64,000 nt of DNA, from assembly GCF_000340215.1 (NCBI RefSeq), contig NW_006921554.1:269868-333867 (forward strand). Reading direction: 5' to 3'. How positions within the stretch are numbered: the first letter of the stretch is position 1; each line of letters opens with the position of its first letter. Below, in pieces: positions 1 through 64,000 of this stretch. The translations under genes were made by a program, and so were the position numbers. The notes under the pieces are model-generated. The model was given only the letters and a program-made list of their open reading frames with translations, did not search any database and had not been told where the DNA came from. The DNA is from Pseudocercospora fijiensis CIRAD86. Lineage: Eukaryota; Ascomycota; Dothideomycetes; Mycosphaerellales; Mycosphaerellaceae.

Positions 1-2335
1 GGATAGAGTAAAGTTCTTTAGGTCGAGGAGGTCCTACTCGACCGATTTGTTAGCTAGTAAACCGGACAGCCTTAATAGAGACTAAAACTAGAGTAGGGTC
101 GGGATTATTACTATCCCCTTAGCCTATCTCCTTAACTCCCTTTTCGTTAGTATTATCGATAGTCTCTTAGTTCTCGTAGGTTACCGATTCGCCTTCTACT
201 AACTCTTAGGCACCTAAAAATTTAGGAAGGAACTATAGGAAAGAGACGTCGATATAGTCTTCTCGTCTCTGTTTCCTTCGGAGGGTAGCGAGGTCTTTTA
301 TAAAAGTAGTATCGTTAGGAATTCGGCTCTAGAATAGGTTAGTAGGCAAACCGTATACTAGCAGCTCTCCTATAGACATATTAGACTTAAGGTCTAGGAA
401 CTATAAAGCCTAGAAGAGAGCGTTTGCCTTTATATCTAAGGAGTTAGCTAGGCTAGTACTATACTTTTTTATATACCTATTAAAGCGAAAGCTCTTTAGA
501 TCGGATAACTTTCGCTTATAGGCCGGTAGGTTAGCTAGACCTAGGGTACTACTAATATCGGTAGCAATATCCTCTATATCGACCTCTAGAGTCTCTAGGA
601 CGACTAGGCTTTCTATAGGTAGGGTACTAGGTACGGTACTAGGTACGGTACTAGATCGGGTAGTACGGTCTATAGCTATCTAGAGAGTCTTAGTTTTAGC
701 GGTTAACTCTCGCTATTGCTTAGCCTTATTAGCCGCCTTGTTCTTTAGTACCCTAGTAGGGGCTGCCGTACTAGGGCGAGTAGGGTTCTAAGGGCTCTTA
801 CCCTTATTTTAGGACTAGGTCTAAGACCGCGTAGTAGCGTAGACATCTATACTATTTTTAGTAACCGCGTAAACATTAGTAACTACGTCCGGATCCTAAG
901 AAACAAAGTTAACCTTAATAGGCTCGGTAGTACTGTTACTGCTTCGCTCCTTAACCTATTTAGCCCTAACCTTCTAAGTTTCTCGTTTAGTAATAGCGGC
1001 GAGGGTACTATTCCTAGTATCCTTAAACTCGATCTTGCCGCTATACTTCTTTTCTAGAAGGGTCTTTAGCTAAGGTAGCTTCGGGGCTCTCCGATCCTAT
1101 TCGAAATTAATCTTGTCGCCGGTGTCTATATAGTAGAATCGGCTATTTACTTATATAATAAGCTTCCTTTTAAGAAGCTCTTTTTAGATAGAGTAAGACG
1201 ATTAGATATATTTGAACCCGCTATACATCTAGCACTTGCTATCTAAGTTAGAATAGATCTTCCGTATAGCGTAGATGTCTACTAAAGGGGCTTTAGGGTA
1301 GTTAGGATCTAAAACCTAGTAGACTAGTAGTACATCGCCTAGTATAGTAGTATTAATAACCTCCCTAACTCGCTATAATGCTTTCGCATTTAGGTTTAGC
1401 TAGGCTAGGGATTTAGCTAAGTCCGCGACATCCTAAGAGTGCTTAGTAATAGTAGGAGTTACGGTCTTAGGACTACTTTGCGATTTAGGTAGGAACTTAG
1501 GTCCCTTACTTCCTAAGGCTTCTTTCCTAACCTACGCTAGGTTATTCCGGTCTTCGCCGTAGATAAACTTCCTCGTATCGGCTATACTATTAATGTCGGC
1601 CTTAATACATACTAGGACCTCTTTGTATTTCCTAAAGCTCTTAGGATCGGCCTCGCTAAGCTTATAGCGACGGAAGACACGCTAAGCTATAGGCTACGGC
1701 AATCCCTAGAGGAGTAGCCTCGTTCTCTAAGAGTTCTCGAGGTTACTCTACTCGATGCCGTCCGCTAACTCGACAAATTCGCGGATATACCCCTTTAGGT
1801 CGTTATCCTTAGTGCGCCTTACTAAGTAGAGGGTCTCGAGCTACGCGCGACTACCTTTAATACGACGGCTATCGCGCTCCCGATACTCCCTTAGAAAGGC
1901 TAACTTAAAGATCTCCTAGTTAGTATTAGACTTGTCGTCCTTTTCTAAGTAGCTAACTAGGGTTCTAAGGGTTCGGTAAAGCTTAGTACTAGTAGTGCTC
2001 GTAAGGGACCGGATCTTGTACTAGTCGGACTCTCTATCGAGCTCGTACTTAATTAGGCCTTCCTTAAAACGCTCTATATATACTATAGCGTTCTACCCTT
2101 CGAATAAGAGGTTTGCAGTACTCCCTAGTTCTAGCGGGCGACGCTTGTTTTAACGGAGAAGTTTAGTTTGCTTCTCTATTATCTTTATAATAACATTATA
2201 AAGCGCCTCTAGCGTAGAAGGCGTAGGAGGCTTACTTATATTAACTAGTCGCCGCCTAATTTCTTCGTTAATAGGATTAGGGGCGTTTTCGGATTCCGAA
2301 GATTCTACTAATTTGTAATGTTCGCTTCTGTTAGA
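1..2335 (-). pseudogene. Retrotransposon Gag-like polyprotein remnant (partial)
   Basis: Read on the minus strand, one frame runs from about 2335 to the window edge with stops that are nearly all TAG or TAA, as expected from RIP of Gln and Trp codons. The middle part (about 2000-1450) has the feel of an LTR-retrotransposon Gag: a helical segment with FLREYRERDSRR, then ETLYLVRRTKDNDLKGYI and EFVELADGI, followed by a run of basic and Ser/Thr-rich sequence with no clear zinc knuckle. The far end (toward base 1) is low complexity and may be another part of the polyprotein. No protease or reverse transcriptase is visible; they would lie outside the window. The original start codon is not certain because ATG becomes ATA under RIP. 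The family assignment rests on general resemblance only; that the region was coding is much surer than what it coded for. Confidence 0.5.
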
Positions 2336-3369
2336 GCTTATTCGATTATTATAAAATAGTTGAAATAAAATACTATAGAAAGTGTTTTTAGTGTCTTTAG
2401 TTTGTTTAGTTTGTTATAATATTGCTACGCGAGAGAATAATGTATTAGGCTATTTCTCCTAGTATTACCCCTAGGGTAGTATTAGGACTTAGCCTCCTAG
2501 GGGTCGCCTAACTACCTCTAGGAGCTTAGTTTAGTATTAGACGAAAGCCGCTCGGAGGGAGAGACTGCAATCTCTATTTATACCTAGATCCTAGAAACTA
2601 GCTCGTATCTCCTTTAGCTAGGCGGGGGGGCGGTAGCCTTCTTTTTCTAGTAGAAGGCTAAGTACTATCTAAGCGAGGCTACGAATCTAGGAACGCCCTA
2701 CCCGATTACTAGGGGACTCCCCGGCTATCCGACCTACAAGCCGTATTTGCTATTAATTAATAGTCTTAGTAAACTAAGCAAGGCCGATAGGTAATTAGTC
2801 TATCTCCTCCTTAGGCGGGGCTTATCTCGAGCAAGCGGTACTAAATAGGTCTTCGACCCGGAGCCGAGTCCTTAGAAGCTAGCTATAGCTATAGACTAGG
2901 CCCTAAGCTATAACAGTCCTAAGGGTTTGTAGCTTTTCGGGGTTAAAGCGATGCCCTCGTTAAGAGGTTTCTCTACTTGTCGTAATAGCCCCTTAAGATA
3001 CTTCGGTATCGTCCGTATCGTAGGCTCTTATCGTGCCCTCGCTTCGGTTATAGCTATTCGTGCCTAGAGACTACCTTTAACATACCCGAACCTAAGCCCT
3101 ACCTTCGGCTCTAATAAAAGACGGAAACTAATACTACTACTACTACTAGTAGTAATAGTATAGGCTACCGAGGGTAATATAACCTATAGCAATATAGGCA
3201 GCTATGTTTAGCATAATAGGATAATAAGACGGTTACTTAGGCTAATAACTAGAGCCCTACAATATAGGCATCGTAGAAGTGTAATATAAACAATATACTA
3301 TACGAGGTTAGTGCTCTATCTACAATATAGAAGGAGGCCTCTTATATAGGCTTAAAACTTAGCCTAGGT
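2336..3369. other. Non-coding flank, possible LTR or leader
   Basis: No reading frame survives here. The stretch next to the Gag start (2340-2430) is AT-rich with TTTAGTTTGTTTAG-like repeats, and the middle is richer in CCTAGG and has a run of seven G at about 2624. A short ACT/AGT trinucleotide run lies near 3130-3155 and CAATATAGG recurs four times between about 3190 and 3330. Its position upstream of a minus-strand Gag would suit an LTR plus leader, but no second LTR is in the window to prove it. Confidence 0.35.
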
Positions 3370-3469
3370 ATATAGGGCCGGTTACTAGCTAATAATAGTT
3401 TAATATTAAAATACCTAAAACTAGGGAATATAGATTTATCGCCGACTAACTATCTCTATTCTAATTAAT

Positions 3470-5990
3470 ATCGGGAATTTTAAAGAGAGATAAGGGCTAA
3501 AGTAGATATAGCGTTCGAGAAAGAGATACGTCTTCTAGATACGCCGGCTATAGCTACCGGCTATAGCTACTAGCTATAGTTGCCGGCTATAGCTATAGGC
3601 TACTTAAATTAGCTACGCTAAAGGAAGCTTAAGGATTAGAGGCTACCGATTTCTCCCTTAAAGACTTTAAGTAACTAGTAAACGAAATGCTAGCTATAAA
3701 TAGTCTTCGGGAAGACTTCTACGAAAGGGAGTCTATATAAAAGATATACCTATATCTTATAAACTACCTCCTCCTATTTCTCGGCGCGACTATCTAGCGC
3801 GCTATATTCGAGAAGAATAAAGAGGCTATATTAGACGACATTCGGGAGATCCTCCGTAATACTCGCCGAGTAGCTATTACTATCGATAGCTAGTTAAGCC
3901 GGAATATAGGACTCTCCTTCCTCTCGATTATACTATACTTTATAAATTTAGATTAGAAATTCTAAGAACTCTTAATTAGATTCCTAGAAATCCTAAATTC
4001 CTTTATTAGTAAGAATATAGCGAAGCTTATCTATACGGTAATAGATAAGATTAGCGTAACTAAGAAACTAATCTTAATTACTATAGATAACGCTAGTAAT
4101 AATCGAATATTAATATAAGGCGTTATCTATACTATTTAGTTATATTTATCTTTAAAATTGTTAATAGTATTAATAGGGTCGAGTATATAGACGAGATTAT
4201 AAGGTCTATAGTCTAGCTTAGTCTTCTAAATGTTTAGCTTATAATAATTCCGGATACGTCCGATACGTAGGATAATAAAAAAGACACTTCGGATAGTACT
4301 AGTAGTAGCGCTATAGAATAGGAGCCGATAGTAGTATTTATATTTCCGAAGAAGTTTCCCTACCTCGCTTATTTAGTTTAAATCGCGATCCGAGCCCTTC
4401 CTAAGTCGCTTAAAATTATACTATTAAACGACGACTAATAGAAGATCCTAGATAAGAATAAAGTAAAGTTAAAAGTCGAGAAACTCGTTAGGGGATAAAA
4501 CTAGATAAGGCAGAGAGCCTCGCTTTCGTTTTATATAAGATATAACTTTTGTCCGTAGCTAGTAGCTATAGCTAGTAACTATAGTTAGTAGCTATAGCCG
4601 GCAATCTAGGATAGTTCTAACTCTTTCTCCCTAGCTTCGTCGTTTAGCAATCTATACGAACTCGAGCTTATAGAGATATAATCGATTTAAGGCTATTTAA
4701 AAGACTCTTATTAAGCGCCCTAAAGTCGATACCTAGAATATCGTATAGAATAAATAATAGTAAAACCGGCCCCTCTAGCGTCTACTCTATTTTATCTAAG
4801 ATATAAAGACCCGGTTTGATTCGACTTTCTATATAATTACGAGGGGATATAACCTACGTACCGCTTTCGAGACCTATTAGAATTCCGAAGATATTAAGTA
4901 GCTCGTATTTACTACCGCCGAATAGCGCTAGGTAGAGTATCTCGTAGATATTAGTAAGTATTACGCGAAGGTTACTACTATAATTAGAAGAATCCGAGGA
5001 CCGACGACTTATTTTATCTTTAGATACTATAACTAGCTCTTTAACGAGCTCGACGAAACCGTAGCTAAGCTAGCTAAGAAGAGCGTCCCCTAGAAAGTAG
5101 CTATAACGAAAGCTATAGATACTTCTTATACTAAGTTATATAAATATTATAGTACTATCTTCGAGTCGTTTAGGGATTCTATAGCGTTCCGTACTTACTA
5201 AACCTAGTAGAAAAGTTAATATACTAGTAGAAGGAGAAATAGGAGGAAGACGAGAAATAGTCTAAGCGATACTAGTATATTCTAGAAAAGATACTCTATA
5301 GATATCGGAAAGAAACTAGTCTAAATATAGCTCGTATAAAGAGAAAGAAGGCTAAAAAGGCTCCGATGTCCTAGTTATTTCGTAGATAGATAGTTAAGAT
5401 AGAAGAGGAAGTAAATACTAAAGTAAATAAAGAAGAGTTCGATCTCTATCGGCGCGTAAGTAAATATACTAAACTTTTAGACTCGGCAAGAGGGCTATTA
5501 TCTCTGATCTTACTACTTTTCTAGACGAGTTCGGAGACGATATTCTCGCTATATAGTAATAGTTAGAGCCTAAGTTTCTAACGATAGCTACGATAGCTTA
5601 GAACGTCCTCGCTATTCCGAGCGTAGATATAGGCTATAAAAGATTTTTTAATATCGCCTATTACTAGGGCCGCTTTAATCGAATATACTCGCCTACTACC
5701 TTCGAATCTATTATAGTATTCCGATATAACCTCCTCTACTAGAGTCGCTAAGGCAAAATACTAAATATTATACTAAAGGACTTAATCGAGGAACTAGAAA
5801 AGCTTAAGATCGAGGAAACCTAATAGCGCGAAAAGAATACAAAATTTAGTTTAAGCGAAATACTTATTAGCGATAATAAAGAGGAGGAGAGCGGAGGTAG
5901 AAGGCGATATCGAGTCGAGAAGCGGAAGTATATATAGGCTAATAGTAGCTTTAAAGAGAAGAAGCGTTTATATAGAAGGTAATATAGCCG
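3470..5990 (+). pseudogene. hAT-family transposase, outer copy
   Basis: This is a decayed cut-and-paste transposase of the hAT superfamily. In order, the frame shows AITIDS with an Ile-rich core, LILITIDNASNN at about 4070-4108 (the TDNASNN-like catalytic region of hAT enzymes), DISKYYAKVTTIIRRIRGP near 4950 (the KYY segment ahead of the C-terminal domain), and EPKFLTIATIA, NVLAIPSVDIGYKRFFNIA at about 5560-5660, which is the hATC dimerisation domain. Stops are TAG or TAA at Gln and Trp positions. An intron at 4540-4634 interrupts it. The same protein is encoded on the minus strand by the inner copy. Downstream on the same strand lies H3-like gene 1. The start is not definable because the 5' end of the element is lost and ATG codons are mutated. 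Confidence 0.8.
4540..4634 (+). other. Intron with CCGGCTA-type minisatellite in the outer hAT transposase
   Basis: The 3' end reads TTCTAACTCTTTCTCCCTAG, a good branch site and acceptor. The 5' site is ATATAAC where the inner copy has GTATAAC, so the donor has been lost by one G-to-A change. Between them are several copies of an imperfect GTAGCTATAGC unit ending in GCCGGC. The intron is 95 bp here against 69 bp in the inner copy; the difference is the number of repeat units. Confidence 0.6.
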
Positions 5991-6419
5991 ATATATATAG
6001 CCGGTATACTTTCTTAATATAGCTTAAAGTCCTAAATAGACTAGTTACTATAGTAACCTACCCCGCTTACCTACTAACTATTTCTAATCTCTATTCGCTC
6101 TTTCTCTCTATCTTTCCTTTCCCTATATTCTAAAAGATAAATATACCTTACGGATTAGGTTCTTTAGGCCTTACTAAGTCGGCTACCTCCTCTACTTATA
6201 GCGACTATCTTAACTAAGAATCTAACGAGGACCTACTAAGACGCTTTAATAGAAGACTATTTAATTTAGAAGGTAAGAACTATTAATATCTCGTTACGAT
6301 TATAGGCTTATTAATTTTCTAGATTTTACCGATATATCCTCGTCGCCTAGGTATATATAAAGATATCTTTAGAACTTAGAAAAGAGTAAGAGTAAAACAA
6401 ACTAGGTATATAAAGGCCG

Positions 6420-6714
6420 TAGCGAGAACGAGATATTAGAAGAGGAGGATTATTCGTAGTATATATAAAGGAAGGGGATTCCTTAGAAAATGGTATCGAA
6501 AAATAAGAAGGCTTTAAGTAGATAGGAGAAGGCTAAAGTAGCTAAAAAAGGGTCGGACGAAGGCTATTACAAAGAAGAGTTATTCTTCTGTAAAAAAAAA
6601 TATAAAAGTTAGGTCCCGATACTAAAGAAGTAGCGCTTTAAACTAGATACTATTACCCTTCGCGAGATCCGGCTATTCTAAAAGTAAAGATAGACCGAGT
6701 TCCTAATCCTTAAG
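6420..6714 (+). pseudogene. H3-like gene 1, outer copy, 5' part (tail and start of the fold)
   Basis: This is the N-terminal half of a histone H3-like protein. A charged tail (EEEDYS, then a Lys-rich stretch) leads into the alpha-N region DTITLREIRLF near 6640-6675, which matches the TVALREIRRYQ of histone H3, and then TEFLILK ending at 6714, matching TELLIRK. The frame then stops dead at a TCCTTAAG target site where the inner element begins. It resumes at 15327 with TPL-stop-RLVRE, so the two parts join in frame across one copy of the 8-bp duplication. It lies directly downstream of the hAT transposase on the same strand, as in the inner copy. Histone folds bind DNA as H3-H4 dimers; what such a protein would do for a transposon is unknown. 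Confidence 0.7.
6707..6714. repeat. Left target-site duplication of the inner hAT element
   Basis: TCCTTAAG, identical to 15319-15326. Eight bases is the standard hAT duplication length. Removing the inner element and one copy of this octamer restores the H3-like reading frame. Confidence 0.85.
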
Positions 6715-6738
6715 TAGACGCCGTAGTAGTTCGGGTTA
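6715..6738 (+). repeat. Left terminal inverted repeat of the inner hAT element
   Basis: Begins TAGACGCCGTAGTAGTT. The right end read inward (15318 to 15295) is TAGACGCCGAAGTAGTTT, with 21 of 24 positions equal; two of the three differences are transitions. Immediately inside are repeats of GTTTAGTTTAG leading to TTTACTAAG, shared with the outer element's right end. Confidence 0.75.
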
Positions 6739-7289
6739 GGTTAGGTTAGTTTACTAAGCCGAAATTCCGGTTTAGTTTAGTTTAGTTTACTAAGAAACCG
6801 GTATATAGACCGGTTTCTTACTAGCTATATACCGGCTACGGAACAAAGCCTACCTTAAATACGTCTAAATAGCCTAAAAAATAGATACAATCGTATAGTA
6901 TATATAATATAGGGCCCCCGTCGCGTTCTAGACTCGTTCCGAGGTCGTCGTATATCGTCGTATATTATCGTAGTTTAGTCGGGATTTCTCGGAAACTAGC
7001 CCCGAACTAGCGGAGTAGTAAACTAAACCGAACCGGACCGCTAAGCTACCGCTAAGAAACTAAACTATATATGTTTTATAGTTCGTAAACTAAACTACTT
7101 CGGGGTCTAGTTTCTAAGAAGTATAAGAATATATACGTAACTTAAAGTAAGCCCTTTATAAGACTAGTACTAATAGAATTTCCGAAGACTTTAATTCCGT
7201 ACGCTTAAGAAAGTATATTATACTATATATATATATGCCTAGAGAGTATATAGAGCGCGCTATATAGCGCTATATTTTACGTATAGAAA
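6739..7289. other. Subterminal region of the inner element, no gene
   Basis: It contains repeated GTTTAGTTTAGTTTAC units, an inverted pair around 6808-6835 (CCGGTATATAGACCGG), and at about 7060-7109 a second copy of the element-end sequence (AAACTACTTCGGGGTCTA). That second end has no matching 8-bp duplication against 6707, so whether 6715-7109 is a separate short element is undecided. 7110-7290 is the 3' flank of H3-like gene 2 and matches, inverted, 17380-18480. Confidence 0.4.
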
Positions 7290-7435
7290 CGCTTATAGAG
7301 GATACTAAGAACAACTACGCTATCTTTTACTATATCGAATAAAGATATTCTAGCCCGTAAGAATCTAATCGAGGGCGATAAAATCCTTCTATATAATCGT
7401 AATACGCTTAGCGTAAATAGCTATAAGTTAGATAG

Positions 7436-7483
7436 CTAAAATAGCATTAGTATAGTTCGAAAAGAGATAGAAGAGAAATATAT
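7436..7483 (-). other. Intron 2 of H3-like gene 2, inner copy
   Basis: 48 bp, ending CTATACTAATGCTATTTTAG on the minus strand. The donor now reads ATATAT; a GTATAT donor hit by RIP (TG to TA) explains it. Splicing here joins LIRIFK plus one base to a stop-interrupted QLIAIYAKR-like segment, keeping the exact spacing of the FEDTNLCAIHAKR loop of H3. The outer copy has the same intron (47 bp) with the same damage. Confidence 0.65.
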
Positions 7484-7666
7484 ATTTAAAGATACGAATT
7501 AGATAGGGTTCTATAGCCTCCTAAAGGGCCTCGATTACGGATCTCTAAAAGCGAAAATCGACTCGATAGCTAATAGCAATTTCGCGAATAAGTCGCTAGA
7601 AGGGAGCTTTAGGAATAAGGAGCTTATCTCCCCTCTAATATCTCCGAATCTTACGAAGGGCTACGG

Positions 7667-7769
7667 CTAAAGAAGGATTAGTAAAAAGGAGTAAAGATGC
7701 CGGCTACGCTACCGGCTACGCTACCGGCTATACTACTAGCTATAGCTACCGGCTATAGAGAAAACTTAC
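7667..7769 (-). other. Intron 1 of H3-like gene 2 with CCGGCTA minisatellite, inner copy
   Basis: 103 bp with donor GTAAGT, branch TTACTAATCC and acceptor TTCTTTAG. Between them is a run of imperfect GTAGCCGGTAGCGTAGCCGG-type units. Splicing yields a perfect match to the GTVALR motif of H3, which is strong support for the intron. The outer copy's version is 90 bp. Confidence 0.75.
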
Positions 7770-8040
7770 TTCCTAGGCGTTATCGACGCTTACTACGATT
7801 ATTACTACTAGTAGTAGAAGCACTCGTCGTCGTCTTATATAGAGCTTTACCCGCCGTCGTTTTACGTAGATTCTTACCTATAGTCTACTTTTACCTAGCG
7901 CGACCGGTAGCGGTAGTAGCTATCTTACGTAAATATACTATACTCTTTCTACTAGGTCTAGTTATATTACGACCCTAAGTAGTAGTAGGTCCCTTCTTAC
8001 GAGGCTTCGGACTTTAGTCGAGTAGATTCGCTATTATAAA

Positions 8041-9089
8041 AGTCGTCGAATTAGTAGAAAAGTACGTTACGAAGATATAGAAAGGCGCGCGCGGAGCGGA
8101 GATATAGTAGAGGTAGTAGATATAGAGCGTAGAAGTATCGCGGTATCGCTAGGCAACTAAGTAAGCTTCGCGTAAGCCTATAGTAGAGTAACGTTATAGT
8201 AAGTAAAGAAGGTAGGTATAGCTAAAAGAGGTAGGAACGGCAAACTTTAAAATATAGCTAGTACTTATAGCTAGTATAGAAATACGGCAAAAGCCTCCTT
8301 TTAATAAATAGTCGGCGTAATAAAAGTAGCCTACTATAATATAGGTATTTTCTAGTAGTTCGATTAAATACCGAATCGGCTTTCTCGCTTAGAAATAGAA
8401 ATACTTATCCGCCGGATAGTAAAACGGCGACTCGCTTTATAAGGAGAATCTAGGAAATTCTACCTAGTAATACTATAATACTATAAATAATAGTACTAAA
8501 AAAATCTAGTTATACGATTATCTAAGTCGAGCTCTATTTAGTAATATAACGGCTAACTAGCTATAGCAAAGTATTTACTTAAGCTTATAGTTTACCTTAC
8601 CGTTACTATATCTTTTAATATATAGTAATCCTTATCCGGGTTTAATATAGCTAACTAGCCGCGGACGCCCGATAGTACTAACTTTTATAGCCTATTTTCC
8701 TAGTCCTAGCCGCTTCCTTAGTCCTCGTAAGGAAGCCGTAACCCTCTATATCTTATTTGCTATCGCTCCGCGACAACCTAGTAAATATAAGGTACTAGGT
8801 TACTACTTCGTATCCTAGATATAGATAGGGCGCGGAGTTGAAATTAGAGGTATAGCTAGTATATATAGCCGGCAAAAGGATACGGAAAGAAGCCTCCTCT
8901 TACTAAATAGCCGGCCTATCTATAGAAGCCTATCGTAATATAGATATTCTCTAGTAATGCGATTAATAGAGAATTAGGGAGTATTAATAGAGAAGGAGAA
9001 GGAGAAGATATCGAAAGGCTTACGCCCTAAGAGCGGCCGTTCGCCGAGTAAGCGATTAGTCTAGTTACTAGGTACAAATCCTAATTATT
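8041..9089. other. Spacer between the two H3-like genes, inner copy
   Basis: No coding frame is visible. Two direct copies of a block of roughly 75 bp, beginning AAGCCTCCT and ending near TCGATTAA or GCGATTAA, lie at about 8296-8370 and 8890-8970. The block also occurs in the outer element's spacer (16140-16215, and inverted at 16225-16310). CCGGCTA-type repeat pieces occur at 8260-8285 and 8855-8875. 8740-8850 corresponds to the arms of the inverted repeat in the outer spacer. Confidence 0.5.
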
Positions 9090-9740
9090 CCGCTATAAAT
9101 CGACGCCGAATCTTAGCTAGAAGGTATATATCTTTTTATTAAAGAGTAACCCGCTTCGTATAGATAGTAAGAAGGTTAGAAAGCTCTAACTCGGTTATAA
9201 GAAATACCTCCGTAGCTTCCTGAAGAGTACTAATCGCCTTAGCCGTAAATAGTATACTAGACGTAAAAGCTAATATAATTTCTTAGACGAGTCGCTAGAA
9301 AGGAGCCTTAGGAATTAAAAGCTTAGTCCCCTTTTTATCTTAGAATTTCCGGATCTCGCGAAGGGTAATAGTATCCGGTTTAACGCGCCGCCCTTTACCC
9401 TTTTTCCTTATAGAAGAATAACTCTTTTTCGCGATAGTCTTCGTCTACCTACTTTTTTTTCCCACTTTAGCCTTCGCCTGTCTAGACGAAGCTGCCTTAT
9501 TTTTTAATACTATTTTACGAGAAACTACCTTCCTTTATATATACTACGAATAGTCCTCCTCTTCTAATATCTCGTTCTCGCTATAGTCTTTCCGTACTTA
9601 GCGTCCTTTATCCTTACCCTTTTCTAAGTTCTTAAGGTATCTTTATACGCGTTCGGGCGACTAGGATATATCGGTAGTATCTAGAAGATCTATAAGCCTT
9701 TAATCGTAAAAAGATATTAAATGCCTCTTATCTTCTAAAC
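9090..9740 (-). pseudogene. H3-like gene 1, inner copy (uninterrupted)
   Basis: This is a second, different H3-fold protein. An N-terminal part with LEKGKDKGR and an acidic EEEDYS segment leads to a Lys/Arg-rich tail (KNKAASSRQ-like, then KKGKGRRVKPD). The fold follows at about 9410-9120: TITLREIRKF, KLLIPKAPF, RLV-stop-EI, ISTL, EATEVFLITELELSNLL, TIYTKRVTL, KDIYLLAKIRRRF. These align in order with TVALREIRRYQ, LLIRKLPFQRLVREI, ALQEA, AIHAKRVTI and KDIQLARRIRG of histone H3. Spacing in loop 1 is that of H3, not of centromeric H3, though the tail is unlike the canonical ART tail. No intron is needed in the fold, unlike gene 2. It lies just downstream of the hAT transposase on the same strand. 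Confidence 0.75.
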
Positions 9741-9879
9741 TAATCGCTATAGGGAGAGGGAGCGGCCGACTTAGTAAGGCCCGAAGAGCCGAATCCGTAA
9801 GGTATATTTATATTTTAGAATATAAAGAAAGGGAAAAAGGAAAGGAAGAGCGAATAGAGATTTAGAAATAGTAGTAGGC

Positions 9880-12800
9880 GAGCGGGATAGGTTACTATCG
9901 GAACTACTCTATTTAGGAATTTAAAATATATTAGGAACGTATATTAGCCATATACGCCGGCTATATACGCTAACTGTACAGGTCGGTTATATATAGAAAC
10001 TCTAGTAAAGATAGCTATTTGCCGGCTATACCTACTAGCTATATTATCTTCTACGTAAACGCTTCGCCTCCTTTAAGTCGCTCTTAGCCTATATACGCTT
10101 TTACTTCTCGACTTATAGTCGCCTTCCACCTCCGCCCTCCTCCTCTTTATTATCGCTAATAAGAGTCTCGCTTAGACTAAATTTCGTATTCTCTTCGCGC
10201 TTTTAGGTTTCTTCGATCTTAAGCTTTTCTAATTAGTCGATAAGCTCCTTTAATAAGATATATAGTATCTTGCCTTAGCGACTCTAGTAGAGGAGGTAGT
10301 ATCGGAATACTATAATAGATTCGAAGGTAGTAGGCGAGTATATTCGATTAAACCGGCCCTAGTAACGAGCGATACTAAAAGATCTCTTAAAGACTATACC
10401 TATACTCGGAATAGCGAGGACGTCCTAAGCGATCGAAGCTATCGTTAGAAACTAAGGCTCTAACCGCTACTATATAACGAGAATATAATAAATATTATCT
10501 TCGAATTCGTCTTAAAGACTAGTAAGATTTAGAGATTATTAGCTCTCTTTCCGAGCCTATAAGTTTAGTACTTACCTACGTACTAATAGAGATCGAACTC
10601 TTCTTTATCAAGTACAGAACTAACTTACTCTTCTATTTCTACTTCCTATTTACGAAATAGGTAGGATATCGGAGCCTTCTTAGCCTTCCTTTTCCTAATA
10701 TAACCTATATTTAGAGTAGTTTCTTTCCGACGCTTACTAAATATCTTTTTTAGAACCTCTTAATATCGCTTAGGCTATACCTTATTATCCTTCTATTCCT
10801 CCTTCTACTAGTATATATCCTTTTAAACTAGCTTTAGTAAATATATAACGCTATAGAGCTCCCCGAACAACTCGAAGGTAGTACTATAATATTTGTCTAG
10901 CTTAGTATAGGAAGCCTCTATAGCTTTCGTTATAGTTACTTTCTAAGGGACCCTCTTTTTAGCTAGCTTAGCCGCGAGTTATTTAAGCTTATTAAAGAGC
11001 TAGTTATAGTATATAAAGATAAGGTAGATCGTCGGTCCTCGGGTTCTTCTAATCGTAGTAGTAACCTTTACGTAATATTTACTAATATCTACGAGATACT
11101 CTACTTAGCGCTATTCGGCGGATATAAGCGCGAGCTACTTAATACCCTTAGTATTCTAATAGAGCTCGAGAGCGGTACGTAAAGTATATCCCTTCGTAAG
11201 TATATAGAAAGTCGAATCGAATTAGGTCTTAATATCTTAGATAAAATAGAGTAGGCGCTAAGGAGGCCGCTTTTGCTATCGCTTATTCTATATAATATTC
11301 TAGATATCGACTTTAGGACGCTCGATAAGGATCTTTTAAATAGCCTCGAATCGGTTATATCTCTATAAGCTCGAGTTCGTATAGATTACTAGACGACGAA
11401 GCTAGAAAAAGAGAGTTAATAGTATCTTAGATTGCCGGCTATAGATACTAGCTATAGATAAAAGTTATACCTTATATAAAACGAGAGCGATACTCTCTAC
11501 CCTATCCTATTTTATTACGGTAACGAGTTTCTCGACTCTCGACTTTGCTTTACCCTTATCTAGGACCTTCTATTAGTCGTCGTTCGATAGTATAATTTTA
11601 AGCGTCTTAAAGAGGGCTCGGATCGCGATTTAAACTATATAGGCGAGGTAGGGAAACTTCCGTAGGGATATAACCGCTAATATCGCCTCCTATTCTATAG
11701 GTCCGTTAAGACTTCTTAACTAAGGGTCCTTATTATCTTTTAAGTCGTACGTATCCGAAATTATAGTAAGCTTAATATTAGGAAGATTAAGCTAGATTAT
11801 AGACCTTACAATCTCGCCTATATAGTCGACCCTATTAGTACTATTAGTTATTTTAAAGATAAATACAACTAGATAGTATATATAACGCCTTATATAATAT
11901 TCGATTATTACTCGCGTTTTCCGTAGTAATTAAGATTAGTTTCGTAGTTACGCTAACCCTATCTATTACCGTATAGATAAGCGTTACTATATCCTAACTA
12001 GTATAGGAACCTAGAATTTCTAGGAATCCGATTAGCATTTCCTAGAGTTTCTAATCCGAATTAATAAAGTATAGTATAATAGAAAGGAAGGAGGCCCTTA
12101 TAGTCTAGCTTAACTAGCTATCGATAGTAATAGCTACTCGGCGAGTATTACGGAGAATCTTCTAAATATCGTCTAACGTAGCCTCTTTATTTTTCTCGAA
12201 TATAGTACGCTAGGTAGTCGCGCCTAGAAATATAGAGGGGTACTTTATAAGATATAGGTATATCTTCTATATAGAATCCCTTTCGAAGAAGTCTTCTAAA
12301 AGACCGTTTATAGCTAAAATTTCGTTTACTAGTTACTTAAAATCTTCGGGGAAGAAATCGGAAGCCTTTAATACTTAAGCTTCCTTCTACGTAGCCTATA
12401 AAAATTAGTAGTAGTTATAGGGTTAAGTTTAGGAGCCTCTAGCTATAGCCGGCAGCTATAGCCGGTAGCTACGGCTAGTATATTTAGAAGACGTACCTCT
12501 TTCTCGAACGCCGTATCTATCTTAACCTTTACCTCTCCTTAAGATTCCCGATACCGTTTAAAACGGAGATAGTTAGTAGGCGATAAATTCCTATCCCTTA
12601 GTTTCGGGTATTTTAAGATAAAACTATAGAATTTATAGATAATTACTAGTTAACCTTTTAGATACGAACTCGTATTATAGTATAATGCCTCTCTTATAAA
12701 AATTTTCTAGAATATATCCGTTCGATCCTTACTATCCTATCGTATCGAGTACTTCCGTAGTTTATACTCCCTTAAACGTAAGTAAAAAGGGAACTATATC

Positions 12801-13060
12801 TTATAGATCTATTAATTAAACTACTTAGTATACTTAGGTTTCTAAAGATACGCCTAGCTAGCCTTTTCGAAGATATCCGGGTTAATACTTAATATTCGTA
12901 TCTCTCTAAATAACCTTCTTCTTAGACTCTATAAAGGTAAGGACCGGACGATAGTATCCTATAACGAAATCCTACTACTAGGATACGAAGAGGATAAATC
13001 TAGCCTTAATTGTCGTCTAGTACTTAATAGGCTCGAAGGTAAGTATATAGCCTCGTCTCG
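9880..13060 (-). pseudogene. hAT-family transposase, inner copy
   Basis: This is the same enzyme as the outer copy and slightly more complete at the N-terminus. The hATC region reads at about 10480-10260 on the minus strand and the catalytic-region equivalent LILITTENASNN at about 11935-11895. The N-terminal part (12900-12640) has a continuous frame with YTK, FPFYLRLREYKLRKYSIR and FYSFILKYPKLR, mostly absent from the outer copy because that one is truncated at 3370. One intron is clear (11402-11470) and CCGGCTA repeats at 12425-12480 and 9955-10035 may mark others. Stops are TAG or TAA. Its 3' neighbour on the same strand is H3-like gene 1, 5' neighbour the unknown charged gene at 13380-14690. 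The start given is the upstream limit of convincing coding sequence, not a chosen codon. Confidence 0.75.
11402..11470 (-). other. Intron with short CCGGC repeat in the inner hAT transposase
   Basis: 69 bp; donor GTATAAC, acceptor TTTTTCTAG, branch-like ATTAAC. The body is GTATCTATAGCCGGC-type repeat. The donor is intact here but mutated to AT in the outer copy, so the two copies corroborate each other. Confidence 0.65.
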
Positions 13061-13379
13061 ACGTCGTTACGATCTAGTTCGTATACTAGACTATCTCGCC
13101 TATTGTTTCGTAGTTACCCTTCCTAGTTTAGCGCCTAGTATATATATAATATCGTTCGGTATATTTTAAAGTTTTATATAGAGAGGTTAAGAGTAGTAGA
13201 TATATACTAGTAATTATAGGGAAATACCCTTTCTTTTATAGTATCGTATCGTTAGGAATAGCTAGATAGTGAGTATATAGCTACCTTTCTTTATTTCCTA
13301 GTTACCCTAGCTACCCTAACTACCTAATTTCTTTCCCGGCTACCCTAGCTACCCGAATTTTTCCCTTCTGTACGACGGT
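13061..13379. promoter_or_regulatory. Spacer upstream of the hAT transposase with TACCCTAGC repeats
   Basis: Between the divergence-free ends of two minus-strand genes lies a non-coding stretch with four to five copies of GCTACCCTAGCTACCC-like sequence (about 13300-13355). It is the expected place for the transposase promoter, but no promoter element can be shown. Confidence 0.3.
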
Positions 13380-13780
13380 TCTCTCCTACTAATAGAATAG
13401 AGCTACTGTAGCAATCGAGCTTGTTTTTAGTTTTAATCCTTCCTTCTTCGGCGTAAGATACTCGATAAGTGAATACTTAGGCCGAGTCTAACTACGAAAC
13501 CTGTACCTAACTAATACCTCCTTTAACTAATCCTACTTCTCGAACTCCCTCCGCTTCTTAGTAAAGACCTTAAAGAGCGAACGAGGTTCGTTAGGTATCT
13601 ATAGAGTAGTCGAGATAAAGCCGTATTACTAAGGTAGGTAACTACTAAGAACCTTATATAGAGGTTAAAAGAAATCTAACGGGAAACTATCCTACTAGTA
13701 GCTTAGACTCCGGATATAAGCCCTCTCTACCGGAGTAAAGACCCTATACAGTAACAGCACATTCCTTCGGAAATCGCTTT

Positions 13781-13846
13781 CTATTCGACTATTAGTATCT
13801 ACTAGCTACGAACGCCGGCTATAGCTACTAGCTATAAAATACTTAC
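13781..13846 (-). other. Second intron of the unknown charged gene
   Basis: 66 bp; donor GTAAGT, branch GATACTAATAG, acceptor CGAATAG. The body contains GTAGCTATAGCCGGCG, the same repeat type as in the H3-like and transposase introns. Confidence 0.6.
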
Positions 13847-14326
13847 TTTTACATCCTCTATCTCTAGTAATACCTTCGCCGCCCTTAGATATCTAGCCTC
13901 TATTTTATTAATCGTAAGAAATTTTTCTTTTATACTCGTAAAGGCGTTCCTCTAATATTTATAAAGAAATCTCTACTCTATATCGAGGATATAAAGATAA
14001 CTAGCCTTAATTCTAATCTTCGTAAGCTTTTCGTAGTAGCTTTAGCGATAATTATCTAGATTAATAGGACTTATGCCCTAGACCTTTACTAGCGCCTCGT
14101 CTCTTTCGCTATACTTAATCTACTTCTAGCCCTTATCGTCTATAGTATTAGGCTCTAAGACTACGCCTATAAATAGATCGACGTATAGTATCTTCTTATT
14201 TTTTTAGTTACTTTATTCGTAGTAATAAGCTCTTACGTAGCATTCTAAAGTCTAGTATTACTACTCTCGGCTATCGAAATATCTCTATTATTATTAATCC
14301 TATTAATAGAGGTAGTAGGAATAGGT

Positions 14327-14418
14327 CTAAATAGTATTAGTTACCGATTTCGAGAAAGGATACTAGCTACGCTACTAGCTACGTATACCGGCTATAGCTA
14401 CTAGCTATATTAACTTAC
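14327..14418 (-). other. First intron of the unknown charged gene
   Basis: 92 bp; donor GTAAGT, branch TAACTAATAC, acceptor TATTTAG. It carries CCGGTATACGTAGC-type repeat units between donor and branch point. Confidence 0.65.
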
Positions 14419-14690
14419 GCTAGTAGGAATTGCTCCTCGAAAACTAGCCGTAATTCTTTCCTCCTCTAAGCCTTCTCCTAGCTTGTCTTCTATCTTTAAC
14501 CTTTACTCTTTTTAATAGGCGCTAGCTATCGATAGAATGTCTTATTACGCGCCTTTATTCTCTTATTCTTCGCTCTTTTATCCTCGTCTATATTATTCTT
14601 TCTTTCGTAATCTTATATAGAATTCTTCTTAGTATAGTACTCCTTCTTAGTCTTACGCTTTTTTTTAGATACTAAGGTAAAATAACCTCG

Positions 14691-15294
14691 CGTTCTTTAC
14701 TATCTTCTATTTAGCGCGCGGCGCGCTTCTATCTTACTATTTTAAGGAGAAAAGAGAAAGAGGGAAAGGGGGGCGTAGCGCTAATAGCTACTATAGGTAT
14801 AGAAGAAGACAAAGATAAAAAACATAAGAATATCGCAAAGCCCTAATCGTTGCCGCATATATAACCTTATATAGGCAAGCTTTTATAACTGCGGTAACTA
14901 CGCCCTAGTAACGGCAACTACGACCTAGTAACGGCAATCGCTATTATTAAGGCAATCGTAGGCGGGGTAAATACAACCTAGTTACTATAATAGCCGGTAA
15001 TAGTAGCTAGTAGTCGGGTAGGAGTATGCTTATAATAAAACTAATATAGTCTCTAGCTACTACGACCTATTAATAGTAATATATATAGTTAGGGTATCCG
15101 CGAGCGACCTAAATATAACTTAGTTACTATTATAGCCGGCAATAGTAGCCGGTAGTCGGATAAGAGTATATTTATAATAAAACCGATATAGTCTCTAGTT
15201 CTAACTAGGAATCTATATAGTTTAGAAAAACCAACCCGGAACTAGGGAGCTAGTTTGCCGCTAAGAAACTAAACTATATACGTTTTATAGTTCG
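14691..15294. repeat. 5' terminal region of the inner element with a 142-bp direct repeat
   Basis: No gene. Two direct copies of a block ending GATATAGTCTCTAG or AATATAGTCTCTAG lie about 142 bp apart (about 14945-15056 and 15087-15198). They share the core AGTAGYYRGTAGTCGG and differ by transitions and small changes. A purine-rich run lies at 14745-14775. Confidence 0.55.
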
Positions 15295-15318
15295 TAACCT
15301 AAACTACTTCGGCGTCTA
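15295..15318 (-). repeat. Right terminal inverted repeat of the inner hAT element
   Basis: Pairs with 6715-6738; ends GGCGTCTA directly against the duplicated octamer. Confidence 0.75.
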
Positions 15319-15326
15319 TCCTTAAG
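15319..15326. repeat. Right target-site duplication of the inner hAT element
   Basis: TCCTTAAG, identical to 6707-6714. Confidence 0.85.
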
Positions 15327-15565
15327 ACTCCCCTTTAGCGACTCGTCCGAGAAACTATATTAGGTTTTTAGTATAGTATACGATCTACGGCTAAGGCGAC
15401 TAGTACTCTTTAGGAAGCTACGGGGGCATTTTTCGTAACCGAGTCTAAGCTTTCTAATCTCCTCACTATCTATACGAAGCGGGCTACCCTTTAATATAAT
15501 AATATATAGCTTCTAGATAAGATTCGGCGTCGGTTTATAGTAGATTAATTAGGATCTATATCTAT
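15327..15565 (+). pseudogene. H3-like gene 1, outer copy, 3' part (rest of the fold)
   Basis: Continues the frame broken at 6714: TPL-stop-RLVRETILGF, then ATSTL-stop-EATGAFFVTESKLSNLLTIY, TKRATL and LLDKIRRRF. These match PFQRLVREI, ALQEA.EAYLV, AIHAKRVTI and the final KDIQLARRIRG helix of H3, and also the uninterrupted inner copy. That the halves lie 8.6 kb apart and fit to the base is explained by the inner element's insertion. Downstream on the same strand is H3-like gene 2. Confidence 0.75.
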
Positions 15566-16609
15566 TTTCGTATCCTTTTACCGGCTATAGGTACCGGCTA
15601 TACTTCTAATTTTATATCTGCTATACCTAAATCTAAGGTACGAAGTAGAAACCTAGCGCTTTATATTTACTCGGTTATCGTAGCGCGTTTATAAGTAAGG
15701 TATAAAGGGTTACGGCTTCCTTACGAGGACTACTTTACCTTAGCTAGTTAGATATTTCGAACCTAGATAAGGAAGCGGCTTAGACTAGGAAACTAGGCTT
15801 TAAAAGCCGGTACTGTCGGCCTTTCTAGCAGCAGGCGCCCGATCGCATATAACACACTCCTATAAGCGAAGTCCGAGACAACACAGGCTCCTAGTCGCCT
15901 AGAGCAACGCACTACACAAACAACTAGGCGCACTACTCCCACCCACCGACGCCCGATATCCTAGGATACTCTTCTCGCACTTTTTCACATCCTTTTTTAG
16001 TACCTTACCCGTAAGCGCTCCGCGATAACGGAGTAAATATAAGGTACTAGGTTTCTACTCGGTACCTTAGCCTTAAGATAGGGCGGAGTCGAATTTATAG
16101 GTATAGCCGGCACTCGTAGCTAGTATATAGAGACGGAAGTAAGCCTCTCCCTACTAAATAGCTAGCTTATTTAGTATAGCCTACTATAGTATAGATATTT
16201 ATTATATTTCCTAGTAAAAGCCGGTTCGGAATCTAATCGAATTCTTAAAGAATATCTATATTATAGTAGGATACTATTATTACGCCGACTGTTTATTAAA
16301 AGGAGGCTTTCGCTATATTAGTATACCGGCTATAGGTACCGGCTATATTTTAAAGTTTACTATATCTATCTTTTCTACGCTGTACCTACCTTTTTAGCCG
16401 TATCTACCTTTTTAGCTATATCTACCTTTTTTCGCCGTACCTACCTTCTTTACTTACTATAACGTTATTATAATATAGGCTTACGCGACGCTTATACTAT
16501 CGGCTAGCGATACCGCGATACTACCTCTCTCGATATATATAATCTTTATATTAATATCTATACTTCTATACTCTATATCGACTATCTCTACTAACCTTTA
16601 CTCTACGCG
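15566..16609. other. Spacer between the outer H3-like genes with inverted repeat and an unmutated island
   Basis: About 15596-15710 and 16010-16125 are inverted copies of each other (both hold a TAAGGTAC and GGTTTCTAC- or GTAGAAACC-type core), so the spacer can fold back. At its centre, 15828-15990 keeps many CA dinucleotides (ACTACACAAACAACTAGGCG) unlike everything around it. Beyond 16140 lies the roughly 75-bp AAGCCTC block twice in inverted orientation. CCGGCTA repeats occur at 15580-15605 and 16322-16350. No coding frame is seen. Confidence 0.5.
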
Positions 16610-16912
16610 TACTTTCTTATACCTTCGTATCGTACTATATTATTAATTAGACGACTTTTATTATAGCAACTCTACTCGACTAACTTATAACGTCTTATAA
16701 GAAGAAGGGTCCTACTACTACTTAGGGTTATAATAAGACTAGACCCGATAGTAAGAGTATAGTATATATATATAAGAAGGCTTATACCGCTACCGCTATC
16801 GCTACCGGTAGTACTAGAAAGAGCGTAGTAGATAAGACTCTACGTAAAACGACGAGTAGCACTTCTACTACTAGTAGTAATAATCGTAGTAAACGTTAAT
16901 AGCGTCTAGGAA

Positions 16913-17002
16913 GTAAGTTTTATCTATAGCCGGTAGTATAGCCGGTAGCGTAGCCGATAGCGTTGCCGGTATTTTTACTCCTTTTTACTAATCCTTCTTT
17001 AG
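16913..17002 (+). other. Intron 1 of H3-like gene 2 with minisatellite, outer copy
   Basis: 90 bp; GTAAGT donor, TTTACTAATCC branch, TTCTTTAG acceptor; body of GCCGGTAGCGTAGCCGATAG-type units. Splicing gives LGTKALRKIRRY, parallel to LGTVALRKIRRY in the inner copy. Confidence 0.7.
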
Positions 17003-17185
17003 CTAAAGCCCTTCGTAAGATTCGGAGATATTAGAAGGATTAGAAGCTCGTTATTCCTAGAGCTCCTTTTAATCGACTTATCCGCGAAATTGCCTTTAAT
17101 AGTAGAGTAGACTATCATATTTAAGCCTCTGTACTCGAGGCCCTTTAGGAGGCTATAGAAGCCTACCTAGTCCGTATCTTCGAAT

Positions 17186-17232
17186 ATATATTCCTCTTCC
17201 CCTTTTTTTAAACTATACTAATACTATTTTAG
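17186..17232 (+). other. Intron 2 of H3-like gene 2, outer copy
   Basis: 47 bp; acceptor ACTAATACTATTTTAG; donor mutated from GT to AT as in the inner copy. Joining keeps the spacing of the L2 loop of H3. Confidence 0.65.
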
Positions 17233-17350
17233 CCTTTAACCCTATAGCTATCTACGCGAAGCGCGTTACGATTATAGATAAGGATTTTAAAGCCCTCGAT
17301 ATAATTCTTAAAGGCTAGAATATCTATATTATAGATAGTAGTAGGTAGGA

Positions 17351-18234
17351 TAGATCTTCTTAGTATCCTCTATAAGCGTTTCTACACATAATATCTACCG
17401 CTATTATACGGCGCTATATAGCGCGCTCTAAATACTCTTTAAGTATATTTATATATAATATAATATACTTTATTAGCCGTACGGAATATAAGTCTTCGAA
17501 ATATCTATAATCTATTAGTACTAAGAAGAAAAATGCTAACTACGCTACCGGCTACGCTCTAGGCTACGCTACCGGATCTTATAAAGAACTAAAAGAAGAT
17601 AGAAATTCTAATTTGTTTATTATAGTTTAGATTTTTATAAAAAGGAAAAAAAGAAAAAGGGGGAAGGTTAAAGAACCTAAAACTAATATTTATAGGAATT
17701 ATCCCTAGTTTCTAGATCTTATTATATATCTGTTTTCGTAAATCTACCTAATAGTCCTTGTAAATATTCTTATACTCTACCTACTAGAAATCTAACTAGA
17801 TGCCTAGACCTATAGTAGCCTCTATATCTTTTACTATATTCTATATACTAAATGCCTCCTTAATAGTATTCTCTACCTCCCCATATAATACGAAGTTACT
17901 TCCTATCCTATCCCCTATATCCGCTAAATAACTAGGAGTTCTAAGGATCGAACTAGAATTCGGCTATAGTAAAGCGACTAACTAGTAGAACGTAGTATAA
18001 AGCTATTTTACAGCTCTTTTACACACTTTACCGACATCAAAGGAGGAACCATCCTAGCACTTAATACTAGAGAGTAGTTTAGTAGGAAAGTATCGGAACT
18101 TCTTATAAAGAGCTTCGAGAGAAATCGATAAGTTCTACCTAGATCTAGATAAAAACATTCTACTAAGTAGTTAGGGAATTAAATAAGGGGCGAAAGGATA
18201 AAGTTTATACCTAAGGAGTATAGTTTCTAAACTA

Positions 18235-18268
<34 letters not shown>

Positions 18269-18590
18269 TTAATTAGTTAGTACCCTTAGCTAATGATCTA
18301 TAGATTTAGGGTAATATAAATACCTTCTTATAGCTACTACGGAATTAAAGTCTTCGAAAATTCCATTAGTACTAAGATATAAAAATGCCGGCTACGCTAC
18401 CGGCTATACTACCGGATCTTATAAAGGGCTTACTTTAAGTTATGTATATATTCTTATACTTCTAAAAAACTAATAAATTCTATAGTTCGAACCTACTACT
18501 ACTATAGTTTCTTAGTAAACTAAACTAAACTAAACTAGAATTTCGGCTTAGTAAACTAAACTAAACTCATCTAAACTACTACGGGATCTA
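17351..18590. other. 3' flank and right end of the outer hAT element
   Basis: No gene. Two CCGGCTACGCTACCGG-type arrays occur (about 17535-17575 and 18385-18415), each followed by ATCTTATAAAG; an AT dinucleotide run lies at about 18238-18266. Subterminal TAAACTAAACTAAAC repeats and the end sequence ACTACTACGGGATCTA finish at 18590. The two array-containing blocks (17480-17590 and 18340-18430) resemble each other and so may be a duplication or a nested insertion between them. Confidence 0.5.
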
Positions 18591-19367
18591 CCTACTACCA
18601 TATCGAAGCTACCTTATATAGACTAAGAATATACTTATACTATTCTACTAGTTTAAATCTATATCTATTAATACTCTTTTAAGTATCTCTAAATCTTTTA
18701 CTACTATTTTATTTTTTAATAACTACTTCTTATATAGTCTAGAATAGGCTACTAAAGAAGGAGGGAATACTATTAAGGGACTCTAACTTAAAAGTAACTA
18801 TTAAGCTCCTCGGTAGCGCTATATATCTTATTAGTAAAGCTTAGCGTACTAAAAAAACTTATTACTTACTTACTCCCTTTTCGAATCGCTTAGATATTAT
18901 TATATAGAGAAGTCTTACTACTATATTATATCTATATAACTATTTAATTGCTTTCCCTATATTTATATTAATATTTATTATACCTTTACTTACTAAAAGT
19001 AAAGCTATTAACTTTAGATTAGTAGAATACTTACTTATCCTAATTTTTTCTATTATATATTAACCTAGAAAGCTTTAATTACTTTTATAGTAGCTACTAT
19101 ACCTATATCTATATTTGCTATTATACTAACTACTATCCTTTTTTTAATCTAAAATATATTTAGAATTAATACCGATTTAAGGTACTTAGAGTCTATAGCT
19201 AATTTTAAGTTTATTATATCGAAGATTTATAAAAAGGCTTCGAAGAATCCGCTATTTACTATTAAAAAAGATTATAGTTTTTATAAACTAAAAGGAGATA
19301 AATATATCTAGAAAAGTATAGAGTATCTAATAATATCGGCCTAAGCTAAATCTTTGTTTTACCTTTA
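18591..19367. other. AT-rich stretch, nothing recognised
   Basis: Low in GC compared with the flanks, with poly-T and poly-A runs. I see no reading frame that can be followed and no resemblance to the neighbouring elements. Confidence 0.5.
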
Positions 19368-19517
19368 TCTTATTCTTAATCTTATTCTTAATCTTATTCT
19401 TAATCTTATTCTTAATCTTATTCTTAATCTTATTCTTATTCTTATTCTTATTCTTATTCTTATTCTTATTCTTATTCTTATTCTTATTCTTATTCTTATT
19501 CTTATTCTTATTTTTAG
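19368..19517 (+). repeat. Hexamer microsatellite (CTTATT)n with CTTAAT variants
   Basis: The array starts as alternating CTTATT and CTTAAT units, then becomes a pure (TTCTTA)n run for about 90 bases, ending at TTATTTTTAG. The ordered change from mixed to pure units suggests recent expansion of one end. Confidence 0.9.
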
Positions 19518-20380
19518 TTTATTTTTATGATTTTTTTCCTTAGTATTCTAATAGAGAGGCCCTTTATAGAGTTATACTAATCTCTAAGATACTCTATAAT
19601 TAGCTAGGAATATCTTATACTAGTAGAACCTTCTAGAATATTATAGTTACTATCTAGAATATATCGATAGGTTAGCCGCTATACTATAGAATAACGTTAG
19701 ATTTAAGTTATCTTAGTAGTAGAGGCCTTATACGAAGGAGGTCGCCTAGTTAGCTATATAGTATAGTACTTTAGGAACTCTTAGAGAGGCTGTATATAGT
19801 ATATTAATATATTATATTTTAATATACTAGCTCCGGAACTATACTAAACGACGCGTATACGAATAACAGTAAGTAAGATATATAAGAGAGCTATAGGATA
19901 GATCTAGATAGTAGAAAGGGGCTAGAGGATATAAAAGAGATAAAATAAATATATTTAAGATAAGAGCGTTCGCGCTAGCGCGCTAAATACGATAGTAGGG
20001 AAAAAAGATTACTTTAAGATATAATAACTAGATAGTAGTACTTATAGAAGACCTATCTATAGGAAGCTTTATCCTATCTAAGATAATATCTATAGATATA
20101 GGAAATCGTAGTTATCTAAAGATTATTTAAGATAGTACTATTTTAGAAGAACTATCTATACTAGTTTATATCTAATTCGATTATCTAGCTATCTAGTTAT
20201 CTAGTTATCCTATTATAATATAAACTAGTATAGATAGTTCTTCTATAGTAAGATATCTATAGATAAACTCTATAACTTTACGATAATTTTATCTATATAT
20301 TATCTATAGTAGACGATATAGTATACTTAGAGCTTCGAGATAGACGGACTTCCTACTAAAGATAAAATAGACCGCTAAAC
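19518..20380. other. Leader or LTR remnant ahead of a Copia-type Gag
   Basis: AT-rich with many ATCTATAG and AGATAG words and one imperfect inverted pair (AGAAGAACTATCTATACTAG near 20147 and its complement near 20229). 19560-19960 may have been coding (the end of another element), but no domain is recognised. Position before the Gag fragment suits an LTR. Confidence 0.3.
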
Positions 20381-20735
20381 TACGTAAAGAACTATCTAAG
20401 GGTATATATCTCTTAACGATAAGTCTTTTGCGTTTAGCCGCGTTAAAGGATAATAAAACTATACGTTTTAGTTATTAAGGATCGAATTATACCTAGTATA
20501 GAAAGCCTATTTTAAAGCTATAATCGACGAGAGTATAGACGAAGAAATTAAGTCTAAAGCCTTAGCTATTCTTCGACTATCTATAGAGGACGGTCTTTTA
20601 ATATAGTCTTAGTATACGAGGGACCCGAAAGAAGCTAAGAATACTTTAAAAGAATAATACTCGCTTAAGGGTTTAGCCTCTTTAGCGCTACGTTTTAACT
20701 AGTCGTTTATATAGTCGTTTATTAACATCTAGTTT
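20381..20735 (+). pseudogene. Copia-type Gag fragment (1)
   Basis: The frame includes AILRLSIEDGLL and DPKEAKNTLKE, then SLKGLASLALRF. These match the UBN2-type Gag of Ty1/Copia retrotransposons and, closely, the better fragment at 41885-42395 (AILRLYIEDGLF, ETLKELYSPKGF). The fragment breaks off near 20740 where an older unidentified repeat begins. Stops are RIP-type. No protease, integrase or reverse transcriptase follows. Confidence 0.55.
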
Positions 20736-20739
20736 ATTA

Positions 20740-21193
20740 AGGCGTAGTTATTTACCTACTATAGAAGGGCCTCGTATTACTAAGCGTCTTTTAAATTAGA
20801 AGCCTATATATCGTAGGAGCGGAAGAAGGCCTATATAGCTACTTCTTATATAGAATAGAAGTATTCCTTTACTTAGCGCTTTTGTAATACTCTTAGAGCC
20901 TTATTAGTATTAACGTAGGTCGCTATACCTAGCTAGCTATTAATATTAATAATAAGCCTAGTATTTTGCTACTCTAGGTATATAAAATTGCTATTTAGAC
21001 CTTAAAAGCGGCTCTTATATAACTAAAAATAACGTCGTAGCGTAAGAATGCCCGTACTAGTAGTATAGAAGCGCTAGATATATTTGTAAGGTAGGTAATA
21101 GCTATACTAGAATTAGTAGAAGTACGTAGTATATACGTCGTCGTATAGAGTAGGTAGAGCTATCCGCTAAGTAGGCTTATTATTATCTATATC
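20740..21193 (+). repeat. Unidentified repeat R, copy 1, left part
   Basis: Similar to 27560-27937. The best conserved piece encodes, on the plus strand, ASYIE-stop-KYSFT-stop-RF in both copies, so it may be coding. This copy is cut by LINE 1, and its right part continues at 26078. Family unknown. Confidence 0.55.
21181..21193. repeat. Left target-site duplication of LINE 1
   Basis: TATTATCTATATC, repeated at 26065-26077 and present once in the unoccupied paralogue near 27924-27936. Confidence 0.8.
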
Positions 21194-21199
21194 GAGAAA

Positions 21200-22330
21200 A
21201 TAGCAGCGAACAATTAGAGACGAAGGGAAGACAGTTAAGAAGGAAGGGAGGACGAATAGAAAGCACTATATACGAGGGCAGAGGAGGTACTAAAGGCGGA
21301 AGATAGAAGAACCCCTAAAAGGGTATATAGGATAATAATCTTAGAACTCCTTAGAGGACTAAAAGCAATCTATAACTAGGCAAGCTACGTAATTACAAAG
21401 GTAGCTAATATAGTCGTAGCAAAGATTACGAAGAAACAATAGAAGACAAGCCTAAACTACCGCACCTAAGCAGTAGTAGCTAGTTAGGAGGCGCTAAAAC
21501 CCCCGAGGACAGTAGTTAGAGTCTATATTACGGACCTATAGGAGTAAAAGGAAATCCAAGGACTTATAGGAAAAGAGATTATAGAAAGAATTATAGTTAA
21601 AGAGGTAATTAGGGCTAGGAACGAAGGTAAAGGGGTAATCAAGCTATTTATAGTATAAGAGCAGGACAAAAAGAAGCTAGAAACACAAAAAGAATAGACA
21701 ACTAAGATAGGGAAAATAGCAAAGGTCTCCTAATAGCAATTCATAATTATAGCCTATAGCATAATAAGAAGCTTCAAGGAAGAATAGGATATTAAGAGCC
21801 TATAGAGACAAAACCAAGCTATATACCTAGGCCTAAAGATTACAAAAGTAGCATAGATTAAAAGGAAAATCGAAGAGACTAAGAAGCAGTCTTCCCTAAT
21901 TATCTAGGTAGGGAGTATAAAGCAAGCCAATATAGTGCTAGACTAGGGGTTATTCTAGGACTTTAAAAGATTAGAAACAGAGATACATAGAAGCAACTAT
22001 AGGATAATACAGTGCTTTAAATGTCAATACTATAAACACTTAGCAGCTAAGTATATAAAGACAACCGATACCTGCTCCTATTATATAGGGGATTACTAGG
22101 TTAAAGAATGCAAAGCATATAAGGGAGAAGCAAGATATGTATACTACACTAAAAGACACCCCTCGTAGGCGAAGGAATGCCTAGTAAGAATATAGGCAGC
22201 TAGGAAGGCAAAGGAAGCTAGAATCAATATACTAAAAAGATATATAATAAGCTAGGGCAGCTAGGTATAGAAGCAACCTAGCTAAGTGCTACAAAAGAGG
22301 TCTAGGCAAGATAATAGGTTTATATTTAGG
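21200..22330 (+). pseudogene. LINE 1 ORF1, Gag-like zinc-knuckle protein
   Basis: Starts at ATA (21200), which is ATG in copy 2 (31060). The protein is helical and basic at first, then has the zinc knuckles at about 22013-22190: CFKCQYYKHLAAKYIK, CSYYIGDY, KECKAYKGEARYVYYTKRH and AKEC. Several Cys and His are now Tyr (TGC to TAC, CAT to TAT), each explained by RIP; copy 2 lost a different subset, so between the two copies most of the pattern can be seen. Such ORF1 proteins bind element RNA. Stops are TAG or TAA in place of Gln codons. The C-terminal limit is approximate. ORF2 follows in another frame. Confidence 0.75.
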
Positions 22331-22488
22331 GCCTTATTAGCATAAGAGAGCTACTAGCAACTAGGGAGACTAAGATACCTTAATATTGCAGGAAAGGAAG
22401 TAGAGTAGATAAAGCTTAGTTAAATGTTAGTCTAAAGTAAGGGAAGACTAAAGGAAAACTTATAGGGAAATGAAATAGATAAAACCTA

Positions 22489-25400
22489 ATAAACATTACA
22501 ACATTACTAAACATTATACAGTATAATATTAATAAGAGTAAAGACAAGGTATAGAGGAGCTTCCTTTAAGTACTAAACCTAAAAGAATATTATATTATTG
22601 CAATCTAAGAGCCCTAGCTTAACCTATATATAAAGAGACTAGCAATAGTCAAAGACCTAAGATACTACCTAATTATCTATAACTAGGGAGCCCTAAGGAT
22701 ATATATCTATATTAGTAAGGAGATAGATACAGAAACCTAGCAGGCTATACTATAGGAGGATAGGGACCTAATATTAGTTTAAGTAGAGATATCCTAAGGT
22801 ACACTCTAAGTCTACTATATATATAACCTACTACTAGACTTAAGAAGTAGTACCTAACTAAAAACCCTAGAAAGACTACCTAGAGTTATCTAGGGGAATA
22901 CCTACTAAATCCTACTTAGGGATTTCAACCTCTACTACCCCCTCTAGGGCTTAGACTTTACCCTAGCTTACTACTTCCTAGTAGGAAGACTAATTGATAT
23001 ATTAGAGAGGGAAGGAATAGAAATTGTTACCCTAAAGGGACTAATTACTTAGGAGGCAAGAGGAAGTAGTAGTACACTAGACCTATACTTTATATTATAT
23101 TAGATTAGGAATAGGATTACAAGATATAGGGTCAACTAGGAACTAGAAGAATTATTAGACTACTTCCCGGTATAGATTAAGCTAAATATCTAAGCCAATT
23201 AGGAAAGGGAACTAGAAGAGAAGCTTAACTAGAAAGGTACCTAATAAGGCAGGATTAGGGAGGAACTAGAAAGGGACCTAAAACTAGAGGAACTCTTAAT
23301 AAAGTACCTACTAAGGCTAGAGGACATTAATAAGGCAGTAGAAGAACTAACAGGAATCCTAAAACAGGTAGCTAGAAAGCATACCCTAGTAAAGAAACAT
23401 TTACTATACTAGTAGCTATACTAGACTAGTAAGTATATAAGGAAGGTTAAAGTAGCAAGGAAGGCTAGGAGGCAGTAGACACAAACCTATACCTAGGAAG
23501 CATAGGATAACTATAACAAAGCCTACTAGGAAAAGAAGATCTAGATCTAGAAAGATAAGATACAAGAATAGAGATCTATAATAGGAATAATTACAAAGAA
23601 ACTAGAGGAGATATAAAGGATAGCTAAATAGGTAAGGAGACCTAAATAGGACAAGGATATACTACTACAATTCCCGGATATTATAGACTAATAAGGACAA
23701 ATGCAGACTATAATAGAAGGGAAAGCAAGAGCCCTAGGCTAACACTTCTTCTATAGAAAAGTATAAGTAGACCTATTAGATATAAAGGAGAAAGAACAAG
23801 AGACTCTACTACTAGGTATACTAAGAGACACCTAGGTTAAACCCGAAACTATTAAAAGGATCCTAAAGAAAATTCTAGGCAATAAGGCACTAGGAGAAGA
23901 CAAGATCTATAACAAACTTCTAAAAGCATATAGGAAGGGGCTAGCCCTAGTACTAGCTAATATCTTTTTATAAAGCCTAGTACTAGGACACTACCTAAGA
24001 CTATTTAGGAAGTCCCTAATAGTAGTGCTAAGGAAGCCCTAGAAGGAAGACTATATATAGCTCAAGGCCTATAGACTAATAGCCCTACTTAATACAATAG
24101 GTAAGGTGCTAGAAAAAATTGTCGCTAAAAGGCTAATAACCTTTACCGAGGAAAGGAACATCCTTTCTAAAGGCTAGATAGAAGGAAGAAAGAAGAGGTC
24201 AATACTAATAGCTATAGAACTAATTATAGAACAGATTAAGTATATCTAGCACTATAGTTAAAACTAGGTAGTAACCCTCCTCTCCCTCGATATCTTAGGA
24301 GCCTTTAATAATATCTCCTATAAAAGGCTCCTATATATACTTAAATAGAAAGCTATACTAAACTAGATAGTCTAATTTATCTAGTCCTTCCTATAGGAAA
24401 GATTAATATAGCTTATTCTAGGCAAATTCAAATTAGACCTAATACTAACTAAAAAGGGAATCCCCTAAGGATTAACACTCTCCCTAATCCTCTTCCTTAT
24501 CTTTATAGCAGACCTACTCCTACTCCTAGAATTAAAAAACATATTAGCATTAGGGTTTATAGATAATACAAACATCCTAGCCTAGTCTAAGATAATAGAA
24601 ACCAACTACAAGATCCTAGAAGAGAAGCACTAGGAATATAAAAAATAGGTAAGGAGGTATAGAGCAAAATTCGCCCTAGAAAAGTACTAGCTTATCCACT
24701 TTAGTAAGGCTAAATCAACCTATAATATAAAGCAATCAATTACTATCTAAGGCTTTAAAACCTAACTATTAGTAGAGCTTAGGGTACTAGGGATCTAGCT
24801 AGATCCAAAACTGAATTAGGGACTATAAGTAAAGAAGGCAAAGCAGAGGGTAGATACTAATATACAATCTATTAATAGGCTTATAGCCTCTATATAGGGG
24901 GCTATATTCGAGAAAGCTAAAGTTATATACAAAGCAATTGTTAAGCTAGCAATACTATATAGAGCACAGATATAGACAGCCTAAGAGAAAACACTAAAGA
25001 GGATTAAGCAACTAGTTAGTAGGTCCTAAACCTAAAGCCTAAAGAAAATCCTAGGAGTATACAAAACTATACTAATAAGGGTAGTAGAAATAGAATTAGG
25101 GATCCTACTAGTCAAACAATACTTCAAGGGACTAAGACACTAATATATAGCAAAGACAATAGAATACCTAGCCTAATAGACTATCTAAAAGGCACTAGAC
25201 AAGATAAAAGCCTAGTATATTAGGACTAGGAGGCGAGACAGACTACAAATAACTCCCTAGAAAGTCAAAGACCTAGAGCAATATAGAGTCTTAATAAGAG
25301 AAATGCTAGAGAAAGAGCTTTAGGGACCAAATATAAGGCTAAAGGAAGATAAGCTAAAGGGAGAGAAACAAAGCCTAGCAGAATCAATTACTAGACACCT

Positions 25401-26046
25401 ATAGGAATAGGAATAGAATAAAACATAAGTTAGGCTAGGAACCCTAAAGGTACTAATTAAATTTAGTTAATACAACTACTAGCTCTATAAGGACCTAAAT
25501 AGGGCCGAAGCAAGCCTAGCTATCCAAATCAGATCTAAACATATTAGACTTAGATCTTACCTATTTAGAAGAAACGTCCTAGGAATTAAAAGCAGAGCTT
25601 ACTAATATAGCTACTAATCTTAGAACCCTAAGTATATGCTACTAGTCTGCCCTTAATAGTTAGAAGGCAGAAGTAATTAGAGACTAAAAGCAATAGAAAG
25701 GGAATACGACAAGCTAATCTAGAGTAAAGAAGATCTAAAGAGGATAGTAAAGTAGATTATTAAACAGGGATTTGTATAATAATTCGCACTAGTAAGGGAA
25801 ACTAAGGAGTAGATAAGAAGGAGGGAAGAAGAGGGGGAAAGAAGGGCAGGGCAGCAGGCAAGGTAGTTAGAGGGTAATAACTATAACACTAGTATACCCT
25901 AGAGGAAGGAAAACAAGGAAACAAGGAAGATTAGCACTTATAAGTAGGACAGGAGGGAGGTTTTTACCAATAAGTTAGTTTCCTACCTAAAACAATATAT
26001 AGAAACAGACCTATATAGGCCGAAAGGCACTACAATAGGCAAATGA
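22489..26046 (+). pseudogene. LINE 1 ORF2, endonuclease and reverse transcriptase
   Basis: One indel-free frame of 1,185 codons from a probable start (ATA for ATG) to TGA, interrupted only by RIP-type stops. The N-terminal third is the apurinic-type endonuclease (IQYNINKSK; AI-stop-EP-stop-LN; RDFNLYYPL). The reverse transcriptase follows with YRLIALLNTIGKVLEKI (about 24068), LSLDILGAFNNI, KGIP-stop-GLTLS and LGFIDNTNIL. The catalytic Asp pair is now Asp-Asn (GATGAY to GATAAY), again RIP, in both copies. The C-terminal part ends with LLVCPQ, a Cys motif region common in these proteins. It would nick target DNA and copy the element RNA at the nick. Confidence 0.85.
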
Positions 26047-26064
26047 AATATCTATCTATCTATC

Positions 26065-26077
26065 TATTATCTATATC
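26065..26077. repeat. Right target-site duplication of LINE 1
   Basis: TATTATCTATATC, equal to 21181-21193, directly after the TATC tail. Confidence 0.8.
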
Positions 26078-26480
26078 CTTATAATACTATATAAGCTTAT
26101 AAGCTATCTTCTTCTATACCGAGAGTACTAGATATTTAAAGGCTAGAGTATTATATTTCCGCTATATTAGTAGCTAACTATAGGTATCGACAATATCGCT
26201 TCGTTATACGCGCTCGCGAATATAATTATCGAGTTAGTATAGGTATATTATAAGGCCTAGAAACAGTTAGTTATTCTTAGTAGTTATAGTATAGAAGGGA
26301 AGAATATAGTCGAAGAAGCCGTTTTAAGGAATTCTAGCTATTCAAAAAAATAAAGAAGAGGGCTTCTTCTAGATAAATATAGATAATACTATAAAAAGGG
26401 TACGGATACGTACCTCGTAAGCTCTATTTACGTATCTAAGGGCTTAGTAACCGGTTTATTCGAAACGGAGTACTAAGAGA
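26078..26480 (+). repeat. Unidentified repeat R, copy 1, right part
   Basis: Continues the repeat cut by LINE 1: CTTATAATACTATATAAGCT here against CTTATAGTACTATATAAGCT at 27938. Similarity with copy 2 runs to about GCTCTATTTACGTATCTAA. Confidence 0.6.
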
Positions 26481-27559
26481 TCTAAGTATATTAACCTATA
26501 AAGTAAATTCGAGGTAGCTCTAGTATGCCCTATAGGTTCTATATACCCCTATAGAGTGCCCTAAAACTGCCGAAATTAGTATGTAAATCGGGGTATTACA
26601 AACACCCCTTATATAACCTAAATACCTCGGATTCCTACCGTTCCGAATAGCCGTAATAACTCGAAAACGACTAAGTCTACGCCTATACCTTAGTACTACT
26701 ACTTCTACCGCTTAGAAGCGACAACCTCTCCTTAGATCCGTCGTTTTAGTAGTCTAATTAGTATAGGAGATAGCGTACGAGAGGATTAATCTATCCGGTA
26801 CGGTTTAGGTAGTATAACTATATATAATCTTCTACGAGCGCGTTTCGAAGGTATACTAGCTTACTAACTAAGGGCTTATAACGAGGACGAGGCTTATAAG
26901 AGCTACCTAATAGCTATAGTATATTAAGTAAAGTGTCTTTACTAGTATATAATAGAACAGGTAATAAATATAGAGCTACAGATAGTGCCGAAGAAGGTAA
27001 CTCTACTATAGAAGGTGGCTCCGCTATAGAAGGTAGCTCCGCTACAGAAGGTAGAAATAACCTACTTAGTAAGGGCAAATTATCTAGTAAGGACGATAGC
27101 AACGGCTATTAATGCTTTAATGCCTCGTCGTTATCGCATTAATTACTTTTGCTAGCGTCCTTTAGTAAAGATAGTAGCAATCGACTAACTAGCGTTAATT
27201 ATAGAAGAGGGTCTATATCTAAGAGGCTATTAAATAGGTCCTTATTAACCTCGTATAGTACGTCTTTATCTTTAACTTTAGCCTAAGTAATAACGCCGTC
27301 ACTATTAGGTAGACTATAGACTAGTAGAGCGTAGCCTTCGATAATAAGGCGAGGCCGATATAGAAGGTTAGTTATAGAAGCGATAGGTACTAGTAGTAAT
27401 AGTAATAGAGCTAGAGGTATATAGAAGACTAGTTACCGTAACGGCTTATCGTTAATAACTCGCTACTTTATAGTACGACGAGTCATTAATTTAGCCTACT
27501 AAGTACTATTCTTAAACTACTAGTCTATCTAAACGATACGCGAGTCGTAGCTAAGTGCT
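26481..27559. other. Region between repeat copies, with a 21-bp minisatellite
   Basis: Three 21-bp units (core GGCTCCGCTATAGAAGGT) lie at about 27005-27062; on the plus strand they encode EGGSAIEGSS-like repeats and may be the remains of a low-complexity coding region that runs from about 26860 to 27500. Near 26575-26600 an imperfect inverted pair GGGGTATTACA / ACACCCC resembles retrotransposon LTR ends but has no partner. No function can be given. The minus-strand open frame at 26914-27102 is an artefact of the repeat. Confidence 0.4.
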
Positions 27560-28330
27560 ATAAAGTTAGTAACCTACTATAGAAGGGCCTTATATTACTA
27601 ACCGTCGGTAAGGTTAGAAGCCTACGAGCCGTAGAACCGGAAGAAGGCCTATAAGGCTGCTTCTTATATAGAATAGAAGTATTCCTTTACCTAGCGCTTC
27701 CGAGATACTCCTAGTGCCTTATAAACGTAGAAGACCTATACTAACTGTTTAGCTTTACTAATATAGAGGCTATAGCGGTATAGTATAAGACGACTAATTC
27801 CTTCCTTATAAAAGCGCTAAATATACTAATAAGGAAGGTAATAGCTATACTAGAAGTAATAGAAGCACTTAGTATATATATTATCGTTCGTAGCTAGTAG
27901 AGCTATTCGCTAAGTAGGCTTATTATTATCTATATCCTTATAGTACTATATAAGCTTATCCGCTATTATCTTCTTAATAGAAAGAGGTAACCGTCGAAAT
28001 TCCGAAGTCTTCTCTTAACGCTATATTAGAAGCTAGCTATTCTTATCGATAACGCTATTTTAACGGACGCGCTCGCGGATATAGTTACTAAGCTAAGCGA
28101 GGTATATAACGGTACCTAGAGTAGTTAGTTATTATTATATAGAAGAGACAAGAAGCCGTAGAAGTCTAAGAATAATACTAAAGGCTAAAAGCTAGCCTAT
28201 TCTAAGAAATCCGCCCGTTCTAAGGAATATAGTAGGAGGACTCTATTCTTATAGAATTCTAATAGCAATAGAAGAAGGGGAAGAATATATACTTCGCAAG
28301 CTCTATTTACGTATCTAACGCTTATCTCGG
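27560..28330 (+). repeat. Unidentified repeat R, copy 2 (unoccupied by LINE)
   Basis: Paralogue of 20740-21193 plus 26078-26480. At 27924-27937 it shows the LINE 1 target once and uninterrupted, which proves the LINE's borders. Plus-strand frame has KAASYIE-stop-KYSFT and ends near EEGEEYILRKLYLRI. Possibly the C-terminal part of a transposon protein; not recognised. Confidence 0.55.
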
Positions 28331-30000
28331 TACTTTAAGTATATATAATAGCCTTCTAATAGACGAGTAGTACGAACGGCTATTAAAATCGGGTCTCCGA
28401 GCCTTGCCTAAGTCGCCTAGCGATCGCTATCGGAAGTCTTCTAATTAGCCTTTAAATAGGCTAGTTCTTTACTCGATTTGGTCGTATTATAGATCTTAAA
28501 GGCGGCTATTGCTTAGTTAATAAAGTATTAGCATTCTTCTTAGTCTCGAGCGATAAATAGAGCCTTACTTAATGCCTTTAAAATAGATAGAAAGCGCTTA
28601 AAGTGCTTCTTAAGGGTCTTAATAAGGTGCCGTTAGTAGAGGCGTTAAATAATACTGTAATCTATAAGACTATAACTAACTCCGAGCTCTTTACTTACTA
28701 AGTCGTTAGTTATTAACTATAGTAGTATCTAGGAAGATTGCTTAGTATAGTTAAAGTTGTCTTAATCTTTAGCCCTAGAAGAATAGCGGTTAGCCTAGTT
28801 AAAGAAGAAGTACTTCCTATAGATATTAAAACCGGTTATCTAGTATTTGTAGTCTAATTTAGCTATTTCTTAAAGGCTCGAGATTGCCTTCTTAATTAGG
28901 TATACTTACTCGCAATCTATAAGGAAGTAAGACGTTAGAAGCTACTCTAGACAGTTATTACGGGCGTATATAGTTAAGAGAGGCTATTTAAGCCTATTAG
29001 TAAGGTATATAGAATCTAGTAAGAATAAGGACCTATAGTTGCGAAGGGCTCGAAGTTGCTAGTTTGCCGCCTAAATTAGGCCTTTATAGACGAGTCTATC
29101 GCTTCTACGAGATTTAATTATCTCTATAAAGCTACTTCCACTACTAAATTTAGTAGACAAGTACTAATAAGCCTACTATAACTGCTCCCTAATAGCTAGT
29201 TTAGTATCTTATCTTCGCTTATTACTTAGTCGCTTTAGACCTTCTCGATTAGCGCTAGAAACACGGTCTCGAGTAATACTAACCGTACTAGTATTATACT
29301 AAATTTGCCGCTATTTAGGCCTTCTTATTTCCTTAACTAACTAAGCGACTAACGTTAAGCTACCTCGAGAAGCAATTAGGTCCTTCTATACCGCCTTTAC
29401 GCTATCGTTAGTTTATAAGGAATCGACGAATTCGAGACTATACGAATAGCGGTTAGTAAGCGGCCTTAATACTACGTAGACTAGCCTTAGAACCGTTAAA
29501 TTCGTACTTAGAGTCGAAGGCAGCTCGGCTAGTATATAATTATCGAGAAACTCGTCTTCGTAATTTAGTCGCTTCTCGTAGACCTTAATAATTACTAACT
29601 TCGCGCAATAGTCGTATATATATATCGTACGCGCTACGCGCTATCCCTAAGGCCTTCTACGCTTAAAAATAACCTCTCTACTATCTACGCGGTAATAGTC
29701 TATATAGCGCTTATAGATACGATACTCGAAGCTAAGTCGGCGATATAGCCGACCTTGCGAGTCCTTTAATAGCTTCTTCGGTCGATTCTTATAATACTAT
29801 ATATTAGTTACGAAATAGCGGTATTTGTCGTATTCGAGGCCTTCTATCCGTAGACCCTCGTACGCCTAAATACTACTTAACTCGGCTATAGGAGGGTAGA
29901 AGATTAGGCGCCTTCGGTTATATATATTTAGTAGAAATAGGCTCTTAAACGATATACTAGTTTAGAGCTATCCTCGACCTTACCGACCTTACCGACCTTA
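28150..30000 (-). pseudogene. Unidentified large protein remnant
   Basis: A minus-strand frame of about 600 codons, open apart from TAG and TAA stops, so clearly once coding. Features seen in order: IFYPPIAEL, YEGLRIEGLEYDKYRYFVTNI, then a very basic, Tyr-rich stretch (RRLSFEYRIYKRYIDYYRVD), FLDNYILAELPS, ASRGSLTLVA, SSFIEIIKSRRSDRLVYKGLI, RALRNYRSLFLLDSIYL, FIARD and AIAAFKIYN. I do not recognise the family; no transposase triad, helicase or polymerase motif stands out. The basic-aromatic N-terminal part could bind nucleic acid. It ends next to repeat R copy 2 and could belong to the same element. Confidence 0.5.
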
Positions 30001-30003
30001 TAC
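29973..30003 (+). repeat. Short tandem repeat, CGACCTTAC x3
   Basis: Three copies of CCTTACCGAC-type decamer in a row, just upstream of the minus-strand unidentified gene. Confidence 0.7.
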
Positions 30004-31054
30004 GTACCGGCCGCTCTACCTCTAGCTTAGCAAGCAACGCTTCTATATCCTTAGGAGGTAGGTATTTCTTTTATATCGTAAAGAGCGTAGAATTTAGCGA
30101 TAGGAAGGTAGAAACAAGCGCGATACGTAATCGCGAGGAAGAGGTAGAATAGGTTAATAAACAAGAGGTAGAAATAGCCGCTAGACAAGGTCTAGTTTAG
30201 CTCTATTCTAGACTCCTTATTTATAGGCCTATACTATACGATTATATAGCTTTAAATTAGCTCGAAATTAGACCTGTTAGCGGTCTATATATAGCCTATT
30301 AACAACTATAGAAGTAGTTAAGCGTCCTTACAAACCTAGCCGCCGTAGCGGCGCGATCTATACCCTTATATAGGTTGATATACTTACACCTAGTACTAAG
30401 ACTAGTTAATTAGTTAAGATTCTATACTTTACTAACAAATTTGCTAGGCAATCGATAGTTTACGAGCGACTAGACTAGTAGCTATCTCTTATATCGAACT
30501 AGCGACGAACGAGCTATTATAATTACTATCTTCTACCTTATTTTACTACCTAAAGGTACTACCTAAAGTCTAGCCTTTACCGAGAGTACGAGGATGCGAT
30601 AACTATATAGAAGATATACCTCGTTATCTAATTTACTTATTATAGCGGCTGCTAATATAGAAGGCTATATACTAACAAGCGCTATAATAATAAAGATTAG
30701 ATTATAGACACGATAGGCTCTAAGTTCTAAAGATCGTATATCCTCTACTATAGATAATATATAGATAATATATAGATAATATATAGATAATATATAGATA
30801 ATACATAGATTATATATAGATTATATATAGATTATATATAGGTTATATATAGATTATATATAGATTATATATAGATTATATATAGATTATATATAGATTA
30901 TATTGTCTTATAGTAAGAGATTTTCTCTAGAGATATCTTACTATAGATAAATTCTAGATCCTCTTTGTCTTCTAATAGAATAGGTATATACTTAAATAAG
31001 ATTCCTAAGATCTTTGAATAGGAAGGTAGCTATATTACGAGCATAGCCGTTATA
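30004..31054. other. Spacer upstream of LINE 2, with an AT-rich tandem repeat
   Basis: No gene. 30745-30905 is a tandem array of ATATAGATAAT-type then ATATAGATTAT-type 11-bp units, the unit changing once along the array. The remainder is non-coding DNA with heavy TA content. Confidence 0.6.
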
Positions 31055-31059
31055 AGAAA

Positions 31060-32190
31060 ATGGCAGCGAACAATCAGAGACGAAGGGAAGACAGTTAAGA
31101 AGGAAGGGAGGACGAATAGAAAGCACTATATACTAGGGTAGAGGAGGTGCTAAAGGCGGAAGATAGAAGAACCCCTAAGAGGGCATATAGGATAATAATC
31201 TTAGAACTCCTTAGAGGACTAAAAGCAATCTACAACTAGGCAAGCCACGTAATTATAAAGGTAGCTAATACAGTCGCAGCAAAGATTACGAAGAAACAAT
31301 AGGAGACAAGCCTAAACTACCGCACCTAGGTAGTAGTAGCTAGTTAGGAGGCGCTAAAACCCCCGAGGATAGTAGTTAGAGTCTATATTACGGACCTATA
31401 GGAGCAAAAGGAAATCTAAGGACTTATAGGGAAAGAGATTACAGAAAGAATTATAGTTAAAGAGGTAATTAGGGCTAGGAACGAAGGTAAAGGGGTAATT
31501 AAGCTGTTTATAGTATAAGAGTAGGATAAAAAGAAGCTAGAAATATAAAAAGAATAGACAACTAAGATAGGGAAAATAGCAAAGGTCTCCTAATAGCAAT
31601 TCATAATTATAGCCTATAGCATAATAAGAAGCTTTAAGGAAGAACAGGATATTAAGAGCCTATAGAGACAAAACCAAGCTATATACCTAGGCCTAAAGAT
31701 TATAAAAGTAGTATAAATTAAAAGGAAAATCGAAGAGACTAAGAAGTAGTCTTCCCTAATTATCTAGGTAGGGAGTATAGAGCAAGCTAATATAGTACTA
31801 GACTAGGGGTTGTTCTAGGACTTTAAAAGATTAGAAACAGAGATATATAGAAGCAACTATAAGATAATATAGTGCTTTAAATATCAATACTATAGACACT
31901 TAGTAGCTAAGTGTATAAAGACAACTAATACCTACTCCTATTATATAGGGGATTACTAGGTTAAAGAATGTAAAGCACATAAGGGAGAAGCAAGATGTAT
32001 ATACTGTACTAAAAGACACCCCTCTTAGGCGAAGGAATACCTAGTAAGAATATAGGTAGCTAGGAAGGCAAAGGAAGCCAGAATTAATATACTAAAAAGA
32101 TACATAACAAGCTAGGGTAGCTAGGTATAGAAGCAACCTAGCTAAGTACTATAAAAGAGGTCTAGATAAGATAATAGGTTTACATTTAGG
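31060..32190 (+). pseudogene. LINE 2 ORF1, zinc-knuckle protein
   Basis: Has the intact ATG (31060), then AANNQRRREDS. Zinc knuckle region at about 31873-32050: CFKYQYYRHLVAKCIK, KECKAHKGEARCIYCTKRH. It retains KCIK, KAHK and RCIYC where copy 1 has KYIK, KAYK and RYVYY, and has lost CFKC. RIP-type stops throughout. Role as for copy 1. Confidence 0.75.
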
Positions 32191-32348
32191 GCCTTACTAG
32201 TATAAGAGAGTTACTAGCAACTAGGGAGACTAAGATACCTTAATATTATAGGAAAGGAAGTAGGGCAGACAAAGCTTAGTTAAATGTTAGTCTAAAGTAA
32301 GGGAAGACTAAAGGAAAACTTATAGGGAAATGATATAGATAAAACCTA

Positions 32349-35300
32349 ATAAACATTACAACATTACTAAACATTATATAGTACAATATCAACAAGAGCA
32401 AAGATAAGGTATAAAGGAGCTTCCTTTAAGTACTAAACCTAAAAGAATATTATATTATTGCAATCTAAGAGCCCTAGCTTAACCTATATACAAAGAGACT
32501 AGCAACAGTTAAAGACTTAAGATACTACCTAATTATCTATAACTAGGGAGCCCTAAGGACATATATCTATATTAGTAAGGAGATAGATATAGAAACCTAG
32601 TAGGCTATACTATAGGAGGATAGGGACCTAATATTAGTTTAAGTAGAGATATCCTAAGGTATACTCTAAGTCTACTATATATACAACCTACTACTAGACT
32701 TAAGAAGTAGTACCTAACTAAAAACCCTAGAAAGACTACCTAGAGTTATCTAGGGGAACACCTACTAAATCCTACTTAGGGATTTCAACCTCTACTACCC
32801 CCTCTAAGGCTTAGACTTTACCCTAGCTTACTACTTCCTAGTAGGAAGACTAATTAATATATTAGAGAGGGAAGGAATAGAAATTGTTACCCTAAAGGGA
32901 CTAATTACTTAGGAGGCAAGAGGAAGCAGTAGTATACTAAACCTATACTTTATATTACATTAGATTAGGAATAGGATTACAAGATATAGGGTCAACTAGG
33001 AACTAGAAGAATTATTAGACTACTTCCCGGTGCAGATTAAGCTAAATATCTAAGCTAATTAGGAAAGGGAACTAGAGGAGAAGCTTAACTAGAAAGGTAC
33101 CTAATAAGGTAGGATTAGGGAAGAACTAGAAAGGGACTTAAAACTAGAGGAACTCTTAATAAAGTACCTACTAAGGCTAGAGGACATTAATAAAGCAGTA
33201 GAAGAACTAATAGGAATCCTAAAATAGGTAGCTAGAAAGCATACCCTAGCAAAGAAATATTTACTATACTAGCAACTATACTAGACTAATAAGTATATAA
33301 GGAAGGTTAAAGTAGTAAGGAAGGCTAGGAGGCAGTAGATACAAACCTATACCTAGGAAGTATAGGACAACTATAATAAAGCCTACTAGGAAAAGAAGAT
33401 CTAGATTAAGAAAGACAAGATACAAGAATAGAGATCTATAATAGAAATAATTACAAAGAAACTAGAGGAGATATAGAGGATAGCTAAATAGGTAAGGAGA
33501 CCTAAACAGGACAAGGATACGCTACTATAATTCCCGGACATTATAGACTAATAAGGACAAATACAGACTATAATAGAAGGGAAAGTAAGAGCCCTAGGCT
33601 AACACTTCTTCTATAGAAAAGTATAAGCAGACCTATTAGATATAAAGGAGAAAGAATAAGAGACTCTACTACTAGGTATACTAAGAGATACCTAAGTCAA
33701 ACCCGAAACTATTAAAAGGATCCTAAAGAAAATTCTAGGTAATAAGGCACTAGGAGAAGATAAGATCTATAACAAACTTCTAAAAGCATATAGGAAGGGG
33801 CTAGCCCTAGTACTAGCTAATATCTTTTTATAAAGCCTAGCACTAGGACACTACCTAAGACTATTTAGGAAGTCCCTAACAGTAGTGCTAAAGAAACCCT
33901 AGAAGGAAGACTATATACAGCTCAAGGCCTATAGACTAATAGCCCTACTTAATATAATAGGTAAGGTACTAGAAAAAATTGTCGCTAAAAGGCTAACAAC
34001 CTTTACCGAGGAAAGGAATATCCTTCCTAAAGGCTAGATAGGAGGAAGAAAGAAGAGGTTAATACTAACAGCTATAGAACTAATTATAGCATAGATTAAG
34101 TATATCTAGCACTATAGTCAAAACTAGGTAGCAACCCTCCTCTCTCTTAATATTTTAGGAGCCTTTAATAATATCTCTTATAAAAGGCTCCTATATATAC
34201 TTAAACAGAAAGCTATACTAAACTAAATAGTCTAATTTATCTAGTCCTTCCTATAGGAAAGATCAATATAGCTTATTCTAGGCAAATTCAAATCAGATCT
34301 AATGCTAACTAAAAAGGGAATCCCTTAAGGATTAATACTCTCCTTAATCCTCTTCCTTATCTTTATAGCAGACCTACTCCTACTCCTAGAATTAAAAAAC
34401 ACATTAGCATTAGGGTTTGTAGATAATATAAACATCCTAGCCTAGTCTAAGATAATAGAAACTAACTATAAGATCCTAGAAGAGAAGCACTAGAAGTATA
34501 AAAAATAGGTAAGGAGATATAGAGCAAAATTCGCCCTAGAAAAGTACTAGCTTATCTACTTTAGTAAGGCTAAATCAACCTATAATATAAAGCAATTAAT
34601 CACTATCTAAGGCTTTGAAACCTAACTATTAGCAGAGCTTAGGGTACTAGGGATCTAGCTAGATCTAAAACTGAATTAGGGACTATAAGTAAAGAAAGCA
34701 AAGCAGAGGGCAGATGCTAATATACAATCTATTAATAGGCTTATAGTATCTATATAGGGGGCTACATTCGAGAAAGCCAAAGTTATATATAAAGCAATTG
34801 TCAAGCTAGCAATACTATATAGAGTATAGATATAGACAGCCTAGGAGAAAACACTAAAGAGGATTAAGTAACTAGTTAGTAGGTCCTAAACCCAAAGCCT
34901 AAAGAAAATCCTAGGAGTATACAAAACTATACTAATAAGGGTAGTAGAAATGGAATTAGGGATCCCACTAGTTAAACAATACTTCAAGGGACTAAGACAC
35001 TAATATACAGCAAAGACAATAGAATACCTAGCCTAATAGACTATCTAAAAGGCACTAGACAAGATAAAAGCCTAGTATATTAGGACTAGGAGGCGAGACA
35101 GACTATAAATAACTCCCTAGAAGGTCAAAGACCTAGAGCACTATAGAGTCTTAATAAGAGAAATGCTAGAGAAAGAGCTTTAGGGACTAAATACAAGGCT
35201 AAAGGAAGACAAACTAAAGAGAGAGAAACAAAGCCTAATAGAATCAATAGCTAGATACCTATAGGAGTAGGAATAGAACAAAACACAAGTCAGACTAGGA

Positions 35301-35907
35301 ACCCTAAAGGCACTAATCAAATTTAGTTAATATAACTACTAGCTCTATAAGGACCTAAATAGGGCCGAGGCAAGCCTAGCTATCCAAATCAGATCTAAAT
35401 ATATTAGACTCAGATCTTACCTGTTTAGAAGAAACGTCCTAGGAATTAAAAGTAGGGCTTGCTAATATAGCTACCAATCTTAGAACCCTAAGTATATACT
35501 ACTAGTCTGCCCTTAATAGTTAGAAGGTAGAAGTAATTAGAGACTAAAAGCAATAGAAAGGGAATACGATAAGCTAATCTAGAGCAAAGAAGACCTAAAG
35601 AGGATAGTAAAGTAGATCATTAAATAGGGATTTATATAACAATTCGTACTAGCAAGGGAAACTAAGGAGTAGATAAGAAGGAGGGAAGAAGAGGGGGAAA
35701 GAAAGGCAGGGCAGTAGGCAAGGTAGTTAGAGGGTAATAACTATAACACTAGTATACCCTAGAGGAAGGAAAACAAGGAAACGAGGAAGATCAATACTTA
35801 TAAATAGGATAGGAGGGAGGTTTTTACCAACTAAGTTGGTTTCCTACCTAAAACAATATATAGAAACAGACCTATATAGGCCGAAAGGCACTACAACAGG
35901 CAAATGA
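32349..35907 (+). pseudogene. LINE 2 ORF2, endonuclease and reverse transcriptase
   Basis: Same domains as copy 1 with the catalytic motif LGFVDNINIL. One extra base near 35835 (ACCAACTAAGTT against ACCAATAAGTT) puts the last 24 codons or so out of frame relative to copy 1; which state is ancestral cannot be told from two copies. All other disablements are RIP-type stops and replacements. Confidence 0.85.
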
Positions 35908-35936
35908 AATATCTATCTATCTATCTATCTATCTAT

Positions 35937-37030
35937 ATACTTAAATAACATTTATAGAATTAGATAAATATAAGTATAGATAGTCTTTCTATACTAGTAT
36001 TATCTTAGATAGTCTATAGATAACTAAAATTTCTCGTATCTATTAATACTATTATAGGTAAGGCAAAGTTTCCTATAGATAGGTTTTCTATAGGTAGTAT
36101 TATCTAGTTGCTATATCTAGATAATCGTATCTATAATAGATATACGTTTGTATATATATTAAGATCTTTAGAGTTGTTTTTAGTCCGGTTCGTTTCGGTA
36201 GTTTCGCTCGGTATAAAGGTTAATCTATTTCCTTAATAAATTCCGAAGCTCTTATTCGTATAGGTCGAGAGGATTGCCTATTATCGAAGTTATCCGATAG
36301 AAGATCGATTGTTATCCGGAGTTGTCGGGGGTTATAGATAGCTATAGATATATTAAAGGGTATACAATATATAGTCTAGCGGAGGTCGTAGGAAGTGTCG
36401 GATGTCGTAGTAGTAGTAAGCGAGTAGATAATAATTAAATATACTTAAACAAGAAGGATTTCTAGGTCCTCTATAATCTATTAAATAAACTAGATGCTAA
36501 GCCCTTATTAAATATTTTAGCTAACTATTCTTAAGTTATAATATATCTAAGTTCTATAGTATCGGTACTATAAGTCCTAATAGCGACAGATAGTAAAAGA
36601 GGACGAATAGAGCCTAAAAACCTAGGTTAAAGCGTAGATTGCCTATTTAGGCCTAGTGCCCCCTCTAATAGGGAATCTAACGTAATCTAACGCGAGTCTA
36701 ACAATCTAACGATTAATTAACGAATTAATTTCTAACAAGTTAATAATTAGTACTATATTTAAGGAATCTTTATTAATACGAGGGATCTAAAATTAAATAG
36801 TACTCGTACCTCTAAGAGAGAACCTCCTATAGGTTCGGTCGCCTCTAGAATAAATAATTCTAGAGATATAATTACGGAATTCAAACTAGGGACACCTAGT
36901 AGTACGCGTAGGTTAATACGCTTACTTAGAACATACTAGTACCCTAATAGCTAATATAATAACGCGACGAATGTCGCGTATTAGCTAGTAAGATAGTTTA
37001 ACTACTCTCTACTCTACGTCTACTACTATA
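35937..37030. other. Spacer, possible LTR and leader remnants
   Basis: Rich in ATAGATAG and CTATAGATA words like the flank of the Copia-type Gag fragments (19990-20330, 40830-41640), so probably decayed Copia LTR. 36660-36740 carries ATCTAACG four to five times. No coding frame is visible. Confidence 0.35.
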
Positions 37031-37039
37031 GTCTCTATA
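37031..37039. repeat. Left target-site duplication of the MULE
   Basis: GTCTCTATA, repeated at 40271-40279. Confidence 0.75.
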
Positions 37040-37089
37040 CTTCGAGGATTCCCCGAGCCCTAGCTACCCGCCCGAGCCCTAGTATATCC
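37040..37089 (+). repeat. Left terminal inverted repeat of the MULE
   Basis: Starts CTTCGAGGATTCCCCGAGCC; differs from the right end at three positions, all transitions. Confidence 0.85.
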
Positions 37090-37559
37090 TAATATTACGA
37101 GATCGGCTATTCTATCTAAAATCGCGTATAGAAGCGAGAATCGCGTCGTAGTATACCCCTCCGACCGGGCAACTACTCCTATACTACTACTAGTAGGTAT
37201 AAAGGTAAAGTTTATTAGTAAATTAGTAGTATAGCAAAATTTAAGGTATTATTAGTTGCTATCTACTTAGGTCTAAGTAGGTTACGACCTATAGCCTTAC
37301 AGCTACTAAGGCTATATATGCTAGCCTATATTAGTTACTTATTTGCTAACTAGCCTACTAGTATATATAATACTGCTACTAAGTAAACTAGTAGTACTAT
37401 TGCGATAGCACTTAGTAACAAAGTAGCCGCCCTATTAGCTATATAAGCGACTATTATTATTATTACTAGTACTAAGTAGCCTATCATTATTATTGCTTAT
37501 ATAATGTCGCCTACTAGCGGTTATAGTAAGCTTGTTACCTCGCTCGCTCTTCTTCTATC

Positions 37560-39900
37560 TATAGTCGTTATTACTTATAGGTACGAAGGTATTTAACCTC
37601 TCGGCGGAGCGGATCTAGCTTAGAAGGTAGCTCCGGTACTACTACTGCTAGAATTAAAAACTTAATATGTAGATTATAGCATTCGAAGCCGCTTAGATAG
37701 TAGGCAGAGCTATAAGTACGATTAGCCTTCTAGCAAAGGTACTATTAAGTACGATACTAGCTCTTTATATACTTATAGTAGTTAATAGTCGCTCTAAGCT
37801 AAGTAAGAGATACGCCTAGCTCTAAGGTAAAGTCTACGGTCCTTACTATCGCTATCTTATACTTCTTAGTAACTATAGTATAGTTTAAATCGTCGAGTTC
37901 TCGAGCCGTTACTATACCCTTAGTTAAATATAACGTTACTCCGCTAGTAAGAGGTTTGCGGTTGCTATATACTATCTATAGCTCTTAGAGCCGTACTGGT
38001 AGTCGATCTACCTCCTACTTTCGTACTAGTAAGAAGTCGATAAACTAGTAGACGTAGAAGTAACGTAGCAATAGTAGAGCGCGTTTTCTACTTATCTTAA
38101 TTAGCTTTATTATCTCGTATAGGTACGGATAGCTATACGTCTTCGCTAGGTAGTCGTTATAGCGGTACTATAAGTAGGAGTACGAAAAAGCCGAGTGCTT
38201 TATCTTGTTACTATTGTCGTCCGTTGTAGTATTAAGAAGGGTAATAGCACGCTCGTAGACCTTACAAACCTCGAGAAGGCAGTAGTCGCTTATAATACGA
38301 CTAATACCCGCGAAGAATGGCCCTACTAATAGCTTATAGTAGCGCTTCAGGTTGTCGGCTAACTAGACTCTACGGCGATCGTGCCCTTAGTACTACTAGT
38401 TAAGAAGCGACTCGAAGAGCGTATAAATATCGTATTAGCTGCTATAGTTAAGCTACTATTTAGTACGACCGTAGTATACTTCTATTCGAGAGGTAGCCTT
38501 CTTACTAAAGTAAAGGATTTGGTTGGTCTGGTAGTAGACGATCTTCTCTTTATATTTCTACTAATTACTATATAGATATTACTTTAACTAGAGATATATA
38601 TTATCTAGTTTGCTAACGTTGCTATTAAACTCTTCTTCTAACTAACTTCTTATAGTATATATAAACAACTATAAGAACTTACTAGTACTTAGACTATTAG
38701 TCTAAGAGCTATTAGACTTAATCTATATAAAGTTACCTCTTTCTTTAAAGATAGGCGTAAGAATATTCTACTATAGATACTAGCTATATATAGTAAAAGG
38801 CGCTTTAGGTATAACCTCTTTAATAGCGTAGATAAGCGCTTCTTCGCGATCCGTACCTATAACGTAAGGTATTAGATAACCGGCTTCTTCGAGGCCCTTC
38901 CGTAGTAACTATTATAGCTATATAAAGTCCTTCTTGTTAGGCTTCGGCCTAATAGGACTAACGCCGAGCTTAATAGTATTATTTATAGATCTAGCGGCGA
39001 CTATATCTAGGAGCTCGAGGTTATATAGATTAGTCGAATACGTAGTATCGAGAACGAGGGTATAAGGCGTATTCTTAAAGGCCGAGAGTAATATAGGGTA
39101 AAGGGAAACTATAGACTTAATTAAGCTATTATCGTTAGATTAAATATCGTAGAACATGCTACTCTTATTAAGCAAGTCGATAGTCCGCTAGGCCTAGTTA
39201 TACTCCCGTCGACTGTTAATACTACGTCCCTAGGCGAGGTTTTTAATATTATATAGCCGTAAAAGAACGCTATAGTTACGAAAGTATACTATAATCTTAG
39301 AAGTAGCTATTCGAGCTTGCTAAAGCCGGTTTAACTCGTCGAGGAACTAAGCCGTACGAGAGCGTTGTCGGTAAGTCGCTAGTACTATAATATTATTAGG
39401 TCCGTAGTTATAGTAATAGTAATCTCGATTGCTAGAGTAGCGAATTTGCTACTAACCTTCTAGTTATAGAGGGTCGATTGCAATAGCGTAGAAGTAGAAT
39501 TTATACCCTATCTTCTTCGAGTACGATTCGACTTGCCCTTATACTAAGTCCATTTATCTAGCTAACTAAAGTAGCTATATATATAGTAGTGCCTATATTT
39601 AACGCCGTTCTTGTTCTTCTTTAGTATCTGCTCCTTAAACTCGTACCCGTATTGCGCGCCAAATTTGTAGATATAGCGCTCGAGGGCCTTTTTCGAAGGG
39701 AAGTCGTCTTCTCGTAGTATTAGACCTCGAGGTCGCTCTACTAATACTACCTTCGAGAATAGCGCCTTCTACGGCCGCGGCGATACCGACGCGTACTATA
39801 GTAGATACTATAGCCCTATATACGGCGAGTCGACTAATCGACTACGCGTACGACCTCTCGGCGCTTCTTCTATTACTAATTCTACTACTACTAATTCTAC
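37560..39900 (-). pseudogene. MULE-type transposase
   Basis: Minus-strand frame with, in order: an N-terminal DNA-binding-like part with FYFYAIAIDPLQ and DYYYYNYGPNNIIVLATYRQ, DELNRL, then the catalytic core: LVLDTTYSTNLYNLELLDIVA (first catalytic Asp; MULE consensus DATYKTNRY), LGVSPIRPKPNKKDF, VIGTDREEALIYAIKEVIPKA (second Asp and the TDRE motif) followed by an LQQNI segment. This is the MULE domain as found in FAR1-like and Hop-like proteins. The C-terminal part (about 38600-37560) is charged and less conserved. Stops are RIP-type. The plus-strand open frame at 38381-38575 is antisense to it. Confidence 0.75.
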
Positions 39901-40220
39901 TACCTCCGATTCTACTACCTCCGATTCTACTCTATAGCGCCGGCGATACTATTATTAGCGATACTATCGTTAGCGAGAAAGTTATCGATATAAGCCTCGT
40001 ATAATAGAGATTTATCTATTTTCGATAGTTACTAGGCAATCTACTATAAAAGGGGGAAGAAATGCGAATTTTAGGTCTACGGTAGAATTCGAGGCGCGAC
40101 TTCCTAGGTAACGCGCTACGCGCCTATTAACAATACTAACCAAGAAAGGAAATGGCCTGTATTAGGCAGAAAGAGCACGTAATTCTATATAAAGGCGATT
40201 CTACGATAGTGCTAGCCTAG

Positions 40221-40270
40221 GGATATACTAGGGCTCGGGCGGGTAGCTAGGGCTCGGGGAATCCTTAAGG
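40221..40270 (-). repeat. Right terminal inverted repeat of the MULE
   Basis: Pairs with 37040-37089; ends CTCGGGGAATCCTTAAGG against the duplicated nonamer. Confidence 0.85.
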
Positions 40271-40350
40271 GTCTCTATACTACTACTACGACTTCCGATA
40301 CTATATACGACTTCCGAACGCCTCTATAAATCGCCCTCGAAGAGGTTATA
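40229..40350 (+). repeat. 122-bp segment duplicated at 48209-48330
   Basis: Covers 42 bp of the MULE end, the 9-bp target duplication and 71 bp of flanking DNA. It is identical base for base to 48209-48330, in the same orientation. Confidence 0.9.
40271..40279. repeat. Right target-site duplication of the MULE
   Basis: GTCTCTATA, equal to 37031-37039. Confidence 0.75.
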
Positions 40351-41884
40351 AGCCCGGGTAGCTCGTAACTACTCGGAAACCTAAGACAATAGATATCTAT
40401 AGATACAACCTCTATATATAGATACCTATATCTATCTATACCTTCGAAAAGTCTAGACAATATACGATCCTATCGACCGAACCGAACGATACGAACGATA
40501 TACGGCCGATATTATCTATCCTAAAGGCCTATATAACCTAATAGCGCTAATAAACAAGACGGTATACCGACGAATTCCTAGATTTCTAAAGGAGGCTCGT
40601 AGAACTCAAAGTCCCTACTACGCTATACCTTCGAAAGAGAGAGACCTACGGTTACCTAAAGTAAAAGGAACCCTATTAAAGGACCGCTAGGAAAAACTAG
40701 CTACATACTCTTATATTAGGTCCGAAAATTAGGGAAATAAGGGGTTAGTAGCCTCGACAAAGTACCTATAGTATCGCGCCTATCCTCCTAAGGTACTATA
40801 AGAAGCAGTATCTAAAGATCTCAGTATTTATACGTTCGCCTATATATATTATAGAGTGTCTAATATAGATATAATTATCTAGACCTCTATCTAGCTATAG
40901 ATATAGATATTATCTATATTTCTAGATTCTAGAACTAGATAATACTGCCTATGGATAATATGTCTATATACAACTTCGTCTAAGACAATACCTATAGATA
41001 CGAGTATATCTCGCCTATCTATACATTATTTAAGATAATATTAGTATAGAACCTTACTCTATACTAATATCTCTCTATCCTAATAGCTATTATCTCTAAT
41101 ATATAGCGATATAGACAATAAGATAAAGAGTATCTCTATTATCTATAGATATCTATAGAACGAGAAACATATACTTATTCCTTAGATAATCTAAGATAAT
41201 ATCTAGGCTCTAGAAGAGCGCTAAGCCGCTATTTATATTCTCTCTAAGTCGAATATATATTAAAGACACCTAGCTAAATTAGTAGTAACTATACCTAGAG
41301 AATTATCTTAGGAATCGTAGACAAGATCTCTATTTATTACATAATAATACCTAGGTAGTCTGTTTATTCTAAATAAACTAGATGATCGACGATAGTATAT
41401 TAAAGAGACTAGATATCTCAAGGTGTTATCTATATTTCTATAGATAAACTCTCTCTCTATAAGATAATATTATTTATATATAATCTTAAGAGACATCTCT
41501 ATCTAAAAAATATTATCTATAGAAGACTCTCTATCTATAAGATAATAATAACTATAGAAGATTTAAAGAAATACTTTATATCTATACTAGAACAAGTTTG
41601 AGACAGTTCTATATAAGATCTTTATAATAAGATTAACCCTAAGAGGCGGAATTTTCTATTATATATACTAGGTCTAAAAGAACACTCTATCTATTAAGAT
41701 CTAAAACTATCTTAAACAAGCAGATTTAGTTTAGATCTTTAGTATTTAAAATACCTTAAGTTTACGATCTATAAGCTACTTCTTCCCTAGAAACTATTAG
41801 ACAAATCTCGTTAAGAGCTATCTAAAGAAACCTAGACTTCGAAGACTATCTTCCCTTATTAGAAAGATAAGAACTAAGCGCTAA
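40351..41884. other. Leader or LTR remnant ahead of Copia-type Gag 2
   Basis: Dense in CTATAGATA, ATCTATCT and GATAAT words. 40430-40510 is GC-richer (CCGACCGAACCGAACGATACG-like). Position and word content suit a Copia LTR plus leader; ends cannot be fixed. The minus-strand open frame at 40275-40460 is not a gene. Confidence 0.35.
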
Positions 41885-42395
41885 GGAGTAAGAGATATAT
41901 CTCTTTACGGGAGATCTTTTACGTTTAATATACTTAAGGGATAACAAAACTATAGGTTTTAGTCTCTACGTATAGAGTCGTATTTAATAGAAAAGGGGTA
42001 TTTTAAGGCTATTTCCGACGAGAATATAGAAGACGAGACTAAAGCTAAAGCTTTCGCTATTCTACGTCTATATATAGAGGACGGACTCTTTTAAGGGTTA
42101 CTAAAAATATAAAATAAGGATAATCCGAAGGTAGCTTAGGAAACTCTTAAAGAATTATACTCCCCTAAAGGATTTAATTCTAAGTATCTATTACTTAAAG
42201 AGTTATTCTAAATAACCTTAGATTCCTCTAAGAGCGTCGAGAAATATATTAATAGTATACGCCCCTTAAAGGTCGAATTAGAGTCTAAAGGAGTTAAACT
42301 CCCTAGTTAAGTTACTATAGCTTAGACTCTTAATAATTTAAGCTCCGAATGCGAGTCTTTCGTAACTAATTTAACTAAATTATCTAGGGTTCCGT
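41885..42395 (+). pseudogene. Copia-type Gag fragment (2)
   Basis: The frame shows YFKAISDENIEDETKAKAFA, ILRLYIEDGLF, ETLKELYSPKGFNSKYLLLK, LDSSKSVEKYINSIRPLKVE, LESKGVKLPS and TLNNLSSECESFVTNLTKLS. This is the UBN2-type Gag domain of Ty1/Copia elements, including the usual length between the ETLKELY and LNNL segments. RIP-type stops only. It is cut off at about 42395 by the start of a pogo-like element, so nucleocapsid, protease, integrase and reverse transcriptase are missing. Confidence 0.75.
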
Positions 42396-42699
42396 TAGAC
42401 ACTCCCCCCCGCTAAGTGCAAGGGTTCTAGCTATACGTAAAATCGCTTTTTCTTAGTAGGCTATACGTAAAACTCGATATAGTAGTAGGCTCTAGTCCTA
42501 TATAGATATCTAGGTGTATATAGTATTAAACCGCTAGTCTAGTTGTTATATTAGCTAGTTTATCCGAGTGTGTAGTAGCTATAGGACCTTACTGTCGCTA
42601 TTTCTTATATAATCCTTAGCAGGCGCGTCTACCTTATTCTAAAGCGTATATTCCTCCTATTTCTTATATTCTACTATACGGATCGTATACAAAACTCGG

Positions 42700-43216
42700 T
42701 ATAGGGCGTAATAAGGGCAAAAACGTAAAGAGGGTGCGAGCTAAGCGGTTAACCGAGGCGGAGAGGGCAGAAAGGGTAGTAGAGTGCGTCGTTTCGAGGT
42801 ACTACGAATTAGTAGCTAAATCGGATAAGAAGGTTAGCATTCGAGCGCTCTATAAGAGTAAGAAAGCAACTCGCCTATATTCTCGTATCTACTAGCGGTT
42901 AAGAGGCCGTAGGTCGCTATTTAGCCGTCTATTAACTAACACTAAATTAGACGAGTCTTAAGAGATAGCGCTAGCGGATTATTATTAAGAGAGGGACGAA
43001 ATAGATATATTCTTACCGGTGCCGCTAATTACCGTTATAGCGATAGATATACTAGTAAGCCTACTACTAGAAGGTATATCGAAGGATACAATACCGCTAT
43101 TTAGTATAGAGTAGGCGGACCGCTTTCTAAAGCGCTATAGACTTAGTAAGGTTAAGTCTAAACCGATTAAGGTATAGCGGAAGGAAGCTTACGACCCTTC
43201 TACGATAAGGAGCTAG
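42700..43216 (+). pseudogene. Pogo/Tc5-like transposase, N-terminal part (DNA-binding domain)
   Basis: Frame with RVRAKRLTEAERAERVVECV, VSIRALYKSKKATRLYSRIY then LRGRRS, matching the first helix-turn-helix and AT-hook-like joint of pogo/CENP-B-type transposases; then LADYY (the LVDYIL-like start of the second HTH), LPVPL, FSIE-stop-ADRFLKRY and KEAYDPSTIRS. The catalytic core follows 4 kb downstream after the Harbinger-like insertion. RIP-type stops. Confidence 0.65.
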
Positions 43217-44059
43217 TCTAGCGTTTTAGTAACTGAACTCTAATAGACCGCATCGATAGATTAGGTTAGTAAGTAAATAACTAGCTTCTAGCCCCTTGCT
43301 ATAGCTAACTACTTCGAGCTAACCTCTATAGTTTAGTAGCCCTATCGTACCTACGCCGTAAGGAAGGGTAGGTATAGGTCCTTATCGATAGAATAGGTAG
43401 TAGACTAACGAGAAGTGAATACGGTTAGAAGCTTATAAGGTTAATCGCACTATAGAGTCGACTACTATGCGTCTTCTAGTCGCGTATCGATTACTAGACT
43501 ACCTATAACGACAACAACTATTAGTAATAGACCGCAATTATATACTAGCGTACTTATACGCCTTCTTTAATCTAAATAAAGGGTTGTAGAGCTTACTAGA
43601 TCCACTCTATAGTGCGTACGGAAGTATAGTACGAAGCAGTTAACCTCCGGCTTTATAGCTATCTTAATAGCAATCGTAATAATAGTTATAATAACCGTAT
43701 TCGTCGCCTAGTATTTATATGCTATATCTAGAGACTCTAGTGCTAATATAGTAGTATTATTATCCGAATACGCCGCCGTTTATACTACCGTAGTCGTCGC
43801 TATTATAGCCGCCGCGATCTAGTCTATTTCCGCTATCTAGTCCGCTCGAGAATCTACGCTTTGTCGACCTATATACGTATTTAGCTTATAGACTAACGAC
43901 CGCTTCTGTTTACTTACAATCGGCTTAGTAGCAGTCGTAACAGTCGCAACCGGCGGCTAGTCTTACTTAGTAGTTTTTATAGTTTAGTTAGTTTATTAAC
44001 TATAGCCCTTAGCAACTAGAGGCGACGGCGTAACGGTTATAGGGCTCTTAAACTGCTTC
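43217..44059. other. Left part of the Harbinger-like insertion, no clear gene
   Basis: No frame can be followed with confidence; a plus-strand stretch at 43640-43860 is Ile/Val/Ala-rich and probably fortuitous. The exact border with the pogo-like frame lies shortly after 43216 but inverted ends were not recognised. Confidence 0.35.
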
Positions 44060-45464
44060 TTAATTAGCGTTAGAAAGTACTTAATCTTAGCAAAGTTTAT
44101 AGTCGTAGTTTAATTTAGCCTCGTCCGTTCCTTCTAAGCTCGACCTAACGCACTCTACGCCCGTAGCAAGACTAGAAACTAGTAAGAAACCTAGCCCTCG
44201 ACGGGGCGAAGGTACAGCTCTAGTAGCGGTATCCGAACAAGAGGCGATTAGTAAGGAAACTAGTATAATTGCTTCTACTATAGAAGCGGACAATAAGCGC
44301 TTAGGTACTTAGTCGGCTAAGTAAGCGGCTATAGAAGATAGTAAAGAAGACAGTATAGAAGGAGCGGAAGTAGAAGAAGAAGGTAAGGTTAATAAGGACA
44401 ACCTAGTAGAAGAGGTGCCCGATAAACTAACGCCTCGAGGCAAAGGCAAAGGCAAAGGTCTAGTTAAAGGCAAGGCAGTAAAGTAGACAGCGGACATTAA
44501 ACTCCTCGTCCTTCGAGTCCTTATCTAGCACTCTTATAGCTTCTATTACGAGCCGCTTAGTAGTTTCGTTAATAAGTGCAAGACGGAGATAGAATAGACC
44601 GCTAAGCGAGAGTTGTCGTTAGCACTAAAGTGTCCGAAGAACCTAAAGCGTATTGTCTTTAGTAAAGGCAAGGTAAAGGGTTGGATTAGTAAGAGGTTAG
44701 ATAACCTATTAAGGACTACATCTAAGGACAAGAATCCGAGTACTATAGACATTAAGTTAGATAAGTTAATAGCTATAATAGAAGCTAAGAAGAAGGACAA
44801 GGAAGCTAGTAAGCAGACTACAGCCGAAGAAGAATAGATAGACAAAGAGAAGGAGGCCTTATTCGATATAGCAATAGGTCGCTTAACGAGTACTAGTCCT
44901 TCGACAACGAGTCGCCCTTAGAGCGAGTTTAATGCTAAAGAACAGGCGGAGATAGAAGATAATCTAGAAGCCGCCGCTAAGGACAATAATAGTCGTAATC
45001 GGAAGGCATAGGCTCGAGTTGTAAGCGAAGGCCTCTTACTTAATCGTACGAGTAGCAAGTCGCTTCGATAGGCTAGTATTACTAAGAAGAATCTAATCGG
45101 CGAGTATACTATAGCCTCTAATAATCTTGCTAATCTTGCCGAGAAGGATATAAAGCAATCTAAGCGCTAGTTTAATAGTATACTAGACCTAGAGCGAGAG
45201 GCTAACTCCTTTAAGAAGCGGAAGATCGAGTTATTAGAGGCATAAGCTAGATCGAATACGAGGGTAGAGGATCTAGCAGCGGCGCTTAATGCTAATCGTA
45301 AGGCGACGGCGGCGAGGTTTGATAGCGTATAGGTAACGGTAGATAGTCTTAAATTAACAGTGTCTAACTTACAAAGGTCGGTAGAAGGTGTTAGAGCGAC
45401 GGCGATAGAGACAAAGAGTAGTATTAATAAGCTAAAGGCGTTATTGTTAGCGAAGTTAGGTTAA
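44060..45464 (+). pseudogene. Accessory (Myb/SANT-like?) protein of a PIF/Harbinger-like element
   Basis: A plus-strand frame free of indels for over 450 codons, ending at TAA 45462-45464. N-terminal Ser/Thr-rich region with PSPRRGEGTALVAVSEQEAI, an acidic stretch, KGKGKGLVKGKA, then a compact helical part TADIKLLVLRVLI-stop-HSYSFYYEPLSSFVNK (the placing suits the DNA-binding domain that partners Harbinger transposases), a Lys-rich segment NLKRIVFSKGKVKGW, and a C-terminal half likely to be coiled coil. Few stops, and TG/CA partly kept, so less mutated than average. Harbinger elements carry a transposase plus a Myb-like partner; the convergent transposase next door is why I propose this role. 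The DNA-binding assignment itself is weak. Confidence 0.5.
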
Positions 45465-46960
45465 TAGATTTCGACATTCGGATATATATTATAGAAGAGA
45501 TTAGGTTTCGCTAAGTATCGAGGTTGTCGCTATATTTACTAGGAGCTAACCGATTATAATTAAACGGCCTTCCCCTTTAGTAATATAACCGAGAATCGTA
45601 ACCTTAGCGTCGGTTGTAGCCGCTAGCCGGCTTTAGAAGTTATCGTAATTTCTAGGATATAACAACTTCTTTACTATTACATTAATATTAGGACAACTAC
45701 CTACGCATTACCGGTTATAGTATACTCTTTGCCGACTGCCTTTGCCTATCGTTTGCGACCTTAAACGCGAAAATCTATCCGTTACTCGACTAGCGGATAA
45801 AGCCTAAGGTAATGCCGGATTGTTAGTACTATATAGTTAAATCGCTATCCTATAATATCCGGATTTCTTCGACTAATTCTATAACCTTGTTGCCTTAAAC
45901 ACACTATATAGTTGTGCAATAATACTAATACCCTCTAATATAGTGCGACCGGTTATATACCGACCTATATCGAGCCCTTAAACTAATTCAATCCCTAATA
46001 ATTCTCGAGTTTGCCGAAGCCCTATTTAACGAGAATTCGAACGCTAGCAAGTCGAGTATTTGCTATACGCCTATCCTTAGTAATCTAACGCTAACTACGG
46101 TAATTAGCGAATAGAGATATATAGCTATAGAGGTTTAAATAAGCGTTATTACTAGTAACGAAGATAGCCGGCCGGCGGAGCTCTAGATAGCCTAGTAGGT
46201 TAAATATTGCTCGGATCTTCGCTAGAACACATGTCTGTCTATATATATTCTAGTTGTTCGCTAGTCTAAGGAATAGCCTTAACATCGACGGCAACAGTCT
46301 ATCCGGAGTAGCTATACCTTAGTATTTAAAGCTATTAGCTTTATAATAAGACGAGTATATTATCTTCTACTACTAGTCGTTCTTAGGCATAGATATCGCC
46401 TAGAATACGCTATTAACGAAGCCCTATATCTTATTGTCTCCGAAGGAAGACTCTATAGTAATACACTCGGCATAGTACTGCAACCTATTGTAGTTAAGAC
46501 CTAGCTACTAATCGACTAAATCGGACTAGGTTGAATATAGCAATTCGATCGTTCTATTAAAGACAACCGAGTGCTATAAGATACTACGACCGAAGAGCCT
46601 TGCTTAGTAGTACTACCTGTCCGGATAGGCTATTCTTTAATAGACTATATATAGCGCTTGCTACGGCTCTGCTTTATACCTTAAAGGGCGGAAACGCAAT
46701 GTTTCTATACCTAGCAATAGCTTAGACAACTCGATAAGCTATGCTCGAGTAAAGCGTATATTACGGCGGCAAACCTTATCGTCTATCTAGTCTAAGTACT
46801 ATTAGAAGTGCGTAGACCTAAAGGGTACACGAGTTTTACGCCTTCTCGTATAGCGCTATATAATATAGTATAGGAAGTCGTATCTATAGCCTTCGAGGTC
46901 TAAGGCCGTATATAGAAGTCGTCTTCTACGCCTCTAAGACGCCCTTTAATAAAACAGCAA
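45461..46960 (-). pseudogene. PIF/Harbinger-like DDE transposase
   Basis: Minus-strand frame with IDDKVCRRNIRFTRAQ-like N-terminal segment, FRPLRYKAEP, IQGFVNSVFQAISMPKND, KIIYSSYYKANSFKYQGIAT, PDRLLPSMLRLFLRLANN and NQNIYRQTCVLAKI. These match the DDE_Tnp_4 signature FVDGT...RP...Q...YSGHKR.HALKFQ.VV.PDGLI...GP..GR.HD of PIF/Harbinger enzymes. The first catalytic Asp-Gly is Asn-Ser here (GATGGC to AATAGC), explained by RIP. The stop codon (TTA at 45461-45463 on the plus strand) overlaps the stop of the convergent accessory gene. Confidence 0.7.
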
Positions 46961-47189
46961 GAAAGAGGCCTTTATTTAATGCCAAAGTAATAATCTATGC
47001 TTATACATTTACCTACACTATACTAGTTTATATGCTAATTACAGGTCTTTAGATATTGCTAAGGCGGCCTAACTTCCTTCCGACTGTACGATCTAGGTGT
47101 CTCTCGCTGCACCTAATTTTGTATACTTCCGGCGATAGCCGTATCTAACTAGAAAGAGACGATAGGGAACTTAAAACTATATAGGAAGG
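46961..47189. other. Right part of the Harbinger-like insertion
   Basis: Non-coding, with CA and TG partly kept (TGTCTCTCGCTGCACC at about 47098). The border with the pogo-like frame lies between about 47120 and 47190. Confidence 0.35.
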
Positions 47190-48180
47190 TTTAGGTGCTA
47201 AAACGCTAGAGTTTAACCGGTTTAAGGCGATAATAAAGCGGCTAGATATAAAGCCGCGGAATGTATAGAATTTCGATAAAACTAGCTTCTAGGTTAGAAT
47301 TAGTAGTAACAAGTATATTGTTATATAGATACGAAGCGGCGCGCCTAGACCGAGTATAATAGCAACTATACGTATATAACTGTCGTCGAGACTGTAAACG
47401 CGTTTAGTAAGGTAGTTAACTATTAGTTAATCGTTAAAGGTATAATAGTCTAAGAACGGTAGGTACCGAAGGAAGGTAAGTCTATTACTACTACTACTAC
47501 TATTGCTACTTCCGAGTCCGAGTCCGCTTCCGAGGTAACGATACCTATTAACTATACCCTCGTTCTTAGGCAAGGACAACTTCTTAATTACTGTTAACGA
47601 GTCTAGATATATAACCGACGATACTGTAATATATTATATCCGCTAGTTTAAGCGAAAGACGAGGCCCGAAGATTTAAACGAGTAGAGGGTGTTATTATAC
47701 GATAATTACGGCTCCTACTACTTTAAGGAATTTGCAGCCTTTATAAAGCGGTATAGGATTCAATTATAGGGCCTATAACTATACACTTTATACTTTATAT
47801 AGCCTTTAGATATAGTCCTATTTTAGGTGTATAAGCTAAGGTATAGGCAAGCGGTACTAGAGGCTATATACCGTAGTATTAGTAAATTCGGAATACCTAA
47901 GTTTGTTAAGGCACTCTTAGCTATTCGGGCTAAGACATTTACTTTATATAATATAAGGGCGGCATTCCGGAAGACAGGTATATTCCTAATTAATAGGGAG
48001 GTCCCTTATAAGTATATTCGAGATTAGTATAGGGCTACTAAGTATAATTAGAACTAGTAAGCAATTAAGAGCGAGTTAGTATAGGAAGAAGCCTAGTATA
48101 ATAAATCGCTAGTAATAGCCGATATAGCTTAGTAGGAGCATATCGCATTAGTTAAGTAACAACGTTCTGCGGAGCCTACT
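47190..48180 (+). pseudogene. Pogo/Tc5-like transposase, catalytic part
   Basis: Frame with EFNRFKAIIKRLDIKPRNV, QNFDKTSFQVRISS (catalytic NFDETGFQ with Glu to Lys and Gly to Ser, both TG to TA changes), SGAPRPSIIATI, later VLLYDNYGSYYFKEFAAFIK (second catalytic Asp; consensus LLLDGHGSH...F), the QPLD motif, VYKLRYRQAVLEAI, and AKTFTLYNIRAAFRKTGIFLIN, the standard C-terminal motif of this DDE_1 family. The open frame at 47827-48027 is a surviving part of this gene. RIP-type stops elsewhere. Confidence 0.75.
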
Positions 48181-48208
48181 ATTATCGATCCGGAAGGCTA
48201 GTCGTACG

Positions 48209-48330
48209 TAGGGCTCGGGCGGGTAGCTAGGGCTCGGGGAATCCTTAAGGGTCTCTATACTACTACTACGACTTCCGATACTATATACGACTTCCGAACG
48301 CCTCTATAAATCGCCCTCGAAGAGGTTATA
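48209..48330 (+). repeat. Exact 122-bp duplicate of the MULE right end and its flank
   Basis: Identical to 40229-40350. No MULE interior lies to its left, so this is a copied junction fragment and not the end of a second element. Confidence 0.9.
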
Positions 48331-48342
48331 CTATAGGGCACT

Positions 48343-48359
48343 TTAGGGTTAGGGTTAGG
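48343..48359 (+). repeat. Short interstitial telomere-like array
   Basis: TTAGGGTTAGGGTTAGG, nearly three units of the fungal telomere repeat, directly after the copied MULE junction (13 bp away) and just before a tandem array. Confidence 0.8.
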
Positions 48360-48390
48360 CGTATAGCGGGCGTATAGTAGGGCGCCGGCG

Positions 48391-49085
48391 TCGGGCTAAT
48401 TAGCTATAACTAGCGATACGGCAAGGGCCGCGGGCTAATTAGCTATAACTAGCGATAGGAACGCTCGCCCTCGCGCGCGACGTCGACGAGCCCTATTTAC
48501 TATTTATCGCCTCCCTTATAGAACTATTCTCTATTTATTCGATATTATAATATCGAAGGTATAAAAGAATATATTCTCGCGCCTACTCGTAGGCCGCCTA
48601 CGTATATTACGAGCTAAATAAGAAGGCGGTCGTATTCTAAGTCGTATCTCGACTACGCCTACGTCGGGCTAATTAGCTATAACTAGCGATATAGTAAGGG
48701 CCGCGGGCTAATTAGTTATAACTAGCGATAGGAACGCTCGCCCTCGTACGCGACGTCGACGAGCCCTATTTACTATTTATCGCCTCCCTTATAGAACTAT
48801 TCTCTATTTATTCGATATTATAATATCGAAGGTATAAAAGAATATATTCTCGCGCCTACTCGTAGGCCGCCTACGTATATTGCGAGCTAAATAAGAAGGC
48901 GGTCGTATTCTTAGTTATATCTCGACTACGCCCGCGTCGGGCTAATTAGCTATAACTAGCGATACGGCAAGGGCCGCGGGCTAATTAGCTATAACTAGCG
49001 ATAGGAACGCTCGCCCTCGCGCGCGACGTCGACTAGCCCTATTTACTATTTATCGCCTTTCTTATAGAACTATTCTCTTAGAGCA
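48391..49085 (+). repeat. 273-bp tandem repeat, about 2.5 units
   Basis: Units at 48391-48663, 48664-48936 and 48937 to about 49085 (partial). Each unit contains two copies of GGGCTAATTAGCTATAACTA with AATTAGCTATAACTAGC. Units differ at few positions, mainly transitions. A fragment recurs near 50440-50475. Function unknown. Confidence 0.85.
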
Positions 49086-49100
49086 CTCTCTACGAGCTAT

Positions 49101-49610
49101 ACCGCGAAGATACCCTCCGCGGCCTTCGCGAAGTAGTCTTAATAACTCGCTATACTCTATATACCGCTAAGGACGCATTTAATAGCAAAGTCGGTATCTA
49201 TACGAAGGTTAGTCTCGCCTTTACCCCTTTAACGCGCCGCCCGTTATATACTAACCTAAGTAGGTTTATATCTGCGGCGCGACTTTGTCTATACGTAGCT
49301 TCGCCGTCCGCGTTACTTTTAGTCTCCTCCGTACTAGTAAGAAAGTTCTATAGGAACCGCGAAGATGCCCTCTACGGCCTTCGCGAAGTAGTCTTAATAA
49401 CTCGCTATACTCTATATACCGCTAAGGACGCATTTAATAGCAAAGTCGGCATCTATACGAAGGTTAGTCTCGCCTTTACCCCTTTAACGCGCCGCCCGTT
49501 ATATACTAACCTAAGTAGGTTTATATCTGCGGCGCGACTTTGTCTATACGTAGCTTCGCTATCCGCGTTACTTTTAGTCTCCTCCGCACTAGTAAGAAAG
49601 TTCTATAGGA
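49101..49610 (+). repeat. 255-bp in-frame tandem duplication within the helicase remnant
   Basis: 49101-49355 and 49356-49610 are near-identical. 255 bp is 85 codons, so the duplication keeps the reading frame of the helicase-like gene. Differences are few and are C/T or G/A. Confidence 0.85.
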
Positions 49611-50340
49611 ATAGTTAAAGCGCCTTATCGCCGGTAGCTTAGTCGTTCTTATACTAATAAATAACAAGTTCGTATCTCGCGCTATTATCGCTACTATTGC
49701 CGCTCGACTACTAGAGGGACTTTAGTAGAATCTACCTAAGCTTAATCTCGCCTTTGCCCGTCCTAAGGAGTTAGAGCTAGATCCTACTATAGAATATCTT
49801 ATAGTAGAGGACCGTAGCGGACTTTTCGAAGCCAATCGGTATACCTTGCTTAGCCTTTAGCGTATAATACGCAAGGGTTTCCCCTTGTTAGAGTACCTCG
49901 TTAGTATATAGCCTTACATTTCGGCGCCTAAGTATATTAAAGCATAGCCGAAGCGAGATCTAAGCTCTGTCCTAGTTAATAACTCTAACGAGAGCTTCGA
50001 GAATATTAATATAGTTAAGTACTAGCCTTCTAAGCCTAATAGTACTCTAGACGCCTTCTAACTAGAAGCGCTCCGTCGTATTCTAACGGCGCGTCTTGCT
50101 ATTATTTAAGGCCTACCCGGTACTAGCAAGACCTATGTCTCTATATAAGCTATTAAAGTAATACTCGAGAACTAGAATAAGGGAGATCTACTAATAATTA
50201 TCGCTTATTAGACTAACTACGCTATCGACTAGTTTTTACGTTATATCGCTATATTTAAGGAAGAATTTGTACGTCTCGGTAGTCGTAGTAAGGACAAGGA
50301 TGTCGTTAAGCCGCTTCGTTAGGATACGACGAAGCGCTTC
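49101..50340 (+). pseudogene. UPF1/ZNFX1-type superfamily 1 helicase remnant
   Basis: Reading through RIP-type stops, the frame includes LREVVLITRYT, KVGIYTKVSLAF, then RLIAGSLVVLILINNKFVSR, LNLAFARPKELELDPTIEYL, LFEANRYTLLSLQRIIRKGF and LEALRRILTARLAI, ahead of the Walker A motif GLPGTSKTYVS (GPPGTGKT before RIP), then NKGDLLIIIAY-stop-TNYAID-stop-FL and FVRLGSRSKDKDVVK. TNxAxDQ and VRLGSRSK after the P-loop are typical of the UPF1/NFX1-type helicases that act on RNA. Motifs III to VI are missing: the frame ends near 50340 in a hairpin repeat. It is therefore a truncated gene copy. Its surroundings (telomere-like repeat, tandem arrays) suggest a subtelomeric origin, as an inference. Confidence 0.7.
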
Positions 50341-50515
50341 TAGTTAGTAAGCCGCTTCGCTAGGATACGACGAAGCGCTTAAGAAACATTAAAGCAAGAA
50401 GGCGTTCGTATTCTAAGTCGTATCTCGACCGCGCCCGCGTCTAGCTAATTAGCTATAACTAGCGATACGGCCCTCGCTCCGTTAGAACGCGACGGAGCGC
50501 TTCCGGTTAAGAAAC
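50300..50515 (+). repeat. Repeated hairpin-forming segments
   Basis: Three related units (about 50312-50340, 50352-50382 and 50465-50500), each with GCTTCG or GCTCCG at one side and CGAAGC or CGGAGC at the other, e.g. CGCTTCGCTAGG then ACGACGAAGCGC, and the last two are followed by AAGAAACAT. They cut off the helicase frame. Confidence 0.6.
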
Positions 50516-50851
50516 ATACGGGGTACGTATTCCCCTATCCCTTACCCTCCGGTTCCGTAAGTAGGGATTTACCTATCTTCTTAGCTATACTTTTAGTCTT
50601 ATATTAAGTATACGAGGTACCCTTTCCCGAAATCTAGCTAACCTGTCTACCCGATATTAATCAAATATTATTAGAACCTAGCTAACTATCTAATTAAATA
50701 GCCTTCCTTCGCTGTTACGGAAGGCTACTACGAACCTTACCCTGTATCTCGTATTACTCCGCCTATCGCCTAGCAAGGACTTTTACCTTTAATAATATAC
50801 CTACTAGTAATACTCTTTAGGTTTACTTATCCTACGGTCCGATAGAGGAAT
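50516..50851. other. Spacer without recognised features
   Basis: No frame can be followed. One short inverted pair, CCTTCCTTCGCTGTTACGGA with GGAAGG (50702-50725), forms a plausible hairpin. Confidence 0.4.
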
Positions 50852-50916
50852 AACTTAAAACTTTTAGTACGTACCTAAAACGCCTAGTTTTAGGTACGTA
50901 CCTAAAGTTTTAAGTT
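50852..50916. repeat. Palindrome P1 (TTAGGTACGTACCTAA family)
   Basis: Two near-perfect 30-bp arms (AACTTAAAACTTT then a TACGTACCTAAAAC core) around a 3-5 bp centre. First of at least seven such sites between here and 59730. Confidence 0.8.
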
Positions 50917-51195
50917 GTTTATAGTGTCCTTTAATTACTAGACTTTAGGTTTTGTAACGTCTACGGGAAGGCCGTAGGTAGTATACGAACCTACTTATAC
51001 GTACTGCTTTATACGCAAAATATACTGCGCTACTATTCCTTGCTCTCTTATATATAAAATATATCGCTAGAAAGGGGTAGCCCTTTCTAGTATTAGTAGT
51101 TTCCGCGAGATAGAACTACTACCTCCTCGAATTCTATACTTATTAGCGCGGCTTATATATAAGCTTTGCCCTCCGCTATTAACGGAATTAACACG
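50917..51195. promoter_or_regulatory. Upstream region of the 1,669-codon frame
   Basis: No coding frame. It is the expected promoter region of the large frame that starts at 51196; no defined motif is visible. Confidence 0.25.
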
Positions 51196-51930
51196 ATGCC
51201 GCCTAAAGGATAGCGTAAGCTACTCGGTACTAAAGAGGAAGAGCGGAAGAAGAAGGCCGAACGTACCGCGAGGAAGTTAGCGAGTACGGCTCTGCGACGA
51301 GCCTAGAAGAAAGTATAGTAAGCCGAGCAAGATCTAGGCGTAGCATCTTCTTCGTCTATACTACTACTGTATCTAGCCGCTATATCGTCTACCTCCTCGG
51401 CTACCTAATCTATCCCCTATATTAACCCTCTACTTCGTAGCTAAATAGGCGTAGTAGGTAGTTAAACACTCTAGAGTTAGTACTATTCGGCTAGTTAGGG
51501 ACGGCTACTTCTCCTAGTACTACGACTACTACCGCTCTCTTTATAGACAGCGCTGCGTATAAACACTAGAGATAGGCTATAGCTCCTCGCTGCCTATATT
51601 AACTAGCTTAAGATCGACGATGTTATCGCGGTAGTCGATTAATTCGCTAAAGCTAACGCCGCTAGCTCTGCTCTAAGGGATAGTACTTCTACGTCTATCG
51701 TTTAATAATCGATCGTATAGGCTATCCCTACCTACGACTAGCCTCGGTTAGCTATTCGGCGGGCTTATCTACGTCCCCTTCTCCCTAAAACAGATAGTAC
51801 TTAACTAGTATACCTATCTAATACTCTCCCTTCGTATATAGGTCCTCTTACCCTACGTAGAATAGTTTACTACCTCGCTCCGATAGCTACTAGACCCCCT
51901 TCGTCCGCTATAGTACAATCCCTACTAGCG

Positions 51931-52230
51931 CTAGCTTCTATACTAGCGATACCTCCCGCGCTAGCTTCTATACTAGCGATATCTCCCTAGCTAGCTTCTA
52001 TACTAGCGATATCTCCCTAGCTAGCTTCTATACTAGCGATACCTCCCTAGCTAGCTTCTATACTAGCGATACCTCCCGCGCTAGCTTCTATACTAGCGAT
52101 ACCTCCCTAGCTAGCTTCTATACTAGCGATACCTCCCGCGCTAGCTTCTATACTAGCGACGCCTTCCTAGCTAGCTTCTATACTAGCGATGCCTTCCTCG
52201 CTAGCTTCTATACTAGCGACGCCGCCTAAG
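51931..52230 (+). repeat. Ten 30-bp tandem repeats with internal hairpin
   Basis: Ten exact-length units, each CTAGCTTCTATACTAGCGAT plus ten variable bases. CGCTAG and CTAGCG flank CTTCTATA, so most units can form a hairpin. In frame they encode LASILAIPPA-type decapeptides, which before RIP were probably Pro/Gln/Thr-rich. Confidence 0.95.
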
Positions 52231-52504
52231 CCTAACTCCTAAGGAAGCGTAGCTTATTCTTCCCTATTACTAGCTTCGAAGTCCGCTACTTAACCTACTT
52301 CGCCGACTCCTTAAAGAAGTCTCTCCTTCCCTCCTATTCTAGAGAGCCCCTCGTTACCTACGACGCCGCCTAAGCTAGACTCCTAAGCAAGCGTAGCTTA
52401 TTCTCCCCTATTACTAGCTTTAAAGTCCGCTACTTAACCTACTTCGCCGACTTCTCGAAGAAGTCTCTCCTTCCCTCCTATTCTAGAGAGCCCCTCGTTA
52501 TCTA
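52217..52504 (+). repeat. 144-bp in-frame tandem duplication
   Basis: Two units, 52217-52360 and 52361-52504, both starting CGACGCCGCCTAAGC. 48 codons each, Ser/Pro-rich (SLSFPPILESPSL). Confidence 0.9.
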
Positions 52505-55500
52505 CTTTAAGAGATAGGACGAATTAACTACTAGCCTCGGTACGGCGTAGTCGACCGATCGTAAGCGCGAGTATATCTAAGTCTAATTCTAGAGATAGTA
52601 TTCCTAGCCCTAGCTTAAGGCGAAGCCCGTCTAGATTAAGAGATAGTATTACTAGGTCTAATTTAAGAGAGAGCTTATAAAGGCCTCGTCCTAGAGCTTA
52701 GCTATCGTAGCTATAACGCGGGCTCCTACTACGTATCCGGCTAAATCCTAGAGGGCGTAACCCGCGCCCTACCTTACTAAAACCCCTACTACCGCTACGA
52801 CCTACGCTACCGCGAGGTCGGTAGGGTCGAGACGATAATAGCGACGTTACGCTCGAAAGCTCGCGAGTACCTTCGGCAACTAGTAGTTTAATCTAATCGG
52901 ATTCGAGTAGTCCTTCGAGTAGCGACGCTAGGGTTAATTCCGACGAGGAACTAGACAACCTATCTATTTTATCGACCCCTTATAGTCGGATAGTACTTTA
53001 CTAAGCGCTCGCCGTAGATAGTTACTCTTATAAGTATTCCTAAGACTAGGATACGGACGCGGAAGAAGAGGAGCCGATACCGCCTAAAGTTATACTCGTA
53101 GAATTTATTACTAAGGGCACTACCGCTACCTTTGCCTAAAGTTAACTTTACTAGCTCCCGGATATACTTACGTACGTCGTAGAGTATAGTAAGCTCCCGA
53201 CGTATATATACGAGTAGCTCCGAGGCGTCGACTAGTATAAACTCCTCGCTAGGTAGGTTAACGGGGTATCTTCTATAGTCCTATTACTCGAGAAGTCGTA
53301 CCTTATATCTACTAATTAGCTATTTTATATTACTCGATACTAGGATATTAACGCACTTCTCCTCCCTATAATCTTACTTACGACCTATAGAGCCGGTATT
53401 CGGTTATTCTATATGCCTCGCTTTATAAAGACTATTACTTACGAGTAGTATATGCTAGTCGGCCGCTCTCCGATACGACCCGAACGCTATAAGTATATAC
53501 GGATCGCGACTAGACTCGATGCTTCTAGATTTAATACGTACCTCTTCTTCTCTAACCTTCTACTCCCTAAAGCGAATCGAAATCGGAAGATCGACCGGTA
53601 ACGTCGCTATTATATAAACAAGCGTAAATAGGCTTACTTTGTTAATACTATCCTTATTCCTACGCTTCGCGATACTTATCCTTCTCGAGTGCTCGTATAT
53701 CATCCCCTATCCTTCTAGTAAGTATATAATCGCGTATACGCTTAATAGAAACAAGGCGTAGAAGGCAATAATTGTAACGTTAGTAAAATCTCTTACGATA
53801 TTATAGATCCGCTACCGGCAAATTAAGACCCTATAGTCGACGTAGCTATACTACGACTATATTGTTTATAGTAGGGCATCGAACGTCGGTTACGTTAAGA
53901 CTTAGATATATATTAGCGGCGTATAGAACTAGTTATTATATAGTATAGGACTAAAATCCGTCTAGAGGTATAGACTCCTCTAGAGCTTAAAGAACTCCTC
54001 GATTAGTCCCTCGAGCGCTAGTTTAACCCTATATATTATAATATAGACCGCGCTTAGTTCGACCTCGCGTAGGAAGACATCCCTACTAGACTAGTAGTCG
54101 AAGACGTAGTAGTATCTCTACTTATCGCCCTTTGCCGGACAGCCTATAGTATTACGAAGACTAGCGGCCTTAATATCGAGTATCCTTAAGTATACTAGTA
54201 GTTCGGTATATAAGAGGCTTATAGTATCCGAGGCAAACTACTCTATAAGTCCGTAGAGCGGCTTAGTAGTATCGGCTTCTTCTAAGGATATAATATATCG
54301 AAGGATCTCTTCGCGTCTATTAACCGAACGGTAGAACCTATTTTTAGTTAGTTAATACTACCGCTTCTTATATTCTCCTAGTCTACTATCGACTAGGTAG
54401 CTACCGTTACTTCCCTTATTGCCCGAGATACTATATTTCGCTAAGCTCGTATCTTAGACGCCTTTAAAGCGGAAATTATATAGGCGTATAATACGCTAGA
54501 TAGCTACGCCTCGAGTACCGTTCCCTTTAGCGTACGAGGAGAGGTTCGCACTTACTAGGACCTACTCTATTAGCCTAATCTGCCTATAACTCGCCTAAGC
54601 CTAACCGAGGGAGTAGACGGGCGTCGTACTTACTAGCCTTTCTTCGTACTCGAGAGTAAGTACGTCGTCGACTTTATACGTTTATAGTTAAACCGCTAGC
54701 TCTTTATAATATATATAGTCCTTTTGTAAAGGTCCGTTAACGTAGGCGTAAATATCGCCTAACTCGATTATATAACCTACGCTATTAAGGAAGCCTCTAT
54801 ATCGGCAATGCTTAATATACTATTCGACTTACTAACGACGACCTATAATAGTAGTTCCTTTAGTATAAAGTACAGACTCTCTCGTAATCGTTACGACTAG
54901 TTAGGCGCGGGCGATAGAGAGTAGGAAGGAAGTCGTCGAGGTTTAAATATTATAGTAAGCCTCTATACTACGTACGCCGCCTAGCTCCTAGCCGATCTCT
55001 TTAACTAGGTTTAACTACGCTTCTATACTACCGCGCTCTAGTAGACCGCCTATACTACCGACTTCCTTTATAGCTAGCTCTAGGCTACCGGTTCGGGAAG
55101 GCTAGAGCAAGCTTTCTATAACTACGTAAAGGAGACGATCGACTAATTCGTTACCGCCTACTAAATATATCGAGTAGCGTATAGGGAGCGTAAGGGTAAC
55201 GACTTAGAAGAGGATAACAACTCGGATTAGTACCTAGGTATCGTTAAACGGGCGCTTTAGCGATTAAGCTAGGTATATAGATGCCGCTATACTAGCTATA
55301 TACTCCGTATACTCTTAAAGCCCGATAAGCGCCTAGGGGATTAGATACGGTTACGCTGCTTCTTCTCGGAGGAAGTTACCGATAAAGAGAGAGCCGGTCT
55401 CTATAGCTTTTCGTACGACCTTATATATCGAATAACGGGCGAGAGACCTAATATTGTCGTCGCTCGGGGCGGTAGTAGTAACGCTATAGAAGGCAGCTTT

Positions 55501-56198
55501 ACCTTATTTACCGCTATCTAGCAAACCCGCCTTTAGCTACTCTTTAACTAGGACGACGGTTTTCGCCGTAATAGCTAGGAACGCCGACTATAGCGTAGGT
55601 AGGCGAGGTACTATTTCGACGTACTCGCCTTACTTAGTCGGAATTACCTAAATATTACGTAATAGTTTAAGCGCAGTATAGGGCGTTATATAATAAATTA
55701 GATACGTATCCTCCTAGTATATAATAAAAGCAAAATCTATTAAGCCGTTCGATAGAAGAAAATACCCGGTACTACTAGTTAATACTAGGTAAAGTAGGTA
55801 GCCGCCGTCCTAGTTAGCGCAAGTAACCTTATCTAGAATAGCACTATCCTATAGCATTAGTCGCTCGTTAGTACTATAAATAAGAAGAACTAACTTTATA
55901 TAATATACCGCTATACTCCTAATCTGCTCTATAATTAAGGATAGTAGAGGATTAGCGAAGATCTTATTAACTGCTTTATAGCGATGCGACAGATTTAGCG
56001 ACTAAGAGGGCTAGATAATAGTAACTCTACGTCTGCCGACGACGACGATAACGACGAGTAGATTCTATAGCGAAATAGTAAGGCAAGGCTAGCCGAACAC
56101 TAGGCATAGCTACCGCTTAATACGGCTACTAGATAGCGCCGACAATAGCGAAAACTTCGGGCGTACGCCTAAAACCGTAGTTATATAATAAGTGTATA

Positions 56199-56271
56199 CA
56201 AATAAAGAAACTTTAGGTACGTACCTATTTAATACGTAGAATAGGTATATACCTAAAGTTCCTTTATTTGC
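56199..56271. repeat. Palindrome P2 between convergent frames
   Basis: Arms CAAATAAAGAAACTTTAGGT and its complement (one or two mismatches) around a core with TACGTACCTATT. It lies between the end of the 1,669-codon frame and the 3' side of the minus-strand frame, where a transcription terminator or 3' hairpin would be. Confidence 0.8.
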
Positions 56272-56879
56272 GTATAGTCTCTATAACATTTAATCGTATA
56301 GTTAAATAAGTAGATATAGGCCGGTTAACTAAGTAGATAGCGCTTAAATAAGATTGAATAGCGAGCGACTAGCGCACTACTAAATAAACAGATAGCCTAT
56401 TATATATAATAGCGTATAATCTAGGTTTATTACTTTGTCTACTTTGCTAGACTAGCGTCGAGAATAATAGGATTCTATTATACTATTATTATTCTATATG
56501 CTTAGAATAACAAAATTGCTATATAGTACTAACCTCTCTTTATCCGGAAGCTATACTATACTATTAGAGATAGAGCCTCGTAGTATAGGTAGAAATCTCG
56601 ACCTATAAAGTCGGAAATTAGCATCTCGGAAGAGGCGTTCTCTACTACTATATATAGCGATCTATATTTACTCGGAGCTATAGAACACCGCTAGATATTC
56701 TATTACACTGTCTACTTAATATATAGATTACTGTAGCTCTTAACCCTTATATATACTATAGGGTTATCGAGGACGACAACGAGGTAGACTAACTTTACTT
56801 AATAGGCCCTAAATTCTTTATATAGTTAACTACTTAAGTAACGAAATTATTACGTAGTTGTATAAGCTAGAAGGACTAT
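56272..56879. other. Spacer downstream of two convergent frames
   Basis: The minus-strand frame of the next gene may extend into this region (stretches such as VDSVI, IFSGVLYSL and SLLKQLTI can be read with RIP-type stops) but becomes unconvincing. Otherwise nothing is seen. Confidence 0.35.
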
Positions 56880-58600
56880 AATTGATTAAATAAAGACGTT
56901 GTTACTTATTTACATGCTTATATAATTATTTATATAATTCAATATTGCGGAGACTGTTTCTATAATCGTAGTATTATATACCTAATCTAAGAACATTACC
57001 TTTAAGTAGCGTAGGGTTCTCTTCCTCTATCGACACTTTATATAGAGTAGCCGTACCCTCTTCTATTACTAGTAGCTCGCGTTCCTTCGCTATACTTAGT
57101 CGCTATAGTACGACGAGCGTAATGTCGTTATCGTACGCCTCCTCCCTCTCTAGAAGTTCGATTAGAGTTATATCTGCTATGCCGTTCGCTAGGTAGGCGA
57201 TGCTATAGCGCTACTAATATATAATCGTTCCTAAGACTTTAACGTTACCTTCGAGGTTAAATGCCCCGATTCCGATCTCGTACTCTATCTCGCTATATAG
57301 CAGTTTAAGGTTATAGCGAAGCGCCTTAATATCCGCTATCGTAACGTTAAAGTCCGGTAGATAGTAATAAACTAAGAAGCGATACTATATTAATAGCTAA
57401 GTTTTCTTATTAAGTCTATACCGAGTATAACGCTTAAGGCTAAATACACCTTTAGTCTTATTACCTAGATCGGTAACAATCTAATATAAACACTAGTGCT
57501 TCCTATAATCCGGCGACCGTAGCTACGCTACGCAAGAAACTAGAATATTATATATAAAACCGCTGTATACGAGTGCGACCGATATTAAGCAAAATCTAGT
57601 ATATACCGCTAATCTATCCGCACTTTACTATGCGTCTTTTAACTACCGCCGATCCTTATCTCGTATATCCTAGAGTCTAGAACGTAAGGTCTATATAAAC
57701 CGGAAATATACGAGGGCGACGTCGTAGAGTCGTAGAGGTACTAACGCCGAGCTACGATACCCGAAGAATGCATTATAATAACTTAAGTAGAGGTTGTCTA
57801 CGAGGTACTTAACGAATAGTAATTAGTCGTATATAGACCGCGACTACTACCTTAGTATACTCTCCGAGCTTAAGTTAATATATTCGTCGAGCCTCCTTTA
57901 ACTACGTTCTCTATCGTATAGGTAAAGGTTATTCCCGAGACTATATAGCGGTCTAAATGCGGCTAACAATTGTACTATCGTACTAGGCCTACTATTATTA
58001 TAGCTACTCGTATTAATTAATACCTTATAAGACGTCTCCTATAGTATATTCTCGGGCGTCGGCGCTAGCCGCTAAGGATAATAAGATAGCAAGCAACTAC
58101 CCTATATAATCGAGAGTATACGGATATATGTCGTTAAACTCCGTACCGGCAACAACGAGAAGTAGCGTTTGCGCTTCTTAATAGGCAAAGGAGGATCCGA
58201 CTTCGTCTTAATTACGACCTCGCTAAACCGGAGACTAGGCCGCATACTCGCTATTGCTATCCGAACCGCTTCGTCGCCGTAGTTAGTAAGTATAGGTATA
58301 TATAATAAGGGTCGCAATTCGGGACTACCGTTAATATAGAGAGCGACTAGGACCGCCGTATATATCTAATCCTACGCGATAGTTCGAGTCTAACTATCGA
58401 TACCGAACCCCGCCGGCTAGCGCTTATATTGTATCTACTACTCCCTATCTATACTATAGTTATAAGCAACCTAGACTTTACAGTCTCTATGCCTAACGTT
58501 TACTAGGTAGCGTAGGATTTGATCCTTTAGCTCGATCGACAGTTCGGAGAATAATATCCTCGCCTTAATTAGACAGTAGTATAAGGTTGTTGCAGTAAGC
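56880..58600 (-). pseudogene. Unidentified protein remnant, minus strand
   Basis: A minus-strand frame of about 570 codons, no indels seen, with RIP-type stops. It begins near LLFSELSIELKDQILRYLVN (resembling the start of an F-box helix pair), then GSPELRPLLYIPILTNYGDEA, a basic PPLPIKKRKRYFSLLPVRSL, VQLLAAFRPLYSLGNNLYLY, YNAFFGYRSSALVPLRLYDV, YLPDFNVTIADIKALRYNLK and EIEYEIGIGAFNLEGNVKVL. The surviving open stretch at 58102-58317 belongs to it. Family not recognised. It converges on the 1,669-codon frame with palindrome P2 between, and palindrome P3 lies just upstream of it, so the two could be genes of one element. Confidence 0.5.
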
Positions 58601-58622
58601 AGTAATAATAAGCGTTTAATAG

Positions 58623-58647
58623 AACTTTAGGTGCGCACCTAAAATTT
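58623..58647. repeat. Palindrome P3, short form
   Basis: AACTTTAGGTGCGCACCTAA then AATTT; a perfect core TTAGGTGCGCACCTAA. It keeps G and C where others have A and T, so it may show the sequence before RIP. Confidence 0.8.
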
Positions 58648-58984
58648 CCTTACGTTATACCTTATATAACCTTATATAACCTTATAGGCTATTACCTAAT
58701 ACTAGTACGGGTAAGCGTTTAAAGCAAACATCGCTATTAGACGCGGGATATACCGCTAGCGGCAAACACGTAGTCCGTACGCAATACAACTTTTCTTCTT
58801 TTACAAACCTGCTCCCTCTTCTTAACTTAAACATTAATATCAACCTTCCGTAGTACTTACTATTACTAGTACTAGAATAGGTATATATCTAAAGTTTCTT
58901 TAAAAATACTAACAGTTAAACTATTTTCGAAAGAAATATATTACTATAATCGCGAAAAAACTATAGCTATAAGTTCCCTACTTA
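58648..58984. other. Spacer with one half palindrome
   Basis: Three CTTATATAACC-like units at 58658-58685; a half copy of the palindrome (AATAGGTATATATCTAAAGT) at 58876-58896. CA and TG are partly kept around 58720-58850. No gene. Confidence 0.45.
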
Positions 58985-59520
58985 TCCCTAGCGCGCGCAA
59001 GCGCAAATTAGGCACTAGTCCGCTAAGCGACCCGCCCTAAACCCCGACGTCTACTGCTAAGAAGTAGTATACCCTACTACTTAGCCTCGGCGATCCTTCC
59101 CTAAAAGAATCGCTATTAAAGAAGGCTAAGACCGCTAATATACCTAAGAAGTTAACTAAAGCTAAGTAGGACAAGACTATCGGTATAGAGATAGACTAAG
59201 ATAAGCTTAACCTAGCCGAGTAGAGGTTTAAGGAAGGTCGCGTTAACAGCTTTAAGGCTATTATAGACAAGACCCGCGGCGTAGCAACGGCCCTATCCTA
59301 TAGTTAAGGTATCTATATAGCCGCCTACTCCTCTAGATCTATTAAGAACGAGACTACCGTAGGAGCTATAGAGATCCTAGTCGGCGACTAGTTCGTGCGT
59401 ATAATAACGAAGCTCGAGCTAGCGTTTAAGTATTTCTACTTATATCGCGTCGTAAGTATAATAGGCCTAAGTATACCCCCTTTTTTTTATTCTTTTTTTC
59501 CTTTACCGTTACATCGATTC
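58985..59520 (+). pseudogene. Unidentified basic protein, 5' part
   Basis: Plus-strand frame with RKRKLGTSPLSDPP, LSLGDPSLKESLLKKAKTAN, IPKKLTKAK, FKEGRVNSFKAIIDKTRGVA, SSRSIKNETTVGAIEILVGD and VRIITKLELAFKYFYLY, RIP-type stops only. It runs into a cluster of palindromes (59533-59729), after which a compatible basic/acidic frame resumes at 59770. The whole may be one gene with the palindromes in an intron or inserted, or two genes. Family unknown. Confidence 0.45.
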
Positions 59521-59532
59521 TACTTAAAAGAT

Positions 59533-59729
59533 AAAACTTTAGGTATATACCTATTCTACGCGTTAAATAGGTACGCACCTAAAGTTTCCTTAAAACACTA
59601 CGATTTAGGTATACGCCTTAAGTTAACTCTAAATATAAAACTTTAGGTATATACCTATTCTACGTATTAAATAGGTACGTACCTAAAGTTTCTTCGAAGG
59701 TTTATAATTTAGGTATACGCCTAAAGTTT
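59533..59729. repeat. Cluster of four TTAGGT...ACCTAA palindromes
   Basis: Full-length forms at 59533-59587 and 59637-59691 (AAACTTTAGGTATATACCTA, centre TTCTACGYRTTAAA, then TAGGTACGYACCTAAAGTTT) and short forms at about 59604-59622 and 59705-59729 (TTTAGGTATACGCC...AA). Direct spacing between the two long copies is 104 bp, so a copy of long plus short form is tandemly duplicated. Confidence 0.8.
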
Positions 59730-59769
59730 CTATATTCTCAATTCTCCTCTTTAGAATAGTGCTAAGTTA

Positions 59770-60370
59770 TTATAGCGAACATTTAGTAAATACGAGAGCG
59801 CGTCGGCTAAGTACGCTAGACCCCTAGCGGGCATTCGCCGCAAGGCTAGACCGACTAAGCGTAAGGGCAAACAGCCCGTTTTATTAGAATACGTTAGCGA
59901 TAGTGAAGACGCCTAAGGTTTAGACGATATAGTAGAGTAAGACCCTAATAACGACGTCGATAAGATAGATATCGACGAGAAAGATAACAGTAACTAGTAG
60001 AGCTACCGACTCTAGCTTACGCCGAATAAGATCCTTAAGACTATCTCTAGCTTTACTAAAGGCTAGATTAAGATTAAGAGTATAATCGCGGAGGACGACG
60101 ACGTCGTAGATCGCGCCCTTTCCGGCCCGCGCTATCCCGACACCGTTAAGGGCAACCTAAAGCGTATAGCCTTTATCTATATCTGCGCCGTATAGAAAAT
60201 AAAGGTTATTCTAGACTCCCTCGATCCTATAATCGATCGGCTAGATCTAGCGTATATTCCTACGTTCTTCGTAGGCACTCCTACTACGCTTTATAGACCT
60301 ACTCTCTAGCTAGTCTACCTAGTCCTAAAGCTAGATATTTACGGAGAAAACCTCTATCGAGGACTACTAC
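59770..60370 (+). pseudogene. Unidentified protein, acidic and basic part
   Basis: Plus-strand frame: SKYESASAKYARPLAGIRRK, ARPTKRKGKQPVLLEYVSDS (basic, possibly nuclear targeting), an acidic NDVDKIDIDEKDN stretch, then LTPNKILKTISSFTKGQIKI, KSIIAEDDDVVDRALSGPRY, PDTVKGNLKRIAFIYICAV and KIKVILDSLDPIIDRLDL. Probably the continuation of the frame at 58985-59520. It ends against the 182-bp tandem array. Not recognised. Confidence 0.45.
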
Positions 60371-60381
60371 TCTTATACCTA

Positions 60382-62870
60382 TTCTACTAGTAAAAATCGG
60401 GCTTAGGGCTAGTATAAAAAGTGACTAAATTTAAGTAATTAGTATAGTTCTAGAAGGGTTATAGGTCCTAAACGACGGCTAGAATAGTCTAGTATTTAAT
60501 AGGGCCTCGCTACGTCGCCGTCGCTATTATTTGTTTTAGGCTTTCTCGGGCTAGGGCTGCTAAGCGTTACACTAGGGTTGCTAAGCGTTACACTAGGGCT
60601 GCTAAGCGTTACACTAGGGCTGCCAAGCGTTACACTTGCCTAGAAGTATTTTTAATAAATTAATAAAAATACTAGGGCGGTTTCTGCGTATTATACTCGA
60701 TATAATAGGCCTAGAACTACGACTTAGAAGTAGTATACTAGTAGTAATAGGGGTTAGGGGGGTCCTACTACTATATAGGGTAGCCAAGCGTTACACTCGG
60801 GCTACTAAGCGTTACACTTGCCTAGAAGTATTCTACTCGTAAAAATCGGGCTTAGGGCTAGTATAAAAAGTGACTAAATTTAAGTAATTAGTATAGTTCT
60901 AGAAGGGTTATAGGTCCCAAACGACGGCTAGAATAGTCTAGTATTTAATAGGGCCTTGCTACGTCGCCGTCGCTATTATTTGTTTTAGAGTTTCTCGGGC
61001 TAGGGCTGCCAAGCGTTACACTAGGGCTGCCAAGCGTTATACTAGGGTTGCCAAGCGTTACACTAGGGCTGCCAAGCGTTACACTAGGGCTGCTAAGCGT
61101 TACACTTGCCTAGAAGTATTTTTAATAAATTAATAAAAATACTAGGGCGGTTTCTACGTATTATACTCGATATAATAGGCCTAGAACTACGACTTAGAAG
61201 TAGTATACTAGTAGTAATAGGGGTTAGGGGGGTCCTACTACTATATAGGGTAGCTAAGCGTTACACTCGGGCTGCCAAGCGTTACACTTGCCTAGAAGTA
61301 TTTTTAATAAATTAATAAAAATACTAGGCCGACTTCTACGTATTATACTCGATATATTAGGCCTAGAACTACGACTTAGAAGTATTCTACTAGTAATAAT
61401 GAGGGTTCTAAGTGTAGGGTCTTATAAAAATTAGGTAGAAATTCAAAGGAATTTTTATTAAATCTCTAAGTAGGTAAATAAATTATCTCGAGTACTATAG
61501 ATTTATTCTAATAGTCTAGCTATCGAATAAGTAGTATAAAATAGTAGTACTAATATTTTTAGTCCCAAGTACTAATAAAAATTAGCTAAAAATTCAAGGC
61601 AACTAGAATAAAATATCTAAGTAAGTAAATAAATCGTAGCAAATTTCTACTAACTATCTACGATATTTTAGCGGCTCAATAGCTAGTATAGGGTTAGGGT
61701 TCGATTTAATTAGGGTAATATAGTCTAGTATTAGGGCTATTATACCCTGATCTTTTATAGAAACTTACTCTACTAGTAAAAATCGGGCTTAAGGCTAGTA
61801 TAAAACGTTACTAAATTTAAGTAATCAGTATAGTTCTAGAAGGGTTATAGGTCCTAAACGACGGCTAGAATAGTCTAGTTCTTAATAGGGCCTCGCTATG
61901 TCGTCGTCGCTATTATTTGTTTTCGGGTTTCTCGGACTAGGGCTACTAAGCGTTACACTTGCCTATAAGTATTTTTAATAAATTAATAAAAATACTAGGA
62001 CGATTTCTACGTATTATACTCGATATATTAGGCCTAGAACTACGACTTAGAAGTAGTATACTAGTAGTAATAGGGGGTAGGGGGGTCCTACTACTATATA
62101 GGGTAGCTAAGCGTTATACTCGGGCTGCTAAGTGTTACACTTGCCTAGAAGTATATTTAATAAATTAATAAAAATACTAGGCCGACTTCTACGTATTATA
62201 CTCGATATATTAGGCCTAGAACTACGACTTATAAGTAGTATACTAGTCCTAATAAGGGTTATAAGTAACCTACTACTATATAGGGTAGCTAAGCGTTACA
62301 CTCGGGCTGCTAAGCGTTACACTTGCCTAGAAGTATTTTTAATAAATTAATAAAAATACTAGGACGACTTCTACGTATTATACTCTATATATTAGGCCTA
62401 GAACTACGACTTAGAAGTAGTATACTAGTAGTAATAAGGGTTATAAGGGTCCTACTACTATATAGGGTAGCTAAGCGTTATACTCGGCCTGCTAAGCGTT
62501 ACACTTACCTAGAAGTATTTTTAATAAATAAACAAAAATACTAGGACGGCTTCTACGGTTTGTACTAGATATATTAGGCCTATAGTTGCGACATACACGT
62601 ATTATACTAGTAGTAATAAGGGTTATAAGTGTCCTACTACTATATAGGGTTGCTAAGCGTTATACTTGCCTATAAGTATTTTTAATAAATTAATAAAAAT
62701 ACTAGGACAACTTCTACGTACTATACTCGATATATTAAGCCTAGAACTACGACTTTGAAGTAGTATACTAGTAGTAATAAGGATTATAAGTATCCGACTA
62801 CTATATAGGGCTACTAAGCGTTATACTTGCCTAGTAGCTTTTCTAGTAAATAAATAAAAATACTAGGACG
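60382..62870 (+). repeat. Hierarchical tandem array (182-bp B units, ~250-bp A units, 21-bp subunits)
   Basis: B units start GCCTAGAAGTATTTTTAATA at 60638, 60820 (start only), 61108, 61290, 61961, 62143, 62325, 62507, 62668 and 62829; spacing is 182 bp, or 161 bp where one 21-bp subunit is missing. A units start CTACTAGTAAAAATCGGG near 60384, 60834 and 61769. The 21-bp subunit (GCTGCTAAGCGTTACACTAGG) is repeated four to five times between A and B in the first two composite units. Each B unit has AGTATTTTT and AAAAATACT around an 11-bp loop. 61400-61765 interrupts the array with non-repeat AT-rich DNA. The small open frames starting MPRSIFNKLIKIL or similar are by-products of the repeat, not genes. 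Confidence 0.9.
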
Positions 62871-62880
62871 ACTTCTACGT

Positions 62881-64000
62881 AAAGGTATAGTTATATAGAA
62901 ATTCTACAGAATATAGAATGATCCTTACTCCTAAGACCTAAGTACTATAATCTATACGTAGTAAAGTTAAACATTTTTAACGTTGTTTTGCTAATTGTTA
63001 GTATACTAGGAAATTGGAATAGCAAAAAGATCTAGTAGGGGTTATAGTATAGCAATATAGGATAGCTAGAATAAACTAGGATATATAGTAAATTATTTAT
63101 AGACCTTTATCTAGAAAAGTATTCTAGTAGAACTAAGTAATATAAGAGCGGTAGTAGCGTAGCGTTTGCTTAGTATCTATAGGGCTTAGACTTTGCTCGT
63201 ACTCCTCTAAATACGTACTACTCGCTAGAAACAATATAGTACTAGAAACGGTTTAGTATATCTTTAAGATACTTCGTATTATAAGTATTATTCGTATTAG
63301 TTATCTAATATAGCAACCTAGTAGATTTAGGAAATATCTAGAGTAAGAGTTTATATATTAAAAAAAATAGGGTACTAAATAGCTTAGAGCTATATAATAG
63401 AAGATACTACAAGTATAGCAGGATACTAGGGTTGAAATCTAACTTAGATTGTAGTATAGAGAACTAATCTTTATTTTACTTTTCTTCTATTTAGATTTAT
63501 TACTATATTAATAACAAGGACTAGCTTGTATATAGGAATAAAATTAATCCTAAGTGATAGAAAGTATTATTAAGCGAAAGTATAACTAATATATATTTTC
63601 AATACTAGCTTAGATAAAAATAGACTTCCTCGGTAAAATAAGGTATTTATATAGAAATAGGACATTATATACTACGTTTATATCGAGGCTTATATCTTTC
63701 TTTTTAATCCTTATTAATCAAAATTAACCTAAAAGGTTTTAAGCTAAAGAAGTATTAGGATATACTCTCGAAGAGAGCCTACTAAGCCTAAGAAAGAATA
63801 GATCAAAGAAGATCTTTAGAATAGCTAGCTAAGCTTATCTTTTCAAAGAAAAAGAAACTTACGTTTAGTATATAGACTAAGGTATAGATAGGTTCTATTT
63901 CCCCTCTAGTTTTGTTATATAATAGGTATTCGGATGTATTGTTTAGCTTATAGATTATATATCCTTAGGGGTATATATTTCCTTATATTATTGCTACTTA
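62881..64000. other. AT-rich end of window, nothing recognised
   Basis: Some CA and TG survive and poly-A and poly-T runs occur, so mutation is lighter or the base composition is naturally AT-rich. I could not follow any reading frame or match it to another part of the window. Confidence 0.45.

What the first reader, a model, noticed from the sequence alone, without database searches (positions are those of the whole stretch)
3370..18590. A hAT-type transposon family that carries two histone H3-like genes as standard cargo
Both copies of the element, in opposite orientations, have hAT transposase, H3-like gene 1 and H3-like gene 2 in the same order and strand. Two independent copies sharing the set, in one of them inside clear inverted ends and an 8-bp duplication, make accidental adjacency unlikely. 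Gene capture by DNA transposons is known, but I know of no described hAT element whose gene set includes two distinct histone H3 folds. Such proteins might coat or mark element DNA, alter host chromatin, or protect against silencing; these roles are speculation.
Basis: partly seen in the sequence, partly recalled or inferred. Interest (0 to 1): 0.93.

Follow-up and report, generated by a model that had tools for sequence, protein, structure and literature searches.

The report
Dead fungal transposon carrying histone genes
This stretch of a fungal genome holds two mutated copies of a jumping gene that carries two histone H3 genes, one copy having jumped into the histone gene of the other; the family was already described in 2019, but one of its histone genes seems to contain introns that the earlier study read otherwise.

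Summary
Window 6715-15318 (- strand) is an 8,604-bp hAT-type element with inverted ends and a perfect 8-bp duplication (TCCTTAAG), carrying transposase, H3a and H3b in one orientation. It sits inside the H3a gene of a second, 5'-truncated copy. Both H3 frames match Pfam Histone despite heavy RIP. The same set, order and strand occur in 18 of 18 usable H3-selected loci; 10 of 10 transposase-selected loci have H3a.

It is not new. Genome size, host H3 on contig 6, 772-791 first-look H3 candidates and 9.5-9.9-kb elements match Pseudocercospora fijiensis, where Dhillon et al. 2019 (PMC6710886) described this H3-carrying hAT family. Manning et al. 2013 (PMC3538342) reported a similar element in Pyrenophora.

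Added here: the published "16-amino-acid insertion" of the second copy reads as a 48-nt intron, and a second intron-like stretch joins H3b's tail to its core, one codon from host intron 2. So H3b does not look like an intronless retrocopy. H3a's core is at least as conserved between subfamilies as the transposase; H3b's is not. Whether H3a served the element stays open.

The parts
6715..15318 (-). Inner hAT-type element, 8,604 bp, complete with both ends
   Evidence: TAGACGCCG... at both ends and perfect 8-bp TSD
6707..6714 (.). Target-site duplication TCCTTAAG, left
15319..15326 (.). Target-site duplication TCCTTAAG, right
11718..12617 (-). Inner transposase piece T1 (RIP-broken)
   Evidence: profile of T1 copies matches two nearly intact hAT transposases of the same genome, 34 bits, in a search of 3 proteins
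10517..12016 (-). Inner transposase piece T2 (other frame, RIP-broken)
   Evidence: no match to the 3 hAT proteins
10218..10517 (-). Inner transposase piece T3, hAT dimerisation-like C terminus
   Evidence: PF05699 E=0.057, below cut-off; related copies E=0.0074 and 0.013; 10 bits to a hAT protein
9097..9459 (-). H3a of the inner element, histone core plus part of the tail, broken by stops
   Evidence: PF00125 E=2.2e-20; PDB H3.3 E=7.3e-23
7353..7679 (-). H3b core of the inner element, including intron 2 and the end of intron 1
   Evidence: PF00125 E=6.3e-13; PDB H3 E=5.3e-17
7436..7483 (-). H3b intron 2 (48 nt; the published '16-aa insertion')
   Evidence: TTTTAG acceptor and CTAAT about 12 nt before the end here; donor kept as GTATGT in 4 of 28 copies
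7667..7769 (-). H3b intron 1 (103 nt here), between tail and core
   Evidence: GTAAGT...CTAAT...CTTTAG
7770..7910 (-). H3b N-terminal tail exon (start approximate), RKTTAGKA-like H3 tail
6715..7109 (-). 395-bp short derivative of the family that forms the inner element's 3' end
   Evidence: free-standing copies with TSDs
3395..5808 (+). Outer copy, transposase remnant, 5'-truncated
   Evidence: 81% identical to the inner copy; T1, T2, T3 hits
6589..6714 (+). Outer H3a, N-terminal part, interrupted by the inner element
15327..15536 (+). Outer H3a, C-terminal part
16990..17294 (+). Outer H3b core with intron 2
   Evidence: PF00125 E=3.9e-13
18576..18590 (-). Outer copy 3' terminal repeat

Best explanation
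Two RIP-inactivated copies of the H3-carrying hAT transposon family of Pseudocercospora fijiensis, one inserted into the H3a gene of the other. Shown here: cut-and-paste type ends with 8-bp duplications; a hAT-like transposase; two distinct H3-derived genes in fixed order and strand in three subfamilies; and short internally deleted derivatives that also moved. Inferred: while alive, the transposase moved the element and, in trans, its short derivatives; H3b was a spliced, intron-bearing gene derived from a host-type H3; H3a was a diverged H3 kept under constraint like that of the transposase and so of use to the element, most likely by forming H3-type nucleosomes on or near element DNA that dampened silencing or favoured transposition. 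RIP then disabled the copies.
For: Ends and TSD of the inner element and of four other elements of 8,599, 9,531, 9,938 and 9,132 bp, out of 5 tested pairs. Same gene set in 18 of 18 usable H3-selected loci; H3a in 10 of 10 and H3b in 7 of 10 transposase-selected loci. Histone matches; hAT homology. RIP: TpA/ApT 1.84 and 1.75 with (CpA+TpG)/(ApC+GpT) 0.09 and 0.12 for the two window copies, against 0.53 and 1.36 at the host H3 locus. Match with PMC6710886: 73.9 Mb, host H3 on C6, 772-791 first-look candidates against 784 published copies, 9.5-9.9 kb. Constraint: transversions in the H3a core are 5/294 (A-B), 10/294 (A-C), 5/294 (B-C), against 110/2212, 105/2230, 40/2208 in the transposase; versus the 3' flank p=5e-7, 5e-6 and 0.21. 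Intron signals in H3b.
Against: No transcript or protein was seen. The 5' half of the element is less diverged as a whole: the stretch between transposase and H3a tail (21/484, 31/497, 18/485) is not significantly above the H3a core (p=0.062, 0.097, 0.13), so part of the low H3a divergence may be regional. H3b exon 2 is not below the 3' flank (p=0.88, 0.18) and is above it in B-C (20/181 against 11/306, p=0.0018). Codon-position excess for H3a+H3b is weak: p=0.067, 0.028, 0.46. The spacer alignment is gappy. hAT Pfam scores are below cut-off. The organism is identified by circumstantial match, not by name.
Confidence: 0.72

Rival explanations
1. Passive transduplication, as published: a host H3 transcript was caught once by a hAT element and copied along; the H3 genes did nothing for the element.
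For: This is the reading of PMC6710886. All H3a and H3b copies read contain stops. H3b exon 2 is no more conserved than the 3' flank, and in B-C less so. Low H3a divergence may be partly regional.
Against: The H3a core is at least as conserved as the transposase in all three subfamily comparisons. Both genes are kept in three subfamilies. H3b has two intron-like stretches, which does not fit a plain transcript copy.
Confidence: 0.45
2. The 48-nt stretch in H3b is a true coding insertion of 16 residues, as published, not an intron.
For: It is in frame and open in most of the copies listed.
Against: Its ends read GTATGT and TTTTAG in the least mutated copies, with CTAAT about 12 nt before the end, as in intron 1; left aside, it gives exactly the host H3 spacing FE..NL.AI.AKR. 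Intron 1 is 79, 91 or 103 nt in 22 of 25 copies found by pattern, lengths that break the frame, and only without it do the H3-like tail and the core join.
Confidence: 0.1
3. The two H3 genes are two separate captures from different H3 genes rather than one capture and a duplication.
For: H3a lacks and H3b has an intron near host intron 2. H3a and H3b are only 26/55 to 32/55 identical.
Against: H3a and H3b group together at 94% bootstrap, though long branches could cause this.
Confidence: 0.4
4. Chance adjacency of H3 pseudogenes and a hAT element.
For: None beyond the mutated state of the copies.
Against: Fixed order and strand in 18 of 18 usable loci and TSD-bounded elements.
Confidence: 0.01

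Closest known systems
H3-carrying hAT family of Pseudocercospora fijiensis (Dhillon et al. 2019, PMC6710886)
   Same: Genome size, host H3 on scaffold/contig 6, about the same number of H3-like places, one or two H3 per element, second copy longer by 16 residues' worth of DNA, 8-bp TSD, 9.5-9.9-kb full length as in our two measured subfamily-C elements.
   Different: The two complete subfamily-A elements measured (inner window copy and L009) are 8.6 kb. The 16-residue difference reads as an intron, and H3b has a second one; the paper reports no introns. A term search of its main text finds neither 'nested' nor 'MITE'.
H3L-carrying hAT element of Pyrenophora tritici-repentis (Manning et al. 2013, PMC3538342)
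   Same: hAT element with an H3-like gene that groups with neither canonical H3 nor CenH3 and has tail insertions.
   Different: 5.6 kb with a central ORF and one H3L; 23 of 26 H3L copies apparently functional and no similarity to the P. fijiensis-type hAT elements, both as stated in PMC6710886. I did not compare sequences.
[quoted passage not shown] passages only)
   Same: DNA transposons, hAT among them, carrying a gene that acts on epigenetic marks as recurrent cargo.
   Different: An enzyme, not a histone; the hAT members make 7-bp TSDs and come from Puccinia.

Membership tests
hAT superfamily | 8-bp target-site duplication | tested here: met
   Inner element and 4 of 5 further tested elements, 8/8 bases
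hAT superfamily | Short terminal inverted repeats | tested here: met
   TAGAC(G/C)CCG(A/T)AGT-type ends
hAT superfamily | Transposase homologous to hAT, with dimerisation domain | tested here: inconclusive
   PF05699 below cut-off; T1 and T3 profiles match hAT proteins of the same genome at 34 and 10 bits, T2 does not (3 proteins)
hAT superfamily | Catalytic triad and W motif | not tested
   Frames are broken by RIP and were not mended
Histone H3 | Histone fold of the H3 type | tested here: met
   PF00125 and PDB H3 matches for both genes by sequence
Histone H3 | Intact coding frame | tested here: not met
   Stops in both window copies; 148 of 150 scored places have stops
CenH3 (centromeric H3) | Longer loop 1 as in the host CenH3-like gene (L024) | tested here: not met
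   H3a and H3b have canonical-length loop 1; H3a has 2 extra residues before the TELLI motif instead
P. fijiensis H3-hAT family (PMC6710886) | hAT region, one or two H3 per element, 8-bp TSD, RIP, about 9.5 kb | tested here: met
   subfamily A is shorter, 8.6 kb
P. fijiensis H3-hAT family (PMC6710886) | Published 20-bp TIR letters and consensus | not testable with these tools
   Given in a figure and a supplementary file, not held here
Ptr H3L element (PMC3538342) | Sequence relation of transposase and H3L | not tested
   Its sequence was not fetched; PMC6710886 states no similarity of the hAT elements

The most novel reading that the evidence does not exclude
The element is not a passive carrier. 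It is a hAT lineage whose working gene set included a transposase and its own H3 variants, H3a kept by selection and H3b a spliced gene with its own introns, so that the transposon supplied its own nucleosome parts, for example to escape heterochromatin.
Probability: 0.3. Interest if true: 0.8.

Novelty: already known. Interest (0 to 1): 0.36.

Why it matters
The element itself is published. What could matter is the revision: if H3b has introns and H3a was conserved like the transposase, the reading 'a housekeeping transcript was caught and copied by accident' is incomplete, and a transposon that brings its own histones becomes a testable case of mobile DNA shaping its own chromatin.

Tried and rejected
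Protein search with a single H3a: 12 candidates, none significant. With an alignment of five H3a copies: 2141 hits, 120 listed; the best (P0001, limpet) is a tandem H3 with two folds. The others listed carry a histone domain at 44-58% identity; I read the sequences of two of them and aligned 24. No genomic context is given there, so transposon-borne relatives could not be recognised.

Rfam and tRNA scans found nothing in the window. One search also matched 85 transposase places against H3b places: 26 had one downstream, but I had typed only 32 of the 150 listed H3b places, so that count says nothing. In one search the H3b exon-3 comparison with the host was shifted by one codon and is not used. 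Group-wise purine/pyrimidine counts by codon position were few. DUF659 was not found in X-masked pieces, although PMC6710886 reports it.

Full report
WHAT IS THERE. The window lies at G000:C23:269868-333867 of a 73.9-Mb, 30-contig genome and bears strong RIP marks. A self-comparison shows two inverted copies of one element. The inner copy runs from 15318 down to 6715 on the - strand (8,604 bp). Its ends read TAGACGCCGAAGTAG (5') and, inverted, TAGACGCCGTAGTAG (3'), and it is flanked by TCCTTAAG on both sides. It was inserted into the H3a gene of the outer copy: with the two flanks read as one, the outer H3a core frame continues across the junction, with its stops. The outer copy is on the + strand, starts at about 3395 (inner position about 2692, so its 5' part is missing) and ends at 18590.

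HISTONES. Translations with X at every stop match Pfam Histone: H3a E=2.2e-20, H3b E=6.3e-13 (inner) and 3.9e-13 (outer). Solved H3 chains match at 7.3e-23 and 5.3e-17. Leaving out stops, H3a is 41/84, 48/84 and 45/83 identical to the host H3, H3b 32/56, 33/55 and 43/56, and H3a to H3b 26/55, 27/54 and 32/55 (one copy each of subfamilies A, B, C). They are two different genes. Neither has the longer loop 1 of the host CenH3-like gene. In a tree with 24 other H3 proteins each gene forms its own clade (100%), and the two group together at 94%, with long branches as a caveat.

TRANSPOSASE. Three pieces in two frames precede the H3 genes. The C-terminal piece reaches PF05699 only below its cut-off. 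Profiles of the pieces were compared with three hAT proteins of the same genome: T1 matches two at 34 bits, T3 matches two at 10 and 8 bits, T2 matches none. With 8-bp duplications this fits hAT.

HOW GENERAL. PF00125 gives 150 scored places of 772 candidates; 148 contain stops, and the other two are the host H3 on C6 and a CenH3-like gene. I fetched 20 regions from that list, picked by hand: one is the CenH3-like locus, one starts at H3a and has no room for the transposase, and the other 18 have transposase, H3a and H3b in one order and strand (L028 also has an extra T1 fragment on the other strand). Starting from the transposase, 10 of 86 listed places, picked by hand, were fetched for 3.5 kb each: H3a in 10 (partial in L032), H3b in 7. 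Of six further 5' ends fetched, five could be paired with a 3' end and four show 8/8 duplications, giving elements of 8,599, 9,531, 9,938 and 9,132 bp. Of eight fetched copies of a short derivative, five (393-395 bp) have perfect duplications, two imperfect ones (5/8 and 3/8), and one had no recognised ends. So short derivatives lacking the genes also moved, presumably with the transposase supplied in trans (inference).

PRIOR WORK. PMC6710886 (parts 1-4 of 7 of the text read, plus passages) describes this family in Pseudocercospora fijiensis: 784 H3-like copies, 471 elements with one or two H3, hAT domain in 277, 9.5-9.9 kb, 8-bp TSD, original H3 on scaffold 6. PMC3538342 (passages and part 1 of one section) describes a hAT element with one H3-like gene in Pyrenophora. 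The finding is therefore already known.

WHAT IS ADDED. PMC6710886 reports that the second H3 copy has a 16-residue insertion, and infers from the absence of introns that a transcript was captured. In the 28 H3b copies scored, the 48-nt stretch ends in TTTTAG in 27, has CTAAT (pattern CTRAY) about 12 nt before its end in 26, and keeps a GT donor in 10, the full GTATGT in 4; most others read AT there, as RIP of a preceding TpG would give. On either side the H3 reading has the host spacing. A pattern search for a second stretch, GTAAGT...CTTTAG, found it in 25 of 28 copies (24 with the CTRAY motif at the same distance), of 79, 91 or 103 nt in 22 and 90, 102 or 105 in 3. It separates an H3-like tail (SKAPRKTTAGKALRKTT) from the core and lies one codon from the host's intron 2, in the same phase. 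The host H3 has no intron at the place of the 48-nt stretch. The copies share ancestry and are not independent. Hence H3b looks like a spliced gene, not a plain retrocopy; H3a is intronless in the core and may be what the paper's intronless alignment shows (inference). Searches of the held library: two that combined hAT and H3 with this group returned only PMC6710886; others returned PMC6710886 and PMC3538342, alone or with other papers; one returned two different papers and one none.

SELECTION. I counted transversions, which RIP does not make, between one copy each of subfamilies A (L009), B (L027) and C (L010). H3a core: 5/294 (A-B), 10/294 (A-C), 5/294 (B-C). Transposase: 110/2212, 105/2230, 40/2208. 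Stretch between transposase and H3a tail: 21/484, 31/497, 18/485. H3a tail: 15/244, 20/246, 9/240. H3b exon 2: 24/181, 18/181, 20/181. 3' flank: 30/236, 34/236, 11/306. Spacer: 207/791, 240/912, 124/899, gappy. The H3a core is below the transposase in A-B (p=0.011) and equal in the others (0.37, 1), below the 3' flank in A-B and A-C (5e-7, 5e-6) but not B-C (0.21), and not clearly below its upstream neighbour (0.062, 0.097, 0.13). H3b exon 2 is no more conserved than the 3' flank (0.88, 0.18) and less so in B-C (0.0018). Codon-position excess at position 3: transposase p=0.0079, 0.0058, 0.032; H3a+H3b p=0.067, 0.028, 0.46 (A-B, A-C, B-C). This leans to H3a as a used gene, with a regional effect not excluded, and gives no support for selection on H3b.

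MECHANISM. Shown: end structure, duplications, gene set, RIP damage, nesting. Inferred: cut-and-paste movement by the hAT transposase, splicing of H3b, use of H3a by the element. The proposed benefit (an own H3 variant altering chromatin on the element) is a guess that only data from a living relative could test.

Noticed in passing
window 6715-7109: The inner element's 3' end is a 395-bp short derivative with both family ends; it has no duplication of its own, as if a short copy's end was used in the last transposition.
   Followed up: partly
L048-L055: Free-standing short derivatives of the family, five of eight with perfect 8-bp duplications.
   Followed up: yes
L014 (G000:C17:213316-213700): A short derivative appears inserted inside another H3-carrying element (coordinates).
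   Followed up: no
window 21195-26086 and 31055-35947: Direct repeat of about 4.9 kb at 94.8% identity, probably two copies of another mobile element.
   Followed up: no
window 48389-52505 and 59527-62881: Arrays of tandem repeats with periods of 30 to 470 bp.
   Followed up: no
L039, L040 (G000:C2 and C6): Long open hAT transposase frames (744 and 694 aa in the stretches fetched) of another family in the same RIP-rich genome.
   Followed up: partly
L010, L009, L027 upstream of H3a: The H3a frame can be read on far upstream of the core with few stops, through an acidic stretch (SENEISEE); the true start is unknown and the tail may be unusually long.
   Followed up: no
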